From: Prauserella isguenensis
GTDB lineage: Bacteria; Actinomycetota; Actinomycetes; Mycobacteriales; Pseudonocardiaceae
Length of the DNA: 64,000 nt
Reading direction: 5' to 3'
NCBI RefSeq assembly: GCF_014191605.1
Contig: NZ_JACHWU010000007.1
Span: 62,001 to 126,000, forward strand
Shown: positions 1 through 64,000 of the stretch, piece by piece
Layout: every line of letters begins with the position of its first letter
How positions within the stretch are numbered: position 1 is the stretch's first letter
Notes under the pieces: generated by a model
What the model saw: the letters and a program-made list of their open reading frames with translations, nothing else
What the model was told of the DNA's origin: nothing
Database searches by the model: none
Translations under genes and position numbers: made by a program

Positions 1-161
1 AAGCTCAGGAGATGGCCGAGCTCGCGGGTACCGGAGCCCTGGACCTGTCCGTGTTCGAGCATCACGTCTTCCCGTTGGAACAGATCAACGACGCCCTTGA
101 CGAAGGCCTCCCCGCGCGGCATGGCGGCTTCACCAACTTCATCGCCGCACCGCAATCCTGA
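1..161 (+). CDS. Zinc-type alcohol dehydrogenase/quinone oxidoreductase, C-terminal end only
   Basis: The window opens inside this gene; the frame from base 3 gives 52 residues to a TGA at 159-161. The segment has the usual C-terminal pattern of medium-chain dehydrogenases, in which a short loop ending in a 'PLEQINDALD' helix packs against the catalytic domain. The catalytic zinc ligands and Rossmann fold lie upstream of the window, so substrate and cofactor cannot be judged. It runs the same way as the MFS transporter 64 bases downstream and may share its transcript. Confidence 0.6.
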   Translation, partial: AQEMAELAGTGALDLSVFEHHVFPLEQINDALDEGLPARHGGFTNFIAAPQS

Positions 162-225
162 CCACCACGACTGGTCCGCTCTGTAGTACAGATCGTTGTT
201 TCCTCCAATGTTGAAGGGACGCGCC

Positions 226-1605
226 ATGTCCGAAGTACCTCCGGCCTGCGCGGATTCCGGCCCCACAGCTACCTCCACTTCCGAAACGCCGGTTCGGAAA
301 GTCGCAGCCGCCTGCTTGGCCGGTACCACCATCGAGTTCTACGACTTCTTCATCTACGGCACCGCTGCCGCGCTGGTGTTCCCGAAACTGTTCTTCCCCG
401 AAACGAGTCCGTTCATCGGCACCCTGCTGGCTTTTGCCAGCTTCGGAGTCGGCTTCGTGGCACGCCCCGCCGGTGGGGTCATCTTTGGACACTTCGGCGA
501 CCGGGTCGGCCGGAAGAAAATGCTCGTGCTCTCCATGATGATCATGGGACTGTCGACGGTCGCCATCGGCTTGCTTCCCACTTACGCCGCAGCAGGCGTG
601 CTCGCCCCGACCTTGCTGGTCGTGTTGCGCCTCGTGCAAGGTGTGGCTGTGGGCGGTGAGTGGGGTGGCGCCGTGCTGATGGCCGTCGAACACTCATCGC
701 CGGGGCGCCGCGGCTTCTACGGCAGCTGGCCGCAAGCCGGGGCACCCTTGGGCACGCTCCTCGCGACGGGAGCGTTCTTCCTCGTCTCGCTCCTTCCCGA
801 CGAGCAGTTCATGAGCTTCGGATGGCGCATCCCGTTTCTCGCCAGCGCGGTCCTGATCGCTGTGGGCCTCGTGGTCCGACTGCGGGTTTCGGAAAGCCCG
901 GCATTCCAAGCAGTACAGGTCGAGAAGAAGCAGACGCGTGCTCCGATCGTCACGGTGCTGCGTGAGAATCCACGACAGGTGCTGCTCGTGGCCGGTGCCT
1001 TCCTGGTCCAGAGCACAGTGGCGTATATCTTCATTTCTTACCTCGCCACCTATGGAACGGCCGTGGTCGAAGCGTCGCGGTCCACGGTACTCGGCGTCAT
1101 CATGGCCTCGGCGATCGTCAGCACAGTGCTCCACATCCTTGCCGGTGCGTTGTCCGACCGGTACGGACGCAAACCCGTCTATCTGGCCGGGGTGATCGGG
1201 ATGGGCGTGCTGATCTTTCCTGCGTTCGCCTTGTTCAACACCGGGAACTTCGGGCTGATGCTGGCCGGCCACATGCTGATCTTCGGCTTGGCGCTCAGTT
1301 TGGCCGGTGGCCCCACCGCGGCGATGTTCTCGGAGATGTTCCGGACACAGGTGCGCTACAGCGGTGCATCGGTGGGGTACCAACTTGCAGGTGTGTTCGG
1401 TGCTGCGTTGAGCCCGATCGTTGCCACGACCCTGTTCGAACTCACCGAGTCCGGCTACATCATCGCGGGCTACGTCGCCGCGATGGCAGTGATTTCGTTC
1501 ATCGCGGTCGTGCTCATTCCGGAGTCTCGACACACCGACCTGATTGCCGACCGCGACGGGAACAAGCTGCCGGGCAGCCACGAACGGGTCAGTACTGCGC
1601 GGTAG
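226..1605 (+). CDS. MFS transporter, metabolite:H+ symporter (MHS) subfamily
   Basis: This 459-residue, 12-helix inner-membrane carrier probably symports a small organic acid or betaine with protons. The first helix carries the MHS-type 'TIEFYDFFIYGTAAALVF' block, and the conserved loop 'GHFGDRVGRKK' lies near residue 95, with its second-half counterpart 'SDRYGRKP' near residue 310. I start it at ATG 226 rather than 196 because GAAGGG sits just upstream and the ten extra residues are not family-like. It follows the dehydrogenase fragment and is closed by a hairpin. Its substrate cannot be read from sequence; the family includes shikimate, proline/betaine and dicarboxylate carriers. Confidence 0.88.
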   Translation: MSEVPPACADSGPTATSTSETPVRKVAAACLAGTTIEFYDFFIYGTAAALVFPKLFFPETSPFIGTLLAFASFGVGFVARPAGGVIFGHFGDRVGRKKMLVLSMMIMGLSTVAIGLLPTYAAAGVLAPTLLVVLRLVQGVAVGGEWGGAVLMAVEHSSPGRRGFYGSWPQAGAPLGTLLATGAFFLVSLLPDEQFMSFGWRIPFLASAVLIAVGLVVRLRVSESPAFQAVQVEKKQTRAPIVTVLRENPRQVLLVAGAFLVQSTVAYIFISYLATYGTAVVEASRSTVLGVIMASAIVSTVLHILAGALSDRYGRKPVYLAGVIGMGVLIFPAFALFNTGNFGLMLAGHMLIFGLALSLAGGPTAAMFSEMFRTQVRYSGASVGYQLAGVFGAALSPIVATTLFELTESGYIIAGYVAAMAVISFIAVVLIPESRHTDLIADRDGNKLPGSHERVSTAR

Positions 1606-1630
1606 CTGCATGGTCGCCAGCCGCCCACGG

Positions 1631-1668
1631 CTCAGGACCGGCTGCCCCCTCGGGTAGTCGGTCCTGAG
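1631..1668 (+). terminator. Hairpin downstream of the MFS gene
   Basis: Ten perfectly paired bases (CTCAGGACCG at 1631-1640 with CGGTCCTGAG at 1659-1668) enclose an 18-base loop, 26 bases after the MFS stop codon. There is no long T-run, as is common for terminators in high-GC actinomycetes. Confidence 0.6.
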
Positions 1669-1736
1669 AACTGCGCTACAGATGTCGGAGTGTGAGACGC
1701 GGGATACGCTGGATGTCTTCTGTATGGGCGGCGGCG

Positions 1737-1905
1737 TGTCCATGGTCCTGTCCATGAATAGGTTCTGCTTGATGCCTCAGGGCGGCCGACGATTTACCGT
1801 CCAACCTGCGGCTTCTACTCCTGACGGGTGATTCTGCGGGCTCATAATCCTTTGGACGTCGGTTCAAGTCCGACCCGGCCCACCCTTCTGACCTGCATGT
1901 TCACG
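1737..1905 (+). repeat. tRNA 3'-end-like repeat, copy A (attachment-site scar)
   Basis: The segment holds an anticodon-arm-like stretch with a CTCATAA loop (CAT, Met-type) near 1840-1847, then a perfect T-arm (GTCGG, TTCAAGT, CCGAC at 1858-1874) and an acceptor-like CCGGCCCACC. No D-arm or 5' half is present, so it is not a working tRNA. Upstream lie two TGTCCATG repeats (1737-1744 and 1749-1756), and downstream a 'GACCTGCATGTT' block. The same order recurs at copy C near 19 kb, with weaker copies near 9.5 and 45.1 kb. The most likely origin is a tRNA-type attachment site duplicated by integrating elements that have since decayed. Confidence 0.6.
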
Positions 1906-2149
1906 ATCCGGCTCCGCTCTCTGGGGCTCGTCCCGCGTGTTGGGCTGGTACCGAACGGTGGCCCCGCAGGTGCCGCTTGTAGAGCAAGGGATTCGTGCAG
2001 TGCGTCGGCCCTGGAAGCGGGGTTCCTGCCGCGTGTGTCTGACGGGCGTCGCGCAAAGCTGGTGCTACCGGTGCCGCAGTGCCGGTGGTGACAGAGCGGT
2101 TCGACAGTTCTGGCCGGGTTGAGTTGTGGGCCGGTGCGCCGAGTAGTTG

Positions 2150-2420
2150 CTGACCCTCGTTGACCTTCTCGATATTGACCGTGTCGAGGTGTCGGCGCAT
2201 CGCCTCGGACGCTTCTGCGCGGTGTTCGTCGAAAGCAGGTCGGCGATTTCGATGGGTTCGCGGCAGCGGAGGGGCCCGGTCGCGGGAGCACCGGTACTCA
2301 ATGAGCCTGCGCAGCCGGTCGACGCATTTGAGTGCGTCGATGAGGACGGTGTTGTGGCTGCATCCCATGATCGTTTCGTGGAAGGTGCGGTTGAGGTCGA
2401 AGAGCCCGGGGCGCCACACG
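2150..2420 (-). pseudogene. GntR/FadR-family regulator remnant (effector domain only)
   Basis: The minus strand reads 'LFDLNRTFHETIMGCSHN' and later 'EHRAEASEAMRRHLDTVN', which are landmarks of the FCD ligand-binding domain of GntR regulators. Between them the reading frame switches twice, with 'REPIEIADLL' in another frame. No winged-helix DNA-binding domain is found. This is a decayed regulator lying beside repeat copy A and just beyond the intact GntR gene, and it may once have controlled a lost neighbour. Confidence 0.55.
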
Positions 2421-2639
2421 GTGAGGTCGGCGACGCCAACCTCCTTGGCCTCGGCCACCCGACACGAGATTGTGCGCGATGGGCGGACGCAGGTCGATCG
2501 CGCCAACCGACGACGGCGCCACCCGCTCTCGGCTACAACACACCCATCGAGTATGAACTACTGTCCTAACAGGACATCGTCCCCACTGCCAGTTAGCGAC
2601 CACGACTGGAACCCAACAAGCAGGTCAAGCGTGGGAATG

Positions 2640-2702
2640 ATGAACAACTCAGTGAGATCGGCGATCGTGTAGCGGCCGTTGGCGTGCATCCGCCGTAATC
2701 CG
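2640..2702 (-). pseudogene. Serine recombinase/resolvase C-terminal helix-turn-helix scrap
   Basis: About twenty codons read 'LRRMHANGRYTIADLTELF', which resembles the C-terminal DNA-binding helix-turn-helix of transposon resolvases. The frame does not continue as a recombinase on either side. It is consistent with a vanished mobile element next to repeat copy A, but the match is short. Confidence 0.3.
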
Positions 2703-2820
2703 GCATGCCGCCTTCGGCTGTTTTGCCGCGCAGCTGCCCTGACTGCGCGGCAACGACCATGCATTCACAGGCGCCGGGTTCACCTCGACCCGGCGACGGC
2801 CCCGGGAGAGGGCCGCAGAC

Positions 2821-3480
2821 TCAACTCACCAGGTTGGCTGCGGCCTCGTCCATGTGGCTGCGCACGAATTCGTGGGCCTTGTGGGCCTCGCCGCTCGCGA
2901 TGATGTCGACGATCTCGACGTGGGGGCCGACAGCCATGTTGGCGACGGCGCGGTCGCGGCCGGCCCACATGACAGACATCCGGATGGCCCCCTCGAGTCC
3001 CTCCCAGGAGCGCAGCAGGACGGTGTTGCCGGAGAGTCGGCACAGCTCGCGGTGGAAGGTCAGGTCGACTTCTATGCGTTCGCCGACCTCGGCGTCCTGG
3101 TTATCGACCATCGCTTGCACGGCTTCGCGTAGCACGGTCACGGCGGAGTCCCGGTCGGGGCGACCGGCGAGGGACTCGGCGGCCAGTGACTCGAGGGCCG
3201 CCCGGACTGCGAACAGGTGGACGATCTCCTCGGTGTCGAGGGTCCGAACCGCGAGGCCGCCCTTGGCGTTGGTCGAGATGATGCCTTCCTGTTGCAGCTG
3301 GCGCATCGCCTCTCGTAGCGTGCCGCGGCTGATGCCGAGCTTCTCCGAGAGGTCGGTCTCGACCAGGTGGGTGCCGGGCGCGAGCTCGCCGGTGCTGATC
3401 GCCCGTCGCAGCGCGAGTAGCGCGCGTTGACGGAGGCTGGTGCGTTCGAGCCCGGCGAGAGCTCCGGAGGTGCTGTTCAT
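2821..3480 (-). CDS. GntR-family (FadR/FCD type) transcriptional regulator
   Basis: This 219-residue protein has an N-terminal winged helix (roughly residues 15-75; recognition region 'KLGISRGTLREAMRQLQQEG') and a C-terminal FCD effector domain with the usual 'FHRELCRLSGN' helix. GAAGGA precedes the ATG. It is the last gene of the minus-strand sugar-acid operon, 56 bases after the transketolase C-subunit. A GTTGACTGTTGAC element lies in that gap and resembles the palindrome at the head of the operon, so self-regulation together with control of the whole operon is likely. The effector is probably a sugar acid or its catabolite, which is inference. Confidence 0.9.
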   Translation of the reverse strand: MNSTSGALAGLERTSLRQRALLALRRAISTGELAPGTHLVETDLSEKLGISRGTLREAMRQLQQEGIISTNAKGGLAVRTLDTEEIVHLFAVRAALESLAAESLAGRPDRDSAVTVLREAVQAMVDNQDAEVGERIEVDLTFHRELCRLSGNTVLLRSWEGLEGAIRMSVMWAGRDRAVANMAVGPHVEIVDIIASGEAHKAHEFVRSHMDEAAANLVS

Positions 3481-3523
3481 CGTTTCCTTCGTTGTCGTCG
3501 GCCGGGCCCAGCTTACCCGGCCT

Positions 3524-3536
3524 GTTGACTGTTGAC
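3524..3536. promoter_or_regulatory. Partial copy of the GntR operator
   Basis: GTTGACTGTTGAC lies between the transketolase C-subunit stop and the GntR start. It matches, with one change, the left part of the 20-base palindrome at 8669-8688 that precedes the first gene of the operon. This suggests a second, weaker site through which the regulator controls its own gene. Confidence 0.45.
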
Positions 3537-4559
3537 CTATCGGTGTGCGGCGCCGTGCATGGCGCGGATCCGCTCGACGAGCTTGCCGGTGCTGACGCCG
3601 TACCGGTCCGAGAGCGTAGGCAGCGCGCCGGCATTGAGGAACTCGTCGGGCAGGCCGACGGGGGTGACCTGCCGGCCGCTCCCGTTACGTACCAGCGTGT
3701 GTGCGACGGCGTCGAACAGGCCGCCGATGACCGTGTGGTTCTCGCACGTCATCACCAGCCGGTCCTTGCCCAGCTCGTGCAGGATCGTCTCCTCGTCGAG
3801 GGGTTTGAGTGTCGGGACGTGCAGGACGGCCACGTCGATCCGGTCTGCCTCCAGTTCGCGGGCAGCCTCGAGCGCACGTTCGGTCATCAACCCGGTGGAC
3901 ACCAGGAGCACGTCGGCACCGTCCCGGACCAGTTTGGCCTTGCCGAGCTCGAAGGAATAGTCGTACTCGTCGAGCACCCGTGGCACCTTGCCCCGCAGGA
4001 TGCGGGTGTACGTCGGGCCGTCGTGCGCGGCCAGCTGCGGCACTGCCTGTTCGATGTCCACGGCGTCGCACGGGTCGACGATGGTCAGGTCGGGCATGCC
4101 GCGCAGGATCGCGAGGTCTTCTGTGGCTTGATGCGAGGGTCCGTAGCCGGTCGTCAGCCCCGGTAGTGCGCACACCATGTTGACGTTGAGACCGGCCTCG
4201 GCAATGTCCAGGCAGAGGAAGTCGTAGGCCCGGCGGGTGGCGAAGACCGAGTACGTCGACACGAAGGGGACGAACCCCTCCAGCGCCAGGCCGGCGGCGG
4301 AGCCCACCAGTGCTTGCTCTGCCATCCCGATCTGGTAAAAGCGGTCCGGCATCGCGTCACGGAAGACGTGCAGATCCGTGTATTTCGCCAGGTCGGCGGA
4401 TAGTCCGATGATCCGGTCGTCCTCCTGGGCCAGTTCGACCAGGGCATGACCGAGGGGTGCGGCGGTGACGCGTTGGTCCTCGCGGGCCAGTGACGCGCTC
4501 ATCGCGTCGGAGGTGAGCCGCTTCGGGGCGGTCGCGGCGGTGCTGGTGTGAATGCTCAT
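3537..4559 (-). CDS. Transketolase, C-terminal subunit (pyrimidine + C domains)
   Basis: This 340-residue protein is the second half of a split thiamine-diphosphate transketolase. It holds the pyrimidine-binding domain, with the catalytic acid segment 'QIGMAEQALVGSAAGLA' near residue 80, and the C-terminal transketolase domain. Its ATG overlaps the TGA of the N-terminal subunit gene (ATGA), which fits tight co-translation of the two halves. Split transketolases of this kind act on unusual sugars, for example apulose phosphate or sulfo-sugars, rather than in the general pentose phosphate pathway. No kinase is encoded here, so the natural substrate is open. Confidence 0.9.
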   Translation of the reverse strand: MSIHTSTAATAPKRLTSDAMSASLAREDQRVTAAPLGHALVELAQEDDRIIGLSADLAKYTDLHVFRDAMPDRFYQIGMAEQALVGSAAGLALEGFVPFVSTYSVFATRRAYDFLCLDIAEAGLNVNMVCALPGLTTGYGPSHQATEDLAILRGMPDLTIVDPCDAVDIEQAVPQLAAHDGPTYTRILRGKVPRVLDEYDYSFELGKAKLVRDGADVLLVSTGLMTERALEAARELEADRIDVAVLHVPTLKPLDEETILHELGKDRLVMTCENHTVIGGLFDAVAHTLVRNGSGRQVTPVGLPDEFLNAGALPTLSDRYGVSTGKLVERIRAMHGAAHR

Positions 4560-5452
4560 GCTTCGTAGGACTCCTTGAGCTGCTGGTGGGCCGTGGCCCA
4601 TTCGTCGGGGGCGACCCGCATGAAGTGCAGTTTTTCCCTGGTCTCGAGGAACTCCACGCCCTTGCCGAGCTTCGTGTCGACGACGAGGCAGCGTGGCTTG
4701 CCGGCCTCCTCGGCCCGGAGCTCCTCCAGGGCGGTGAGCAGGGCCGGCAGGTCGTGGCCGTCGACTCGGCGGGCGATCCATCCGAATGTCTCGAACTTCT
4801 GGTCGACCGGTTCCATCCCGAGTACGCCGCTGCTTTTTCCGTCCGCCTGCTGGTCGTTGAAGTCCACGATCGCGATCAGGTTGTCGAGTTCGTGGTGCCC
4901 GGCGACCGCAGCGGCCTCCCACGTCGATCCCTCGTTGAGCTCGCCGTCGGAGAGAATGTTGTAGACGAATGCGGGGTTGTCCTTGCGCTTGAGGCCCATG
5001 GCGATCCCGTTGGCGATCGTCAGCCCGTGGCCGAGCGAGCCACCGGAGATCTCGACCCCCGGTGTATAGGAGGCCATGGCCGACATCGGTAGTCGCGAGT
5101 CGTCGGTCGCGTAGGTGTCCAGCTCTTCTGCGGGAAGCACCTTCGCCTCGACCAGGGCGGCGTACAACGCCAGTGCGTAGTGCCCGATCGAGAGCAGGCA
5201 GCGGTCGCGGCCCTCCCACTCCGGGTCGTCAGGACGCAGTGCCAGCTGGTCGGCGTACAACACGGCGAGCACGTCGGCGATGTCGAGCGCCTGCCCGATA
5301 TAGCCTTGCCCCTGCACCTCCGCCTGGATGAGGGCGCTACTGCGGATGTTGAACGCAGCCTCGCGGATGCGCTCGAGCCGCTTCTGACGGGTGACTGTGG
5401 TCTCGGCAGGGATCCTCTCGCCGGTCGCGCGGGCGCTGTCCTCTGTATTCAT
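4556..5452 (-). CDS. Transketolase, N-terminal subunit (thiamine diphosphate domain)
   Basis: This 298-residue subunit carries the diphosphate-binding domain of transketolase: the 'SIGHYALALYAAL' start, 'GSLGHGLTIANGIAMG', and the metal-binding 'GDGxxNE'-type motif read here as 'SDGELNEGSTWEA', with 'VDFNDQQADG' behind it. I start it at ATG 5452, which overlaps the stop of the upstream dehydrogenase (ATGA) and follows a GGAG; an upstream in-frame ATG would add 23 unlikely residues. Together with the C-subunit it should form an alpha2beta2 enzyme transferring two-carbon ketol units. Confidence 0.9.
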   Translation of the reverse strand: MNTEDSARATGERIPAETTVTRQKRLERIREAAFNIRSSALIQAEVQGQGYIGQALDIADVLAVLYADQLALRPDDPEWEGRDRCLLSIGHYALALYAALVEAKVLPAEELDTYATDDSRLPMSAMASYTPGVEISGGSLGHGLTIANGIAMGLKRKDNPAFVYNILSDGELNEGSTWEAAAVAGHHELDNLIAIVDFNDQQADGKSSGVLGMEPVDQKFETFGWIARRVDGHDLPALLTALEELRAEEAGKPRCLVVDTKLGKGVEFLETREKLHFMRVAPDEWATAHQQLKESYEA

Positions 5453-6387
5453 CTGGTATCTCCAGTAGTGAGGTCGGTTGCGGGGTCGTTGTGGGCGAAC
5501 GATGTGGGCGTGAGTGCGCAATAGGTGCGAATGACCTGTGAGTCGTCCTGCTCCGCCAGGCCGGCGTCGGCGGCGGCACGGAACCTGGCGGCCGCCGCCT
5601 CGAGCAGCGGCGTGTCAAGTCCCGCCGTCGCCGCGATGTCGGCCACCAGTCCGGAATCCTTGACGAAGATGCTGACTGCACTGGTCACCTCGGTGTCCGG
5701 ACCTTGAAGCATCCGGTGACCACGGTCGCTGAGCATCCAGGACCCGCCGGCGCCACCGGCGACGGCCGGTAGAACCTCCGCGGGGTCGAGTCCGAGGGCC
5801 TCGGCCAGAGCGAGCGCCTCGGCGGCAGCGACCAGATGGACTGAGCAGAGCAGCTGGTTCACCGCCTTCATGGCTTGTCCACGGCCGGGCTCGGCGCCGC
5901 AGTCGACCACCTGGCCGAGCGGGTCCAGCGCCGGGCGCAGCCGGGCCAGGGCCTCGGGTGGTCCTGAGGCGAAGAGCAGCAGCTCGCCGGTGCGGGCACG
6001 GGATACGCCGCCGGTGACCGGAACGTCCAGGACGCTCACGCCCTCGGGAGCCCCGGCGACCAGCTCTGCCACGGCGTCGGGGCCCACCGTGCTCATCACG
6101 ACAAGCGTGCTGCCCGGGCTCATGCGGGCGAGCACGCCGTCGGGACCGAGCGTGATCGTCCGCAGCTGTTCGGCGGTGGCGACCATGCACATCACGGCCT
6201 CGGCCTCGTCCGCGGAAGCAGTGTCGGTCGTCGTGCGCATCCCCTCGCCGGCGGCGTGCTGCAGCCGGTCGGGGTCGGTGTCGACGGCGGTGACGTCGAT
6301 ACCGGCGCAGCCGAGCTGAGTGGCCATCGGCAGCCCGATGGCGCCGATGCCGATGAAGGTGATGGCCTGGGGAGTCGGCGGGGTCAT
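5449..6387 (-). CDS. NAD(P)-dependent beta-hydroxyacid dehydrogenase (3-hydroxyisobutyrate/threonate type)
   Basis: The 312-residue protein opens with a Rossmann nucleotide motif ('FIGIGAIGLPMATQL', residues 10-24), then the substrate-binding 'DVPVTGGVSRARTGELLLFASG' block near residue 120 and the catalytic lysine region 'GRGQAMKAVNQLL' near residue 168. These are standard features of the family that oxidises L-threonate, D-glycerate or 3-hydroxyisobutyrate. AAGGAGG precedes the ATG. Placed between a GntP permease and a split transketolase, it probably oxidises the imported sugar acid or an intermediate. Confidence 0.9.
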   Translation of the reverse strand: MTPPTPQAITFIGIGAIGLPMATQLGCAGIDVTAVDTDPDRLQHAAGEGMRTTTDTASADEAEAVMCMVATAEQLRTITLGPDGVLARMSPGSTLVVMSTVGPDAVAELVAGAPEGVSVLDVPVTGGVSRARTGELLLFASGPPEALARLRPALDPLGQVVDCGAEPGRGQAMKAVNQLLCSVHLVAAAEALALAEALGLDPAEVLPAVAGGAGGSWMLSDRGHRMLQGPDTEVTSAVSIFVKDSGLVADIAATAGLDTPLLEAAAARFRAAADAGLAEQDDSQVIRTYCALTPTSFAHNDPATDLTTGDTR

Positions 6388-6410
6388 CGTCGTGTCCTCC
6401 TTTCCGGAAC

Positions 6411-7790
6411 TCAGAGCACGAGGCCCAGCAGGAGGCAGACGCCGAGCCCGACGACGGCGAACGTGGACTGAGCGAGGGTGTAGATCTTGAACGTGCCTTT
6501 GACGGTGAATCCGAGCATCTGCTTGAAGATCCAGAAGGTGTTGTCGGTGACGTGCCCGCCGAACGCCGCTCCCGTGCCGGCGGCGAGCAGGATGAGGATC
6601 GCCGGGGCCGAGATTGTGCCCACGATCGGCGCGAGCAGCGTGGCCGCGGTGATAGCCGCCACCGACGCCGAGCCCTGTGCAAGCCGCAGCACCGCGGCGA
6701 CGATCCAGGCGAGCAGGACCGGGATGGAGGCGTTGGCGGTGAAAGCGCTGCCGAGCATGTCGCTGATACCGACCTTGTTGATCACCTCACCGAGCGAACC
6801 GGCGACGCCGGTGAAGAGCAGGATCGAACCGGAGGTCTGGGCGCCCTTGGTGATCAGGTCGTCGATGCCGTCGCGCCCCACGACCGGGACGGCGAGCACG
6901 ATGCCGATCAGCAAGCCGATGATGAGGGCGACGACGGGGCTACCGAGGAAGGCGAGGAACGGGATCGAGTTGCCTGTGACCTCGCCGATGGTGTTGATCA
7001 CGATGAGCACGATCGGGACTATGACCGGCAGCATCGCCACGAGGAGCGGCTGCTGGCGCGTCTTGACCGCCGGGCTTCGCGCTGCGCCCGGACCGTCGGA
7101 ACGCGACGTAGTGGTGTCGGCCGCGGCCACCGCGAACAACGAGTCGTCGAAGTCGGGTTCGCGGTCGGTGTCCGGGTTGAAGATCAGCCTCATCAGCCGG
7201 TCGTGCAGGAAGATGCTGCCGAGGATGAAGACGATCCCGAGCGGCAGGCCCCACAGCAGCACTGTGCCGAGCGGGACGCCCAGCGGGCCGGCGATGGTGA
7301 CGGCGGCGACGCCCGGCACGACGATCAGCAGACCCACCTCGAGCCCGATCGCGAGGGATCCGGCGAGTGTGGCCAGGCTGCGGCCCGTTCGTTTGGCGAT
7401 CGCGCCGGCGATCGGAGCGAGGATCACCAGTGCGACGTCGAAGTAGATCGCCGGGAAGACGATGCCGGAGGTGAGGCCCAGCACGTACGGCGACCGTTTC
7501 GGGCCCGCGAGAGCGAGGAACCTGTCGACCACGCGTTGCAGCGTGCCGGTGGCCGAGAGGGTCGTCCCGATCATCACGCCGAAGCCGATGATGAGGCCGA
7601 CTTCCGCCATCAGGCCGCCGAATCCGTCGGTGACAGCGCTGACGGAGTCGGCGAATCCCATGCCGCCTGCGACGCCGAGGTATAGCGCGCCGACGACCAG
7701 CGAGATGACGGGGTTGATGCGCAGCGCCACGATCATCAGCACGATGCCGATAACCGTGATGCCCAGGTGTGTCAGAAGTAAAGCGTCCAC
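6411..7790 (-). CDS. GntP-family gluconate/sugar-acid permease
   Basis: A 459-residue membrane protein, very hydrophobic throughout, with the alternating helices and re-entrant glycine-rich loops of the GntP family; a charged cytoplasmic loop falls near residues 205-240. The start is GTG (7788-7790) with GGAG just upstream. GntP proteins are proton symporters for gluconate and related aldonates, including threonate and glycerate. It lies between the SDR and the beta-hydroxyacid dehydrogenase genes on the same strand, so it is the probable entry step for the operon's substrate. Confidence 0.92.
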   Translation of the reverse strand: MDALLLTHLGITVIGIVLMIVALRINPVISLVVGALYLGVAGGMGFADSVSAVTDGFGGLMAEVGLIIGFGVMIGTTLSATGTLQRVVDRFLALAGPKRSPYVLGLTSGIVFPAIYFDVALVILAPIAGAIAKRTGRSLATLAGSLAIGLEVGLLIVVPGVAAVTIAGPLGVPLGTVLLWGLPLGIVFILGSIFLHDRLMRLIFNPDTDREPDFDDSLFAVAAADTTTSRSDGPGAARSPAVKTRQQPLLVAMLPVIVPIVLIVINTIGEVTGNSIPFLAFLGSPVVALIIGLLIGIVLAVPVVGRDGIDDLITKGAQTSGSILLFTGVAGSLGEVINKVGISDMLGSAFTANASIPVLLAWIVAAVLRLAQGSASVAAITAATLLAPIVGTISAPAILILLAAGTGAAFGGHVTDNTFWIFKQMLGFTVKGTFKIYTLAQSTFAVVGLGVCLLLGLVL

Positions 7791-7841
7791 GGGGTTCTCC
7801 GGGGGGATCGGGCGACGTTGGCCGATGGTCAGTGGAGGTCG

Positions 7842-8612
7842 TCAGTGCAGGTGGCTTCCGCCGTTGACATCGAGGGTGACGCCAGTCAGGTATGAGGAAT
7901 CCGCTGAGCAGAGGAAGGTGATGGCCGCCGCGACCTCCTCGGTCGTCGCGGTGCGGCCGACCGGAATGGCGCCGGCGATCTGTGCTTCCTGTTCGGCAGT
8001 GCTGCCGACCCGAATGTCGGTGTCCACCGCGCCGGGAGTGACCGCGTTGACGGTGACGCCGGTCGGTCCGAGCTCACGGGCCAGTGCCTTGGTGAAACCG
8101 AGGATGGCGGCCTTCGCCGCAGAGTAGGGAACCTTGCCGAAGACTCCGCCGCCGCGCTGAGCGGAGACCGACGACATGTTGACGATGCGCCCCCATCCGC
8201 TGTCGACCATCCGGGGAAGGAAAGCCTTGGTGACCAGGTAGGTCCCGGTCGCGTTGACGTCCATCACCCGGCGCCACAGGTCGAGGGTCGTGTCGAGGAA
8301 GTCGACCGGCGAGGTGATGCCGGCGATGTTGACGACGGCACCGATCTCGGGCAGCCGGCCGGCCGTGACCTCGGCGGTCACTGCGTCCCGTGCTGCGTCG
8401 ACCGCGGTCTCGTCGGCGACGTCCACTGCGTGTCCGAACGCGGCTACGCCGTGCTCGGAGGCGATGGACTTCGCCACTACCTCCGCCTGGTCCCCGGCCA
8501 GGTCGAGGACCACGACAGCCCAGCCTTCGCGGGCGAAGCGTCGCGCAGTGGCGATGCCGATTCCGTTATCGCTGCTCGCTCCGGTGATGACGGCGGTGCG
8601 CTGCGGACTCAT
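7842..8612 (-). CDS. Short-chain dehydrogenase/reductase (SDR), first gene of the sugar-acid operon
   Basis: This 256-residue classical SDR has a glycine-rich cofactor loop ('TGASSDNGIGIATA', residues 9-22), the 'NIAG' structural motif near residue 91, a catalytic serine in 'NMSSVSAQRGG' near residue 146 and the YxxxK pair in 'YSAAKAA' near residue 160. An acidic residue after the second strand ('VVLDLAG') points to NAD(H). It is the promoter-proximal gene, read from AAGGAGCACC-ATG, and probably oxidises an alcohol or sugar-acid hydroxyl upstream of the transketolase step. Confidence 0.92.
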   Translation of the reverse strand: MSPQRTAVITGASSDNGIGIATARRFAREGWAVVVLDLAGDQAEVVAKSIASEHGVAAFGHAVDVADETAVDAARDAVTAEVTAGRLPEIGAVVNIAGITSPVDFLDTTLDLWRRVMDVNATGTYLVTKAFLPRMVDSGWGRIVNMSSVSAQRGGGVFGKVPYSAAKAAILGFTKALARELGPTGVTVNAVTPGAVDTDIRVGSTAEQEAQIAGAIPVGRTATTEEVAAAITFLCSADSSYLTGVTLDVNGGSHLH

Positions 8613-8668
8613 GGTGCTCCTTTGCTCCTGTTCGGGTGGGGCGCTGTGGTGGCGAGCACGCTAGAGTT

Positions 8669-8688
8669 GTTGACTGTTAACAGTCAAC
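8669..8688. promoter_or_regulatory. 20-base palindromic operator at the head of the sugar-acid operon
   Basis: GTTGACTGTTAACAGTCAAC is a perfect 20-base palindrome 57 bases upstream of the SDR start. Its GTTAAC core is compatible with FadR-type GntR sites. A near-copy of its left portion precedes the GntR gene at 3524-3536. It probably overlaps the operon promoter. Confidence 0.65.
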
Positions 8689-8945
8689 CCCTGTGATGGT
8701 CATGAGTACCGTCTAGTGATTAGCGGGCGTGGCCGTTGGGCCCCGCGTCGTTGTCACCGCGTGAGAGCGCCGCGTGGTCGCCCGACCAGGTGAGAGGTGG
8801 TGGCGTGAGAGGCCGAAAAGTCGGGCGCATACACCCGACCAGGTGATGCCGCGGTTGATTGTTCAGCGACCATGTCGGCGCCTGCCTGACTGGCTCGTGA
8901 GCTGCGAGACGATGCCTTTGCGGCTCAGGTCGGAGTCGCGGCTCG

Positions 8946-9400
8946 GCGATCAAGCTGCAGGGCGATGCGTTGCAAGTTCTCCGGGATCTCGGCGTGTGGG
9001 ACGCAGTGGCCCGCGCAGGTTACGGCTACGACACGCTCGGCCTGCGGGCGCCGTACGACGTGGGCACGGTGCTCGTCGAACTCGAGGACCACCGCAGGGG
9101 CGGTGCTAATATGCTGGCGGCCCTCGGCTTGCACCGGCCCCCGCCGGCCCAAGTTCTCGTGACGGGCGCGGCCGAGGCGGGCGGATAGTCCCGTTCGGAC
9201 TGTCGGTGGTCGCAATCGCGCAGGATGGCGCGGTGTCGATGTCACGTTCGACGACGGACCCGCGCCCGCTACGACTCGGCGCCGGTGGCCTGCGATCCTT
9301 CACCTGCACGGCGGTCGGCATGGACACTCCGCCGGAACCGGTGGGTATTGGCATCATCTGGCGGGTGTTCACCCGGCGTCCGGCGACTGTGTCTGCAGCT
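8946..9400 (+). pseudogene. FAD-dependent aromatic monooxygenase remnant
   Basis: From 8946 the plus strand reads 'AIKLQGDALQVLRDLGVWDAV' and continues to a premature stop at 9188, matching the N-terminal part of class A flavin monooxygenases just after the FAD-binding loop. After further frame changes, 'GMDTPPEPVGIGI' and 'WRVFTRRPATV' near 9315-9395 match a later conserved block of the same family. The GxGxxG dinucleotide-binding start is missing and there is no usable start codon. It is a decayed gene just upstream of repeat copy B. Confidence 0.6.
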
Positions 9401-9524
9401 GCTCACTATCGGTTCGGTACTGATGGCAGGCAGGGCGTGTCGTCGTCAATCGGTGCCGGTGACGCGGATGCCGTAGGTGAAGGTGTCCGATGCGCCGGGT
9501 GGCAGGAGACGCAGACCAGGGCAG

Positions 9525-9580
9525 GTGATTTTGCGGGCTCGCATCCCTTGGCCGTCGGCTCAAGTTCGACCCGGTCCACA
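9525..9580 (+). repeat. tRNA 3'-end-like repeat, copy B (degenerate)
   Basis: The segment 'GCGGGCTCGCATCCCTTGGC' followed by GTCGG-CTCAAGT-TCGAC (9554-9570) and CCGGTCCACA has the same order as copies A and C, but the T-arm is mispaired and the anticodon loop has changed. A 'GTTGACCTG' block follows at 9595. It appears to be an older member of the same scar family. Confidence 0.4.
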
Positions 9581-9599
9581 AGATGCAAATGCCCGTTGA

Positions 9600-10053
9600 C
9601 CTGTGCCAACGGTCTGTCCGGACGATCCTGTCTCCGTCCTGTTCATGATCTTCGTGGAGTCAGCGTTTGTCGCTGCCCTCGTTTTCGACTGTCGCCCGAG
9701 CGGCCTCGAGTACCGGCCGCAACGGTCTGGGTCGGTTTCGGTCGGCTTGGTCAACGCCTCCAGCTGTGCGTCCGGGTGGCCTCTGGCTCAGGTGTCTGGC
9801 GCAGCGCGGTGCGGATGGTGTCCAGCGGGCGGTGCCGGTATGCGCATACCTCTGGGCGTCTGCGCCGAGGTGTGCCAGAGCACATCTGGATCTGGTCGAC
9901 GCAGCCCCTCGACACCTTGCGCAACATCTGCCGCTGCGGCACTTACCATGCAACGAGCCGCGATCACCGCCGCGATCGACGGCTGTGCCTGGAATCCCTT
10001 CGGTTCCGGGCGCGTTCGGAAGCTCGGACGATCCGCTCGGCGCCCGCCCGGGG
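9600..10053. other. Intergenic stretch without a recognisable gene
   Basis: Between repeat copy B and the RibBA-like gene I find no frame with family-like sequence, ribosome binding site or conserved motif on either strand. The open frames here are arginine- and proline-rich, as expected by chance at this GC content. It is probably decayed accessory DNA. Confidence 0.5.
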
Positions 10054-11139
10054 TCAGGTGACTTGGACGCCCCGAGCCGTCAGATGCTGCCGAGATATCG
10101 GTGCGTCATGCTCCAGCTGGATCCGGGGTATGCCGAGATCGGCCAGGACAGCCGCGACAAGAGCGGCAGGAGCGTCGGCGGCACTGGACGAGTGGCCGAA
10201 CAGTCCGAACTCGTGTCTGGCGCGTAGATATACCAGCACGCCGTCGTCTTGAGCGGTCGTGGAGACTGCGGCATCCAGATTGGCACGGCACGCACATGCG
10301 CTGCTTCCGAGTAGGTCTCCGATTGCGCATCCGATATGCACGGACAGGCGTGGTGGTTCGGCCGCGAGGTCGCCGTGGATCGCGAGGTGTTCGACACCGT
10401 GTAGACGGTCCCGGTACTCCACGACCGACACGTCTCCGTGCGGGGTTGTGAGCTTCCCACGCGGTCTGGCTGTGATCCCTGCGGCGGGCACGATTCCGCC
10501 GCAACGGCTTCCGAACCATGCGTCGTTGATATCGACGACGGGAAGTCCGTACCGGTCTGCCAGCGCGGCGATCTCTGGCTGCCCGGGTGTCGTCGAGCCG
10601 GCCGGTCCCTCGGCCCCTTCGACAAGGCCTGCGGTCAGGCCGACCGGAGGGAGGTCGGCCTCGCGGCACAGCCGGATTGCGGCCGTGTCCGGCGTAGGCC
10701 CAGCGGTGGGCCCGACACGGACGGGGAGCACGTGGCCGGGGCGACACAGTGTCTCCGGGCCCGAATCAGGGTCCGCGAGGACCCGAGCTGTCCGAGCGCG
10801 ATCGCGAGCACTGATGCCGGTGCCGATCCCGTTCGCCGCATCGACGGACACGGCGTAGGATACTGTCGCAGGATCTTGGTTCTCGCGCACCATGGCCGGA
10901 AGGTAGAGCGCGTCGGCACGGTCGACGGGCATGGGGGTCCGCAACAGGCCGGACGTGTGCCGGACGATCCAGGCCACCTGCTCGGTCTCGGCCAGAGCAG
11001 CAGGCAGGAGCACATCGGCGACCTCGGGACGCTCGTCGTTGACCAGTAGAACGGGGCCTCCTGACCGTAGCGCGGTAACCGAAGAAGCGATACTGGACGG
11101 TTCCGGAGCAGAGATCGGCCGCTCGAGCTGAGCCGTCAC
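10054..11139 (-). CDS. Degenerate RibBA-like protein (DHBP synthase-like + GTP cyclohydrolase II-like)
   Basis: A 361-residue protein whose GTG start overlaps the stop of the flavin reductase gene (GTGA). Residues about 20-205 resemble RibB: 'GISARDRA' (108-115) and 'RPGHVLP' (133-139) are kept. The acidic DREDE-type loop is altered (NDERPEVAD), and the GHTEA histidine segment is replaced by 'GPTPDTAA'. Residues about 225-361 resemble GTP cyclohydrolase II; the zinc triad spacing C-x10-C-x-C is intact (Cys271, Cys282, Cys284), but the EGRGIGL catalytic/GTP segment reads 'RARHEFGLF'. It therefore probably no longer makes riboflavin precursors. As the last gene of a flavin-monooxygenase operon it may be a repurposed zinc hydrolase, a flavin-related scaffold or a sensor. 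Confidence 0.75.
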   Translation of the reverse strand: MTAQLERPISAPEPSSIASSVTALRSGGPVLLVNDERPEVADVLLPAALAETEQVAWIVRHTSGLLRTPMPVDRADALYLPAMVRENQDPATVSYAVSVDAANGIGTGISARDRARTARVLADPDSGPETLCRPGHVLPVRVGPTAGPTPDTAAIRLCREADLPPVGLTAGLVEGAEGPAGSTTPGQPEIAALADRYGLPVVDINDAWFGSRCGGIVPAAGITARPRGKLTTPHGDVSVVEYRDRLHGVEHLAIHGDLAAEPPRLSVHIGCAIGDLLGSSACACRANLDAAVSTTAQDDGVLVYLRARHEFGLFGHSSSAADAPAALVAAVLADLGIPRIQLEHDAPISRQHLTARGVQVT

Positions 11140-11660
11140 GATGCAGCTTCCAATTCGGACAGGGTGTGGAACCGGCTCGCGTGGAACACGAGTGGGCCGC
11201 ACTGTGGCTGGACTCCGTGTTCGTGCACTCGGAACAGCACGAACTCGTGATCTCCGGCGGGAACGGCTCGTTCGATCGAGCAGTCCAGCCACGCGGTCGC
11301 GCCCTGCAGTAGGAGCGCGCCGTCGTCGGTGGCATGCCAGTCCAGTCCTGCGAATCGGTCACCGGTTTTTGCGGCGAGTTGGCGGCACGTCAGGTCCTGT
11401 GAGGCGGCGAGCACCGACAGTCCCAACCGAGGCCTGTGCGCCAGCCGCGGCCACGTTGTGGACGTGTACTGCACGCACACGCCGACCAGTGGCGGATCGA
11501 GCGAGACACCCACGAACGAACTGGCAGCCAACCCGATCGGAGTTCCGTCGGCGTCAAGCGCACAGACGGCTGTCACACCGCTCGGAAACCGGGCGAACGT
11601 CGCGCGCACGGCATCGGTGTCGACCGTTCCGTTCGGTGCGACGGTCGTGCTCAGACTCAT
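11136..11660 (-). CDS. Small flavin reductase (reductase partner of the LLM oxygenase)
   Basis: This 174-residue FMN-binding split-barrel protein (PF01613 type) shows the family core 'FARFPSGVTAVCALDADG' near residue 25 and '[17 protein letters not shown]' near residue 47. It would use NAD(P)H to make reduced flavin for the monooxygenase encoded in the same operon. I start it at ATG 11660, preceded by GAAAGG. The gene follows the aldehyde dehydrogenase by 11 bases and overlaps the RibBA-like gene. In the trigonelline system the equivalent partner is TgnA. Confidence 0.88.
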   Translation of the reverse strand: MSLSTTVAPNGTVDTDAVRATFARFPSGVTAVCALDADGTPIGLAASSFVGVSLDPPLVGVCVQYTSTTWPRLAHRPRLGLSVLAASQDLTCRQLAAKTGDRFAGLDWHATDDGALLLQGATAWLDCSIERAVPAGDHEFVLFRVHEHGVQPQCGPLVFHASRFHTLSELEAAS

Positions 11661-11671
11661 GAGTTTTCCTT

Positions 11672-13198
11672 TCAGGAGCGCAGGACGAACGGGTCGCCGG
11701 CGGGTTCGTCGCTGGTGTTGATCCAGACGCTCTTCAACCGTGTGTACTCCCGAATCACCTCGGAGCCGTGCTCGACGCCGAGTCCGGAAGCCTTGAACCC
11801 GGACCGCGGCGACATCGGTGACATGGCGCGGTACATGTTGACCCAGATGGTCCCTGCGTCGAGTGCGCCTGCGGCACGGTGTGCGCGTGAGAGATCCGTG
11901 GTCCAGACACCCGCGGCCAGGCCGTAGGCCGTGTCGTTCGCGAGCTGCAGAGCCTCTGCGTCGGCGTCGAAAGGCATGATCGCGACGACCGGGCCGAAGA
12001 TCTCTTCCCGGCACAATCGGGCGTCGTTCGGCAGGTCGGTGAACACGGTGGGCTCGTGGAACCAGCCGCCGAGCCCGACCTTGGGACGCCTGCCGCCGTG
12101 CGCGACCTGACCACCCTCGGCGCGCCCTGCAGCGACGTAATCCTCCACTTTGGCCAGTTGCGCACGCATGGCGAGTGGTCCCAGCTCGGTCTCGGGCGCC
12201 AAGGGGTCGCCGATCCGGATGGTCCGTGCCCTCCCGACGACCCGTTCGACGAGCTCGTCGTAGACACTGCGGTGGGCGAACACCCGGCTACCCGCAATGC
12301 AGGTCTGACCGGCGGCGGCGAAGATCCCCGCGATCACCCCGTTCGCGGCACTCGCCACATCGGCGTCGCCGAACACCAGCTGCGGCGATTTGCCTCCCAG
12401 CTCCAAACCCGCACGGATCAACCGCCTGCCGGCGCGTTCGGCGATCCACGCTCCGGTCGCGGTGCTGCCGGTGAAGGACAGTTTCGCGACGTCGGGGTGA
12501 TCCACCAGCCGCGCTCCCGCCTCGTCACCCATGCCGGTCACGACGTTGACGACGCCCGGTGGAAAGCCTGCCTCCTCGAACAGTGGCGCAAGCGCCAGCA
12601 TCGAGGCACTGGTGTGTTCCGACGGTTTCACCACGGCCGTGTTGCCCGCGGCCAACAATGGGGCGAGTTTCGCCACTGTCAGCGTCAGCGGTGAGTTCCA
12701 CGGCGTGATCGCGCCGACGACGCCCACCGGTTCCCGGCTCGTGTAATTGAGGACGTCGACATTGCTCGCGGGAATCGTTTCGCCGTGAATCTTGTCCGCG
12801 AGACCGGCGTAGTAATGGAAATACTCGGGCAAGCTCGCCAGCTGCGCCGTCATCTCACGGAGCAGCTTGCCGTTGTCGGTCGACTCCATGCGCGCGAGAC
12901 GATCGGCGTTTTCGCCGACCAGCTCACCGACGCGGCGCAGCAGGGCGCCGCGCGCCGTCTGCGACATCCTGCGCCAGTGCGGCGACTCGAATGCACTCCG
13001 CGCGGCTGCTACGGCACGGTCGACGTCGGCGGCTGTGCCGCGCGCGGCCTCGTACCAGGCCTCGCCGGTAGTGGGGTTGTCGCTGGCGAAGTAGCGGCCG
13101 TCGGCCGGAGCGGTCTCCTTTCCCGCAATATGGTGTTCCCACCGTGGCAGGCGTGCGGAACCGGTGGACGACGACTGGGCAGCAGCTGTGGTGCTCAT
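11672..13198 (-). CDS. Aldehyde dehydrogenase (TgnC-like by context)
   Basis: The 508-residue NAD(P)+-dependent dehydrogenase has the catalytic glutamate in 'LELGGKSP' near residue 265, the nucleophilic cysteine in 'AAGQTCIAGSR' near residue 300 and 'EEIFGPVV' near residue 400. Its ATG overlaps the stop of the upstream hydrolase gene (ATGA). In a two-component flavin ring-opening pathway this enzyme would oxidise the semialdehyde or hydroxylactone formed when the heteroaromatic ring is split. Family membership is secure; the substrate is inferred from neighbours. Confidence 0.93.
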   Translation of the reverse strand: MSTTAAAQSSSTGSARLPRWEHHIAGKETAPADGRYFASDNPTTGEAWYEAARGTAADVDRAVAAARSAFESPHWRRMSQTARGALLRRVGELVGENADRLARMESTDNGKLLREMTAQLASLPEYFHYYAGLADKIHGETIPASNVDVLNYTSREPVGVVGAITPWNSPLTLTVAKLAPLLAAGNTAVVKPSEHTSASMLALAPLFEEAGFPPGVVNVVTGMGDEAGARLVDHPDVAKLSFTGSTATGAWIAERAGRRLIRAGLELGGKSPQLVFGDADVASAANGVIAGIFAAAGQTCIAGSRVFAHRSVYDELVERVVGRARTIRIGDPLAPETELGPLAMRAQLAKVEDYVAAGRAEGGQVAHGGRRPKVGLGGWFHEPTVFTDLPNDARLCREEIFGPVVAIMPFDADAEALQLANDTAYGLAAGVWTTDLSRAHRAAGALDAGTIWVNMYRAMSPMSPRSGFKASGLGVEHGSEVIREYTRLKSVWINTSDEPAGDPFVLRS

Positions 13199-13968
13199 GA
13201 TGTGGTGTCTCCAGCAACGGCGAAGGGTCGAGTTTCGATCTGTGCGAGGACGGCTGCGGTGACCATGTCCGGACGTTCCAACGGCAGGAGGTGGCGCGCT
13301 CCCGGAACGGCCGCCGAGCGGCCGTTCGGTACGCGAGAGGCCACGGCTGCGGACATGCGAGGTGTCGATCCCGGATCGTCGGCTCCGGTGATGGCCAGCA
13401 CCGGCGCAAGCAGGTCCGGTAGTTCCGGCCACACCTCGGCGTCCGCTTCGGCGAAAATCCGGTAGCAGGCGAGGTAGCTCGCCGGCCGGTTGGCCGCGAG
13501 TACCGCACGGGTCTCCGCCGCCAACCGCGGTTCGGCTCGGCGCCACCGCGGCGAGAACCAGCGATCGATCGCGGCGTCGAACGTCGCGGCCAGGTCGGAT
13601 TCGGCGTCGGCCAGGCGTCGGTCCACGGCGGCGCGTTCCTCGGGGCGTCGGTCGGCCACCCCGCTGACGAGTGTCAACGACGACACCTCGTCCGGGCGGT
13701 CGAGTGCCACGCGGGTGGCCACGAGTGCGCCCAGTGAGAATCCGACCAGGTGGGCCCGACTAGGCAGCGAGCCGAGTAGGCCCGTGATCGGTGCGGCGAG
13801 ATCCGCGAGCGTGGTGCCGTCGTCGGCGTCGGACGCGGTTCCGTGCCCCAGCAGATCCGGGGTGTGCACTCGCTGCGCGGAGGCTGACAGGGGGCCGGCG
13901 ACACGTCGCCACATCGTGTGGTCGAGTCCCACACCGTGCAGCAGGACGACATCGGCCGGCATGCTCAC
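13195..13968 (-). CDS. Alpha/beta hydrolase (TgnD-like by context)
   Basis: This 257-residue single-domain hydrolase has 'LLHGVGLDHTMW' (oxyanion region, residues 9-20), the nucleophile elbow 'GFSLGA' (serine near residue 95), an aspartate in 'ITGADDPG' near residue 203 and the catalytic histidine in 'GARHLLPLE' near residue 230. Its ATG overlaps the stop of the upstream PF06684 gene and its own stop overlaps the aldehyde dehydrogenase start. In the proposed pathway it would hydrolyse an N-formyl enamide or lactone ring-opening product. Confidence 0.9.
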   Translation of the reverse strand: MSMPADVVLLHGVGLDHTMWRRVAGPLSASAQRVHTPDLLGHGTASDADDGTTLADLAAPITGLLGSLPSRAHLVGFSLGALVATRVALDRPDEVSSLTLVSGVADRRPEERAAVDRRLADAESDLAATFDAAIDRWFSPRWRRAEPRLAAETRAVLAANRPASYLACYRIFAEADAEVWPELPDLLAPVLAITGADDPGSTPRMSAAVASRVPNGRSAAVPGARHLLPLERPDMVTAAVLAQIETRPFAVAGDTTS

Positions 13969-14519
13969 TGCTCCGAGGTCAGCGGGGCAAGCCGGGCCTG
14001 CGGACGGCCCTGCGCGGCGGCGGCGAGCCCGATGACGATCTCGTTCGCACGGGGCCCGTCCGGCATCCGTGCCTCGACCGTCTGGTGGTGCGAGCGGATC
14101 GTCGCATCGGTGACGTGCTTGAGGGGGATGTCGAACGTCGAGCCTGCGGCGGCACGCTTCTCCACCGCGGGAAGCAAAGTCGTCGCCTGTGCGGCGTCGC
14201 GGAAGTGGTTGCCGAACTTGAGTGTGTGGATCAGACCGGAGCCGTGCTCGATCTCGCCGTCCAGCCCGACGATCGCGGCCTTTCCGTAGGCTTCGACCGG
14301 AGTGCCGAGAGCGCCGACCACGCGGTCGCTCAGCAGTTTGCCCAGCTGTGGTGCGACTTCGTCGATGAGGGGCTGGAGATCCTGGACGAAGCCCTTATCG
14401 GCCCAGGGATTCTCGACGGCGGCGAGCACGACCGCGATCCTGGCGGGCGGGTCGACCTGCTTGCCCCCTTCGATGTGGGTTTCGTCGACGATCGTGTGGA
14501 TGGCGCGGACGGTGCTCAT
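13965..14519 (-). CDS. PF06684 (DUF1185, 'amino acid synthesis') family protein, paralogue 1
   Basis: A 184-residue protein with the family's hallmark run 'YGKAAIVGLDGEIEHGSGLI' near residue 78 and 'HHQTVEARMPDGPRANEIVI' in the C-terminal part. Published structures of the family show a chorismate-mutase-like fold of unknown reaction. It overlaps both neighbours by four bases and shares the same motif order with the next gene upstream, so the pair probably arose by duplication and may form a hetero-oligomer. It is not part of the TgnABCD set as I know it. Confidence 0.85.
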   Translation of the reverse strand: MSTVRAIHTIVDETHIEGGKQVDPPARIAVVLAAVENPWADKGFVQDLQPLIDEVAPQLGKLLSDRVVGALGTPVEAYGKAAIVGLDGEIEHGSGLIHTLKFGNHFRDAAQATTLLPAVEKRAAAGSTFDIPLKHVTDATIRSHHQTVEARMPDGPRANEIVIGLAAAAQGRPQARLAPLTSEQ

Positions 14520-15139
14520 GGCAGTGGCTCCTTCTCAGCAGCGACGGGATGACCGGTCAGGATGTGATCGGCGAGCGCGGTGTCGGTGCGCCGGTCGCCG
14601 ATGCGTGCGTTCGGACGAGGTCCGTCCGACGCCGCGGCGATCACCGCGATCTCGTCGGGCCGCGGCGCATCGGGCACCCGAACCGGAACGGTCTGGTAGT
14701 GCGACCGGGTGGACGCGTGATTCTTGTGCCAGATCGGGACCGGCAGGGAAGTTCCGGCCCCGGATCGTTGATCGGCGAAGACGATGATCGATTCGCCGTC
14801 CGTGCGCCTCCGCAGCACGTCGCCGAAGTACGGTGTGTGGATCAGTGCGCCGGCATGCTCGATTTCTCCGTTCACACCGACCAGGGCGGCCTTCCCGAAC
14901 GCCTCGACGTGTTCGGCGCCGCCCAGCGCCGAGACCAGTCGGTCCGACAGGGCGTGTGCGATCTCCGGGGCGAGCGCCGACACCTCTGCGGACAGGTCGT
15001 TCAGGACCCCGCGGCCGACCCATGGGTTGGACACGACGGCGACGGCTGCGACGCGGCGCACCGGCACTCGGACCGGCTCTCCCGCCTCGTGCAGCGGTTC
15101 GTCGGTCACCGTGACGATCCGGCGGATACTCCCACTCAC
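14516..15139 (-). CDS. PF06684 (DUF1185) family protein, paralogue 2
   Basis: This 207-residue paralogue of the previous gene shows 'FGKAALVGVNGEIEHAGALI', 'THTPYFGDV'-type and 'HYQTVPVRVPDAPRPDEIAV' segments in the same order. The GTG start at 15139 overlaps the stop of the LLM oxygenase gene (GTGA). Extra basic sequence is found at the C-terminus relative to paralogue 1. No catalytic residue can be named. Tandem retention inside a tightly overlapping catabolic operon suggests an essential step, perhaps isomerisation or hydrolysis of an intermediate. Confidence 0.84.
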   Translation of the reverse strand: MSGSIRRIVTVTDEPLHEAGEPVRVPVRRVAAVAVVSNPWVGRGVLNDLSAEVSALAPEIAHALSDRLVSALGGAEHVEAFGKAALVGVNGEIEHAGALIHTPYFGDVLRRRTDGESIIVFADQRSGAGTSLPVPIWHKNHASTRSHYQTVPVRVPDAPRPDEIAVIAAASDGPRPNARIGDRRTDTALADHILTGHPVAAEKEPLP

Positions 15140-16269
15140 GCCGGGTTCTCCGCGAACTGGGGCATGACCTTCTCGGTGAACAGCTCGAAACTGCGCATCA
15201 CCTTGCCGTGGTCCATGCCGGGGTGCGTAGTCCACAACAGCAGGTCCTGCAGGTTCAGTTCCTGCTGCAGCTCGTGAACCTTCTCGGCCACGTAGTCGGG
15301 CGTGCCCACGAGAAGGTTGCGCTCGGCGAGGAAATCGTAGTCCAGCTCGCGGCCCGTGATGTCCTCACCGACCTCACGCATATTGCCGAGGCCTCGCCAG
15401 TGACACACCCAACGATACGAGGTGAGGAGCGCTTCCTCGAAGTCCGCGCGGGCCTGTTCCATCGTGTCCGCCACGTAGACGTCGCGGACGAGCGACAGCC
15501 CGGTGCCCAGTTCCTGTTCGACGCCGGTGGCCTCCGACAGCGTGTCGCGGTAGAGCTCGAACCGGCCCTTCAGCTCGGAGACGGGTGGCATCCAGAACAT
15601 GCCGTTCATGCCGGCTCTGGCCGCACTCTGGATCGACCGAGGGCTGTCGATGACCTGGGACAGCGGCGGGTGAGGGTCCTGGAACGTGTTCGGCACGACC
15701 TTCATGGCGGAGATCGTGCCGTCGTCGCCGACGAATTCCGGGGAGGCTGGCGAGAGTGGATGGTCCCAGGACACACCCGGCGCTGGGTACTGGTGGAACC
15801 GTCCGTTGTGGGAGAAGAAGTCGCCGCTCCACGCCTTGCGGAGGATGTCGATCGTCTCCTCGAACAGCTCGCGGTTCTGTTCCTGGTCCCGAGGGTCGGC
15901 GAGCGGGTTGAGGTTCATCGCCTCCCGGCCGTACAGACCGCGTCCGACACCGACCTCGACGCGTCCGCGGGAGAGCTGGTCGAGCATCGCGATGTCCTCG
16001 GCGAGGCGCATCGGATTCCAGAACGTGACGATGTTGGCCGCTTGCCCGATGCGAATACGGGAGGTGCGCGCCGCGATGTCGGCTCCGACCATGAGCGGAT
16101 TCGGGACGAGTTCGAAGCCCTCGTGTCCGAAGTGGTGCTCGGTGTACCAGATGGAGTGGTAGCCCGCGTTGTCGGCGAACGTCGCGATCTCTCGGACCTC
16201 GTCGAGGACTGTCGCGACGTCGCCGAGCCGCCCCGGCGCTCCGATGTTGTGAAAGATCGAGAACCGCAT
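15136..16269 (-). CDS. LLM-class flavin-dependent monooxygenase (TgnB-like by context)
   Basis: This 377-residue luciferase-like TIM-barrel oxygenase has 'YTEHHFGHEGFELVPNPLMVGADIA' landmarks near residues 45-70, 'VEVGVGRGLYGREA' near residue 115 and 'SYRWVCHWRGLGNMREVGED' near the C-terminus. I choose ATG 16269, which follows GGAAGGAAG. It begins one base after the GntR gene. Together with the flavin reductase it would form a two-component oxygenase that inserts oxygen into a pyridinium-type ring and opens it. The family also includes alkane and pyrimidine monooxygenases, so the substrate rests on context. Confidence 0.9.
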   Translation of the reverse strand: MRFSIFHNIGAPGRLGDVATVLDEVREIATFADNAGYHSIWYTEHHFGHEGFELVPNPLMVGADIAARTSRIRIGQAANIVTFWNPMRLAEDIAMLDQLSRGRVEVGVGRGLYGREAMNLNPLADPRDQEQNRELFEETIDILRKAWSGDFFSHNGRFHQYPAPGVSWDHPLSPASPEFVGDDGTISAMKVVPNTFQDPHPPLSQVIDSPRSIQSAARAGMNGMFWMPPVSELKGRFELYRDTLSEATGVEQELGTGLSLVRDVYVADTMEQARADFEEALLTSYRWVCHWRGLGNMREVGEDITGRELDYDFLAERNLLVGTPDYVAEKVHELQQELNLQDLLLWTTHPGMDHGKVMRSFELFTEKVMPQFAENPA

Positions 16270-16270
16270 G

Positions 16271-16972
16271 TCACACTTCCTTCCGCAGCGGCGTGCCTCC
16301 GGCGAGAGGGTCGTCGGCGGCGAGGGTCGCCCGTTCACTGGAACGGACGTGGTCACGCATGGCGAATTCGGCTCCGAAGCCGTCCTTCTCCTGAATCAGC
16401 TCCAGCACGTTCCGGTGCTCTGCCAGCGACGCGCCGAGTCGGCCGGGCCGGGTCAGCGATGCGGATACCAGCCGGTGGTAGGCGAGCTGGTTCATGAGCG
16501 TCCGGTAGTGCGATTCCAGTTGTGAGTTGTCGGCCCCGACGACGAGCAGTTCGTGGAAGCCGTGTACGAGGCGCGCGTAATCCTCGGTGTCGCCCTGTGC
16601 CACGGCCCGCCCGGAGCGCTCGAGGTTGTCCTCGATCTCGTCCAGGACGGGCACCGGCCCGCGGGCGGCCAACAGTCGTGCGGCCATGCCTTCGAGCATC
16701 TCCTTGAGCTCGAACAGCTCCACGACTTCGCGCCGACTCGGGGAACGGACGAACGTGCCGACTCGTGCGCGGACCTCGACCAGTCCTTCGATCTGGAGCT
16801 GCTTGAGCGCTTCTCGAACCGGAGTCCGGGACACGTCGTACTCGGCGGCGAGGGCGAGTTCGGAGAGTGGCTCGCCGGGAGCGTGCCGACCTTCGATGAT
16901 CGCGCTCCGCACACCGGCCAGAACCCGCGCCTGCGCCCCGTTCCGCCCGACAACCTCGGTAGGTTCTTGCAT
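16271..16972 (-). CDS. GntR-family (FCD) regulator of the LLM oxygenase operon
   Basis: The 233-residue regulator has an N-terminal winged helix ('AAEYDVSRTPVREALKQLQIEG', residues 42-63) and a C-terminal FCD domain ('LVHGFHELLVVGADNSQLE'). It is the first gene of the operon, so regulator and enzymes share one transcript. A 14-base perfect palindrome covers its own start codon, and a related TTGCATGC site precedes the divergent BCCT gene. Autoregulated, ligand-released repression of both units is the simplest reading. Four FadR-type GntR genes or remnants lie in this window. Confidence 0.9.
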   Translation of the reverse strand: MQEPTEVVGRNGAQARVLAGVRSAIIEGRHAPGEPLSELALAAEYDVSRTPVREALKQLQIEGLVEVRARVGTFVRSPSRREVVELFELKEMLEGMAARLLAARGPVPVLDEIEDNLERSGRAVAQGDTEDYARLVHGFHELLVVGADNSQLESHYRTLMNQLAYHRLVSASLTRPGRLGASLAEHRNVLELIQEKDGFGAEFAMRDHVRSSERATLAADDPLAGGTPLRKEV

Positions 16973-16978
16973 GCAAGA
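16965..16978. promoter_or_regulatory. Palindromic GntR operator over the regulator start codon
   Basis: TCTTGCATGCAAGA is a perfect 14-base palindrome that includes the ATG of the GntR gene (16970-16972 on the minus strand). FadR-type regulators commonly bind such sites. Binding here would block the operon directly. Confidence 0.6.
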
Positions 16979-17107
16979 GAAGCTACGGCGGATCCCTGTA
17001 CGGCGTCAAGATGTCTACCTTCCTACGCTTGCCGCCGCTGAAAACTCCCAATTTCCGGGTAACGAGGGTCTTTCGTACTTTCCGGGTTGGCATTGACCAG
17101 TCGTCAG

Positions 17108-17117
17108 CTTGCATGCC
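17108..17117. promoter_or_regulatory. Second, imperfect copy of the GntR operator upstream of the BCCT gene
   Basis: CTTGCATGCC lies 91 bases before the BCCT start and shares the TTGCATGC core with the palindrome at 16965-16978. It suggests that transporter and enzymes answer to the same regulator. Confidence 0.4.
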
Positions 17118-17207
17118 ACATTGACGCGTCATGCGCACTCCCGGAACCGGGATGCGGCGCGGACGCTCCTTCCCGCGGTCCCACGGAGAATCTCGACGGA
17201 GACAACG

Positions 17208-18809
17208 ATGTCCGATTTCTTGACCGTGCCGCCGGTTCGCCGGCGTCCCGGACCTGTCCTGTACGTCTCGCTCACGCTGGCCCTGGCGATCGTCGTCTGG
17301 GGCGCTGTCGCGAGTGACTCGCTTGCGGTAGCGGGTGCCACGGCTCTCGACGGGATCACGCGCGGGCTCGGGTGGGCTTACTTGGCGGCGTCGCTCGGCT
17401 TCCTCGTGTTCCTTCTCGTGCTGGCATGCAGCCGGTATGGCCGGTTGCGTTTGGGAAAGGACGACGATCGACCGGCGTTCCGTCGTGTCACCTGGTACGC
17501 GATGATCGTCTCAGCCGTCATGGGGATCGGCCTGGTCTCCTACGGGGTGGCGGAACCGATCAGCCACCTCGCTGCCCCGCCTCACGGGCTCGCAGCACCG
17601 ATGACCTCCGGCGCGGCGGTCACGGCGATGCAGTTCTCGTTCTTCGACTGGGGGTTGCATGCCTGGGGCATCTTCGCCGTCGTCGGGCTGGCTATGGCGT
17701 GGTCGATGTTCCGCCGGGGGCGGCCCGGGCTCGTCAGCGCGCTGTTGCGCCCGTTACTGGGGCGCCGTGTGGAGGGAGCTGCGGGTAAAGGAGTCGACGT
17801 GTTCGCCGTCATCGCGACGTTGTTCGGCACCACGACTTCCCTCGGCCTCGGGGCTCTGCAGATCAACGGAGGGCTGACGAGTCTGTTCGGCATCCCGAAC
17901 TCGCTGCCGGTGCAGTTCGCCATCATCGTGGTCATCACGTTGTTGTTCACCGCGTCGGCCTTGACCGGTGTCGCCAAGGGGATTCGCTATCTGTCCGAGG
18001 CGAGCATGGGGCTCGGTGGGGCCTTGTTCGTGTTCGTCCTCATCGTCGGCCCGACCATCTACTTGGCGAACCTGTACGTGGAGTCGGTCGGCCGGTACCT
18101 CAGCGAGCTCGTCGCGACCAGCCTCATCACGCCGGCGAGCGGAGACCTGGGCTTCATGCAGAACTGGACGTACTTCATGCTCGCGTGGTGGCTGTCGTGG
18201 GCGGCCTTCGTCGGGGTCTTTCTGGCCCGTATCTCGCGGGGACGGACAGTGCGCGAGTTCGTTACCGGGGTGCTGCTCGTGCCGACTGTGGTGTTCACGG
18301 CGTGGTTCACGGCCTTCGGTGGTACGGCGATCAATCGCGACATGGGTGGCGAGACGGCGATCGGGGCCGCAGCCGCGGAGGACACGAACGCTGCCTTCTT
18401 TGCGACTCTCGACTCGCTGCCGCTGACCGCCATCACATCGATCGTGACGATCCTGCTGGTGATCGTGTTCTTCGTATCCGGAGCCGACGCGAACACGTAC
18501 GTACTCGGCATGCTAACCAGCCACGGCACGGAGCAACCGTCGCGCCGAGTGCTGGCGCTCTGGGGTGCCGTGACCGGGGCGGCAGCCATCGCTCTGTTGG
18601 CGGCCGGCGGGCTGGAGTCACTACAGCAGATGGTGATTGTTAGCTCGGCACCATTCCTCGTCATCGTGGTCGCCGTCGCGGTGGCGTTCGCTAAGGACCT
18701 GATGTCCGAGGGGCCCCAGGTCGGCGCGCCGGTATCGCCGAGCCGGCCCGCCACGCCAGTCGAGTTGTCCGGGTCCGAGCTGCCCGAGGTGGCGACTTCC
18801 CGGGAATAG
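17208..18809 (+). CDS. BCCT-family betaine/choline/carnitine-type transporter
   Basis: The 533-residue, 12-helix secondary transporter has the glycine-rich 'MGIGLVSYGVAEPISH' segment of the substrate site near residue 105 and the family signature-like 'NWTYFMLAWWLSW' near residue 319. I start it at ATG 17208 after CGGAGA. BCCT proteins import trimethylammonium and other betaines with sodium or protons. It is divergent from the LLM oxygenase operon, which suggests that the operon's substrate is a quaternary ammonium or pyridinium betaine such as trigonelline. Confidence 0.93.
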   Translation: MSDFLTVPPVRRRPGPVLYVSLTLALAIVVWGAVASDSLAVAGATALDGITRGLGWAYLAASLGFLVFLLVLACSRYGRLRLGKDDDRPAFRRVTWYAMIVSAVMGIGLVSYGVAEPISHLAAPPHGLAAPMTSGAAVTAMQFSFFDWGLHAWGIFAVVGLAMAWSMFRRGRPGLVSALLRPLLGRRVEGAAGKGVDVFAVIATLFGTTTSLGLGALQINGGLTSLFGIPNSLPVQFAIIVVITLLFTASALTGVAKGIRYLSEASMGLGGALFVFVLIVGPTIYLANLYVESVGRYLSELVATSLITPASGDLGFMQNWTYFMLAWWLSWAAFVGVFLARISRGRTVREFVTGVLLVPTVVFTAWFTAFGGTAINRDMGGETAIGAAAAEDTNAAFFATLDSLPLTAITSIVTILLVIVFFVSGADANTYVLGMLTSHGTEQPSRRVLALWGAVTGAAAIALLAAGGLESLQQMVIVSSAPFLVIVVAVAVAFAKDLMSEGPQVGAPVSPSRPATPVELSGSELPEVATSRE

Positions 18810-19290
18810 CGCGGGCCGACTCGAGCAGCTAAAGCACGGATCTCGAATGGGTGCCGCATCGGTGTCGTACCGGGAAGATTAGGACGGCGTTGCGCTTCCT
18901 GCCGTACCTAGTTTCGGAGGGTCTGTGGGGTGCGGACGGGGTGGTATAGCCCGGCGCAGCGCCGTATGCGAGTCCTGTCCATGGTCCTGTCCATGAACTG
19001 GTGCTACCCGGTGCCTCGGGTGCGACGATGCAGCCGACGGTTCACCGCGCTACCTGCGGTTTCTGCTCCTGACGGGTGATTTGGCGGCCTCATAATCCTT
19101 TGGCCGTCGGTTCAAGTCCGACCCCGCACACCCTTCTGACCTGCATGTTAACTCGGTCGCCCAGCTGGGTTTCGACCTTTGGGCGCGGGTTTGGCTCAGG
19201 AGTGGTCGCTCCGGGTATGGCTCGCATCCGTTCCGGAGGTCGCCAGCGCGGTCGCATCGCTGGTTTCGCGTGTGTGGGTTCCTCTCGCGA
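18810..19290 (+). repeat. tRNA 3'-end-like repeat, copy C, in a gene-free stretch
   Basis: Two TGTCCATG repeats (18976-18983 and 18988-18995) precede 'ACCTGCGGTTTCTGCTCCTGACGG', a CTCATAA loop near 19089 and a perfect T-arm (GTCGG-TTCAAGT-CCGAC at 19106-19122). This reproduces copy A over about 170 bases. The following 100 bases, from 'GACCTGCATGTT' to 'GGTATGGCTCGCA', match copy D near 45.2 kb instead. No intact tRNA or integrase is present. Apart from this repeat I see no gene between the BCCT stop and the flavin reductase. Confidence 0.6.
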
Positions 19291-19806
19291 TCAGCCGATG
19301 GTGGGCTGGTCGAGCCAGAGATGGTCGCCCCGTAGGAAGACCAGGGGCTCGCGGTGGAAGTTGTTGTAGCGCATGACTTCCCCGACGAGCAGGACGTGGT
19401 CCCCGCTGGGGATCTGATGTGCGATACGAGTTTCGAACCGCGCGGCGCACCCGTCGAGCAGGGGCGCACCGCCCAGGCCTTCAGTGACTGTCAGGCCGTC
19501 GAACTTGTCGTCGGCCGGTTTGGCGAAGCGCCGGGATAGGTCTTCCTGGTGCCAGGCGAGCACGTTCACGGCGAAGTGTCTCGCGTCGTGGAACACGGAC
19601 AGGCTTGGTGAGTCGGTTCGCAGCGCCCACAGCACGAGAGGCGGGTCGAGCGAGACCGAGGCGAACGAGTTCGCGGTGACCCCGACCCGGGTGTTGGCGT
19701 GCGCGGCGGTCATGACCGTGATGCCGGTGGGGAAGCAGCCGAGCGCGCGCCGATAATGCCGCGGGTCGTCTGCCGGGAGCAGCGGCCGTTCCTCGAGAGT
19801 CGTCAT
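19291..19806 (-). CDS. Flavin reductase, StyB-like partner of the adjacent monooxygenase
   Basis: A 171-residue split-barrel flavin reductase with 'LGCFPTGITVMTAAHANTRV' near residue 23 and '[17 protein letters not shown]' near residue 46. Its ATG overlaps the stop of the StyA-like gene (ATGA), so the two components are made together. It would deliver reduced FAD to that epoxidase-type monooxygenase. It is one of four small flavin reductases in this window. Confidence 0.9.
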   Translation of the reverse strand: MTTLEERPLLPADDPRHYRRALGCFPTGITVMTAAHANTRVGVTANSFASVSLDPPLVLWALRTDSPSLSVFHDARHFAVNVLAWHQEDLSRRFAKPADDKFDGLTVTEGLGGAPLLDGCAARFETRIAHQIPSGDHVLLVGEVMRYNNFHREPLVFLRGDHLWLDQPTIG

Positions 19807-21098
19807 CCCTTCCCTCCCGCCGCGCTCAGGTCGGCGCGCCCGCGCAGTCGCAACTCGTGGCGTGCGCGTGCCTCCGCGAGGTACCGCGTGGTCAATTCCG
19901 GGTCGTAGAAGAAGCTCTCCAGGTCGGAGGGGTCATTGAAGGCGTTGGCGAAGCGGTGGGCGACTTCCGGCACCTGCGTCGCGGTGGCGAGCAGCTCCAT
20001 CGCGTGCTCGGGCGGGGCGGAGCCCGGGTTGTTGAAGGCCAGCATCGTGTTCGTGAACTTCGTGGGGTACTGGGCCTGGTCCCAGAACCGGTCGAAGGTG
20101 GCCTGCATCCAGGTCTCGTCGAACGGTTGTGAGCCACGGTCGAGGATCAGCCGATGCATGACCTCGGCGTGCGTACTCGCGTTGTTGGCGCCCTGACCGC
20201 AACACGGGTCGTTGAGCACGAGGACATCAGCCATGCCGACCACCTTCCGGCCGGATGGCAGCAGGGCGATCGGCTCACGCACCAGCGGGGGCACGGCTCC
20301 GCACAACCATCCGTTCGGGTCCGAGATGTGGGCCTCGGTGTAGCGCGCCATTTCCCAGGGGAAGAAGTCGGCGAACGTGCGTTTCGTCAGCTCCAGCATC
20401 TCCTCGGCCGTAGTGGCCTGGGACCAGCGATCCATGGGGCCGCCGGGCAGAGCCTCCATCACCCAGGTGACGGCTGGTCCGGCGGCGGTGAGCATCGGGA
20501 TTCCGAACGCCTCACCGACCCCGGGCCGGATGTTGTAGGAGACGCCGTCGGGTGCCGGGTGCTCGGTGTTGATGAGCGAGATCATGCCGATCGAGCGTTG
20601 CGGGCGCTGATAGGTCGTCCGTGTCTGGTCGACAGAGAAGATCTTGGCGATCTCGCCCTTGCCTGCGGCGACGATTGTGAGGTCGTTGACCGCCGCGATC
20701 TCGTCGAGACCTGCCAGGTCGACCGCACCGTAGACGATCTTGCCCCCGCGACCGGCGAATGCCTCGAGCCAGGTGCTGAACTTCAACCGCTGGTCGACCG
20801 ACTGCCCGTACTGGGCGAATCGGCCGGTGAACTCGACGGCGAGGTGACCCTCGGGGTCGGTGAGCTTGGCATCCGTCTGTTCGATCAGCGGCGGCTCGCC
20901 GTCCCAGAAACAGATATCGAGAGCGCGCTCGCGAGCGACCGCACGTCCGAAGAGGCCGTTGCTCGAAGGCAGGCGGCCGGCGGCGATCTGCTCCGGAGTG
21001 CGGTCGGAGTACACCGTGACCTCATACCCGTCGCTGAGCAAGCCGAACGCGAGCTGCAGCCCACCTTGGCCGGCACCGATGATGGCGATCGAACGCAC
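19803..21098 (-). CDS. StyA-like FAD-dependent monooxygenase (styrene/indole epoxidase family)
   Basis: The 431-residue protein begins with an FAD-binding Rossmann motif ('AIIGAGQGGLQLAFGLL', residues 4-20) and has 'VLVLNDPCCGQGANNASTHA' near residue 300, in the position of the family's second flavin-contact motif. I use the GTG at 21098 because a full AAGGAGGT lies four bases upstream. Proteins of this family take reduced FAD from a separate reductase and epoxidise vinyl or indole-type double bonds. The flavin reductase follows with an ATGA overlap and a LuxR-type regulator gene precedes it on the same strand. Confidence 0.88.
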   Translation of the reverse strand: MRSIAIIGAGQGGLQLAFGLLSDGYEVTVYSDRTPEQIAAGRLPSSNGLFGRAVARERALDICFWDGEPPLIEQTDAKLTDPEGHLAVEFTGRFAQYGQSVDQRLKFSTWLEAFAGRGGKIVYGAVDLAGLDEIAAVNDLTIVAAGKGEIAKIFSVDQTRTTYQRPQRSIGMISLINTEHPAPDGVSYNIRPGVGEAFGIPMLTAAGPAVTWVMEALPGGPMDRWSQATTAEEMLELTKRTFADFFPWEMARYTEAHISDPNGWLCGAVPPLVREPIALLPSGRKVVGMADVLVLNDPCCGQGANNASTHAEVMHRLILDRGSQPFDETWMQATFDRFWDQAQYPTKFTNTMLAFNNPGSAPPEHAMELLATATQVPEVAHRFANAFNDPSDLESFFYDPELTTRYLAEARARHELRLRGRADLSAAGGKG

Positions 21099-21183
21099 GT
21101 CTACCTCCTTGTAGGTGTGGATCCGCATTGCGGATCGCGTCTGTTCACAAGGATGTGACTCCGTTCAGGTCAGGAGATCCGGG

Positions 21184-21210
21184 GAACCACGTGGGTGGAC
21201 CACGTGGTTC
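21184..21210. promoter_or_regulatory. 11-base inverted repeat between the LuxR-type regulator and the StyA-like gene
   Basis: GAACCACGTGG and CCACGTGGTTC, separated by five bases, form a perfect inverted repeat with a CACGTG core. It lies 86 bases upstream of the StyA-like start and 13 bases past the regulator stop. It could be a terminator for the regulator, an operator for the monooxygenase operon, or both. Confidence 0.5.
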
Positions 21211-21222
21211 GTTCGGAACCGG

Positions 21223-23541
21223 TCACGTGGTGGGTTCGCGGGTGGTCGCCCACACCGCGATCTCGGCGCGTGATCGGAAACCGAGCTTGGCGAGAATGTG
21301 CTCGACATGCCCTTCGACGGTGCGGTGGGACAAGACGAGCCGGGCGGCGATGTCCCGGTTGCTGAGGCCCTTGCCGACCAGCGCCGCGACCTCGCGCTCG
21401 CGCCGGGTCAGGGTTATCGGTTCCGGCGAGGCTGGTGCGACGTCCGCGTCATCGCTGTAGGTGCGGGCGAGAATGTCGAGATAGGTACACACCTGGGCGT
21501 AGTTGAAACCTGCGGCTTCCCGATGCGCTTGCTGGAACTTCGCGGCGCCCAGCGCTGCGCGGGCCCGCGCAGCGGCCTGGCCGCGGAGGTTGGCGAGTTG
21601 CGGACCGAAAGCCTGTAGGTCGGTTCCGACCTTGCGCCACGCCGTCTCGGCCAGGCCCAGGAGTGTGGCGCCCTCATGATGGCGGCCTGCTGCCACCGAG
21701 GCGACAGCGAGTACCTCGAACACGAGTACGATCCCGAGCTGGTTGTCCAGCGGCATGCTCAATTCGAGGCTCTGACATCCGGCTGTGATCGCATCCTCGA
21801 GCCGGCCCTCGGCCACGGCGACGTGCGCGCGGGTCCACAGTGCGTAGGAGTGGGCCCAGTCGTCGCCGATGGTGGTGCTGCCAGCCACCGCTTCGTCGCA
21901 CAGCCGGTGCGCTTCGGTCGGGTTACCGAGCAACGCGTGGGTCAGTGCGAGCTGGAACAGCGACATGAGCAGGCCTTCAGCCGAACCTTCCGTGCGGTGC
22001 CCGGCCGCCGCCGCGGTGAAGTGCTCCACGGCGGCGTCGAGATCGCCTTGGAACAGGGCAAGCGATCCCTGCCAGGTGGCGCAGAAGCTGCGGGTGTGCG
22101 GGTCCGCGGCGGCCTTGAGGCTCGCGCATTCGTCCAGGCGGTCTCGTGTTGCGTCCTGGTCGCCCTGCAGGAGGGCAACCCAGGCGCAGGACCACAACGC
22201 CTCCACGCGTTCCGGGCACGCCGTGGTGTGAGCGGCGAGCGCCTGTTCCAGACGCCGCCGGCCTTCCTGCAAGTGGCCGCCCATCACCCACAGAATCCGT
22301 AATCGGGCGGCGAGTGCCAGAGCGTTCCGTTGCGCCTGCTTGTCATCGTCACCGCCGAACGAGTCGAGCGCCGTGCCGAAGTTGGGCAGTTCGGTCGTCA
22401 AATGCGCGAGGTGACGTGCTTGGTCCGGGCCCCAGAACGCGGCGCCGGCCCGGTTGGCCAGCTCGAGGAAGTGCTCGCGGTGGCGGTGTCGCAGCGTCTG
22501 CTCCTCGCCTCTGGCGTGTAGCCGTTCCCGGCCGTACTCGCTGATCGACTCCAGCATCCGATACCGCAGTCCACAGGGCGTCGTCTCGGTGATGAGAATG
22601 GATTTGGCGACAAGTGCATCGAGGGTATCCACCACGTCGGTGGATTCGTGGTCTGCGCAGATCGCCTCGACCGACGCCAGATCGGTGCTCTCGGTGAACA
22701 CCGACATCCGCGCCCAGAGGCGTTGCTCGTCCGGTGAACACAACTCGTGGCTCCACTCGACCAGCGCCCGGAGTGTGCGGTGTTGTGGGAGATCCGTCGG
22801 ATCGCCGCCGCCGAGTATCCGGAAGCGGTCGCTGACCCGCTCGAGCAGTTCGCGAAGGGACAGCGAGCGCAAACGGGCGGCGGCGAGTTCGATGGCCAGC
22901 GGGAGCCCGTCGAGCCGCCGCACCAGTTGTGCCACCAGGTCGATGCTCTCGTCGGTCAGCCGGTAGTGGGAACTGATCGCGCTGGCGCGTTCGTCGAGCA
23001 ACTGGATCGCCGGATAGCGGCTCGCGTCCTGCACCCGCAGCGCGGCGTCGGGGTCCGGGGCCACCAGAGGGCGTACTTCGACGACGCGCTCACCGCTGAT
23101 GCCCAGCGCCTGACGGCTCGCGGTCAGGAAACGCACTCCCGGCGCCATGCTCAGTACGCGGGCAACGAAGGCCTGGCAACCACTGAGGACGTGTTCACAG
23201 TTGTCCAACACGACCAGCATGTCCCGGTCCATGAGGCTGGCCACGAGGTGGTCCACGACGTTGGTCGTCGAGAATTTCATTGCCAGCGCATTGACCACTG
23301 CTTGCGCCACTTGTGCCGGGTCGGTCAGGTGAGCCAAGGACACGAACCAGGCGCCGTCCGGAACCTCGCTGTCGAGCACTCGCGCAGTCTCAACAGCCAG
23401 GCGCGTCTTGCCCACGCCCCCAGGGCCGGCCAAGGACACGAGGCGACACTGTGCCAGCGACTCCCGCACGGCCGACAGTTCGTCGTCACGGCCGACGAAA
23501 CTCGTCACTTGGGCGGGTACACGCCCCGCAGCCCCGCTCAT
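21223..23541 (-). CDS. Large ATPase-type LuxR-family transcriptional regulator
   Basis: This 772-residue regulator combines an NTPase module (Walker A 'GPGGVGKTRLA' near residue 38; Walker B 'MLVVLDNCEHV' near residue 108), a long helical repeat-like middle that probably senses a ligand or partner, and a C-terminal LuxR helix-turn-helix ('LTRREREVAALVGKGLSNRDIA' followed by 'SHRTVEGHVEHILAKLG'). The layout matches actinobacterial MalT/AfsR-like activators. It is encoded directly upstream of, and on the same strand as, the StyA/StyB-like pair, which makes that pair its most likely target. Confidence 0.93.
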   Translation of the reverse strand: MSGAAGRVPAQVTSFVGRDDELSAVRESLAQCRLVSLAGPGGVGKTRLAVETARVLDSEVPDGAWFVSLAHLTDPAQVAQAVVNALAMKFSTTNVVDHLVASLMDRDMLVVLDNCEHVLSGCQAFVARVLSMAPGVRFLTASRQALGISGERVVEVRPLVAPDPDAALRVQDASRYPAIQLLDERASAISSHYRLTDESIDLVAQLVRRLDGLPLAIELAAARLRSLSLRELLERVSDRFRILGGGDPTDLPQHRTLRALVEWSHELCSPDEQRLWARMSVFTESTDLASVEAICADHESTDVVDTLDALVAKSILITETTPCGLRYRMLESISEYGRERLHARGEEQTLRHRHREHFLELANRAGAAFWGPDQARHLAHLTTELPNFGTALDSFGGDDDKQAQRNALALAARLRILWVMGGHLQEGRRRLEQALAAHTTACPERVEALWSCAWVALLQGDQDATRDRLDECASLKAAADPHTRSFCATWQGSLALFQGDLDAAVEHFTAAAAGHRTEGSAEGLLMSLFQLALTHALLGNPTEAHRLCDEAVAGSTTIGDDWAHSYALWTRAHVAVAEGRLEDAITAGCQSLELSMPLDNQLGIVLVFEVLAVASVAAGRHHEGATLLGLAETAWRKVGTDLQAFGPQLANLRGQAAARARAALGAAKFQQAHREAAGFNYAQVCTYLDILARTYSDDADVAPASPEPITLTRREREVAALVGKGLSNRDIAARLVLSHRTVEGHVEHILAKLGFRSRAEIAVWATTREPTT

Positions 23542-23604
23542 TGTGTTCTCCCCGCGTCGTTGAGGGTGTAAACAGCCTATGTTCTCCCCGTCGCCAAATC
23601 GGTC

Positions 23605-23830
23605 TCAGCGCGCGGGGCTGTATAGCGGATGGACTCCTCGAAGGAGTCGAACCAGCGGTCCCCAGACCGCACACTCGCCAGCTGATCGGGGTGGGCCGGA
23701 AGGGTCCAGACCGTCGTTAGGAGAGCGTCGCGATGCTCGTTGAGACCCCCTCTGATCGTCATCTTGATGTCGGTCCGCAAGGATTCGACAGGCATCCCGG
23801 ATGCGCCCAGAACCGACAGCAGAACGCCCG
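23605..23830 (-). pseudogene. Cytochrome P450 fragment
   Basis: The minus strand encodes 'IKMTIRGGLNEHRDALLTTVW' and then 'FDSFEESIRYTAP', corresponding to the I-helix and the ExxR K-helix of a P450. The DNA and protein are clearly related to the intact P450 at 42709-43899 ('FKMTIGGGLNEPRDAVATTAW', 'DAFEESIRWVAP'). Frame breaks occur upstream and the heme-binding cysteine region is absent. It is a scrap of a third P450 of the same subfamily, 20 kb from its relatives. Confidence 0.7.
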
Positions 23831-24103
23831 GAGTGGAGATTCGGGGGCCTTACCCACTGGGCCGTCGGGGGTCGGCCGCGACTCACTCATGTCCACGGTC
23901 CTCGTTGGCGTCGCCCTCCTTGCAGGACCGGCCACAGTGTGAGCCACCACATCTAACCAAGTAAAGCTCAAAAAACTAACTAAACACCGAAACTGAATTG
24001 TGGACGTGTCGGACGTGCCCTTAACGGCTGGGGACTTCGCCACCTCAGCACAGGTGAAGCGACCGGATGTGCTTCTGTCCGTCGGGCTACGGTGCGTCCC
24101 ACG
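23831..24103. other. Gene-free, locally AT-rich stretch
   Basis: Nothing recognisable is encoded between the P450 fragment and the GntR gene. Bases 23950-24000 are unusually AT-rich for this window (runs such as AAGTAAAGCTCAAAAAAC), which may mark foreign or decayed DNA. Confidence 0.4.
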
Positions 24104-24781
24104 CTAGTCGTGGGCGTGCTGGAACGTCAGCATGGCGTCGAGGGTGGCGGTCCGGTGGCGGCGGGCCGCGAGTTCGATCTCGATCGGGTCGGCCTTGTTC
24201 TCGATCAGGTCGACCAGCTCGTCGTGCTCGGTGACCGACTCGACGGCGCGGCCGGGAACGAAGCTGAAGGTGGAGCTGCGCAGCATGCGCAGCCGGCTCC
24301 AACCGCGGTGCACCAAGTCGATCAGATGCTCGTTCGGGCAGTGCAGGAACAGGGCCTTGTGGAACTCCTCGTTGAGCTCGGTGAAGCGACGCGGGTCGAA
24401 GTGCTCGAGGCTGTCGCGCATGCGCTGGTTGATCTCGCGCGCTTTACTGACGTCCTCGTTGGTCAACAGTGGTGCGGAAAAGCCGGTGGCGGCGCCTTCG
24501 ACGACGGCGAGAGTCTGCATGGTCGTGACGTACTCGCCCTCGTCGACCAGGGCGACCTGCGCGCCTACGTTCTTCTCGTAGGTGACCAGGCCCTCGGCTT
24601 CCAGTCGGCGGACGGCCTCACGGACCGGGACGGTACTCACGCCGAGTTCGGCGGCGAGTTGGCTGAGCACCAACCGATAGCCGGGCGTGAAGCGGTGCGA
24701 GACGATCCGGTCGCGGAGCCACTCGTAAGCCAGCTGTGACTTGCTCGCGGTCATGCCTTCGGCCGGTGCATCGCTAGTCAT
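24104..24781 (-). CDS. GntR-family (FCD) regulator of the homoprotocatechuate operon
   Basis: The 225-residue regulator has an N-terminal winged helix ('LAAELGVSTVPVREAVRRLEAEG', near residues 43-65) and a C-terminal FCD domain with 'FTELNEEFHKALFLHCPNEHL'. It is divergent from the meta-cleavage operon. A 12-base palindrome (24890-24901) lies between the two starts, directly against the operon's start codon, so it is probably a repressor relieved by homoprotocatechuate or a ring-cleavage product. Confidence 0.9.
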   Translation of the reverse strand: MTSDAPAEGMTASKSQLAYEWLRDRIVSHRFTPGYRLVLSQLAAELGVSTVPVREAVRRLEAEGLVTYEKNVGAQVALVDEGEYVTTMQTLAVVEGAATGFSAPLLTNEDVSKAREINQRMRDSLEHFDPRRFTELNEEFHKALFLHCPNEHLIDLVHRGWSRLRMLRSSTFSFVPGRAVESVTEHDELVDLIENKADPIEIELAARRHRTATLDAMLTFQHAHD

Positions 24782-24889
24782 GAGCCCTCGTTTCGACGAT
24801 GTGACGCTCCATTTTGCCGGACCGTGGTCCGTGCCCGGAGATGCGTGTCCGGAGATGCGTGTCCGTCTTCTGTTGAGATCAGATATGGC

Positions 24890-24901
24890 ATCGTATACGA
24901 T
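24890..24901. promoter_or_regulatory. Palindromic operator/-10 region upstream of the homoprotocatechuate operon
   Basis: ATCGTATACGAT is a perfect 12-base palindrome ending eight bases before the ATG at 24910. Its TATACGAT could serve as the -10 element, which would place the transcript start at or next to the ATG and make the first gene leaderless. A bound GntR protein would then cover the promoter core. Confidence 0.55.
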
Positions 24902-24909
24902 TCTGCGGC

Positions 24910-26406
24910 ATGTCGTCCGATGCAGTGCGTTCTTCAGCTGACGGCCTCGCTCACCATCCGCTCGTCGGGCGGCCGGGCAAGGTCATCGCGGTGCACCTGA
25001 ACTACCCGTCGCGGATAGCCCAGCGTGGCCGGGCGCCGTCGAAGCCGTCGTACTTCCTCAAGCCGGTGACGTCCCTGGCGGCCACCGACGGGAAGGTGGA
25101 ACGCCCGCCCGGTGCCGAGTTGTTGGCCTTCGAGGCAGAGATAGCGCTGCTCATCGGCACAACAGCCCGGCGGGTCTCGAAGGAGGAAGGCTGGGCGCAC
25201 GTCGCTGCGGTGACCGCGGCGAACGACCTCGGCCTCTACGACCTGCGCGCCGCGGACAAGGGTTCGAACCTGCGGTCCAAGGGCGGCGACGGCTACACGC
25301 CGCTCGGTCCGGACCTGATTCCCGCCGACCGGCTCGACCCGGCGGCCCTGCGGGTCCGTGCCTGGGTCGGGGACCGGCTGGTCCAGGACGACTTGGCGGG
25401 CACCGTCGTCTTTCCCTTCGGTGAGCTGGTCGCCGACCTGTCCCAGCTGATCACCCTCGAACCAGGTGACGTCGTGCTCACCGGTACGCCGGCCGGTGCG
25501 TCGGTGGTCGCGCCGGGTGACGTCGTCGAGGTCGAGGTGGACGTGCCCGGCACCGAGCACACGACCGGCAGGTTGCGCACGACCGTCGTGGAAGGCACCG
25601 AGCCGCTGCCGGAGTTCAGTGCACAGCCGTCGGTCGACGACCACCAGCGCGCGGAGGCGTGGGGCAGCGCCGAGGCCGCCGGTCTGCCTGCTCCGTTCGA
25701 ACTCACTGACGAACACCGGGCCAAGCTGCAGCAGGTCGCGGTGGCCACGCTGTCGGCCCAACTGCGCAAGCACGGCTACAACCAGGTGTCCATCGACGGC
25801 GTGCGGACCAACAAGCCCGGCACCAAACTCATCGGACGCGCTCGCACGTTGCGGTTCGTGCCGGCACGGGAGGATCTGTTCCGCAGCCACGGCGGTGGCT
25901 ACAACGCGCAGAAGCGCTCGTTCGACGCGCTGACGCCGGGCGACGTGCTGGTGGTCGAGGCGCGCGGGGAACGCGGTACCGGCACCGTCGGTGACATCCT
26001 CGCCTTGCGTGCGCAGGTGTTGGGAGCGGCGGGCATCGTCACCGACGGTGGTGTGCGCGACTACACCACCGTCGCCGATCTGCAGATCCCTACGTTCTCC
26101 AACGGTCCGCACCCCGCGGTACTCGGGCGAAAGCATGTGCCGTGGGACAGCGACATCACGGTGGCCTGCGGCGGCGCGACCGTGCAACCGGGCGACGTCG
26201 TCGTCGGCGACGACGACGGCGTGCTGATCATCCCGCCCGCGCTCCTCGACGACGTGCTCGACGCCGCGATCGAACAGGAGGCCGAAGAGGAGTGGATCGC
26301 CGCCCGCGTCGCCGAAGGCGCAGCGGTGGACGGGCTCTACCCGCTGACCGGCGAATGGCGTCGCCGCTACGAGGCGGAGCGAACAGGACAGGAAGGAACG
26401 CAATGA
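24910..26406 (+). CDS. Fused fumarylacetoacetate hydrolase-family + RraA-like protein (HpaG-like role)
   Basis: This 498-residue fusion carries an FAH-type domain at about residues 20-230 ('AVHLNYPSRIAQRGR', metal-ligand segment 'LLAFEAEIALLIG', 'GDVVLTGTPAG') and an RraA-like domain at about 265-470 ('ALTPGDVLVVEARGERGTGTVGD', 'GAAGIVTDGGVRDYTTV'). In homoprotocatechuate meta-cleavage, FAH enzymes act as decarboxylase and isomerase on the carboxymethyl-hydroxymuconate chain, while RraA-like enzymes decarboxylate or retro-aldol cleave oxo-acids. No ribosome binding site precedes the ATG, consistent with leaderless translation. Its TGA overlaps the next ATG. Confidence 0.88.
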   Translation: MSSDAVRSSADGLAHHPLVGRPGKVIAVHLNYPSRIAQRGRAPSKPSYFLKPVTSLAATDGKVERPPGAELLAFEAEIALLIGTTARRVSKEEGWAHVAAVTAANDLGLYDLRAADKGSNLRSKGGDGYTPLGPDLIPADRLDPAALRVRAWVGDRLVQDDLAGTVVFPFGELVADLSQLITLEPGDVVLTGTPAGASVVAPGDVVEVEVDVPGTEHTTGRLRTTVVEGTEPLPEFSAQPSVDDHQRAEAWGSAEAAGLPAPFELTDEHRAKLQQVAVATLSAQLRKHGYNQVSIDGVRTNKPGTKLIGRARTLRFVPAREDLFRSHGGGYNAQKRSFDALTPGDVLVVEARGERGTGTVGDILALRAQVLGAAGIVTDGGVRDYTTVADLQIPTFSNGPHPAVLGRKHVPWDSDITVACGGATVQPGDVVVGDDDGVLIIPPALLDDVLDAAIEQEAEEEWIAARVAEGAAVDGLYPLTGEWRRRYEAERTGQEGTQ

Positions 26407-27362
26407 CGAACTGGCGCACCCGCCCCGAGCAACTGACAGGGTCGATCGCCCCGGTGATCACCCCGTTCACCGACGACGGCGCGGTGGACCACGAATCCCT
26501 GGCCAACCTGGTGAACTGGCAACTGAAGCAGGGCTCCGACGGGGTCTCCATCGGCGGCTCCACGGGCGAACCCAGCGCGCAGACCATCGACGAGCGCGCA
26601 GACGCGATCCGCACGGTCCTCAAGACGGTCGACGGGCGTGCGCCGGTCGTGCCGGGAACCGGATCGGCCAAGCTGGACGAGACGATCGCGCTCACCGGTG
26701 CGGCCTACGACGCGGGCGTGGACGCGGCACTCGTCATCACCCCGTACTATGCGCGTCCCACGCAGGAAGCGCTCTACGTCTGGTACAAGACGGTGGCCGA
26801 GGAGTACCCCGAGCTGCCGATCATCGCCTACAACGTGCCCAGCCGCACCGCCGTGGAGATCGCACCGGAAACGGTGGCCCGGTTGCATCGGGACGTACCG
26901 AACTTCGTCGGAGTCAAGGAAACGACCAAGGACTTCGAGCACTTCTCCCGCGTCATCAAGGCCGCAGGCAGGGATCTGCTGGTGTGGTCCGGGATCGAGC
27001 TGCTGTGCCTGCCGCTGCTGGCGCTGGGCGGCACGGGTTTCGTCAGCGCCACGGCCAACATCGCGCCTGGCGCGACGAAGAAGATGTACGAGGCGTTCCA
27101 CAGTGGACGTATGGATGAGGCGCTGGATATCCACTACGGCGTGCACCCGTTGGTCGACCTGATCTTCGTCGAGACCAACCCGGCACCCGTGAAGTGGGTG
27201 CTGGCCCAGCGCGGTCTGATCCGCTCCGGCCACGTCCGCTCGCCGCTGATCACCCCGACCGATGCGGGCAAGGACAAGATCCGCGCACTGCTCGACGAGG
27301 GCGCCGACTATCTGTCGCCGGTCGCAGACACCGACACCATCGCCGGAGGGAACCGAGCATGA
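26403..27362 (+). CDS. DapA-family class I aldolase (probable HpaI-type role)
   Basis: The 319-residue TIM-barrel protein has the family tyrosine in 'IIAYNVPSRT' near residue 140, the Schiff-base lysine in 'FVGVKETTKDF' near residue 169 and the 'GSTGEPSAQT' substrate loop near residue 50. In this operon it most likely cleaves 2,4-dihydroxyhept-2-ene-1,7-dioate to pyruvate and succinate semialdehyde in place of the class II HpaI aldolase. Its start overlaps the fusion gene and its stop overlaps hpaE. A true dihydrodipicolinate synthase is unlikely given the context. Confidence 0.88.
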   Translation: MTNWRTRPEQLTGSIAPVITPFTDDGAVDHESLANLVNWQLKQGSDGVSIGGSTGEPSAQTIDERADAIRTVLKTVDGRAPVVPGTGSAKLDETIALTGAAYDAGVDAALVITPYYARPTQEALYVWYKTVAEEYPELPIIAYNVPSRTAVEIAPETVARLHRDVPNFVGVKETTKDFEHFSRVIKAAGRDLLVWSGIELLCLPLLALGGTGFVSATANIAPGATKKMYEAFHSGRMDEALDIHYGVHPLVDLIFVETNPAPVKWVLAQRGLIRSGHVRSPLITPTDAGKDKIRALLDEGADYLSPVADTDTIAGGNRA

Positions 27363-28852
27363 GCATTCAGCACGTACCGGAGAACCTGCCCAAGCGCATT
27401 CAGCACTTCATCGGCGGGGAGTTCGTCGATAGCCTCGACGGTGACACGTTCGAGGTCCTCGACCCGGTGTCCAACCAGACCTACCTGGAGGCGTCCGCCG
27501 GCAAGCAGGCCGACATCGACCGCGCCGTCGCCGTCGCCCACCAGGCATTCGAGGAGGGGCCGTGGCCGGGAATGCTTCCGCGGGAACGCGCCCGGATCCT
27601 CAACCGTATCGCCGACATCGTCGAGACCCGCAACGAGCGGCTCGCTGAGCTGGAGACCTTCGACACCGGGCTGCCGATCACTCAGGCGCTCGGGCAGGCC
27701 AAACGGGCCGCGGAGAACTTCCGGTTCTTCGCCGACCTGATCGTGGCTCAGGCCGACGACACCTACAAGGTGCCCGGCAAGCAGGTCAACTACGTCAACC
27801 GCAAGCCGAAGGGCGTCGCGGGGCTGATCACGCCGTGGAACACGCCGTTCATGCTGGAAAGCTGGAAGCTGGCACCGGCACTGGCGTCGGGGTGCACGGT
27901 GGTGCTCAAACCCGCCGAGTTCACGCCGCTGTCGGCCGGCTTGTGGCCGGAGATCTTCCGCGAGGCCGGGGTTCCCGACGGGGTGTTCAACATCGTGCAC
28001 GGCTACGGGGAGGAAGCAGGGGACGCGCTGGTCAAGCACGAGGACGTGCGGCTGATCTCGTTCACCGGCGAGTCCGCCACCGGCAGCCTGATCTTCGCCA
28101 ACGCCGCGCCGACACTCAAGGGTCTGTCGATGGAACTCGGCGGTAAGAGTCCGGCGGTGGTGTTCGCCGACGCCGACCTGGACGCGGCGATCGACTCGAC
28201 CGTGTTCGGCGTGTTCTCGCTCAACGGGGAGCGCTGCACAGCCGGCAGCCGAATCCTGGTCGAGCGTTCCATCTACGACGAGTTCGTGCGCCGGTACGTC
28301 GAACGTGCGAAGAACATCCAGGTCGGCGATCCGCACGACCCGGCCACTGAGATCGGTGCGTTGGTGCACCCTGAGCACTACGCGAAGGTCACCGAATACA
28401 TCGAGATCGGCAAGACCGAAGCCACACTGGCCGCCGGCGGTGGACGCCCAGCGGGTTTGGAATCCGGAAACTACGTGCAGCCCACGGTGTTCGTGGACGT
28501 GCCGCCGACGGCGCGGATCTTCCAGGAGGAGATCTTTGGTCCGGTCGTGGCGATCACGCCGTTCGACACCGATGAGGAAGCGCTGCAGCTGGCCAACGAC
28601 GTCAAGTACGGACTGGCGGCCTACGTATGGACCTCGAACCTGGAACGCGCCCACAACGTCGGCCAGCGCATCGACGCGGGCATGGTGTGGTTGAACTCGC
28701 ACAACGTCCGGGACCTGCGTACCCCGTTCGGCGGTGTGAAGGCCTCCGGTCTCGGTCATGAGGGCGGGTACCGATCGCTGGACTTCTACTCGGACCAGCA
28801 GGCCATGCACATCTCGCTGGCTCCCGCCCACACCCCGAAGTTCGGCGCCTGA
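27359..28852 (+). CDS. hpaE: 5-Carboxymethyl-2-hydroxymuconate semialdehyde dehydrogenase
   Basis: A 497-residue aldehyde dehydrogenase with the catalytic glutamate in 'SMELGGKSP' near residue 260, the nucleophilic cysteine in 'NGERCTAGSR' near residue 296 and 'EEIFGPVVAITPFDT' near residue 390. It would oxidise the semialdehyde produced by extradiol cleavage of homoprotocatechuate to the carboxymethyl-hydroxymuconate. It sits between the aldolase and hpaD, which strongly supports this role. The N-terminus 'MSIQHVPENLPKRIQHFIGG' is typical of HpaE proteins. Confidence 0.93.
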   Translation: MSIQHVPENLPKRIQHFIGGEFVDSLDGDTFEVLDPVSNQTYLEASAGKQADIDRAVAVAHQAFEEGPWPGMLPRERARILNRIADIVETRNERLAELETFDTGLPITQALGQAKRAAENFRFFADLIVAQADDTYKVPGKQVNYVNRKPKGVAGLITPWNTPFMLESWKLAPALASGCTVVLKPAEFTPLSAGLWPEIFREAGVPDGVFNIVHGYGEEAGDALVKHEDVRLISFTGESATGSLIFANAAPTLKGLSMELGGKSPAVVFADADLDAAIDSTVFGVFSLNGERCTAGSRILVERSIYDEFVRRYVERAKNIQVGDPHDPATEIGALVHPEHYAKVTEYIEIGKTEATLAAGGGRPAGLESGNYVQPTVFVDVPPTARIFQEEIFGPVVAITPFDTDEEALQLANDVKYGLAAYVWTSNLERAHNVGQRIDAGMVWLNSHNVRDLRTPFGGVKASGLGHEGGYRSLDFYSDQQAMHISLAPAHTPKFGA

Positions 28853-28881
28853 GCGCCACGCATACGAAGGACTGTTCAACG

Positions 28882-29955
28882 ATGACTGTCTCGGAATCTC
28901 CGGCGGATCTGACGCCTCCGGACATCGTGCGCTGCGCCTACCTCGACCTGGTGGTCACCGACCTGGCCAGAGCACGCGAGTTCTACGTCGACGTCCTCGG
29001 TCTGGTGGTCACCGAGGAGGACGACGAGGCGATCTACCTCCGCACGCTGGAGGAGTTCATCCACCACAACCTGGTGCTGCGCAAGGGACCGGTGGCCGCG
29101 GCGGCTGCGTTCGCCTACCGGGTGCGCACCCCGGAGGACGTGGACCGCGCCGAGCAGTGGTTCGCCGCGCGCGGGTGCCGCACCGAACGCCGAGCCGGCG
29201 GTTTCGCCAAGGGAATCGGCGATTCCGTGCGCGTGACCGACCCGCTGGGCTTCCCGTACGAGTTCTTCTACAACGTCGAGCATGTCGAGCGGCTCGCGTG
29301 GCGCTACGACCTCTACACCCCGGGTGCACTGGTGCGGCTGGATCACTTCAACCAGGTCACCCCAGACGTCCCGACGGGGCGGACATACCTGGAGGACTTG
29401 GGTTTCCGGGTGACCGAGGACATTCAGGACGACGAGGGAACGACCTACGCGGCGTGGCTACGGCGCAAGGACACCGTGCACGACACCGCTCTCACCGGCG
29501 GAGATGGACCGCGGCTGCACCACATCGCCTTCGCCACGCACGAGAAGCACAACATCCTGTCCATTTGCGACAAGCTCGGGGCGCTCCGGATGTCGGACGT
29601 GATCGAACGCGGGCCCGGCCGTCACGGCGTGTCGAACGCCTTCTACCTCTACATCCGCGACCCCGATGGGCACCGGGTGGAGATCTACACTCAGGACTAC
29701 TACACCGGCGATCCCGACAACCCGACGGTGACCTGGGACGTCCACGACAACCAGCGGCGCGACTGGTGGGGCAACCCCGTCGTGCCGTCCTGGTACACCG
29801 AGGCCTCACCGGTGCTGGACCTCGACGGCAACCCGCAGCCGCTCGAGAAGCGCACCGACAGCAGCGAAATGGCCGTCACGGTCGGCGCGGACGGTTTCTC
29901 CTACACCCGCAAGGGCGACGAGGATAAGGGCTTCAAACTGGGAGCCTCGCTATGA
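28882..29955 (+). CDS. hpaD: Homoprotocatechuate (3,4-dihydroxyphenylacetate) 2,3-dioxygenase
   Basis: This 357-residue extradiol dioxygenase follows, almost residue for residue, the well-studied enzyme of Brevibacterium fuscum as I remember it. The metal ligands His155 ('RLDHFNQVTPD'), His214 ('LHHIAFATHEKHN') and Glu267 ('GHRVEIYTQDYY') fall at the same numbers. It cleaves homoprotocatechuate next to the hydroxyls, yielding 5-carboxymethyl-2-hydroxymuconate semialdehyde for HpaE. GAAGGA precedes the ATG, and its stop overlaps the next dehydrogenase gene. Confidence 0.97.
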   Translation: MTVSESPADLTPPDIVRCAYLDLVVTDLARAREFYVDVLGLVVTEEDDEAIYLRTLEEFIHHNLVLRKGPVAAAAAFAYRVRTPEDVDRAEQWFAARGCRTERRAGGFAKGIGDSVRVTDPLGFPYEFFYNVEHVERLAWRYDLYTPGALVRLDHFNQVTPDVPTGRTYLEDLGFRVTEDIQDDEGTTYAAWLRRKDTVHDTALTGGDGPRLHHIAFATHEKHNILSICDKLGALRMSDVIERGPGRHGVSNAFYLYIRDPDGHRVEIYTQDYYTGDPDNPTVTWDVHDNQRRDWWGNPVVPSWYTEASPVLDLDGNPQPLEKRTDSSEMAVTVGADGFSYTRKGDEDKGFKLGASL

Positions 29956-31418
29956 CCGCGGCAGAGAGCGACCTCCTCGGGCGTGTTCCCACCGAACTGT
30001 TCGTGGCCGGACAATGGATTCCGGGAAACGGCGCCACTTTTCCGGTGCATGACCCCGCGACCGGAGCGGTGATCGCCGAGGTCGCCGATGCGTCACCCGC
30101 CGAGGGCATGGCCGCGTTGGACGCGGCCGCGGGAGCGGGACGGGATTGGGCCCGCACCGCGCCCCGGCGCCGCGCCGAGATCCTGCGACGCACCTTCGAC
30201 CTGGTGCAGGAGCACACCGACGACCTCGCCCTGCTGATGACCTTGGAAATGGGCAAACCGCTGCAGGAGGCACGCGGCGAGGTCGGCTACGGCGGAGAGT
30301 TTCTGCGCTGGTTCAGTGAGGAAGCCGTCCGTATCGACGGCCGTTACGGCACGAGTCCCGACGGCAGCGGTCAGATGGTGGTGACCCATCGGCCGGTCGG
30401 GCCGTCGCTGCTGATCACGCCGTGGAACTTCCCGCTGGCGATGGCGACCCGCAAGATCGCACCGGCCCTGGCCGCGGGCTGCACGGTCGTGATCAAACCA
30501 CCCGCCTTGACTCCGCTGACCACCCTGATGCTGACCCGGCTGCTGGAGCAGGCGGGAGTGCCGGAGGGCGTGGTCAACGTCGTGACGACGACGAAGTCCG
30601 GCGCTGTGTGCGGGCCGTTGATCAGCGATCCGCGACTGCGGAAGCTGTCGTTCACCGGCTCCACGGAGGTCGGCGTCCGGCTGTTGGAGCAGGCCGCCGG
30701 GGGAGTGTTGCGGACCAGCATGGAACTCGGCGGCAACGCCCCGTTCCTGGTCTTCGACGACGCCGACCTCGACGCTGCGGTCGACGGCGCGCTGGCCGCC
30801 AAGTTCCGCAACATCGGCCAGGCCTGCACCGCAGCCAACCGGTTCTACGTCCACGAGGAAGTGGCCGAGGAGTTCACCCGGCGCGTCACCGAGCGCGTCG
30901 CGGGAATGCGAACCGGACGCGGCACCGACGACGGCGTCGACATCGGGCCCCTGATCGACCGCAAGGCCGTCGACAACGTCGCAGCCCTCGTCGACGACGC
31001 GGTCGATCGCGGCGCCTGTGTCCGCACCGGCGGGTCCCGGGGAGAGGGGCCGGGCACCTTCTACCAGCCGACCGTGCTCACCGGCGTGCCATCGGACGCG
31101 GAGGTGATGCGGCAGGAGATCTTCGGGCCGGTGCTGCCGATCGCCACCTTCTCCTCGGAGGAGGGCGCGATCGAACTCGCCAACGCCACTCCCTACGGAC
31201 TCGTCGGCTACGCCTACACGCGCGACACCCGCCGCGGTCAACGCCTGATCGATGAGATCGACACCGGGATGATGGGCCTCAACATCGGGGTCGTCTCCAA
31301 CGCGGCCGCGCCCTTCGGCGGCGTCAAGCAGTCCGGTCTCGGCCGCGAGGGCTCCCGGGAAGGGATCCAGGAGTACCTGGAGACCAAGTACACCCTGACG
31401 CCCGACCCCTACGCGTGA
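29952..31418 (+). CDS. Succinate-semialdehyde dehydrogenase-type aldehyde dehydrogenase
   Basis: The 488-residue enzyme has 'TPWNFPLAMATRKIAPALAAG' near residue 157, the glutamate in 'SMELGGNAPFLVFDDADLD' near residue 257 and the cysteine in 'NIGQACTAANRFYV' near residue 291, all typical of GabD-like dehydrogenases. It would finish the homoprotocatechuate pathway by converting succinate semialdehyde to succinate. Its ATG overlaps the hpaD stop (ATGA), so expression is coupled to the ring-cleavage enzyme. Confidence 0.92.
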   Translation: MTAAESDLLGRVPTELFVAGQWIPGNGATFPVHDPATGAVIAEVADASPAEGMAALDAAAGAGRDWARTAPRRRAEILRRTFDLVQEHTDDLALLMTLEMGKPLQEARGEVGYGGEFLRWFSEEAVRIDGRYGTSPDGSGQMVVTHRPVGPSLLITPWNFPLAMATRKIAPALAAGCTVVIKPPALTPLTTLMLTRLLEQAGVPEGVVNVVTTTKSGAVCGPLISDPRLRKLSFTGSTEVGVRLLEQAAGGVLRTSMELGGNAPFLVFDDADLDAAVDGALAAKFRNIGQACTAANRFYVHEEVAEEFTRRVTERVAGMRTGRGTDDGVDIGPLIDRKAVDNVAALVDDAVDRGACVRTGGSRGEGPGTFYQPTVLTGVPSDAEVMRQEIFGPVLPIATFSSEEGAIELANATPYGLVGYAYTRDTRRGQRLIDEIDTGMMGLNIGVVSNAAAPFGGVKQSGLGREGSREGIQEYLETKYTLTPDPYA

Positions 31419-31473
31419 GGGCTGTTCGCAGCGCAGAAATGCCGACTTTCTCGCAATGACGTGAGGAGACATC

Positions 31474-33375
31474 GTGCAGTTCCACCATCACGGCTACGTT
31501 TCCGGTGATCCCCGCGTTCAGCCGATTGCCGGGACCGGTGTGGATCGGCCGGACGAGCTTCCCGACGAGGTCGACGTCCTCATCGTGGGTAGCGGTCCCG
31601 CCGGAATGGTCGCCGCCGCCCAGCTCGCGCAGTTCCCGAACATCGTGACGCGGGTGGTCGAACGCCGTCCGGGACGGTTGGAGGTCGGGCAAGCCGACGG
31701 TATCCAGGCGCGCAGCGTCGAGACGTTCCAGGCGTTCGGGTTCGCCGGCCGGATCACCGAGGAGGCCTACCGGATCACCGAGATGTGCTTCTGGGCACCG
31801 GATCCGGACAATCCTGAGAACATCATCCGGACGTCCCGTGCTCCCGACGACGCGACGGGCGTCAGCGAGTTCCCGCACCTGATCGTCAACCAGGCGCGCG
31901 TGCTGGACTACTTCGCGGAGGCCGCGCGCAACGCACCGGCGCGGCTGGAACCCGACTACGGATACGAGTTCGTCACCTGCGAGGTCGCCGACGAGGGGCA
32001 GTACCCGGTCACGGTGACGTTGCGACACAGCACGGGCCCGGAGGAGGGGCAGGTGCGGATCGTCCGGGCGAAGTACGTGGTCGGTTGTGATGGCGCGCGC
32101 AGCCGGGTGCGTGAGTCGATCGGACGGGAACTGGTCGGCGACCAGGCCAACCACGCCTGGGGCGTGATGGACGTGCTCGCCGAGTCCGACTTCCCCGACA
32201 TCCGCACCAAATGCGCCATCCAGTCCCACGACGGCGGGAGCATTCTGCACATCCCGCGCGAGGGCAACCACCTGTTCCGGATGTACGTCGACCTCGGTGA
32301 AGTCTCCGAGGGCGACCACGGAAAAATCCGCGAGACCACCCAGGACGAGGTGGAGGCGCGGGCGAATCGAATCCTGCACCCCTACACACTGACCGTGAAA
32401 CACGTCTGCTGGCGCAGCGTGTACGAGGTGGGGCACCGGCTCGCCGACAGGTTCGACGACGTCCCCGCCGAACTCGTGGGCACCCGCACACCGCGGGTGT
32501 TCATCACCGGCGACGCGTGCCACACCCACAGCGCCAAGGCCGGACAGGGCATGAACGTGTCCATTCAGGACGGATGGAACATCGCCTGGAAGCTGGGGCA
32601 CGTGCTCGACGGCCGTGCCCCGGAGTCGCTCCTGGACACCTACTCGGCCGAACGGCAGGTCATCGCGCAGAACCTGATCGACTTCGACAGGGAATGGTCG
32701 CGCATGATGGCCGCCAAACCCGACGAGCTCGGTGACTCGAACGCCTTGGCCGACTTCTACGTGAAGACAGCCGAGTTCCCGGCCGGACTGATGACCCAGT
32801 ACGAGCCGTCGCTGATCACGGGCGACGCCATGTACCAGGAGCTGGCAACGGGGTTTCCGATCGGCAAACGCTTCAAGTCGCACCCAGTGACGCGGTTGTG
32901 CGATGCCAACCCGGTGCACCTCGGTCACCATCACCGCGCGGACGGGCGCTGGCGGATGTACGTTTTCGCTGACCGCCCGCAGGCGGGACAGCCCTCGAAG
33001 GTATGGGACTTCGCCGAGTGGATCACCTCCTCGCCGCAGTCGCCGCTGGCCTACACGCCCGAGGACGCCGACATTGATGCCTGGTTCGACGTCAAGGTGG
33101 TCTACCAGCAGGACCACGTCGGTGTCGAGATCAATGCGGTGCCGAGGGCGTACCTGCCGCAGGTCGGTCCGTATGCGTGCGTCGACTACGAGAAGGTCTA
33201 CGCCGCCGATCCGGCTGATGACATCTTCGACGGACGGGGCATCGACCGCGACGGCGTGCTCGTCGTCGTCCGCCCGGATCACTACGTCGCCACCATCCTT
33301 CCGCTCGAGGCCACCGACGAACTCGCGACGTTCTTCGAGAGCGTCGCCGGTGGTGAGCGCTACCCCGGCGTCTGA
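31474..33375 (+). CDS. 3-Hydroxybenzoate 4-monooxygenase (MobA)-like flavoprotein hydroxylase
   Basis: The 633-residue class A flavin monooxygenase has the GxGxxG FAD motif in 'VLIVGSGPAGMVAAAQLA' (near residues 33-50), the DG motif 'YVVGCDGARSRVRESIG' near residue 200 and the second FAD motif 'RVFITGDACHTHSAKAGQGMN' near residue 340. A thioredoxin-like C-terminal domain ends the protein. Length and segment order resemble Comamonas MobA and phenol hydroxylases. It starts at GTG 31474 after GAGGAGA. In this operon it may supply a dihydroxylated ring to HpaD, for example from hydroxyphenylacetate, but 3-hydroxybenzoate is equally possible. Confidence 0.88.
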   Translation: MQFHHHGYVSGDPRVQPIAGTGVDRPDELPDEVDVLIVGSGPAGMVAAAQLAQFPNIVTRVVERRPGRLEVGQADGIQARSVETFQAFGFAGRITEEAYRITEMCFWAPDPDNPENIIRTSRAPDDATGVSEFPHLIVNQARVLDYFAEAARNAPARLEPDYGYEFVTCEVADEGQYPVTVTLRHSTGPEEGQVRIVRAKYVVGCDGARSRVRESIGRELVGDQANHAWGVMDVLAESDFPDIRTKCAIQSHDGGSILHIPREGNHLFRMYVDLGEVSEGDHGKIRETTQDEVEARANRILHPYTLTVKHVCWRSVYEVGHRLADRFDDVPAELVGTRTPRVFITGDACHTHSAKAGQGMNVSIQDGWNIAWKLGHVLDGRAPESLLDTYSAERQVIAQNLIDFDREWSRMMAAKPDELGDSNALADFYVKTAEFPAGLMTQYEPSLITGDAMYQELATGFPIGKRFKSHPVTRLCDANPVHLGHHHRADGRWRMYVFADRPQAGQPSKVWDFAEWITSSPQSPLAYTPEDADIDAWFDVKVVYQQDHVGVEINAVPRAYLPQVGPYACVDYEKVYAADPADDIFDGRGIDRDGVLVVVRPDHYVATILPLEATDELATFFESVAGGERYPGV

Positions 33376-33405
33376 ACCGCCGGTCCGTCAAGAATGGAGA
33401 ACGCC

Positions 33406-34803
33406 ATGTTCGCGAAGGCCGAAGACCTGCTCGCCGTTGTGCAGCCGTCCTCCGATGGCAGGGAGATCATCGACCCGGCCACCGGTGAGACCGTCGGGCG
33501 GGCACCGGAGCACGAGCGTGCGGATCTGGATGCGGCTGTCGAGGCCGCCCGCGCGGCCCAACCGGCGTGGGAAGCACGGGGACACGCCGAGCGCAGCGCC
33601 CTGCTCACGCGGGCAGCGCAGGCTGTCGCCGACAGTGCGGAGGCACTCGCGGAGCTGCTGTCGCGGGAACAGGGGAAACCGCTCAACGGCCCCAATGCGC
33701 GGTTCGAGGTCGATGCGTGCGCGGGGTGGCTGCGCGCCACCGCTTCGTTCGAGCTCGAACCGCAGACAGTGAGCGAGGACGCGGAACTGCACTACCGGCC
33801 GTTCGGGGTCGTGGGCGCCGTCGGACCCTGGAACTGGCCCATGATGATCAGCGTCTGGCAGTTGGCGCCTGCGCTGCGGATGGGCAACACCGTGGTGCTG
33901 AAGCCATCCGAGTACACGCCCCTGTCGGTACTGGCGCTGGTACACGTACTCAACACCGAGCTACCCGACGATGTGCTCCACGTGGTTTCGGGCGGTCGCG
34001 AGATCGGCGAGGCGCTGGTAGCCCATGCGAGTATCGACAAGCTCATGTTCACCGGCTCGACTGCCACCGGCAAGGCCATCATCCGGTCGTCCGCGGACAC
34101 GGTGAAGCGGTTGACCCTCGAACTCGGAGGTAACGACGCCGGCATTGTGTTGCCGGACGTCGATCCCGCGGGCATCGCCGAGGACCTGTTCTGGGGTGCG
34201 TTCATCAACACCGGCCAGACGTGCGCCGCACTCAAGCGCCTGTACGTGCACGAGGACGTCTACGACAGCGTCGTCGACGCGCTGGCGCGCGTCGCGGCGG
34301 CCACACCGATGGGAATCGGTCTCGACGAGGAGAACGTACTCGGGCCGCTGCAGAACAAGGCACAGTACGAGATCGTGGCCGACCTGGTCCAGGCCGCGAA
34401 GGACGCGGGCGCCCGCATCGTCGTCGGCGGGAATCCGGCCGATGACCAACGCGGGTTCTTCTATCCGGCGACCATCGTGGCCGACATCGACGATGCGAAC
34501 CCGCTCGTCGCGCGTGAGCAGTTCGGCCCGGTTCTTCCGGTTGTCAAGTACTCGTCGGTCGACGACGCGGTGGCGATGGCCAACGGACTCGACGTCGGAC
34601 TGGGTGCCTCGGTGTGGTCCGCTGATCGGGAGCGGGCCAAGGCGATCGCTGCGCGCCTGCAGGCCGGCACAGTCTGGATCAACAAGCACGGGGCGATCGA
34701 TCCCCGTGTTCCATTCGGCGGTGCCAAGCAGTCCGGGTACGGCCTCGAGTTCGGCGTCGAAGGGCTCAAACAGCTCGGCCAGCCGCAGGTCATCAGCGGC
34801 TGA
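33406..34803 (+). CDS. Aldehyde dehydrogenase, last gene of the homoprotocatechuate operon
   Basis: A 465-residue dehydrogenase with 'GPWNWPMMISVWQLAPALRMG' near residue 145, glutamate in 'TLELGGNDAGIVLPD' near residue 240 and cysteine in 'NTGQTCAALKRLYV' near residue 275. I prefer ATG 33406, because GGAG lies seven bases before it, to ATG 33394 with no clear site. It may oxidise an aromatic aldehyde such as a hydroxyphenylacetaldehyde that feeds the pathway from amines; this is inference. A strong hairpin follows. Confidence 0.9.
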   Translation: MFAKAEDLLAVVQPSSDGREIIDPATGETVGRAPEHERADLDAAVEAARAAQPAWEARGHAERSALLTRAAQAVADSAEALAELLSREQGKPLNGPNARFEVDACAGWLRATASFELEPQTVSEDAELHYRPFGVVGAVGPWNWPMMISVWQLAPALRMGNTVVLKPSEYTPLSVLALVHVLNTELPDDVLHVVSGGREIGEALVAHASIDKLMFTGSTATGKAIIRSSADTVKRLTLELGGNDAGIVLPDVDPAGIAEDLFWGAFINTGQTCAALKRLYVHEDVYDSVVDALARVAAATPMGIGLDEENVLGPLQNKAQYEIVADLVQAAKDAGARIVVGGNPADDQRGFFYPATIVADIDDANPLVAREQFGPVLPVVKYSSVDDAVAMANGLDVGLGASVWSADRERAKAIAARLQAGTVWINKHGAIDPRVPFGGAKQSGYGLEFGVEGLKQLGQPQVISG

Positions 34804-34816
34804 CCGGACGAGATCC

Positions 34817-34852
34817 CGCGCAGGGTCCCCGGCAACCCGGGGGCCCTGCGCG
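34817..34852. terminator. Strong bidirectional hairpin between convergent operons
   Basis: Sixteen paired bases (34817-34832 with 34837-34852, one G-T wobble) enclose a four-base CAAC loop. The hairpin lies exactly between the stop of the aldehyde dehydrogenase (plus) and the stop of the flavin reductase (minus), and should end transcription from both sides. Confidence 0.8.
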
Positions 34853-34855
34853 TGC

Positions 34856-35356
34856 TCACGCGTCGGGGATGGTCACGAAGCCACCGTCGACGAAAGCCAG
34901 GCAGTCGCCCCTGCGATGGCCGAAATGTTCGACACGGCCCAGGAACAGGGTGTGGTCGCCACCATCATGTTCGGCCCAGGGCGTGCATTCGAACCACGAG
35001 GCAGGGTCGGCCAGCCGGGGAGCATGTGCGCCTTCGACCCAGTCGGGCTCCAGGTTCGGCTTGCCCGCGAAGTGCATCGCTACGTCGCGCTGGTCGGCAC
35101 CGAGCACGTTGACGGTGAATGGTCTGTTGCCCAGCAGTGCGTGCGCGCGGACCGACCGCTGGATGGCCACGAGCACGAGCGGCGGGTCCAGCGACACCGA
35201 GGTGAACGAATTGACCGTCAGCCCGTGGCGTTTCGACACGCCGTCGAAGGTGACCACGGCGACGCCGGTCGCGAACCGGCCGAGGCAGCCGCGCAGCACC
35301 TGCGCGAGCTCGGCCGGGTCATCGTAGGCAGCAGCGGCGGTGGACGGTGCGGTCAT
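34856..35356 (-). CDS. Flavin reductase, probable partner of the second StyA-like monooxygenase
   Basis: This 166-residue split-barrel reductase has 'LGRFATGVAVVTFDGVSKRHG' near residue 25 and '[18 protein letters not shown]' near residue 48. I start it at ATG 35356, with GAGGAG upstream; longer frames add non-conserved sequence. It is divergent from the StyA-like gene, with 333 bases between them, so the two would be co-regulated rather than co-transcribed. This differs from the first StyA/StyB-like pair, where they overlap. Confidence 0.88.
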   Translation of the reverse strand: MTAPSTAAAAYDDPAELAQVLRGCLGRFATGVAVVTFDGVSKRHGLTVNSFTSVSLDPPLVLVAIQRSVRAHALLGNRPFTVNVLGADQRDVAMHFAGKPNLEPDWVEGAHAPRLADPASWFECTPWAEHDGGDHTLFLGRVEHFGHRRGDCLAFVDGGFVTIPDA

Positions 35357-35689
35357 CGTCGATCGCTCCTCGTCTCTCGGGGTCGCCGACATTCGGTGGA
35401 CTCGGCGCCGGATGTACATCGACGTCACGCAGCGTCCGAGACCGGAGGTGGCGGCCGCTACCCCGATTCCGCTGCCTTGCCGTGGTTGCACAGACGCGTG
35501 CGTCCGTTGGACAGTGCGACCCGGGCATCGCAGGGCGGCCGGTGCGGCGAGTTGACAGCCAGTGCACCGCTTCTGCGCCTGAGTGAACAGTGGCGCGTGA
35601 GGCTGTGCCGGGACGCACTCCGCGCGTCAGGATGACTGCGGCCGACCACGTCGGCGCTACCACGGGCACGGCTCAACGAGGAGACGCAG
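35357..35689. promoter_or_regulatory. Divergent promoter region, no gene
   Basis: This 333-base gap separates the divergent flavin reductase and StyA-like genes. I find no coding frame with family resemblance and no strong palindrome. It presumably holds both promoters and the binding site of the nearby AraC-type regulator. Confidence 0.35.
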
Positions 35690-36949
35690 ATGCCAGATAT
35701 CGGGATCATCGGAGCGGGCACGGCGGGGCTGCACCTCGCCCTGCTGCTCCAGCAGGCCGGGGTTCCCACCCGGATCTACACAAATCAGACCGCTGAGCAG
35801 ATCGCGTCGGGACCACCGCAGAACAGTGTCTCGCACCACGCGCCGACCGTCGCCAGGGAAAGCGCGATGGGGGTGAATTTCTGGCCTGTCGACGAGTACG
35901 GCTACCAGGTGCATTACCACCATCTGAACGTTCCGGACGGTCCTCCCGTGTTCCGCGGTGATTTCCTGCGCCCCTCGCGGGTTCTGGACTACCGGATCTA
36001 TCTGCCGCGGTTGATGGCCGAGTACGAGGAGCGTGGCGGGACCATCGAACAGCGCTCGGTCGAACCGGCCGATTTCGAGCAGCTCGCCCGCAGGCACGAC
36101 CTGATCGTGGTCGCCGCCGGCAAACGCTCGTTCGCGGAGTACTTCGGTGAACGGCCCGACGCGTCGCCGTACGCGAAGCCGCAGCGGCACCTGGCGGTGG
36201 GTTTCTGGGACGGTGTGGCGCAGACCGAACCGCGCGCCGTGACCATGAGCATCTCGCCGGGCCACGGCGAACTGCTTGACCTGCCCATCACCACCTTCGA
36301 TGGCTGGGCCAGCGCGTTGCTGTGCGAGAACGTTCCTGGCGGCGATCTCGAGGTGCTGATGACGCAAAAGGAGTCCTCGGATCCCGAGGCTTACCGCAGG
36401 CTGACCCTGGAGAAGCTCAAGGAACACCATCCGACGGTGTTCGAACGCATCGACGAATCCCGGTTCGCTTTGATGCGTCCCGGCGATATCCTGCAGGGCG
36501 CGGTGCGTCCGGTGGTGCGCGAGGACTACCGGACGTTGACCGACGGGACCGTCGTGCTGGCGCTGGGTGACGCGCACGCCACCGTGGACCCGGTCACGGG
36601 GCAGGGCGCCAACTCCGCGTCGTTCGAGGCGCAGGTGGCCGCGGACGCGATCATCGAGGACGGAGTGGTCGACGAGCGTTTCGCGCAGAAGGTCGCATTG
36701 CGGCGCAGGGAACGCGTCGACGGGCTGAGTACGTGGGTGAACACCATGATCGAGACGCCCACGCCGCCACATCTGCAGAAGCTCATCGGCGCGATGTCGC
36801 AGATGCGCACGTTGTGCGACGAGTTCACCGAGAACTTCAGCTATCCCCACCGCAACGGCGACATGGTGGCCACGCCCGCACGGGTGGACGCCGCGATCGC
36901 CCGCCATGCCGAAATCGGCCAGGATCCCACCGACGCGAAGGCGCACTGA
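35690..36949 (+). CDS. StyA-like FAD-dependent monooxygenase, second copy
   Basis: The 419-residue protein begins with 'IGIIGAGTAGLHLALLLQQAG' (FAD Rossmann motif, residues 4-24) and has 'VVLALGDAHATVDPVTGQGANS' near residue 290, the second flavin motif. GAGGAGA lies upstream of the ATG. It is clearly divergent from the copy at 19803-21098, with histidine-rich 'VHYHHLNVPDG' sequence near residue 75, so a different substrate is likely. Its stop overlaps the EthD gene (TGATG), and the reductase is encoded divergently. Confidence 0.87.
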   Translation: MPDIGIIGAGTAGLHLALLLQQAGVPTRIYTNQTAEQIASGPPQNSVSHHAPTVARESAMGVNFWPVDEYGYQVHYHHLNVPDGPPVFRGDFLRPSRVLDYRIYLPRLMAEYEERGGTIEQRSVEPADFEQLARRHDLIVVAAGKRSFAEYFGERPDASPYAKPQRHLAVGFWDGVAQTEPRAVTMSISPGHGELLDLPITTFDGWASALLCENVPGGDLEVLMTQKESSDPEAYRRLTLEKLKEHHPTVFERIDESRFALMRPGDILQGAVRPVVREDYRTLTDGTVVLALGDAHATVDPVTGQGANSASFEAQVAADAIIEDGVVDERFAQKVALRRRERVDGLSTWVNTMIETPTPPHLQKLIGAMSQMRTLCDEFTENFSYPHRNGDMVATPARVDAAIARHAEIGQDPTDAKAH

Positions 36950-37251
36950 TGCACAAACTGCTGGTCCTCTACCCGCACCCGACCGATCCCGAAGCGTTCC
37001 GGTCGTACTACGAGCACACGCACCTGCCGCTGGCTGCGCAATTGCCGGGAATGCTCGATTGGCGCTACAGCCTCTCTGTACGTTCGGCGCCGGAGGAGGC
37101 CTACTTCGCCGTGTTCGAGGCCGATTTCCCCGATGCCGAGACGCTGGCGGCGGCGTTGTCCTCGCCGGAGGGCGAAGCGGTGCAGGCCGATGTGCCGAAC
37201 TACGCCACCGGCGGCGCGATCGTGCTCGACTACCCGGTGGCCTCTCCCTGA
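36949..37251 (+). CDS. EthD-domain small protein
   Basis: A 100-residue ferredoxin-like-fold protein with the EthD hallmark 'YYEHTHLPLAAQLPG' near residues 20-34. Family members accompany oxygenases and act as small isomerases, decarboxylases or helper proteins; none is assigned for this subgroup. It is translationally coupled to the StyA-like gene, which suggests that it processes the reactive epoxide or its product. Its last 22 bases overlap the convergent AraC gene. Confidence 0.85.
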   Translation: MHKLLVLYPHPTDPEAFRSYYEHTHLPLAAQLPGMLDWRYSLSVRSAPEEAYFAVFEADFPDAETLAAALSSPEGEAVQADVPNYATGGAIVLDYPVASP

Positions 37252-38258
37252 GCCGGCCGTGGTTCGCCGCGCCGCGGGTGCCCCCGTGCGGCGCGGCGAA
37301 ACGCGCTGGGGGACACCCCGACCTGGTGGCGGAACGTGCGCGAGAAGTGTGACGCGTCCGGGTAGCCCCAGCTCGTCGCGATGTCGGCGATCGACCGGTT
37401 GGCGTGCAGCGGATCGGCCAGTTCGCGGCGGATTGCCTCGATGCGCTGTTGGCGGATCCAGGCTGAGACGGTCATGCCCTGTTCGTGGAACAGGGCATGT
37501 AGGTGACGCGTGGAGATGTAGACCGCGCGGGCGATGCTGTCGGGATTGAGGTCGGTGTCGCCCAGATTGTCCGTGATGTACTGGCGGATGCGCAGCATCA
37601 GCGACAGATGCTCGTGGTCGCCCTCCGCGGTGTGTGCCAGGGCGGCGGTGCTCAACAGCGCAGAGATCAGGTCCACGGCGGTGCGCACCACCCGTGCGGC
37701 GACGGGCCCCTCCAGCGCGCCGAAGTCGCTGGAGAGCTCCGTCAACAGCGGGGTGACCAGCCTCGTCAGTCGTTCCTCCGGGCCCAGCGACATCGCGGTG
37801 ATCGCGCGGACGTGGTCCGGGCTCGGGTCGACCAGATCGCGCGGAAACATGATCACGACGGCGTCCACGTGATCCGGGAAGCGCAGATCGTACGGCCGGG
37901 CGGTGTCGTAGACGCTCACGCTTCCCGGCACCATCGTCGCGCTGCGTGCGTCCTGCACGAGTTCGCCGTGGCCCTCGACCAGCAGCATGATCTTGTAGAA
38001 CAGCCGCTCGGAGGCCTCGATGAGCGCCGGTGTGCGGTGCACCTCGTGCGGACTGACCCGCAGTCGGGAGAAGAACACGCCGTCGATGACCCGGCCGCGA
38101 ATGGTGCCGGCGAACCGCCCGTCGCTGAGGTCGTCGACCACCAGGGGCACGAACGACGACGACACCACGCGCTGCCACGCGAGTACCGACTCGGTGGCGA
38201 ACGCAACCGGGGGCAGGGGTGCTTCGCGGCGCACACCTGCGACCGGTGATCCGGTCAT
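37230..38258 (-). CDS. AraC-family transcriptional regulator
   Basis: The 342-residue regulator has an N-terminal AraC-binding-like domain ('ERLFYKIMLLVEGHGELVQDAR', near residue 90) and two C-terminal helix-turn-helix units, the second reading 'SIADIATSWGYPDASHFSRTFR' near residue 295. GGAAGGAG precedes the ATG. It is convergent with, and slightly overlaps, the EthD gene. The best candidate targets are the StyA-like, flavin reductase and MFS genes around it, acting as a substrate-responsive activator. Confidence 0.92.
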   Translation of the reverse strand: MTGSPVAGVRREAPLPPVAFATESVLAWQRVVSSSFVPLVVDDLSDGRFAGTIRGRVIDGVFFSRLRVSPHEVHRTPALIEASERLFYKIMLLVEGHGELVQDARSATMVPGSVSVYDTARPYDLRFPDHVDAVVIMFPRDLVDPSPDHVRAITAMSLGPEERLTRLVTPLLTELSSDFGALEGPVAARVVRTAVDLISALLSTAALAHTAEGDHEHLSLMLRIRQYITDNLGDTDLNPDSIARAVYISTRHLHALFHEQGMTVSAWIRQQRIEAIRRELADPLHANRSIADIATSWGYPDASHFSRTFRHQVGVSPSAFRRAARGHPRRGEPRPAQGEATG

Positions 38259-38401
38259 GCACGCTCCTTCCCTAGCGACAACGCTGACGCTCGAACCCGG
38301 ACAGTACCGTGCGCGGCCGGGCACGGCGTCGCGGCGAACGCCGAGCCCGGCCGGGCCGCCCCGTCGACGAGGTCGATCTCCCTCTGGCGGGCGGCCAGGA
38401 C

Positions 38402-39799
38402 TTACCGCACGTGCGCCGGCTCGTCGGCCGAGGAACGGGCCGCCGAGAACACGGTCGCCCCGCGCTCCTGCTCGGCCTGGTTGTCGACACCGAGGTCGAT
38501 ACCTGTGCGATCTCGCAGGAGTGCGCAGGCGAGGACGGCGAGTGCGAACATAGCGAGCAGGTAGCCGGCGACCGTGTAGATGCTTCCGGTCGCCTGGACG
38601 AGCGTTGTGGCGATCATCGGTGCGAAGGCACCTCCGAGGATCGCGCCGAGTGCGTACGATATGGCCACGCCGGAGAATCGCACCGAGGCCGGGAAGATCT
38701 CGGCGTACCACGCTGACTGAGGCCCGTACGCGAGACCCAGACCGATGGTGAACAGCGCGAGGCCCAGGAAGAGCGGCCAGATGTGGCCGGTGTTGACCAG
38801 GGCGAACATCGGCACCACGGTCAGGATCAGGCTGGCGTACCCGATGAGGTAGGTGCGTTTCCGGCCGAAGCGATCGGCCATGATGCCCGACAGGAACGTC
38901 GTCAGGGTCCACAGGGCAGCAGCGCCGGTGATGGCCAGCAGCACTGGGGTTCGCTCGAGCGCGACCTCTCCTTCGGGGTCGGTGGCGTAGTTGGTGATGA
39001 AGCCGCCGGTGGTCATGTACCCCGCGGCGTTGTTTCCGGCGAAGACGAAGGCGGCGAGGACGATGAGCAGCCAATGCCTGCGGAACAGCTCGACGATGGG
39101 CGCCTTGGTCCGCTGTTTCTTCGCTGCCATCTCGGCGAACACGGGGCTTTCGTCGACGGCGCGTCGAACCACGTAGCCCACGCCGATCAACACTGTGCTC
39201 AGCAGGAACGGGATCCGCCAGCCCCAGTCGAGGAAGGCTTGTCCCGGCGCGATCACGCCGGTCATCAACGCGGTGACACCGGAGGCGAGGAGCATCCCGA
39301 GCGGTACGCCGATCTGCGGGAACGCTCCCGCGCGGCCGCGACGATGCGGCGGCGCGTGCTCGACGGCCATCAGGACGGCGCCGCCCCATTCTCCACCGGC
39401 CGAGATGCCCTGCAAGATACGGAGAAGTAGCAGCATGACCGGGGCGAGCACACCCGCGTTCTCGTAGGTGGGCAGTAGACCGATAAGTGCCGTCGCGCCG
39501 CCCATCATCACCAGGGTGATGACGAGCATGGCGCGTCTGCCGATGCGGTCGCCGAAGTGGCCGGCGAGGAACGCGCCGAGCGGCCGGAAGACGAAGCTGA
39601 TACCGACGGTCGCGAACGACAGCAACAGCCCGATCTCCGAGCCCGCCGGAGCGAAGAACAGTTGGGAGAACACGAGTCCGGCGGCTGTGCCGTAGATGAA
39701 GAAGTCGTACCACTCGATGGTCGTACCGATGACCGTCGCGAAGGCGACTCGCCGTGAGTTCTGTTCTGTCGTACTTGCAGTGGGTGGGGATGTTGTCAT
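38402..39799 (-). CDS. MFS transporter, MHS subfamily, second copy
   Basis: The 465-residue, 12-helix transporter shows 'VIGTTIEWYDFFIYGTAAGLVF' in the first helix and the loop motifs 'GHFGDRIGRRAMLV' near residue 87 and 'GIMADRFGRKRTYL' near residue 300. It is close in layout to the transporter at 226-1605. I start it at ATG 39799, with GAGGA upstream. It lies downstream of the second P450 gene on the same strand with an 81-base gap, so it may import that operon's aromatic substrate, or serve the StyA-like module. Confidence 0.9.
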   Translation of the reverse strand: MTTSPPTASTTEQNSRRVAFATVIGTTIEWYDFFIYGTAAGLVFSQLFFAPAGSEIGLLLSFATVGISFVFRPLGAFLAGHFGDRIGRRAMLVITLVMMGGATALIGLLPTYENAGVLAPVMLLLLRILQGISAGGEWGGAVLMAVEHAPPHRRGRAGAFPQIGVPLGMLLASGVTALMTGVIAPGQAFLDWGWRIPFLLSTVLIGVGYVVRRAVDESPVFAEMAAKKQRTKAPIVELFRRHWLLIVLAAFVFAGNNAAGYMTTGGFITNYATDPEGEVALERTPVLLAITGAAALWTLTTFLSGIMADRFGRKRTYLIGYASLILTVVPMFALVNTGHIWPLFLGLALFTIGLGLAYGPQSAWYAEIFPASVRFSGVAISYALGAILGGAFAPMIATTLVQATGSIYTVAGYLLAMFALAVLACALLRDRTGIDLGVDNQAEQERGATVFSAARSSADEPAHVR

Positions 39800-39879
39800 T
39801 TCTGTTCCTCTTCGTTGAGGCGAAACGGTGCCGCCGGTGGGCCCGGCAGACGGTGGAAGGGAACGCGCGGGACCCGCTG

Positions 39880-41079
39880 TCACGCGTCCCAGGTCACGGG
39901 CAGCGTGGTCAAGCCACGGAAGACCCAGCCGTCCCAGGTCTCGGGCCGTCTCGGGTCGGTGCCCAGGCCGGGTAATTCTTCGTACAGCAACGGGACCGCG
40001 ACGTCGCCGATGGCGATCCGGGCGGCCCAGTGGCCGGCGCAGAGGTGTACACCGCTGCCGAACGCGAGGTGCGGCCTGCGCTCACGGTCGATGTCGAACT
40101 CGTCGGGACGTGCGAACGCGGCTGGGTCGCGGTTGGCCGCGCCGACGACCACTCCGACGGGCGCTTCGGCCGGGAGTTGCACTCCTTGCAGGGTGACCGC
40201 CCGGGTGGTCTCCCTCGGATACATGCCGATCGGTGACTGCCAGCGGACTGCCTCGTCGAACACCCTTGCCCACAGGGACGGGTCGGCAAGGACACGGCGG
40301 CGCTGTGCGGGGTGGTGGGACAGTGCCCATACCGCGTTTGTTACGGCGTGCTGAGGCTCGTTCATGCCGCCGGAAATAACCAGTTTGACGTTCGCGGTGA
40401 CCTGCTCGACGGGAAGACCGCTCGCGATCAGCGCCGAGGTGATGGATTCGTCGGGAGCCTTCCGATAGAACGGGATGAGCTCGGTGAGCAGCGCGTCGAC
40501 CTCGTCTTGAGCTGCGTCGCAGCGACGCCATATCTCCGCGTCGTCGAGCAGATTTCCCGTGCCTGCGATGAATGCGTGGGACCACCGGCGGAGATCGTCG
40601 ACGGTCACGTGCCTGAGCCCCAGCAGGTCGATGAGGTTCTGCGACGCCACCGGCGCTGCGTAGTCCCGGTTCAGATCGGCCTCGTCCGGGCCGTACGAGC
40701 GCAGCGTCTCCAGATGGTTCCGCGCGTTCCGCTCGAAGATCGGCGCCCAGTGCGCTCGCAGGCTCTTCGGGCGCAGCGACGTGTTGATCGCTGTCCGTTC
40801 CCGGGCATGGTCGGGATCGTCCTTGCGCAGCATCGGAGTCGCGCCCATGGCTCTGGCCATGGTCGCGCCGCCACCGCGCACTGCCGCGGAGAACGTTTCC
40901 TGGTCTTCCTCGATGGCACGGCAGGCCGCGGACGAGGTCACCAGGTACCGGCCGAGAGCGGGCACCCAGGCGACGGGCGTCTCGTGCACAAGCCGTCGGT
41001 AGGTGGGGTAGGGGTCGCGCATCAGCTCCGCGGGATCGACCCAGTCGGCGATGGGCGCCTCGGTGGTGGTCGTCGTCAT
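39880..41079 (-). CDS. Cytochrome P450, distal gene of the P450-ferredoxin-reductase operon
   Basis: This 399-residue class I bacterial P450 has the ExxR pair in 'FDEAVRW' near residue 276 and the heme-thiolate motif 'FGSGVHLCAGHW' near residue 340. The I-helix reads 'SGGMNEPQHAV': the acid is present but the usual threonine is replaced by proline. It shares ferredoxin and reductase with the other P450 of this operon, and starts 25 bases after the reductase stop. Substrate unknown; neighbours suggest an aromatic or terpenoid compound. Confidence 0.93.
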   Translation of the reverse strand: MTTTTTEAPIADWVDPAELMRDPYPTYRRLVHETPVAWVPALGRYLVTSSAACRAIEEDQETFSAAVRGGGATMARAMGATPMLRKDDPDHARERTAINTSLRPKSLRAHWAPIFERNARNHLETLRSYGPDEADLNRDYAAPVASQNLIDLLGLRHVTVDDLRRWSHAFIAGTGNLLDDAEIWRRCDAAQDEVDALLTELIPFYRKAPDESITSALIASGLPVEQVTANVKLVISGGMNEPQHAVTNAVWALSHHPAQRRRVLADPSLWARVFDEAVRWQSPIGMYPRETTRAVTLQGVQLPAEAPVGVVVGAANRDPAAFARPDEFDIDRERRPHLAFGSGVHLCAGHWAARIAIGDVAVPLLYEELPGLGTDPRRPETWDGWVFRGLTTLPVTWDA

Positions 41080-41104
41080 GGCGGTTCCTCGTGGTGTGAT
41101 GCGC

Positions 41105-42373
41105 TCAGGGTGTGGGCTCGAGCGCGCGGGCGAAGACCTTCAGGGAGAAGCCAGGGTCGTCCAGTCGCTCCGGTGCGGGCGCACGTCCCTCGGCGAGCAG
41201 CCTGCGGGCGGCCATATGGTCGGCAGGTCGGTTGAGCGATTCCACTGCGACGAGCCGTTCCCCGCGGTAGGAGCACACGGAGAACTTCCCCTCGGCTGGG
41301 TCGCCGAGGACGAGGGCACGGTCGTCGGGTAGTCGGAGGCCGGCGATCTGCAGCTTCATCGGCCCCTGGTGGCTCCAGAACCACGGCAGCTCCCGATATC
41401 CGCCGGGATCCTCGCGGCCCAGAATCGCCGCCGCCACGTGCCGGGCCTGGTCGGTGGCGTTCTGCACCGACTCGAGACGGATCCGGTTGCCCTGCAACGG
41501 ATGCGGGAAGCTGGCACAGTCCCCGATCGCATAGATATCGGGGTCGCTCGTGCGGAGGTGTTCGTCGACGACGATCCCGTCGTCCACTGTCAACCCAGCC
41601 TGTATGGCGAGCTCGTCCCGCGGGACGACACCGATGCCCACGAGGACCAGGTCGGCTGTGTACTCGGTGCCGTCCGTTCCGATCGCGCCGCGGACCCGAC
41701 CGTTGTCACCCAGGAAGGCGGTCACGCCCGTACCGAGTCGCAGGTCGACTCCGGTGCTGCGGTGAGCCTCGGCGATGTGCTCGGCCATCTCGGCGGACAA
41801 TGCCCGGCCCAGGGGCCGCGCGGCTGCCTCCACCACGGTGACGGGAAGGCCGCGCTTCCGGGCGGCGGCTGCGAACTCGAGGCCGATGAACCCGGCCCCG
41901 ACGACGAGCGCGGAGTCGCATCCGGCCATCGCGGCCCGTACGGCTTCGGCATCGGCGAGGGTGCGTAAGGAGTGGACGCCTTCGAGGTCGGATCCGGGTA
42001 CCGGCAGGCTGCGGTTCGTGGCACCGCACGCGATGACGAGGCTGTCGTAGGGCAGCTGGCGCCCGTCGGACAGGTGAACCCTTCTGCCTGACCGGTCGAT
42101 CATCGTGGCCGATGCGCCCGTGCACAGCTCGATCCGCTGCTCGGCGAAGAACTGCATTCCCCGTAAGGGAAGCGGTTCGGCATCGGCCGTGTCGAGGTGT
42201 TCCTTCGACAGTGGCGGCCGTTGGTAGGGAGGCGCCGACTCGTCACCGACCAGCGTCAGCGGGCCGGCATGGCCCATTGTTCGGAGGGCCTCGGCTGCCT
42301 GAACGCCCGCGTGGCCGGCACCGATCACGACAACGCTCGTGGTGGCCGCCTCAGACTTGGGAGGTGGGCACAT
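41105..42373 (-). CDS. FAD/NAD(P)H ferredoxin reductase (putidaredoxin/rhodocoxin reductase type)
   Basis: The 422-residue flavoprotein has an N-terminal FAD motif 'VVVIGAGHAGVQAAEALR' (residues 13-30), the substrate-facing 'PPYQRPPLSKEHL' near residue 48, an NAD-binding 'ALVVGAGFIGLEFAAAARKRG' near residue 155 and 'IYAIGDCASF' near residue 280. AGGAGGT precedes the ATG, which lies inside the last 23 bases of the ferredoxin gene. It passes electrons from NAD(P)H to the ferredoxin for both P450s. Confidence 0.93.
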   Translation of the reverse strand: MCPPPKSEAATTSVVVIGAGHAGVQAAEALRTMGHAGPLTLVGDESAPPYQRPPLSKEHLDTADAEPLPLRGMQFFAEQRIELCTGASATMIDRSGRRVHLSDGRQLPYDSLVIACGATNRSLPVPGSDLEGVHSLRTLADAEAVRAAMAGCDSALVVGAGFIGLEFAAAARKRGLPVTVVEAAARPLGRALSAEMAEHIAEAHRSTGVDLRLGTGVTAFLGDNGRVRGAIGTDGTEYTADLVLVGIGVVPRDELAIQAGLTVDDGIVVDEHLRTSDPDIYAIGDCASFPHPLQGNRIRLESVQNATDQARHVAAAILGREDPGGYRELPWFWSHQGPMKLQIAGLRLPDDRALVLGDPAEGKFSVCSYRGERLVAVESLNRPADHMAARRLLAEGRAPAPERLDDPGFSLKVFARALEPTP

Positions 42374-42677
42374 CGACCTCGACCTCCTCGAGATCCGGGC
42401 CGAGGACCACCTGGCACCCGAGTCTGCTCCGGGTCTCGTCCCGTGGTGCGGCTGTGCACTCCAACATCTCTTCTTCGTCCTCGCTGATCTCCGGCAACCG
42501 GTCGAGGTAGCCGTCGCGGACGTAGACGTGGCAGGTCGCGCACATGGCTTGGCCGCCGCACTCGCCGACGATGCCGGCGACGTCGTTCTGCAGAGCCACT
42601 TTCATCACGGAAGTGCCGTCGGGCGATTCGACGACATCGGTCTCGTCGTTGTCGTGGTGGAAGATCACTTTGGGCAT
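42351..42677 (-). CDS. [2Fe-2S] ferredoxin (adrenodoxin/putidaredoxin type)
   Basis: A 108-residue electron carrier with cluster ligands Cys40, Cys46, Cys49 ('ECGGQAMCATCHVYV') and Cys88 ('LGCQVVL'). This is the standard spacing for P450-serving vertebrate-type ferredoxins. It lies 31 bases after the first P450 gene and overlaps the reductase gene by 23 bases, forming a complete class I electron chain for two P450s. Confidence 0.95.
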   Translation of the reverse strand: MPKVIFHHDNDETDVVESPDGTSVMKVALQNDVAGIVGECGGQAMCATCHVYVRDGYLDRLPEISEDEEEMLECTAAPRDETRSRLGCQVVLGPDLEEVEVDVPTSQV

Positions 42678-42708
42678 GGGAACTCCTCGAAAGTTCAGGT
42701 TCGGCGGG

Positions 42709-43899
42709 TCAATCCCAGAGAACGGGCAGCGAGGTCACGCCGCGGAACACCCAGCCGCCGCACACCGCGGACCGGTCGGGATCGAGCCGCAGGCCGGGCA
42801 ACTCGCGGAACAGGCCCGGCAGGGCGACATTCACCACGGAGGCGCGGGCGACCCAGGCTCCCGCGCAGAAGTGATTGCCCCCGCCGAAGGCGAGATGGGG
42901 TTTCCTGGGGCGGTCGATGTCGTAGGACTCAGCGTCGACGAAGACGTCCGGGTCCCGGTTCGCCGCACCGACCGCGATACCCAGGCGCGCGCCCTGGGGG
43001 ATGTGCAGACCGCACAGCTCGGTGTCCCGGGTGGCCTCGCGCGGGTACATGCTGATCGGAGCCACCCAGCGGATCGACTCCTCGAACGCATCGGACCAGC
43101 GCCCGTCGGCGACCACGGAGGTGAGCTGTGTCGGGTGACTGAGTAGGGCCCAGGCCGTCGTTGCGACCGCGTCCCGGGGCTCGTTGAGCCCGCCGCCGAT
43201 CGTCATCTTGAAGTTCGCTCGCAGCGCTTCCAGCGGCATCCCGGATGCGCCGAGCACTGACAGCAAACTGCCGTTCGGACGGTCGCGCAGGATCGGCAGC
43301 ATTTCGTCGATGGCCACATCGACTTCGTGGGACGAGCGTTCGGCCGCGGCCCAGACGTCGGGATCGTCGCCGTAGTTCCCGGTCCCGTCGATCATGGTCT
43401 GCGACCACCGCTGGAGGTCCTCCTGCGTGGCGTTCTCGAAACCCATGATCACGCGGAGGTTCTCCGCGGCGAACGGGGCGGCGAATTCTTTGACCAGGTC
43501 CGCGCCGGGACCGACCTCGCGGAGCCGTCCCAGATACGTCGCGAAGCTCTGCTCGAAGACCCTGGTCCACTCCTGCTTGATCGCTTTGGGGCGGAGCACT
43601 CCACCGTAGGCCTTACGTTCGATGTCGTGTTCCGGGTCGTCCTTGCGGAGCATGCTGTGCCCCATGGAACGCTTCATCAGCGAGTTGGTCTCGTCCGCAG
43701 TGAATCGTTCTTGGTCGAGCTCGATCGTGTGGCAGGCTTCGTACCCGATGACCAGGTAACGATTGACTGCGGGAACCCAGTGGATGGGCGCCTCGCCGCG
43801 GAGGCGTCGGTAAATCGGGTACGGGTCCGCGTAGAGATCGGGGATGGTGACCCAGTCCGCCGAGGGAATGGATCGCGGGTGTGTCGTGTCCACGGTCAT
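42709..43899 (-). CDS. Cytochrome P450, promoter-proximal
   Basis: This 396-residue P450 has 'FEESIRW' (ExxR) near residue 280 and the heme motif 'FGGGNHFCAGAW' near residue 340. The I-helix reads 'IGGGLNEPRDAVATTAW', again lacking the usual threonine after the acid. It is a paralogue of the P450 at 39880-41079 and of the broken fragment near 23.7 kb. It is the first gene of the operon, 103 bases after the LysR gene, with a palindrome in between. Confidence 0.94.
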   Translation of the reverse strand: MTVDTTHPRSIPSADWVTIPDLYADPYPIYRRLRGEAPIHWVPAVNRYLVIGYEACHTIELDQERFTADETNSLMKRSMGHSMLRKDDPEHDIERKAYGGVLRPKAIKQEWTRVFEQSFATYLGRLREVGPGADLVKEFAAPFAAENLRVIMGFENATQEDLQRWSQTMIDGTGNYGDDPDVWAAAERSSHEVDVAIDEMLPILRDRPNGSLLSVLGASGMPLEALRANFKMTIGGGLNEPRDAVATTAWALLSHPTQLTSVVADGRWSDAFEESIRWVAPISMYPREATRDTELCGLHIPQGARLGIAVGAANRDPDVFVDAESYDIDRPRKPHLAFGGGNHFCAGAWVARASVVNVALPGLFRELPGLRLDPDRSAVCGGWVFRGVTSLPVLWD

Positions 43900-43912
43900 C
43901 GTTGACGTGTCC

Positions 43913-43935
43913 CTTCTGACTCCGTTGGTCAGAAG
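43913..43935. promoter_or_regulatory. Inverted repeat upstream of the P450 operon
   Basis: CTTCTGAC and GTCAGAAG are perfect inverted copies separated by seven bases, starting 14 bases before the P450 start codon. It is a candidate operator for the LysR-type regulator, or a transcript-leader hairpin. Confidence 0.5.
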
Positions 43936-44002
43936 TGTGAGTTCGGCTGCCTCTCGAAGTAAACTTCCGAAAAATTGGCATGGACCGAACTTCAGGTTTG
44001 GT

Positions 44003-44935
44003 TCACGGAGGTCCGGTCTGGCGAGTCCGCGGGTCGAGCAGGTGGCCGTTCATCTGGGCGAAGTCCACAAGGGCACTCGCTCGGTCGGTCAACCGCACGT
44101 CGTGGGGCCACATCATGCGGACGACGGCGGGCCGGACGGACGGGCTGATCTCGCGGACGGCGAGGGCCGTGCCGTCGTAGGTCGTGGGTGAGGCGGGCCG
44201 CTGGATGAGGATCGTGTATCCGAAGCCGTGTGCGACCAGCGAGCGCGTGAGCTCGAAGTCCGTGGTCCGCTGCACGATGTTCGGCGTGACGCCCGCGTCC
44301 GCGTAGAGCATCAGCGTGTGTTCCTGGGCGGGCGGGAAATTGAGCAGGATCATCGGCTCTGCGGCGAGGTCGGCCAGGCTGACCGACTCGGCCGACGCAG
44401 CGGGGTGGTCCTCCGGCAAGAGCACGTACGGCGGAGCTTCATACAGTACGACCGAGTCGAGTCCGGCTGGCAGGCCCATGTCGTAGCCGACCGCCAGGTC
44501 GAGCGACCCGGCGAGCAGCCGGTGCGGCAGCTCCGCCTGACTACCGGTGACGACGGTCAAGTCGATGGAAGGGTGTTGCTCGGCGACCCAGCGCGTGAGC
44601 GTCGGAACGATGGTCGGCGCCAGCGTTGCGTAACAGCCCAGAACCAGGGGACCGACCAGTTCGGCCCCGCCGCTCGCCGTGGCGAGCTGTAGTTCCCCGG
44701 CGTCTCGGAGCAGAGTGGTGGCGCGGTTGTAGAGGAACGTTCCGGTCGGGGTGAGGACGACCCCGTGAGCCTTGCGCCGGACCATCAGCTGCGTGTGCAG
44801 AGTGCGTTCGAGCTCGGTGATCGCGGAGGCGACGGCCGTCGGCGTGACATGGAGTGAGCCCGCGGCTGCCGAGATCGACCCCGCATCCGCGACGGCGACA
44901 AGGTACTCGAGCTGGCGCAGCGTGTAGCTCGGCAT
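44003..44935 (-). CDS. LysR-family transcriptional regulator
   Basis: The 310-residue regulator has an N-terminal winged helix ('YTLRQLEYLVAVADAGSISAAA', residues 3-24, then 'TPTAVASAITELERTL') and a periplasmic-binding-protein-like effector domain. I start it at ATG 44935 to give the usual short N-terminus. It precedes the P450 operon on the same strand, unlike the typical divergent LysR arrangement. It probably activates the P450 genes in response to their aromatic substrate. Confidence 0.9.
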   Translation of the reverse strand: MPSYTLRQLEYLVAVADAGSISAAAGSLHVTPTAVASAITELERTLHTQLMVRRKAHGVVLTPTGTFLYNRATTLLRDAGELQLATASGGAELVGPLVLGCYATLAPTIVPTLTRWVAEQHPSIDLTVVTGSQAELPHRLLAGSLDLAVGYDMGLPAGLDSVVLYEAPPYVLLPEDHPAASAESVSLADLAAEPMILLNFPPAQEHTLMLYADAGVTPNIVQRTTDFELTRSLVAHGFGYTILIQRPASPTTYDGTALAVREISPSVRPAVVRMMWPHDVRLTDRASALVDFAQMNGHLLDPRTRQTGPP

Positions 44936-45005
44936 TGTGAACCTCAGGTGGTCGGTTGGCTTCATCGTTGAAAGCACAGTGTGGAACCAACGCTAACCGG
45001 AAGAC

Positions 45006-45065
45006 ATGCCAGGGCATACGTCGGAGCACTACCTGCCCGAGCTGCGTGAGCGGGCATGTCGATCT
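45006..45065 (+). pseudogene. Possible IS3-family OrfA start, remnant
   Basis: 'HYLPELRERACRSS' near 45024-45065 resembles the opening of IS3-type transposase OrfA proteins (consensus like 'YPPELRERAVRL'). Nothing transposase-like follows. The match is short but lies right next to tRNA-like repeat copy D. Confidence 0.25.
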
Positions 45066-45119
45066 TCGACAAGGTCGCTACGCAAGCCGCTGCCGAAGCT
45101 CGGGCCACGACGTGGGTGC

Positions 45120-45290
45120 GGATGTGGGTGCGAACGGGCCGTCGGTTCAAGTCCGATCCGGCCCACCTTTGTGACCTGCATGTTCGACCGATCGCCCATC
45201 TGGGTTTCGACTCTTGGGTGCGGGTTTGGGTCCGGAGTGGCGGCCGGGTATGGCTCGCACGCGTTCCGGCGGTACGGAACTGGTGACGGG
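45120..45290 (+). repeat. tRNA 3'-end-like repeat, copy D
   Basis: GTCGG-TTCAAGT-CCGAT (45141-45157), CCGGCCCACC and 'GTGACCTGCATGTTCGAC' form the tRNA-tail part. The next 100 bases ('CGCCCATCTGGGTTTCGA' to 'GGTATGGCTCGCACGCGTTCCGG') match the tail of copy C at 19155-19235. The anticodon-arm part seen in A and C is absent. The rest of this 640-base gene-free gap (44936-45575) shows nothing else I can support. Confidence 0.55.
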
Positions 45291-45575
45291 ATGTCGGACG
45301 TGTCTGCGCGAGAAGATCAACGGCACGGACGACGCGGGCGCAAGGCCTACGGGGAACACGATTGTGCAGCTACGTCGCCTGACCGGTGACCTCCCAGGCC
45401 CGACAGACGGTGCACGGGCTGGTGCTGGGCAACAACGGCGGGCCCACTTCACCAAGGAGGGGTGACCGTCAGAAAGGCGTCATGAGCCGCAACTGACGTC
45501 GCAGGTGGGCGACGAGTCCCGTAGGGCCGGCGAATGGCGCGGAACAAGCAGCTGTTGGTGTGGTTGTGTATAGCG

Positions 45576-46157
45576 ATGGTGAGATCGGAGGAGAGCCGGA
45601 GCCGTCGCGCCCTGTTGGACGCTGCGGCGACTCTGTTCTACGCGCGTGGCATCCGGCCGGTGTCGATCGACATGATCGTGGAGGCGTCCGGGGTGTCTCG
45701 GATGACCTTGTATCGGCACTTCCCATCTAAGCAGGATCTGGTTCGGGCGTACTTGCAGCGTCGCGACGAGGAGTCGTGGCGGTGGTTCGCCGGGCGGGTC
45801 GCCGAGCTGGGCGACACCGCCGAGACGCGGCTGTTGGCCATGTTCGATGCACTTCGGGAGTGGTTCGAAACCCCGGAGTTCCGCGGGTGTGCGTTCTTGA
45901 ACGCCTCGGCGGAGTACTCGGAAGGCGACGCCGAGATTCGGTCGTTGGTGGTCGCGCACAAGCATCGGATCGAGGAGTTCATCCGCGCGGAGGCCGCCGA
46001 GGCCGGGGCCGCGGATCCGCCGGCGGTGGCTTCCGGGATCTTCTTGCTGCTCGAGGGCGCCACGGTGACGGCGCAGTGGGCCGGTAGCGCTGAGCCGGCC
46101 GGACAGGCCCGGCAGGTGGCCGAGGTGATGCTGCGGGCGCTCCTTCCCCAGCCGTAG
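45576..46157 (+). CDS. TetR-family transcriptional regulator
   Basis: The 193-residue regulator has an N-terminal helix-turn-helix ('MIVEASGVSRMTLYRHFPSKQDLVRAYL', near residues 35-62) and an all-helical ligand-binding domain. I start it at ATG 45576 to give the usual length and N-terminus; an upstream ATG adds 14 unlikely residues. It is convergent with the MFS gene downstream and separated from it by a hairpin, so its target is uncertain. Confidence 0.88.
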   Translation: MVRSEESRSRRALLDAAATLFYARGIRPVSIDMIVEASGVSRMTLYRHFPSKQDLVRAYLQRRDEESWRWFAGRVAELGDTAETRLLAMFDALREWFETPEFRGCAFLNASAEYSEGDAEIRSLVVAHKHRIEEFIRAEAAEAGAADPPAVASGIFLLLEGATVTAQWAGSAEPAGQARQVAEVMLRALLPQP

Positions 46158-46177
46158 CCGCTCTGGCTGGGGAAGGA
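46141..46177 (+). terminator. Hairpin overlapping the end of the TetR gene
   Basis: Thirteen perfectly paired bases (46141-46153 with 46165-46177) enclose the TetR stop codon in the loop. It should terminate the TetR transcript, and could also stop readthrough from the convergent MFS gene. Confidence 0.7.
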
Positions 46178-46343
46178 GCCAGTCTCACTGGTGTTCAACG
46201 GGCATGTGCGAGCAGGCGACACGGTGTGGCCGATGGGGTCCCGCCGTGCGGGCCAGTCGCGTGGCTTCGGTGCTGTCGGGAAAATGGCGTCGCAGCGATC
46301 CGAACGCGGGGGCGACCGGGCGACAGGGCGGTCGAGGGCACCT

Positions 46344-47555
46344 TCACGGGACCTCCTGGAGGTTGTGATGTCCGCTGGCTGGTAGCTGTGGTCGTGCAAG
46401 GCGGACGGTGACGAGCAGGACCAGGCACGCGGCGACGCCGACGGCGACCAGGCCCCACAGGGCGGGGGTCCAGGTGCCGGTGTGTTCGGCGATCAGGCCG
46501 GTGCCGGTGGGGCCGAGTACGGCGCCGACTCCGCTGGCGACGTACTGCAGGCCGAGCAGGCTGGAGAGCCGGTCGGTGGCGAACAGGGCCGCGAGCACCA
46601 GCGGCAGCAGTGCGATGAAGGCACCGTAGCCCAGGCCGAACAGCACCACGAACGCCGCCAGGCCGGACACGCTGCTGGCGTGGGCCCACAACAGTGTGGC
46701 GACGGCCGCGGCCGCGACCGCCGCGGTGTGGGTGATCAGGAGCGTCTGTGGTCGGCGGACGCGGGCGATGACCAGACGCCCGACCACGCTGACCAGCCCG
46801 ATCAGCCCGATCAGGCTCGCGGCGATCGCCGGGGAGATCCCGAGCGTCGCGGCCTGCGTCGGGAGCACGGCGAACGGGGTGTAGAGCACGGTGCTGGCCA
46901 GCACCGTCGATGCCCACAGCCACCCGAACCGAGCACTGCGAATGTGCTCGCGCGGATACCGCGGCCGGTCTCGCCCAGAGGTTGCCGGGCGTTCCACGAC
47001 CAGCACCGAGCAGGCCAGCAGCGTCACGAGCACCACCACGGCGAGGAGCTGTTGAGCGGTCCGCCAGCCCAGCGTGCCGATCAGCCACTGGGCCAGTGGG
47101 GCCCCGAACACCGTGCCGAGCCCGATCCCGGTCACGACCAGCCCGACGGCCAGTGCTCGCCGCGGCGGCGGGGCGATCGCGCCGACGTGACCGACCACCG
47201 GCACCAGCACGCAGCCGACACCCAGTCCGGTGCCTACGCCGTAGGTCAGGTAGGCGGCAAGCAGGTTCGGCGCGATCGACGTGCCGAACAGTCCCAGGGC
47301 CAGCAGTAGCGCCGCGGCGATCAGCAGTGGCCGGACCCCGTGGCGCTCGGCCAGCGGGCCGGTCAGCGCCCCGAGGCAGAAGAACACGAAGGCCGTCGCC
47401 GAGAACAACCCCGCGGTCTGGCCGGCTCCCGACTGGAACTCGGCCGCAATGGCCGGGAGGAACACGCCGAAGCCGTAGGCGACCCCGAACGCGACGAGCA
47501 GCGCGGTGAACCCTGCGGCAACCGTGCGTGCGACGCCGTTGTCAGTTTGTGGCAT
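46344..47555 (-). CDS. MFS transporter (monocarboxylate/oxalate-formate type)
   Basis: The 403-residue protein is predicted to span the membrane 12 times. It has 'FGVAYGFGVFLPAIAAEF' in the first helix and 'LTGPLAERHGVRPLLIAA' between helices 2 and 3, the pattern of monocarboxylate/OFA-type carriers. Its ATG lies 16 bases from the TGACTAGTCA palindrome, beyond which lies a truncated TetR gene. It is probably an exporter or carboxylate carrier once controlled by that repressor. Confidence 0.88.
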   Translation of the reverse strand: MPQTDNGVARTVAAGFTALLVAFGVAYGFGVFLPAIAAEFQSGAGQTAGLFSATAFVFFCLGALTGPLAERHGVRPLLIAAALLLALGLFGTSIAPNLLAAYLTYGVGTGLGVGCVLVPVVGHVGAIAPPPRRALAVGLVVTGIGLGTVFGAPLAQWLIGTLGWRTAQQLLAVVVLVTLLACSVLVVERPATSGRDRPRYPREHIRSARFGWLWASTVLASTVLYTPFAVLPTQAATLGISPAIAASLIGLIGLVSVVGRLVIARVRRPQTLLITHTAAVAAAAVATLLWAHASSVSGLAAFVVLFGLGYGAFIALLPLVLAALFATDRLSSLLGLQYVASGVGAVLGPTGTGLIAEHTGTWTPALWGLVAVGVAACLVLLVTVRLARPQLPASGHHNLQEVP

Positions 47556-47570
47556 GCTCCGAAACGATAC

Positions 47571-47580
47571 TGACTAGTCA
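47571..47580. promoter_or_regulatory. Palindrome between the MFS gene and the truncated TetR gene
   Basis: TGACTAGTCA is a perfect ten-base palindrome in the short gap between the divergent MFS start and the TetR remnant. Its position is that of a TetR operator controlling both genes. Confidence 0.4.
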
Positions 47581-47582
47581 CT

Positions 47583-47915
47583 CTCGCGCAAGGCTGTATC
47601 GGCGGGGCGGTGCTGGCCGGTGGTCACCGCGGCGGGGTGTTCGCCGAGCATCGCCGCCGGTTGGTGCCGATACTCGGCGACCTGGCCGCTCGCGCGCGAG
47701 CGGCCGGCGGGCTGCGCGCCGATTTCGTGCTCGACGACTTCGTGCTGATCCAGCTGGGTGGCCGTCGGTTGGTCGGTCTGCCGGCCGAGGAACGCGAGCG
47801 GGCCGCGCGACGTCATGCCTCGCTCGTGATCGAGTCGCTACGAGCCGACGGTGAGCGTGGCGTGGTGCCGACCCCGGCTCCGCTGGCCAGACTGGCCCTA
47901 CAGGGTTGTGAGTGA
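47583..47915 (+). pseudogene. TetR-family regulator lacking its DNA-binding domain
   Basis: The frame after the TGA at 47571-47573 encodes about 105 residues including 'RRRLVPILGDLAARARAAGGLRADFVLDDFVLIQL', typical of the C-terminal ligand-binding domain of TetR regulators. The roughly 60-residue helix-turn-helix domain that should precede it is missing, and the intergenic gap is too short to hold it. It is a truncated repressor of the divergent MFS gene. Confidence 0.6.
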
Positions 47916-47929
47916 GTGGCCGCGGGCGT

Positions 47930-48215
47930 CAACCTCGGGTCGGAACGCCGTTCGTCGTGCCTGTGCGGCCTGCCTCGTCCGGTGCGGCACCGGACTCGAG
48001 CAGTTCCGCGCGGATGTCGAAACCCGACCGCATGAGCGCGGTCGCCCAGCCGACGGTCTGGTCCAGTTCGACACCGCCGAACGTCACGAAGAAGCCGACG
48101 CCGGTCTGGGCGGCGATGAGCTCGCGGCGCTGCAGCTCGGACGGCGCGGCCGCGTACGGTTCCGCGGCTGACCTCGAACCGTTCGGCGAGTTCGTGTTAA
48201 GCGTCGAGGCGGGCT
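47930..48215 (-). pseudogene. GntR (HutC-type) regulator remnant
   Basis: The minus strand reads 'LAERFEVSRGTVR' (winged-helix recognition segment) around 48155-48195. After a frameshift it continues 'LQRRELIAAQTGVGFFVTFGGVELD' and 'GWATALMRSGFD', the wing and linker of HutC-type GntR proteins. A stop codon lies before the helix-turn-helix, and no effector domain follows. It is a broken regulator, unrelated to the FadR-type ones elsewhere in the window. Confidence 0.55.
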
Positions 48216-48341
48216 GGTAATGGACCGCCTTGGGGCGTCAACAGTCGGCACCGGTAATGGCGGAACCAGGCCGGCTCGATGGCGCACTGATCCCCGTCCC
48301 GGCCACCGCGTAGCTCGACAGTGGGCACGCCCCCGCGGCGG

Positions 48342-49175
48342 TCAGCAGTGGCCGGTGGAGATTGTGTGCAGTGTGTCGAGTGCCGAGGCCTCGCGTGCGC
48401 CGGCAGCGGAGTAGACGATCATCGACTGGTCGGTGTCGGGCAGCAGTAGGGTGTCGCAGTCCAGGACGAGCCGTCCGAGGTCGGGGTGGTCGATCGTCTT
48501 GCGCATCGACCGCCGCATCGTGGAGCGGCCTTCCTCCCACATGGTCCAGAACCGCTCGCTGCCGGCGATGAGCCCCTCGATCAGTGCACGCAGGTCCGGG
48601 TCGTGCGGGTAACGCGAGAGCGCGGTGCGCAGCACCCCGACCGACTGCTGCGCCGACGCCTCGTCCTCTTCCGGGTCGGGGGAGACCCGAGCGACGCCGG
48701 TGCCGAGGAACCGCTGCCAGATGATGTTGCACTGGCCGTCGGGCCAGCGTTTCAGGTCGCCGAGGAGTGCGCAGGCTATCGGGTTCTGTGCGAGTACGTC
48801 CCCCTTGGCCGAGAGCACCAGGGCGGGTAGATCGGTGAGCCGTTGGAGCAGCCGCAGCACACTGGGCCGGACCGACATCTCGACCCGATCGGCGAGTGGC
48901 GGTGCACTGCCGGCGAGGCGGAAGACTTGGTCGCGTTCGTCGTGCTCGAGATGGAGTGCCCGGGTCAGCGCGGTGATCACCTCGGGCGACGGGTGTGGGC
49001 CGCGGCCTTGTTCGAGGCGAACCACGTACTCGACGCTGAGTCCGGCGAGTTGCGCTACCTCCTCGCGGCGCAGGCCGACGACCCGCCGTCGAGGGCCGCG
49101 CGTGAGGCCGACCTGCTCAGGCGCGAGTCGCGCCCGCGCGGCCTTGAGCACATTGGCGAGCTCGACACGGTCCAC
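48342..49175 (-). CDS. XRE-family helix-turn-helix regulator with MmyB-like ligand domain
   Basis: This 277-residue protein has an N-terminal XRE helix-turn-helix ('GLRREEVAQLAGLSVEYVVRLEQGRGPHPSPEV', near residues 35-67) and a C-terminal MmyB-like PAS-fold domain ('LPALVLSAKGDVLAQNPIACALLGD'). I prefer the GTG start at 49175 because the family begins with 'DRxELAxxLxxxRxxLxPExVGL'. It is divergent from an SDR gene, a pairing common in actinomycetes where the regulator represses the dehydrogenase. Confidence 0.9.
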   Translation of the reverse strand: MDRVELANVLKAARARLAPEQVGLTRGPRRRVVGLRREEVAQLAGLSVEYVVRLEQGRGPHPSPEVITALTRALHLEHDERDQVFRLAGSAPPLADRVEMSVRPSVLRLLQRLTDLPALVLSAKGDVLAQNPIACALLGDLKRWPDGQCNIIWQRFLGTGVARVSPDPEEDEASAQQSVGVLRTALSRYPHDPDLRALIEGLIAGSERFWTMWEEGRSTMRRSMRKTIDHPDLGRLVLDCDTLLLPDTDQSMIVYSAAGAREASALDTLHTISTGHC

Positions 49176-49276
49176 CGTCCAAATTCTACTCGGTCGGTGC
49201 ACCCCATCCTGGTACCGCCGCTCCTACTCTCGGGCGTATCTGGATAGCTTTGTGCCGCGCGGCCATTCTCGAGGGC

Positions 49277-50011
49277 ATGAGCGAACCAGGAGGTGCCTCG
49301 AGCACCGCGACCACTGTTCTGATCACCGGCGCCAACAAGGGCCTGGGCTACGAGACGGCGCGCCGGCTCGGCGAACTCGGCTGGCGAGTCTTCCTCGGCG
49401 CGCGGGACGCGATCCGGGGCCGTGGGGCGGCCGAGCGGCTGGTGGCCGGCGGCGCGGACGTGACGTTCGTGCCCCTGGACGTCACATCCGACGACTCGGT
49501 CGCCGCCGCCGTCCAGGCCGTCGGTGAGGACACCGATCACCTGGACGTGCTGATCAACAATGCGGGCGTGACCGGTGAGTTGATCGGTCCGGAGGAGACG
49601 CTGCCGCAGCACCTCATCCCCGTTTTCCGCGTCAATGTCTTGGGCCCGGTTCGGGTTACCCATGCGTTCCTGCCGCTGCTGCGCGCCGGGCACGATCCAC
49701 GAGTGGTGATGGTCTCCAGTAGCGCCGGGTCCCAGAAAGTCACTGCAGACGGCGAGCGGAAGGGCGGCTTCCCTCAACTGATGTATCCGGGTTCCAAAGC
49801 CGCCCTCAACATGATCACCACCCAGTACGCCAGAGGTATTCCGGACATTCGTTTCAACATGGCCGATCCGGGTTTCACCGCCACTGATCTCAACCACAAC
49901 CAGGGCACGCAGACTGTCACTGAGGGCACCGACGCCATCGTTGAGTTCGCCGCCACCTCGCCCGGGCCGACCGGGAAGTACCGCGACCGCGAGGGCGTCG
50001 TCCCTTGGTGA
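49277..50011 (+). CDS. Short-chain dehydrogenase/reductase
   Basis: A 244-residue SDR with cofactor loop 'LITGANKGLGYETARRLGELG' (residues 15-35), 'NNAGVTG' near residue 95, the serine in 'VMVSSSAGSQK' near residue 148 and the tyrosine-lysine pair in 'YPGSKAALN' near residue 172. An arginine after strand two ('LGARDAIRG') suggests NADP(H). I start it at ATG 49277. It is divergent from the XRE regulator and seven bases overlap the frame upstream of the M24 gene. Substrate unknown. Confidence 0.9.
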   Translation: MSEPGGASSTATTVLITGANKGLGYETARRLGELGWRVFLGARDAIRGRGAAERLVAGGADVTFVPLDVTSDDSVAAAVQAVGEDTDHLDVLINNAGVTGELIGPEETLPQHLIPVFRVNVLGPVRVTHAFLPLLRAGHDPRVVMVSSSAGSQKVTADGERKGGFPQLMYPGSKAALNMITTQYARGIPDIRFNMADPGFTATDLNHNQGTQTVTEGTDAIVEFAATSPGPTGKYRDREGVVPW

Positions 50012-50064
50012 GGGCGAATCTCGAGATGTCGACCCATGGTGGCGAAGACGGTGAGGAGGGCGAT

Positions 50065-51339
50065 ATGAACGACATGGCGGTACCGACGTTCTCGATAGCG
50101 GAGCGCGATCGCAGATGGGACCTCGCGCGCACGTTCATGGAGCGCGAAGGCCTCGACGCGTTGCTCGTCTTCGGCGAGCACGAAGACGCAGGCCCCGCGC
50201 CGTTCGCGTACGACACGTGGTTCACCAACAGCAGGCCCGGAACGACTCTCGTCTTCCCGTATGAGGGTGAGCCGGTCGTACTGTTTCCCATGGAGATGTT
50301 CACGAAGGATCATCTTGAATCCACGCGCCGAGGTGACGTCCTCTGGATCCAGCCGCAGAATATTCGAACGTCTCGCGATTCCCGTGCGATCGCTGACACG
50401 CTCCACGAACTCAGGTTGGCGCAGGGAACGGTCGGCGTCGTCGGTCTGGAGCCCCATGCCCCATGGCATCCCGATGGCATCGTGCCGTACCGGCTTTGGT
50501 CCACTCTTCTGGACGAGTTTCCCCACGTGGCCTTCAAGCCGGTCGCGACGGCTCTGCTCCGACTCATGATGCCGTTGGGCGCCGAGGAGATCGCAGTCGT
50601 GCGCTACGCCGCGAGCATTGGTGACGCCATGGTGCGCGCGATGGTCGACACTGCTGCCGCTGGTGTCTCCGAGAGCGTTGTGTACGCGGCGGGAATGGCT
50701 GCAGGGTATGCGTACGGAACAACCCCCGCAGCCATGCATTTCTGGTCGGGCCCCGCCCCGCTCGCCTCGGGCCTGCCGCAGTGGAGCTACCGTCCGCAGG
50801 CCCCGCGGACCCTGTGCGACGGCGACATCATTTCCGCCGAGGTGTTCTCCAACTTCGGTGGTCGCCATACCCAGCACCAAGCCACGATCACCATCGGTGA
50901 ACCGAACGAGGACTTGCAGCGTGCTGCCACGGTCGCCCGCGCGGCCTACGATGCGGGCCTTCAGGCGATGCGGCCCGGCCGGACGTTCGGCGACGTCGTG
51001 GACGCCATGCGCGCGCCGTTGAACGCGGCCGACGGCTGGGAGTTCGGTCCCGCGGTCCACACGCTCAACCCCCTTGTCGGGGTGAGCGGCTTCCCCGCGG
51101 ACCTCAGCAGGCAGATGGCAGGGGCCGACGCCTACCCTCCTGAGACCGACCACTCCACCGTATTCGGCGACGTGGAACTCGTGCCTGGGATGAGCTTCGC
51201 CCTCGAACCCAACTACGTCTTCGGGCGCCACCTCGCCTACATCGGCGGCACCGTGATCGTCGGCGAGGACGGGGCGATCGAGCTCAACCCGTACACGGCG
51301 CGGATCCTGCGCGCGGCGGGGACGACCACGGCCTCGTGA
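50065..51339 (+). CDS. M24 (creatinase/Xaa-Pro peptidase fold) protein with altered metal site
   Basis: The 424-residue protein has the two-domain creatinase/prolidase layout, with the 'pita-bread' domain from about residue 180. The usual metal ligands are mostly missing: the double aspartate region reads 'AEVFSNFGGRHTQHQAT', the histidine region 'VHTLNPLVGVSG', and of the two glutamates only that in 'VPGMSFALEPN' remains. It may therefore be a metal-independent C-N hydrolase like creatinase or ectoine hydrolase, or a non-catalytic homologue. GAGGAGGG precedes ATG 50065. Confidence 0.85.
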   Translation: MNDMAVPTFSIAERDRRWDLARTFMEREGLDALLVFGEHEDAGPAPFAYDTWFTNSRPGTTLVFPYEGEPVVLFPMEMFTKDHLESTRRGDVLWIQPQNIRTSRDSRAIADTLHELRLAQGTVGVVGLEPHAPWHPDGIVPYRLWSTLLDEFPHVAFKPVATALLRLMMPLGAEEIAVVRYAASIGDAMVRAMVDTAAAGVSESVVYAAGMAAGYAYGTTPAAMHFWSGPAPLASGLPQWSYRPQAPRTLCDGDIISAEVFSNFGGRHTQHQATITIGEPNEDLQRAATVARAAYDAGLQAMRPGRTFGDVVDAMRAPLNAADGWEFGPAVHTLNPLVGVSGFPADLSRQMAGADAYPPETDHSTVFGDVELVPGMSFALEPNYVFGRHLAYIGGTVIVGEDGAIELNPYTARILRAAGTTTAS

Positions 51340-51437
51340 GGAGCGCGGTCAGGACGCCATCACCAGTCCGGTCTCCGGCTGCGACGGTGAGGGTCTTCGC
51401 GGCGGTGCACGTTTCCTCCGGCATGGCCGGGAAACCG

Positions 51438-51474
51438 GCGTCCCGCCACTCTGGCGAGCCGGGTGACGGGACGC
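51438..51474. terminator. Hairpin between the M24 and lipase genes
   Basis: GCGTCCCG (51438-51445) pairs with CGGGACGC (51467-51474) across a 21-base loop, in the gap between two convergent stop codons. It probably ends both transcripts. Confidence 0.45.
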
Positions 51475-51486
51475 GCGGTGAATGGC

Positions 51487-52545
51487 TTAGCCCGCGAACA
51501 CGTACGACTTGAGCTCCGGCTCGGCGGGCTTGCGGTTATGCAGGATGAGCTCCTTGGAAACGGCTGACATCGAGTTGACGTACTCGGTCGCGAACTGCAG
51601 TGTCTCCACGCCTGGCATGAACGGTTCGGTGCACACGGCGCCGGACATTCGGTCCGGCCTGGCCGGACCGTCGTGGTTCAGTGCATCCATGGCCAGTGCG
51701 TAGGCCACCGGGTCGTAGGTGCCGACCGCGATGTGCTCGGAAGGCGGGCCGAGCGGGCAGACATCCTGGGTCGCGACGTTGGTGACCCGGCCGTCACCGG
51801 TGTGCAACGAACTCGTACCAGTGTCGTCGAGCGCGGGCTGCACGAACTCGTCGAGGTGCGTGTAGATGTTGGTGTACGAAATGCCTTCGAAGGTTTCCTG
51901 GTGCGAGTTTGTGGCCTGGGTGAAATTCGAGGTGGCGGTCTGCTGCCACAGTGACGGTGAGCAGCCAAGCGGCGGCAAGCACAGGGCGTCGACTACGAAC
52001 GATCCGTGGTTCGTGGCGCCGAATCCGACGTAGTCATCGATCATCGGACGGATGTCGGGCCAGAAACGCATTGCGAAGCGAGGAACCAGCCCGCCCTGGC
52101 TGTGCCCGAGGATATCGACCTGGCGACCAGTGGCTTGGTGGATGTGTCGTACGGCGTGCACCACGTACTCGGCAGAGATCTGGGCATCACCCATCCCGCG
52201 ATTGGGCATGGCCACCGCGCAGTACGGGCGGCCCAGCTTGTCCATCGCCCGGAACCAGTTCCAGGAGAAATTCTCGTCCGGCTTCATGGTGGTGCCGTGT
52301 ACGAAGAGTACGGTGCCGTGCTCGGAGTGCTCCGCGTTCGCCGTGCATTCCAGACTCTTCGCGAGCTTCGCCTCGGGAACCGATAGTGCGGGCCCCGGCC
52401 GGTCGACCGGGGCGAATGCGTGGTCGGGCTCCGTGGTCATGATCGAGCTCGCCGATCCGGACGGCATGGTGAGAACGCTGAGAAACAGGGCCAATGCAGT
52501 CGCGATCGACGCGGCCCGCACGACTCTGTGCGCGGTACTGCTCAT
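51487..52545 (-). CDS. Secreted alpha/beta-hydrolase lipase
   Basis: The 352-residue protein starts with a clear signal peptide (basic start, hydrophobic 'ASIATALALFLSVL', small residues near position 30). The mature part has 'VLFVHGTTMKPDENF', the nucleophile elbow 'GHSQGG' (serine near residue 145), an aspartate in 'HLDEFVQP' near residue 240 and a histidine in 'SEHIAVG' near residue 285. Several cysteines suggest disulphides. It resembles secreted actinomycete lipases of the Candida antarctica lipase B-like class. GGAGGAG precedes the ATG. Confidence 0.88.
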   Translation of the reverse strand: MSSTAHRVVRAASIATALALFLSVLTMPSGSASSIMTTEPDHAFAPVDRPGPALSVPEAKLAKSLECTANAEHSEHGTVLFVHGTTMKPDENFSWNWFRAMDKLGRPYCAVAMPNRGMGDAQISAEYVVHAVRHIHQATGRQVDILGHSQGGLVPRFAMRFWPDIRPMIDDYVGFGATNHGSFVVDALCLPPLGCSPSLWQQTATSNFTQATNSHQETFEGISYTNIYTHLDEFVQPALDDTGTSSLHTGDGRVTNVATQDVCPLGPPSEHIAVGTYDPVAYALAMDALNHDGPARPDRMSGAVCTEPFMPGVETLQFATEYVNSMSAVSKELILHNRKPAEPELKSYVFAG

Positions 52546-53260
52546 TGGGCTCTCCTCCTGCTGTTGGGCGCGGACTTCACATCTCGTCGCCGTTGACATG
52601 GTTGCGGTGCGTCCGCATGGCTGCATTGTCTACTCCATGTGCCGTATTGGTGCAACGTATTCCGGTCACGTATCGCCGATTCGCTCCGGTCGGAGATAAA
52701 TCGCCAGTGCATAGTCGCTGGGACACGCCTCTCGTGTGAGACGTCCTGAAATGCGTCTCGACAGTGGATCGCGTGCGCAAGTCCGCGGTGTCAGGGAGGC
52801 GGTCAACTGCACCTGCACCAGGAGGCGACCAGCCTTCGACCGATGGGCAGCTTCCAGCGCAGCAAGTTCCTGCTCGCGGAGCTGGCATCTCAAGATCGAC
52901 GCCACGCAGGCCTGTGTAGACCGGGCCGGTTGATGCGTACGCCCGGGACAGTTGACGGCGGCCGACGCTGCCATGGCGACGTTGGGTCGGTCGAGGTAAG
53001 ACCCTCGACGCCTGCCCGCAGCTGAACGACGGATACGGCTATCTGCGCGGGGAGCTTGGGCGTGGCTCGACGGCAGGGTAAGTGCGATCTGGGTGGTCGC
53101 GAACGAGCTCATGAAGGAGTTGACCGGCCGTGGTCTCGGGCCGTGAGCACAGCGGGAGTTATCGCGCTAACCTGACTCACAGATGTGTCGAAGACGTGTA
53201 TCGAAACATCGTTGACACGTCACCGACATTTCCGTTGCACGGGTTCGAAGGAGGTGCCAG
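52546..53260. other. Long gene-free stretch
   Basis: About 700 bases upstream of the lipase and QsdR-type genes hold no frame I can support. The only hint of coding sequence is a weak transposase-like scrap near 53010-53150. The lipase promoter must lie near 52550-52700. Confidence 0.4.
53010..53150 (+). pseudogene. Possible transposase/integrase-core scrap
   Basis: 'QLNDGYGYLRGELGRG' (near 53021-53068), followed in another frame by 'VSAIWVVANELMKELTGRG', recalls the 'WGYLRIRGEL...VSAxTV' stretch of rve-type transposases. It is short, frameshifted and lacks the DDE residues, so it is only a suggestion. Confidence 0.2.
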
Positions 53261-53296
53261 ATCAGCCAGACACCCCTGGCGCGGCAGCTGGCCAAC

Positions 53297-53845
53297 GTGG
53301 ATAACCGACCGGATCCGCTCACCGCGTTCAAGGTCGCCCGGCGTTGGTTCAAGGCGGGCGAGCGCATCGAAATGCAGGAGTTGGCGGCCGAGATCGGGGT
53401 CAGCCGCGCCACCCTGTTTCGGTGGGTGGGCAGCAGAGACGCGTTGCTCACCGAGGTGTTGTGGTCGCTGGCACAGCCAACGCTGCGCGATGTCGTGGCG
53501 GCGACACCCGGCGAAGGCGGCGCCAAGGTGGCTGCGGCGCTGGGCCGGTTCGCCGAGGTGCTGCACGAGGCCGAGTACTTCCGGTCCTTCCTGCGGCGCG
53601 AGCCTGAGCGCGCGTTGCGAGTCCTGACCACCAGAGCGGGATCACTGCAGGGTCGGATGACGGCTGCGATGCAGGAGCTGTTGGAGCGGCACATGGATCC
53701 TGGTGCACTGCCGATGGAAAAGCCAGACCTGGCCTATCTGCTGGTGCGCGTCGTGGAGACGTTTCTCTACACCGACATCATCACCGGCGAGGAACCTGAT
53801 CCGGCGAAGGTCCATCAGGCGGTGTCGGCACTACTGCGCGCCTGA
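53297..53845 (+). CDS. QsdR-family TetR-like regulator
   Basis: The 182-residue regulator has the QsdR opening 'DNRPDPLTAFKVARRWFKAGERIEMQEL' and a helix-turn-helix in 'IGVSRATLFRWVGSRDALLTEVLW'. Family members usually begin about twelve residues earlier, and those codons are present in frame (from 53261). The codon six bases after a strong AAGGAGG there is ATC, so translation may start from that unusual codon or, less efficiently, from GTG 53297. It is convergent with the IclR gene; its target is unknown. Confidence 0.8.
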   Translation: MDNRPDPLTAFKVARRWFKAGERIEMQELAAEIGVSRATLFRWVGSRDALLTEVLWSLAQPTLRDVVAATPGEGGAKVAAALGRFAEVLHEAEYFRSFLRREPERALRVLTTRAGSLQGRMTAAMQELLERHMDPGALPMEKPDLAYLLVRVVETFLYTDIITGEEPDPAKVHQAVSALLRA

Positions 53846-53908
53846 CATACCGCGGTACCCAGAGTGCGCGCGACCGTCCGCAGGTGAGGGGTGTCCTGCC
53901 GCCTGTTC

Positions 53909-54685
53909 TCAGGCGCCGAGTTCGTTGCTGATCTCGTCGGCGATGCGGACCAGAACCGGTACGAGGTCGCGCTCGACGCGTGCCGGGCTCATGCGGCCCG
54001 TCGACGTCGACGACGACAGGGCGGCAACGACGTGGCCTGCGTGGTTGTAGATCGGGGCGGACGCGGCGATCAGTCCGATCTCACGTTCCTCCGACACCAG
54101 CGACCAGCCCTGGTCGCGTACCCGCGTCAGCGTCTTGCGGAACTGGTCCGGGTTGGTGATCGTGTGCGGGGTCAGCGGCTGTAGTCCGGGGTTGGCCAGG
54201 TAATCCTCGACGAACTCGGCCGGGGCAGCGGCGAGTAGCACCCGCCCCATCGAGGTCGCGTGTGCCGGCACGCGGGTTCCCGCGGTGGCGTTGATGTTCA
54301 GGACGCGCTTCGCGGGTACGCGAGCGAGGTAGACGACGTCGCTACCGTCCATTGCGGATAGTGACGCCGATTCCTGCGTCTCTTCCACCAGTCGGCCCAT
54401 GTGCGGCTCGGATACTGCGACGACTGCGCTGGAGGTCGTGAAGTGCTGTCCGATGGTCAGCACGCGCGGGGTCAGCTCCCAGTGGCTTCCACCGGTCGGC
54501 TGAACATAGCCGAGGTGTTGCAACGTCAACAGGATGCGCCGTACGGCCGGTCGCGACAAACCGGTCGCGTTGGCGATGTCGGTCAGGCTCGGGTTCCGCC
54601 GCTCGGAGTCGAATGCCAGCAGTACGGCGAACCCGCGCTCGATGCTCTGAATGCGGTCCTGTTCTCCAGTCTTTCCGTCGTTCAC
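53909..54685 (-). CDS. IclR-family regulator of the phenol/catechol operon
   Basis: The 258-residue regulator has an N-terminal winged helix ('SLTDIANATGLSRPAVRRILLTLQHLGYV', near residues 33-61) and a C-terminal effector-binding domain ending in 'LVPVLVRIADEISNELGA'. It resembles PcaR/CatR-type IclR regulators that control beta-ketoadipate genes. It is divergent from the phenol hydroxylase operon, and a tandem pair of identical-arm operators lies just before that operon's ribosome binding site. Confidence 0.92.
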   Translation of the reverse strand: MNDGKTGEQDRIQSIERGFAVLLAFDSERRNPSLTDIANATGLSRPAVRRILLTLQHLGYVQPTGGSHWELTPRVLTIGQHFTTSSAVVAVSEPHMGRLVEETQESASLSAMDGSDVVYLARVPAKRVLNINATAGTRVPAHATSMGRVLLAAAPAEFVEDYLANPGLQPLTPHTITNPDQFRKTLTRVRDQGWSLVSEEREIGLIAASAPIYNHAGHVVAALSSSTSTGRMSPARVERDLVPVLVRIADEISNELGA

Positions 54686-54785
54686 CTGCGCATCGTCCCA
54701 CAGCGCCGGCCGCGTCGACGCTTCGCCCGAGAGGCGGCGGCGAATTGTGGGTTGACGACCGCGTCACACCATGCCAGTCTCTTCT

Positions 54786-54820
54786 GCACGCTAGTCGTGC
54801 AAACTGCACGCACAGCGTGC
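54786..54820. promoter_or_regulatory. Tandem IclR-type operators upstream of the phenol hydroxylase operon
   Basis: GCACG-N5-CGTGC occurs twice, at 54786-54800 and 54806-54820, exactly 20 bases apart (two helical turns), so both sites face the same side of the DNA. The second box ends immediately before the AGGAGG of the first gene. A dimer-of-dimers of the IclR regulator could bind here, repressing or activating by effector. Confidence 0.65.
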
Positions 54821-54834
54821 AGGAGGTGAAATCG

Positions 54835-55386
54835 ATGGCGATCGACCCGAAAAAGCTGCGCGGGTGTCTCGGTCATTTCACGACCGGAGTCACCGTCATC
54901 ACCTGCAGGGCGGAGGACGGTGAGCCGCACGGTGCCACCGTGAACGCCTTCACCGCGGTGTCGCTTGATCCGCCTCTCGTCCTCGTGTCCGTGGATCGGC
55001 GCTCGCGTCTCTGCGGGCTCATCGACTCGCGGCCGTTCACCGTCAACGTGCTCGAGGCGAGTCAGAAAGAGCTGGCGCTCCATTTCGCCGGCAAGCCCAC
55101 CCAGGAGGTGCGCTGGGCACCGGACAGCGCCTGCGGTACCCCACAGCTCGACGGAACGCTGGCGCACATCGCCTGCAACCCGTGGCGTACCTACGACGGG
55201 GGCGACCACGTCCTGTTCCTGGGAGAAGTACAGGAGTTCCTGATTCACGAGGGCCGGCCGCTGTTGTTCCACACCGGCAAGTTCCATCACCTCGGCGGCG
55301 ACCACGAGCCGCTGTTCTGGGACGAGTCGGCCGACGGACCGGGCGGCGTCGCGTTCCTCTCCGGTTCCACCGCAGGCTCCACCTGA
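54835..55386 (+). CDS. pheA2: Flavin reductase component of phenol hydroxylase
   Basis: The 183-residue split-barrel reductase shows '[22 protein letters not shown]' near residue 11 and '[18 protein letters not shown]' near residue 36. AGGAGG precedes ATG 54835. It would transfer electrons from NADH to FAD for the large oxygenase encoded 47 bases downstream, as in the PheA1/PheA2 systems of Rhodococcus and Geobacillus. The longer frame opening upstream is not family-like. Confidence 0.9.
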
Positions 55387-55433
55387 CCCGAGCCCGGGTT
55401 CACGTCCAGTTTTCGACAGATGAGGAGGCAGCA

Positions 55434-57008
55434 GTGACGCTGCAACAAGATCCCGCCAGTGCACCCACCGGGACGAACGGCCGGGTCACCCAGCCGATGA
55501 CCGGCGACGAGTACATCGAGAGTCTCAAGGACGGCCGTGAGGTCCACCTGTACGGCGAGAAGGTGGACGACGTCACCACGCATCCGGCGTTCCGTAATGC
55601 CGTCCGGATGACCGCCCGGCTCTACGACGGTTTGCACGACACCGCCAAGCAGGATGTGCTTACCGTGCCGACCGACACGGGCAGTGCCGGATTCACCCAC
55701 CCGTTCTTCCGCGCCCCGCGCTCGGCGGAGGACATGAAGAAGGACCAGGGCGCCATCGCCGAATGGGCCCGGATGACCTACGGGTTCATGGGCCGCAGCC
55801 CCGACTACAAGGCGAGCTTCCTCGGCACCCTCGGTGCGAACCCCGACTTCTGGGACCCGTACGCCGACAACGCCCGGCGCTGGTACACCGAGTCGCAGGA
55901 GAAGGTTCTCTACTGGAACCACGCCATCGTCAACCCGCCGGTCGACCGCGATCGCGGTCCCGACGAGGTGGCCGACGTGTTCATGCACGTCGAGGAGGAG
56001 AACGACAAGGGTCTCGTGGTCTCGGGTGCGAAGGTCGTCGCCACGGGCTCGGCGATCACCCACTTCAACTTCCTGGCCCACTACGGACTGCCGATCAAGA
56101 AGCGCGAGTACTCGCTGGTCTGCACCGTGCCGATGGGTGCTCCGGGCATGAAACTGATCTGTCGGCCGTCCTACTCCCAGCAGGCGGGCATCATGGGAAG
56201 TCCGTTCGACTACCCGTTGTCCAGCCGACTGGACGAGAACGACACGATCTTCATCCTCGACAAGACGCTGATCCCGTGGGAGAACGTCTTCGTCTACGGC
56301 GACGCGGAGAAGGCATCGAGCTTCGTTCCCGCTTCCGGGTTCCTTCACCGCTTCACCTTCCAAGGTGTGACACGCCTGGCCGTCAAACTGGACTTCCTCG
56401 CCGGTCTGCTGATGAAGGGGCTCGAGGTCACCGGCACCAAGGACTTCCGCGGTGTGCAGACCCGTGTCGGTGAGGTGCTCGCCTGGCGGAACCTGTTCTG
56501 GGGCCTGTCCGACGCCATGTGCGCCAACCCCGAGGAATGGCTGGGCGGCACGGTCCTGCCGAAGCACGAGTACGGCATGGCGTACCGCTGGTTCATGACC
56601 GTCGGCTATCCGCGGGTACGCGAGATCATCATGCAGGACCTGGGCTCCTCGCTCATCTACCTGCCCAGCCATTCGACGGACTTCATGGATCCGAGTGTTC
56701 GTCCGTACCTGGACAAGTACGTGCGCGGTTCGAACGGCTACGAAGCAGTCGACCGCGTCAAGCTGATGAAGCTGATCTGGGACTCGATCGGTTCCGAGTT
56801 CGGTTCCCGCCACGAGCTCTACGAGCGCAACTACGCGGGTAACCACGAGGGGGTGCGTGCCGAGATGGTCGCCGACGCCGACATGTCGGGCACCAGCGAC
56901 GCGTTGAAGGGCTTCGCCGAACAGTGCATGTCCGAGTACGGACTGGACGGTTGGCAGGCGCCCGACCTCATCAATCCCGACGACGTGTCCGTCATCGGCA
57001 AGCGCTGA
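55434..57008 (+). CDS. pheA1: Two-component phenol 2-hydroxylase, oxygenase component (HpaB/PheA1 family)
   Basis: This 524-residue acyl-CoA-dehydrogenase-fold oxygenase has '[21 protein letters not shown]' near residue 22, '[27 protein letters not shown]' near residue 163 and '[17 protein letters not shown]' near residue 195. It starts at GTG 55434 after GAGGAGG. The family hydroxylates 4-hydroxyphenylacetate or phenol ortho with reduced FAD. Since catA, catB and catC follow directly, phenol-to-catechol is more likely than 4-hydroxyphenylacetate hydroxylation, despite the homoprotocatechuate operon 25 kb away. Confidence 0.88.
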
Positions 57009-57035
57009 CGAGCGGGTCGGATCAAGGAGCTCATC

Positions 57036-57890
57036 ATGACCGCTACTCATGACTCACCCACTGCCGCAGGCTCGGGCGATTCGGCCACCAAGGCGTTTCG
57101 AGCGAGCCGGGACAGTGCCTCCGTCGGCCCCGCCGTCTCCCAGGAGCGGGTGTCGGAGGTCGTGACGCACCTGTTGGCCGGAATCCACAGCACCATCCGG
57201 TCGAAGAAGGTGACCTACGACGAGTTCCAGGCCGCCAAGCAGTACCTGATCGACGTCGGGGAGGGCGGTGAATGGCCGCTGATTCTGGACGTGTTCGTCG
57301 AGCACGTGGTCGAGGACGTCGCCGCCGAAGCCCAGGACGGAACCAAGGGTTCCATTCTCGGGCCGTACTACCTGCCCGGCCAGGTTCGGCTCGACACTCC
57401 GGCGACCTTGCCCCGACGGGCCGACGAGCAGGGTACCGAACTGCTGTTCGCCGGCCAGGTCCGTGACACGGCGGGAAACCCGGTGCCAGGCGCGGAGCTG
57501 GACGTCTGGCAGGCCGACCACGAGGGCTACTACTCCGGGTTCGCACCGCACCTGCCGGACGGCAACCTCCGCGGTGTCGTCGTCGCCGACGCGCAGGGAA
57601 AGTTCGAGATCCACACGATCGAACCCGCGGCGTATCAGATTCCGACCGACGGTCCGACCGGCGCGTTGATCGAAGCCGCGGGTTGGCACCCGTGGCGACC
57701 GGCGCACCTGCACCTGATGGTCCGCGCGCCGGAGCACCGGACGATCACCACGCAGCTCTATTTCCGCGGTGGGGAGTGGCTCGACAGCGATGTGGCATCC
57801 GCGACCAAGCCGGAGCTGATCCTCGACCCCGTGGACAACGGGGACGGGACGCGATCGGTGACGTACGACTTCACGCTCGAGCCCGCGTGA
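57036..57890 (+). CDS. catA: Catechol 1,2-dioxygenase (intradiol)
   Basis: A 284-residue iron(III) dioxygenase with an N-terminal helical linker domain and the intradiol core 'SILGPYYLPGQVRLDTPATLPRR' near residue 105, 'LDVWQADHEGYYSGF' near residue 152, 'AAYQIPTDGPTG' near residue 195 and 'WRPAHLHLMV' near residue 220, supplying two tyrosine and two histidine ligands. AAGGAG precedes the ATG. Flanking phenol hydroxylase and catBC genes favour catechol over hydroxyquinol as substrate. Confidence 0.93.
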   Translation: MTATHDSPTAAGSGDSATKAFRASRDSASVGPAVSQERVSEVVTHLLAGIHSTIRSKKVTYDEFQAAKQYLIDVGEGGEWPLILDVFVEHVVEDVAAEAQDGTKGSILGPYYLPGQVRLDTPATLPRRADEQGTELLFAGQVRDTAGNPVPGAELDVWQADHEGYYSGFAPHLPDGNLRGVVVADAQGKFEIHTIEPAAYQIPTDGPTGALIEAAGWHPWRPAHLHLMVRAPEHRTITTQLYFRGGEWLDSDVASATKPELILDPVDNGDGTRSVTYDFTLEPA

Positions 57891-57894
57891 GACC

Positions 57895-57931
57895 GACGCC
57901 GGGCCGGACCGACGACATCCGGCCCGGCGTC
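57895..57931 (+). terminator. Strong hairpin between catA and catB
   Basis: Fourteen perfectly paired bases (57895-57908 with 57918-57931) enclose a nine-base loop directly after the catA stop and 20 bases before the catB start. Inside an operon it probably acts as a partial terminator or mRNA stabiliser, setting different levels for upstream and downstream enzymes. Confidence 0.65.
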
Positions 57932-57951
57932 ACGACGGAAAGGAGGTCGCG

Positions 57952-59073
57952 ATGAGCGACCTGCGGATCGACGGCGTCGAGACCGTGATCGTCGACATCC
58001 CGATGCGCCGGGCGCACCGCTTCGCTCGGGTGGGCATGAATACTCAGCCCGTTCTCTACGTCTTCGTCCGGACCGCAGGCGGCGTCACGGGAGTAGGCGA
58101 GGGTGTCGTACCCGGGGGCCCGTGGTGGGGCGGAGAGTCCGTCGAAACCATGCAACTGGTCATCGAGCGCTACTTGACGCCGATCCTGTTGGGGCGGCGG
58201 GTCGACGAGATCGCCACGATCATGCGTGACGGCTCCGATGCCGTCGCGGCGAACCTGTTCGCCAAGACCGCCGTCGAGGTGGCACTGCACGACGCGTGGG
58301 CCCGCCACCTCGAGGTCCCGGTGCACACTCTGCTCGGCGGGGCCTGCCGGACGAGTGTCGACGTCACGTGGGCACTGGGAGCCGAGTCGGCCGACGTGGT
58401 CGTCGAAGAGGCCCTGGCCAAGCTGGATTCCGGGCTGCACACCTCGTTCAAGTTGAAGATGGGGGCCCTGGCTCCGAACGAGGACGTAGCGCGGGTCACC
58501 GAGGTCGCGGAGAAGCTCGCCGGGACGGCGGGCGTGCGGGTCGACATCAACGCCCGCTGGGACCGGCCGACAGCGTTGGCCCAGCTACCCGCGCTGGCTG
58601 CGGCCGGCGTGGAGATGATCGAACAACCGGTGGCAGGACACGATGTCGAGGCGCTCGCGGCGATCTCGGCCGCGTTGTCTATCCCGGTGATGGCCGACGA
58701 GAGCCTGCGTACCCCCGCGGACGCACTGCAACTGGCGAAGGCACAGGCGGCCGGGATCTTCGCGGTCAAGACCACCAAGTCCGGAGGACTGCGGGCGAGC
58801 CGGGCGATCGGCGAGATCGCGGCCGCGGCCGGTATTCCGTGCTATGCGGCGACATCGATCGAAAGCCCTGTCGGTACGGCAGCTTCACTGCATGCTGCCT
58901 GTACCAGCCCGGCCACGGGATGGGGCAGCGAACTGTTCGGTCCGCTGTTGCTGGCGGAAGAGATGCTCGTCGACCCGTTGGTCTACGACGCCGACGGAGT
59001 GCATCTGCCGGATGGTCCCGGGCTCGGCGTCGAACTCGATCCCGCCAAGGTTCGGGCGTTCCGAAGGAGCTGA
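57952..59073 (+). CDS. catB: Muconate cycloisomerase
   Basis: The 373-residue enolase-superfamily enzyme has the catalytic KxK in 'TSFKLKMGAL' near residue 165, metal ligands in 'VRVDINARWD' near residue 195, 'MIEQPVAG' near residue 223 and 'VMADESLR' near residue 248, and the opposing lysine in 'FAVKTTKSGG' near residue 272. AAGGAGG precedes the ATG. It converts cis,cis-muconate to muconolactone, the step after CatA. Confidence 0.95.
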   Translation: MSDLRIDGVETVIVDIPMRRAHRFARVGMNTQPVLYVFVRTAGGVTGVGEGVVPGGPWWGGESVETMQLVIERYLTPILLGRRVDEIATIMRDGSDAVAANLFAKTAVEVALHDAWARHLEVPVHTLLGGACRTSVDVTWALGAESADVVVEEALAKLDSGLHTSFKLKMGALAPNEDVARVTEVAEKLAGTAGVRVDINARWDRPTALAQLPALAAAGVEMIEQPVAGHDVEALAAISAALSIPVMADESLRTPADALQLAKAQAAGIFAVKTTKSGGLRASRAIGEIAAAAGIPCYAATSIESPVGTAASLHAACTSPATGWGSELFGPLLLAEEMLVDPLVYDADGVHLPDGPGLGVELDPAKVRAFRRS

Positions 59074-59079
59074 TTGTCG

Positions 59080-59367
59080 ATGCTGTTCCACGTCCACATG
59101 GAAGTAGCCATCCCTCACGACCTCGATCCCGATCGACGTGCGGCGCTCATCGCCGAGGAGAAGTCCCGGGCCCTGGAACTCCAACGTTCCGGCGTCTGGC
59201 CACACTTGTGGCGTGTCGTCGGGGAATACGCGAACATCAGCATCTTCGACGTGGAATCGGGCGACGACCTGCACGCCCTGCTGTCGTCGTTGCCGTTGTT
59301 CCCGTACATGAAGATCGACGTCACGCCGCTGGCCACACATCCGTCCGACCTGCGGGAACAGTCATGA
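59080..59367 (+). CDS. catC: Muconolactone delta-isomerase
   Basis: A 95-residue protein with the typical start 'MLFHVHMEVAIPHDLD' and 'LWRVVGEYANISIFDVES' near residue 45. It isomerises muconolactone to 3-oxoadipate enol-lactone. I use ATG 59080 rather than the in-frame TTG at 59074 because it gives the family N-terminus. It lies six bases after catB and its stop overlaps the RibF-like gene (ATGA). Confidence 0.95.
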   Translation: MLFHVHMEVAIPHDLDPDRRAALIAEEKSRALELQRSGVWPHLWRVVGEYANISIFDVESGDDLHALLSSLPLFPYMKIDVTPLATHPSDLREQS

Positions 59368-60167
59368 CCGCCGTGTTGCGGTCCGCGCAGGACCGGTCGA
59401 TGCTGTGGGACGGCCTCGACGAGGTTCCCGTCGACTTCGGCCCGACCGTGCTGACGATCGGCGTGTTCGACGGACTGCATCGTGGGCATCGCAGTCTGAT
59501 CGCCGAGGCACGGCGCATCGCGGATCAACGAGGACTGCCACTGGTGATGGTCACGTTCGACCCTCATCCGGCGCGGGTACTGGGTCTGCCCAAGGACACG
59601 GCCACGCTCTGCAGTGTCGGCCAGCGTGCCGAACTTGCGGCTGCGGCCGGCGTCGACGCCGTGTGCGTGTTGCGCTTCACCCGCGAACTGGCCGGCCTGT
59701 CCCCGGAGGACTTCGCCTCGGTGTGTTTGGCCGACCGGCTCGACGCCCGTGCGGTTGTCGTGGGCGAGAACTTCACCTTCGGTGCCAGGGCTGCCGGCAA
59801 CGTCGACACATTGCACGAGATCGGCGGGGAACTGGGCTTCTCCGTGACGGCGGTTCCGCTGCTGCCCGCCGGGGACGCTCCCTGCTCCTCGACCTACACC
59901 CGACAACGTCTCCGCGAAGGCGATCTGGCGGCGGCGACGCAGGCGCTCGGACGCCCCCACCGGGTCGACGGTTATCGCGTGGGAAGCCGCGTCGACCTCA
60001 CCGAGGACACCGCGTTGCCCCCGCCAGGACGATACGCCGCCGTGGTCAACGGCCGTGCCGACGTCGTCGACGTCGTCGGTGCGGGCACCCTGCGGGTCGA
60101 GAACAGCCATCCCGGCGACGGCCCGGTGACCGTCCATTTCCACACGCGAGCGGAGGACAAGTCATGA
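59364..60167 (+). CDS. RibF-like FAD synthetase with a degenerate riboflavin-kinase domain
   Basis: The 267-residue protein has an intact FMN adenylyltransferase half: 'GVFDGLHRGHRSLI' near residue 33, 'MVTFDPHPARVLG' near residue 63, 'VVGENFTFGARAAGN' near residue 131 and 'CSSTYTRQRL' near residue 174. The following riboflavin kinase region is short and lacks the 'GFPTAN' ATP/metal motif, reading 'YRVGSRVDLTEDTALPPPGRY'. Housekeeping RibF proteins are about 310-330 residues. It may convert FMN to FAD locally for the FAD-dependent phenol hydroxylase. It overlaps both neighbours by four bases. Confidence 0.85.
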   Translation: MTAVLRSAQDRSMLWDGLDEVPVDFGPTVLTIGVFDGLHRGHRSLIAEARRIADQRGLPLVMVTFDPHPARVLGLPKDTATLCSVGQRAELAAAAGVDAVCVLRFTRELAGLSPEDFASVCLADRLDARAVVVGENFTFGARAAGNVDTLHEIGGELGFSVTAVPLLPAGDAPCSSTYTRQRLREGDLAAATQALGRPHRVDGYRVGSRVDLTEDTALPPPGRYAAVVNGRADVVDVVGAGTLRVENSHPGDGPVTVHFHTRAEDKS

Positions 60168-60658
60168 ACGATAACCTCCTGGATCGGGTCGCCCGGTTGG
60201 AGGCGTTGGAGGCGATCCGTGACGTGGACGCGCGGTACTGCCGCGCACTGGACGACGGCGACTGGGACACGCTCGTCTCACTGTTCACGGTCGACGGCGA
60301 GTTCGTGGGCCTGTCCCGTGCGCGCGGGCATGCCGAACTGCGCAGCTTCTTCGCCGGTCTCGCGGAGGCAGGACTCACCGCATTCTGGCATCACGTCACC
60401 AATCTCGAGATCACTCTCGACGGCCCGGACGAGGCGCGGGCACGGTCGCTGTTGTGGCAGCCCTGCGTGCAGGACGGTGTCCCGCACATCGCGGCCGGCC
60501 ATTACACCGACACGCTGCGGCGGGTCGACGGCGACTGGCGTTATGTCACCAAGCAGGTGTCGTTCGACTACTTCGTCCCGCTCGCGGACGGGTGGGACCA
60601 CGGCCGTTTCACCGTGGCGTCCGCCGCCGCTACCTACCCAGGGAGGCAGTTCGCGTGA
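60164..60658 (+). CDS. SnoaL-like/NTF2-fold protein
   Basis: The 164-residue protein matches the SnoaL-like cone fold: 'EALEAIRDVDARYCRALDDGDWDTLVSLFTVDGEF' near residues 13-47, and 'GHYTDTLRRVDGDWRYVTKQVSFDYFVP' in the C-terminal part. Such proteins are small isomerases, dehydratases or binding proteins in aromatic and polyketide pathways. It overlaps its neighbours at ATGA and GTGA junctions, so it is a fixed part of the operon, but no step of the beta-ketoadipate pathway is left unfilled for it. Confidence 0.88.
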   Translation: MNDNLLDRVARLEALEAIRDVDARYCRALDDGDWDTLVSLFTVDGEFVGLSRARGHAELRSFFAGLAEAGLTAFWHHVTNLEITLDGPDEARARSLLWQPCVQDGVPHIAAGHYTDTLRRVDGDWRYVTKQVSFDYFVPLADGWDHGRFTVASAAATYPGRQFA

Positions 60659-61440
60659 CCACCACCGCACTCCACCACCGGATCGACGGGCCGGACGGAG
60701 CTCCCGTCCTCGTGCTCGGTCCGTCACTCGGTACCGACCTGCACTTGTTCGACGCCCAGGTCGACGCTCTCGCCGACCGTTACCGCATCGTTCGTTTCGA
60801 CCTGCCGGGACACGGACAGAGCCCGTCACCGGCCGGTCCCTACACGATGCGGGGCCTGGCGGACGACGTCGTCGCGTTGCTCGATCGACTCGGTATGGAC
60901 CGCGTTCACTACGCCGGGGTGTCCATCGGCGGAGCCATCGGCCAGCAGGTCGCCCTGGACCATCCGGAGCGCGTGCTGAGCCTCGCGGCGATGGCCTCCG
61001 CGGCCCGCTTCGCCGATCCCGAGAGCTGGCCGAAGCGCGCCGCGACCGTCCGGGAGAAGGGTCCGGACGCCATGGTCGCGAGCCGGCCCGGCACCTGGTA
61101 CGTGCCGTCCTTCTCCGACACCGACGAGGCGCGACGACTCCTGAGCATGCTGCGCGCGACCACCGCCGAGGGGTATGCAGGTTGCTGCGAGGCGATCTCG
61201 GGTTTCGACGTTCGTGACAGGCTCGCCGAGGTGCGGGTGCCCGTGCTCGCCGTCGCCGGCGCCGAGGACCCCGCCACTCCGCCGCAGATGGTCCGGATCA
61301 TCGCGGACAGCGCTGCGGTGGGCCGGTTCGAGGTCATCGAGGACGCTGCGCATCTGCTCAACGTGGAGCAATCCGAGCAGGTCAACGGATTGCTCGCCGA
61401 GCACCTCGCCGACGCCGTCGCCGGGAGCCGACATGGATAA
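60655..61440 (+). CDS. pcaD: 3-Oxoadipate enol-lactonase
   Basis: The 261-residue alpha/beta hydrolase has the oxyanion region 'LGPSLGTDLHLFDAQ' near residue 22, nucleophile elbow 'GVSIGGAIG' (serine near residue 94), aspartate in 'GAEDPATPP' near residue 206 and histidine in 'DAAHLLNVEQ' near residue 236. It hydrolyses 3-oxoadipate enol-lactone to 3-oxoadipate. The GTG start overlaps the SnoaL-like stop, and the last eight bases overlap pcaI. Confidence 0.94.
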   Translation: MTTTALHHRIDGPDGAPVLVLGPSLGTDLHLFDAQVDALADRYRIVRFDLPGHGQSPSPAGPYTMRGLADDVVALLDRLGMDRVHYAGVSIGGAIGQQVALDHPERVLSLAAMASAARFADPESWPKRAATVREKGPDAMVASRPGTWYVPSFSDTDEARRLLSMLRATTAEGYAGCCEAISGFDVRDRLAEVRVPVLAVAGAEDPATPPQMVRIIADSAAVGRFEVIEDAAHLLNVEQSEQVNGLLAEHLADAVAGSRHG

Positions 61441-62176
61441 GACCGTGGCGACGGCGGCCGAGGCCGTCGGCGATATCACTGACGGTTCCTCGTTGGCCGT
61501 TGGCGGTTTCGGGATGTGCGGAGTGCCGACCGTCCTGATCGCCGCGCTGCTGGAACAGGGGGCACGGGACCTCGAGACGATCTCGAACAACCTGGGCGTC
61601 GACGGTTTCGGCCTGGGCACCCTGTTGTCGGCCGGACGGATCCGTCGAACGATCGGCTCCTACATCGGCAACAACAAGGAGTTCGCCCGGCAGTACCTCG
61701 CCGGGGACATCGAAGTGGAACTCACGCCGCAGGGCACACTCGCCGAGCGGTTACGAGCAGGCGGGTCCGGAATCCCGGCCTTCTACACCCCCGCGGGCGT
61801 CGGCACGCTCGTCGCCGAGGGAGGGCTGCCGTGGCGGTACGCACCGGACGGCTCGGTCGCGGTGCTGTCACCACCGAAGGAAGTGCGCACGTTCGACGGC
61901 GCCGACTATGTCCTCGAACGCGCGTTGGCACCCGACTTCGCGTTGGTGCATGCCTGGAAGGGCGACCGGCACGGCAACCTCGTCTATCGGCGGTCCGCGC
62001 GCAACTTCAATCCGGACGCCGCCGCGGCCGGGCGGTTCACGATCGCTCAGGTCGAACACCTCGTGGAGCCGGGCGAGATCGACGCCGACGACGTGCACAC
62101 TCCCGGAATCCATGTCGAACGCGTGCTGCACGTGCCCGATGTGGACAAACCGATCGAGTTCAGGACGGTGTGCTGA
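61433..62176 (+). CDS. pcaI: 3-Oxoadipate CoA-transferase, alpha subunit
   Basis: A 247-residue class I CoA-transferase subunit with the glycine-rich CoA site '[17 protein letters not shown]' near residue 24 and '[15 protein letters not shown]' near residue 50. It pairs with PcaJ to move CoA from succinyl-CoA to 3-oxoadipate. The general 3-oxoacid CoA-transferase family is similar, but position between pcaD and pcaF defines the role. Its stop overlaps the pcaJ start (TGATG). Confidence 0.94.
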
Positions 62177-62832
62177 TGCCTCTCACCAGGAACGAGATGG
62201 CGGCCAAGGTCGCCCAGGAACTACCCGACGGCGCCTACGTCAATCTCGGAATCGGTATGCCGACATTGGTCCCCGGGTACATCCCGGCGGGCCGGACGGT
62301 GATCCTGCACGCGGAGAACGGAATCCTCGGTGTCGGTCCTTACCCGACCGAGAACGAGGTCGATGCGGACCTGATCAACGCGGGCAAGGAGACGGTGACC
62401 GTCAACGCCGGCGCGGCGTACTTCGGTTCGTCGTCCTCCTTCGGCCAGATCCGTGCGGGCAAGCTCGACGTCGCCGTTCTCGGCGCGTTACAGGTGGCGT
62501 CGAACGGCGACCTCGCCAACTGGGCGGTACCCGGCAAGATGATCAAGGGTATGGGCGGGGCGATGGATCTCGTACACGGCGCGAAGAAGGTCGTCGTGAT
62601 GATGGAACACGTGGCCAAGGACGGTTCGCCGAAGATCGTCGACCAGTGCGACCTGCCGATCACCGGGCGCGGGTGCGTCACCCGCATCGTCACCGATCTC
62701 GCCGTCGTCGACGTCACTGCGACCGGGCTCGAACTGGTCGAAACGGCTCCGGGGGTCAGCGCCGCCGAGGTCCGGGACAAGACCGCAGCGCCGTTGCATG
62801 GGCGCGATGGGGAAAGGACCGTCGATGCGTGA
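62176..62832 (+). CDS. pcaJ: 3-Oxoadipate CoA-transferase, beta subunit
   Basis: The 218-residue subunit carries the catalytic glutamate in '[12 protein letters not shown]' near residue 47 and the '[15 protein letters not shown]' CoA-binding region near residue 23, followed by '[17 protein letters not shown]' near residue 137. Together with PcaI it forms the active transferase. Its last eight bases overlap the thiolase gene. Confidence 0.95.
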
Positions 62833-64000
62833 CGCCGTCATATGTGAGCCATTGCGCACTCCGGTCGGCGCGTTCGGCGGAGCGCTGCGTGGTGTGCCCG
62901 CGCACACTCTCGCGACGACCGTGATCCGCTCTCTGCTCGATCGCGCCGATCTCGACCCTGCCGCCGTTGACGACGTGGTGCTGGGCAACTGTTATCCGAC
63001 GATGGAGGCACCGGCGATCGGCCGGGTCGCCGCCCTTGACGCAGGGCTCCCGGTCGGCGTGAGCGGGTTGCAGATCGACCGGCGTTGCGGGTCCGGGTTG
63101 CAGGCCGTGCTGTATGCAGCAGCGCAGGTACAGTCCGGATCGACCGAAGTCGTGCTGGCGGGCGGCGTCGAATCCATGTCGAACGCGCCGTTCTACTCCA
63201 CGCGCATGCGTTGGGGTGCTCGCGGCGGATCCGGGGTGATGCTGCACGACGCACTCGCGCGTGGCCGGGTGACGGCCGGCGGTGAGCAGCACCCGGTTCC
63301 CGGCGGCATGATCGAAACCGCGGAGAACCTGCGCCGGGAGTACTCGATCCCGCGCGCCGAACAGGACGAGCTCTCGGTGCGCTCCCACGAGAGGGCGACC
63401 GCGGCGCAGCACGAAGGCCGTTTCGTCGACGAACTCGTACCTGTCGCGGTCCCGGGCCGCACAGGCGACACCGTTGTGGACGCCGACGAGCACGTACGTC
63501 CCGGGACGACCGTCGAGAAGCTCGCGACCTTGCGGCCGATACTGGGCGGCGACGACAGCGCGGCGACGGTGACCGCGGGCAACGCCTCCGGGCAGAACGA
63601 CGGCGCTGCGCTCTGCGTGGTGACCAGTCCGGAGAAGGCCGCCGAGCTGGGCCTGCGTCCCGTGCTGCGGCTCGTGTCCTGGGGCCTTGGCGGGGTGGCG
63701 CCCGCGAGGATGGGTATCGGACCGGTTCCTGCCACGGCGAAGGCACTCGACGCCGCGGAGCTGACGTTGTCCGACATCGACCTGATCGAGCTGAACGAAG
63801 CGTTCGCCGCGCAGGTACTGGCCTGCACCCGCGAGTGGGGGTTCGCCAAGGCGGACTTCGAGCGGCTGAACGTCAACGGGTCGGGGATCTCACTGGGCCA
63901 CCCGGTCGGCGCGACCGGTGGGCGCATCCTCGCCACGTTAGCCAGGGAGATGGTCCGGCGCGACGCCCGCTACGGCCTGGAGACGATGTGTATCGGTGGG
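62825..64000 (+). CDS. pcaF: 3-Oxoadipyl-CoA thiolase, cut by the window end
   Basis: The first 392 residues of a thiolase run to the edge of the window. The acylated cysteine lies in '[11 protein letters not shown]' near residue 86, '[16 protein letters not shown]' supplies the HNEAF-type segment near residue 323 and '[14 protein letters not shown]' the catalytic histidine near residue 357. The C-terminal 'C-x-G' motif is just reached ('ETMCIGG'). It splits 3-oxoadipyl-CoA into succinyl-CoA and acetyl-CoA, the last pathway step. Confidence 0.94.

Follow-up and report, generated by a model that had tools for sequence, protein, structure and literature searches.

The window, the 64,000-nucleotide stretch of Prauserella isguenensis DNA that we analysed, contains eight minus-strand genes in the order GntR regulator, LLM oxygenase, two PF06684 proteins (AAS1 and AAS2), alpha/beta hydrolase, aldehyde dehydrogenase (ALDH), flavin reductase and RibBA-like protein, with a BCCT carrier gene diverging from them. 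The sequence-only reading had named these nine genes, and Pfam profile matches recovered every one with the family it had given. The features are:

16271..16972, minus strand: GntR/FCD regulator, first gene of the operon (PF00392 and PF07729)
15136..16269, minus strand: LLM flavin-dependent oxygenase, predicted ring-opening enzyme of a non-TgnB clade (PF00296)
14516..15139, minus strand: PF06684 protein 1 (AAS1), TgnF-like (194.7 bits)
13965..14519, minus strand: PF06684 protein 2 (AAS2), TgnF-like (194.5 bits)
13195..13968, minus strand: alpha/beta hydrolase, TgnD-like, predicted N-formyl-enamide hydrolase (PF12697)
11672..13198, minus strand: aldehyde dehydrogenase of the TgnC clade (PF00171)
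11136..11660, minus strand: flavin reductase predicted to work with the LLM oxygenase (PF01613)
10054..11139, minus strand: RibBA-like protein with catalytic residues lost (PF00926 and partial PF00925)
17208..18809, plus strand: BCCT carrier, predicted importer of a quaternary-nitrogen substrate (PF02028)
16967..16976: palindrome (C)TTGCATGCAA(G), resembling an operator and covering the start codon of GntR (pattern search of the whole genome)
17109..17118: another site of this operator-like kind, TTGCATGCCA, located upstream of BCCT (same search)

With refined starts, five of the seven operon junctions are 4-base overlaps and the remaining two are gaps of 1 and 11 bases. We revised the start of the BCCT gene to the ATG at 17208, which has a GGAG Shine-Dalgarno sequence and gives a protein of 533 aa. 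The TTG at 17109 lies inside a GntR operator-like site. Because the only two PF06684 copies in the 4.95-Mb genome both sit in this operon, and because its gene order persists in relatives whose LLM is as little as 67-72% identical, the arrangement is not a chance one. The enzyme and carrier genes are under purifying selection (omega 0.13-0.32). Window-type LLM oxygenases occur in 19 of the 392 genomes of the family, where the orthologues are 68-98% identical. The operon is authentic and correctly called apart from the BCCT start, and its gene set is patchily distributed among bacteria.

The operator pattern has three matches genome-wide, representing two sites, and all of them fall within the GntR/BCCT intergenic region. 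Orthologous loci also carry the TTGCATGCAA-type site, as does the region upstream of the GntR gene in the cluster on Arthrobacter dokdonellae plasmid pDCT5 (L006, 3544-3553), and the second site is conserved in position at three loci (L053, L055 and L057). A palindromic operator-like site also lies at the divergent promoter of the tgn locus of Acinetobacter sp. PK01, reading TGGTATACCA there as opposed to TTGCATGCAA here. GntR would bind the TTGCATGCAA sites and repress both divergent arms, with the substrate or a pathway intermediate lifting the block.

A probable tgn-type cassette with an exchanged oxygenase and importer

As the tgn reference we used the PK01 locus (L151), which is annotated by similarity and stands in for the tgn genes of A. 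baylyi ADP1. It contains GntR, PF06684, alpha/beta hydrolase, tgnA, tgnB, tgnC, an NCS1 permease and SSADH. The window operon resembles it in its GntR, PF06684 (TgnF) and flavin reductase genes, in having an alpha/beta hydrolase at the TgnD position and an LLM at the TgnB position, its TgnC-clade ALDH and its dedicated importer. It differs in that the LLM oxygenase comes from another clade, PF06684 is duplicated, BCCT replaces NCS1, the flavin reductase has 174 rather than 310 aa, SSADH is missing and a RibBA-like gene has been added.

The ALDH is 66-68% identical to its orthologues in pDCT5 and L065 and 44% identical to annotated TgnC. It joins the TgnC clade (SH-aLRT 99), outside which lie the genome's 15 other ALDHs as well as those of pyridine type from Arthrobacter crystallopoietes. 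The flavin reductase is TgnA-like, with 36-39% identity to TgnA and its relatives. The hydrolase retains its catalytic triad of Ser (GFSLG), Asp and His and is 46-49% identical to cassette orthologues; we call it TgnD-like from genomic context, its identity to the hydrolase in the TgnD position of the tgn locus being 30% against 35% for the best paralogue in its own genome.

The LLM oxygenase is 25% identical to annotated TgnB and 25-29% identical to TgnB-type proteins. Window-type and TgnB-type proteins form separate clades (support 100 and 100), so by phylogeny the enzyme is not TgnB but a member of a different LLM clade. An AU test did not reject the window LLM as a deep sister of the TgnB clade (P = 0.054-0.098). 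The sequence-only reading had held that firm clustering of this protein with other LLM clades, away from TgnB, would refute its proposal; the separate clades go part of the way towards that outcome, although a deep sister relation is still compatible with the data.

Related clusters on pDCT5 (L006, L245) and at two loci of genus g252 (L235, L236) carry orthologous GntR, AAS1, AAS2, hydrolase and ALDH (about 46-71% identity; 57/58/68/46/68% for pDCT5). Unlike the window operon, all have a TgnB-type LLM, a tautomerase, an NCS1 permease and a long flavin reductase. The pDCT5 cluster shares the operator and, unlike the window operon, includes riboflavin kinase and SSADH genes; the g252 loci carry a RibB-like gene. 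On the cassette tree there are at least two changes of oxygenase type and at least two of transporter type, and no bootstrap tree had a single oxygenase change. These trees indicate that the downstream cassette has exchanged both its ring-opening oxygenase and its importer.

In some relatives, a cassette-specific NCS1 permease takes the place of BCCT. Whether a cluster is of window type or TgnB type, its NCS1 permease belongs to one family (53-70% identity), in which the two sets are intermixed; the permease of L240, which has a window-type LLM, is closest to those of the TgnB-type loci L235 and L236. Among plasmid records, pDCT5 was the only one that this NCS1 matched at E 1e-40. The window BCCT retains the Trp residues of the BetP aromatic box for quaternary ammonium, and the Tyr is replaced by Phe. 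The changes Y to F and W to L are common to operon-linked orthologues and distinguish these carriers from the genome's four other BCCTs. Because BCCT and a cassette-specific NCS1 interchange, the carriers point to a planar quaternary N-heterocycle as the substrate.

The PF06684 pair, the RibBA-like gene and SSADH

The PF06684 pair and the RibBA-like protein had been put forward as new parts of such a pathway, and neither proposal held. The Acinetobacter baylyi protein TgnF, reported to stimulate TgnE, is itself homologous to PF06684 (PMC7913881), and the annotated tgn locus carries one PF06684 gene, so this family is already a known tgn component. Both profile scores stand against a cut-off of 27 bits. 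AAS1 is 58-65% identical to AAS1 of pDCT5 and L065, 39% identical to its PF06684 counterpart in the Acinetobacter tgn locus, and matches the solved structure 2qtp (E = 1e-33). AAS2 is 68-69% identical to AAS2 of pDCT5 and L065. The conserved histidine motifs of PF06684 (AA_synth/DUF1185), EH, IHT and RSH, are retained; this histidine cluster has been described (PMC2954203).

In the RibBA-like protein, catalytic residues are lost in both halves. In the DHBPS half RENEGD has become RPEVAD, GHTEA has become PDTAA and CEI has become AGL; the GCHII half has a shortened core with its zinc cysteines retained. The gene is also variable between relatives, which together with the residue loss rules it out as a pathway enzyme. 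The genome encodes a second RibB that scores far better. When compared with relative G513, the RibBA-like gene has a dS of 0.72, while the other genes have 0.02-0.13, and its omega of 0.29 does not support relaxed selection. A recombined or replaced segment is therefore likelier. The protein is probably a former flavin-supply accessory.

No SSADH gene (TgnE) lies within the window operon. An SSADH-like gene at 29952-31418 of the window belongs to a homoprotocatechuate-type cluster and has no operator. In relative G536, an SSADH-like gene adjoins the operon. Among the flanking genes sampled in relatives, we found none for methylamine or formate.

Predicted pathway and alternative substrates

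The original proposal of a tgn-like island for an N-heterocyclic betaine is upheld by the TgnC-clade ALDH, the TgnD-like and TgnA-like partners, the occurrence of the same cassette with a TgnB-type oxygenase and the alternation of BCCT and NCS1. The gene set very probably takes up and degrades a small charged compound of the kind found in plants, such as trigonelline. We consider it likely that the region works as a tgn-type catabolic operon, complete in itself and under local regulation, with a swapped oxygenase and importer, acting on an N-methylpyridinium carboxylate. This compound, which BCCT would import, would most likely be trigonelline or one of its close analogues. The LLM oxygenase, supplied with reduced FMN by the flavin reductase, would cleave the pyridinium ring by oxidation, yielding an N-formyl-N-methyl-enamine aldehyde, which the ALDH would oxidise to an N-formyl enamide. 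The hydrolase would cleave this to succinate semialdehyde, methylamine, formate and CO2, and an SSADH encoded outside the operon would oxidise the succinate semialdehyde. The two TgnF-like proteins may aid a late step, and the RibBA-like gene would be a degraded flavin-supply gene.

The same architecture could serve another N-heterocyclic cation (homarine, N-methylisonicotinate, N-methylpyridinium or N1-methylnicotinamide), the shared ALDH and hydrolase processing analogous ring-opened products. The position of the LLM outside the TgnB clade and the BCCT changes that separate operon-linked carriers from the other four fit this explanation, and a different substrate could need a different oxygenase, since TgnAB has been argued on steric grounds to be unlikely to open homarine (PMC8269262). 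However, the ALDH and PF06684 pair are 58-69% identical to those beside TgnB-type LLMs, and the NCS1 carriers of both oxygenase types are intermixed. Homarine opened in the same way would, by chemical reasoning, give 2-oxoglutarate and not succinate semialdehyde, whereas SSADH accompanies the clusters of G536 and pDCT5. We regard another cation as a minority possibility. A related suggestion, less likely than not, is that the window LLM might have been recruited independently as a second oxygenase that opens pyridinium rings, differing in substrate range or cleavage regiochemistry, and that the tgn downstream cassette might be a plug-in module taking products from unrelated oxygenases and importers.

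Two further explanations are improbable. PF06684 could be a general accessory in an operon that breaks down something other than a pyridine (such as another betaine, a lactone or an amino-acid derivative), as in coumarin degradation: the 7-hydroxycoumarin operon hcdDEFG of Pseudomonas mandelii 7HK4 includes the PF06684 protein HcdD, in L066 the neighbours of PF06684 include genes for an aminotransferase, an alanine dehydrogenase and an amidohydrolase, and LLMs and BCCTs are broad families. Unlike the window operon, hcdDEFG has an alcohol dehydrogenase-type reductase, a cupin and an FMN reductase and lacks LLM and TgnC, and the TgnC-clade ALDH, the sharing of one cassette with TgnB-type LLMs and the NCS1 exchange make such a compound quite unlikely. 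Less probable still is a pyridine-type (pyr) pathway, in which unsubstituted pyridine would be the ring that the LLM opens, with its products leading to succinate semialdehyde. The Arthrobacter pyr cluster type has matching LLM, flavin reductase and ALDH classes, and the pyr-like plasmid cluster of A. crystallopoietes includes a BCCT gene, but that cluster uses an amidohydrolase, absent from the window operon, in place of the TgnD-like hydrolase and lacks PF06684; its LLM and ALDHs fall outside the window clades, and a quaternary-ammonium carrier would be superfluous for neutral pyridine. We therefore rejected it.

For the tgn-type operon that we favour, the pathway type and TgnF are known, and the variant with a different oxygenase clade and importer is new; our literature searches, largely limited to openly accessible papers, returned no report of it from actinobacteria. 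Few degradation routes are known for trigonelline and related N-methylpyridinium betaines, which are abundant solutes in plants and the sea. The exchanged oxygenase and importer on a conserved cassette are a natural experiment, and comparing both oxygenase types on identical downstream enzymes would reveal the residues that set substrate choice. The duplicated PF06684 pair, which accompanies either type of oxygenase, offers a good system for finding the function of this family. A genome search with TgnB only would miss these actinobacterial clusters, and the marker set is thereby widened.

Organization, control and conservation of the operon

The sequence-only reading had described a set of genes for a GntR regulator, a luciferase-like flavin-dependent oxygenase (LLM), two PF06684 proteins (AAS1 and AAS2), a hydrolase, an aldehyde dehydrogenase (ALDH), a flavin reductase and a RibBA-like protein, divergent from a BCCT carrier. 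We found all of these genes in the window, arranged as a compact operon on the minus strand with the BCCT gene divergent from it. A 1-base gap separates GntR from LLM, 4-base overlaps join LLM/AAS1, AAS1/AAS2, AAS2/hydrolase, hydrolase/ALDH and flavin reductase/RibBA-like, and an 11-base gap separates ALDH from flavin reductase. There are no PF06684 copies beyond AAS1 and AAS2 in the 4.95-Mb genome, and the family is present in 23 of 397 genomes of a phylum sample.

The motif TTGCATGCMA has three matches at two operator-like sites in the window (0.05 expected), the only ones genome-wide:
Operator-like site over the GntR start
Operator-like site upstream of BCCT
The BCCT start should be moved to ATG 17208; TTG 17109 falls within one of the operator-like sites. 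The motif also occurs at orthologous loci and on Arthrobacter dokdonellae plasmid pDCT5. In proteobacterial loci of the trigonelline (tgn) type, the equivalent promoter carries TGGTATACCA or TGGCATACCA. Both arms, operon and BCCT, are predicted to be under GntR control.

The LLM is 68-98% identical in 19 of 392 genomes of the host's family, spread over 9 of 47 genera, a scattered distribution that fits horizontal transfer. The order GntR-LLM-AAS1-AAS2-hydrolase-ALDH is retained at the loci inspected. Compared with genome G513, omega is 0.13-0.32 for the enzyme and carrier genes. For the RibBA-like gene, a dS of 0.72 suggests a recombination history different from that of the other operon genes, and an omega of 0.29 suggests continuing constraint on the protein. 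In the RibBA-like protein the acidic and histidine residues typical of DHBP synthase are missing and the GTP cyclohydrolase II core is incomplete, with the three zinc cysteines kept. At three related loci (L055-L057) the RibB half looks intact and the RibA half degenerate; in more distant relatives the gene is truncated or absent, and pDCT5 has a riboflavin kinase in its place. Another RibB in the genome has a far higher score. The simplest reading of these sequences would be a flavin-supply gene that has decayed in the window copy.

Relation to the trigonelline pathway

Searches of plasmids turned up a locus in Acinetobacter sp. PK01 that is annotated as tgn (GntR, PF06684, hydrolase, tgnA, tgnB, tgnC, NCS1 carrier and succinate-semialdehyde dehydrogenase (SSADH); annotation by similarity). 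We drew the intermediate chemistry from its annotated product names, PMC8269262 and general biochemical background. The PF06684 proteins had been proposed as new pathway parts; A. baylyi TgnF is described as a homologue of PF06684 proteins (PMC7913881), and PF06684 is therefore an existing tgn component. TgnF is reported to stimulate TgnE-dependent succinate semialdehyde oxidation; for HcdD, those authors' PF06684 homologue, no such stimulation could be demonstrated (PMC7913881).

Comparison of the ALDH with TgnC, which the sequence-only reading had suggested, placed the two together (SH-aLRT 99, quick maximum-likelihood tree); the genome's 15 other ALDHs and those of the pyridine-pathway type fall elsewhere. 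The LLM differs from TgnB: it shares 25% identity with the annotated protein and 28-29% with further members of the TgnB type, which form a different clade in a 68-row tree. Its own clade comprises the family orthologues, some other actinobacterial and Peribacillus LLMs, and those of L064 and L066, two loci where the LLM also adjoins PF06684. Constraining both types together was 19-24 log-likelihood units worse (AU p 0.05-0.10): they are separate in the best tree, and the AU test does not reject deep sisterhood.

An NAD-dependent SSADH closes the pDCT5 cluster. In the relative G536 an SSADH-like gene adjoins the operon (TIGR01780 top match, 480 bits, below the 646 cut-off). The nearest candidate in the window (29952-31418, 563 bits, below the same cut-off) sits within a homoprotocatechuate-type cluster.

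Neighbouring and related clusters

Other gene groups in the window are as follows:
5449-8612, minus strand: consecutive L-threonate dehydrogenase-like, GntP-type permease and SDR genes, likely a sugar-acid catabolic operon
19291-21128, minus strand: StyA-like FAD monooxygenase (NF045732, 209 bits, below the 550 cut-off) with a second flavin reductase directly downstream, forming a putative styrene/indole monooxygenase-like two-component pair
21223-23541: large LuxR-type ATPase regulator adjoining that pair
24910-34803, plus strand: homoprotocatechuate-type meta-cleavage cluster (FAA hydrolase/RraA fusion, DHDPS-like, HpaE (over cut-off), ring-cleavage dioxygenase, SSADH-like ALDH, phenol 2-monooxygenase-type hydroxylase, further ALDH)

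TgnB-type LLMs are widespread in rhizobia. On the symbiotic plasmid pSymA of Sinorhizobium medicae, a TgnB-type cluster lies near noeA (GntR, PF06684, hydrolase, flavin reductase, ALDH, ABC transporter, SSADH). A cassette variant in Aminobacter (L005) and Parasedimentitalea (L200), possibly for a different heterocyclic betaine, has a TgnB-related LLM (about 42%) with RidA, PF06684, hydrolase, ALDH and CoA-dependent degradation genes. Yet another version, in Agrobacterium rubi (L152) and Rhizobium etli (L199), combines an LLM about 43% identical to the TgnB type with ALDH, hydrolase, a carboxymuconolactone decarboxylase-like protein, PF06684, SSADH and an amino-acid-type ABC transporter. G471, a carrier of the window-type cassette, has a separate LLM (L242; 41% to the pDCT5 type) beside GntR, hydrolase, flavin reductase and ALDH, with no PF06684 match beside it, possibly a third version.

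Exchange of oxygenase and carrier

GntR, AAS1, AAS2, hydrolase and ALDH of pDCT5 are 57, 58, 68, 46 and 68% identical to those of the window, but its oxygenase is a TgnB-type LLM. The same cassette likewise has a TgnB-type LLM at L065 and at two loci of genus g252 (L235, L236). We built a cassette tree from concatenated AAS1, AAS2, hydrolase and ALDH, with proteobacterial loci of the tgn type as the root. Loci with a TgnB-type LLM are interleaved in it with those of the window type, its starred branches force at least two oxygenase changes, and no bootstrap tree has a single change. A small tautomerase gene lies between ALDH and LLM in L235, L236 and pDCT5 and was not seen in actinobacterial clusters with the window-type oxygenase.

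The window BCCT retains the aromatic-box tryptophans of BetP. Operon-linked BCCTs have the box tyrosine changed to Phe and a neighbouring Trp to Leu (Met in one relative); the genome's four other full-length BCCTs lack these changes. This pattern fits a predicted quaternary-nitrogen ligand other than glycine betaine. A pyridine-type LLM cluster on Arthrobacter crystallopoietes plasmid pLDW-10 also has a BCCT (32% to the window's); BCCT genes thus recur next to N-heterocycle oxygenases.

The window and ten relatives have a BCCT as carrier, and five loci (L237-L240 and L244) have an NCS1. These NCS1 carriers belong to a single family (53-70%) that includes those of pDCT5, L235 and L236, and the carrier of L240, a window-type LLM locus, is closest to those of L235 and L236, TgnB-type LLM loci. 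BCCT carriers transport quaternary ammonium compounds and NCS1 carriers planar N-heterocycles. A substrate fitting both BCCT and NCS1 would be a pyridinium betaine, and this interchange is our main argument for the same or closely similar substrates of both oxygenase types.
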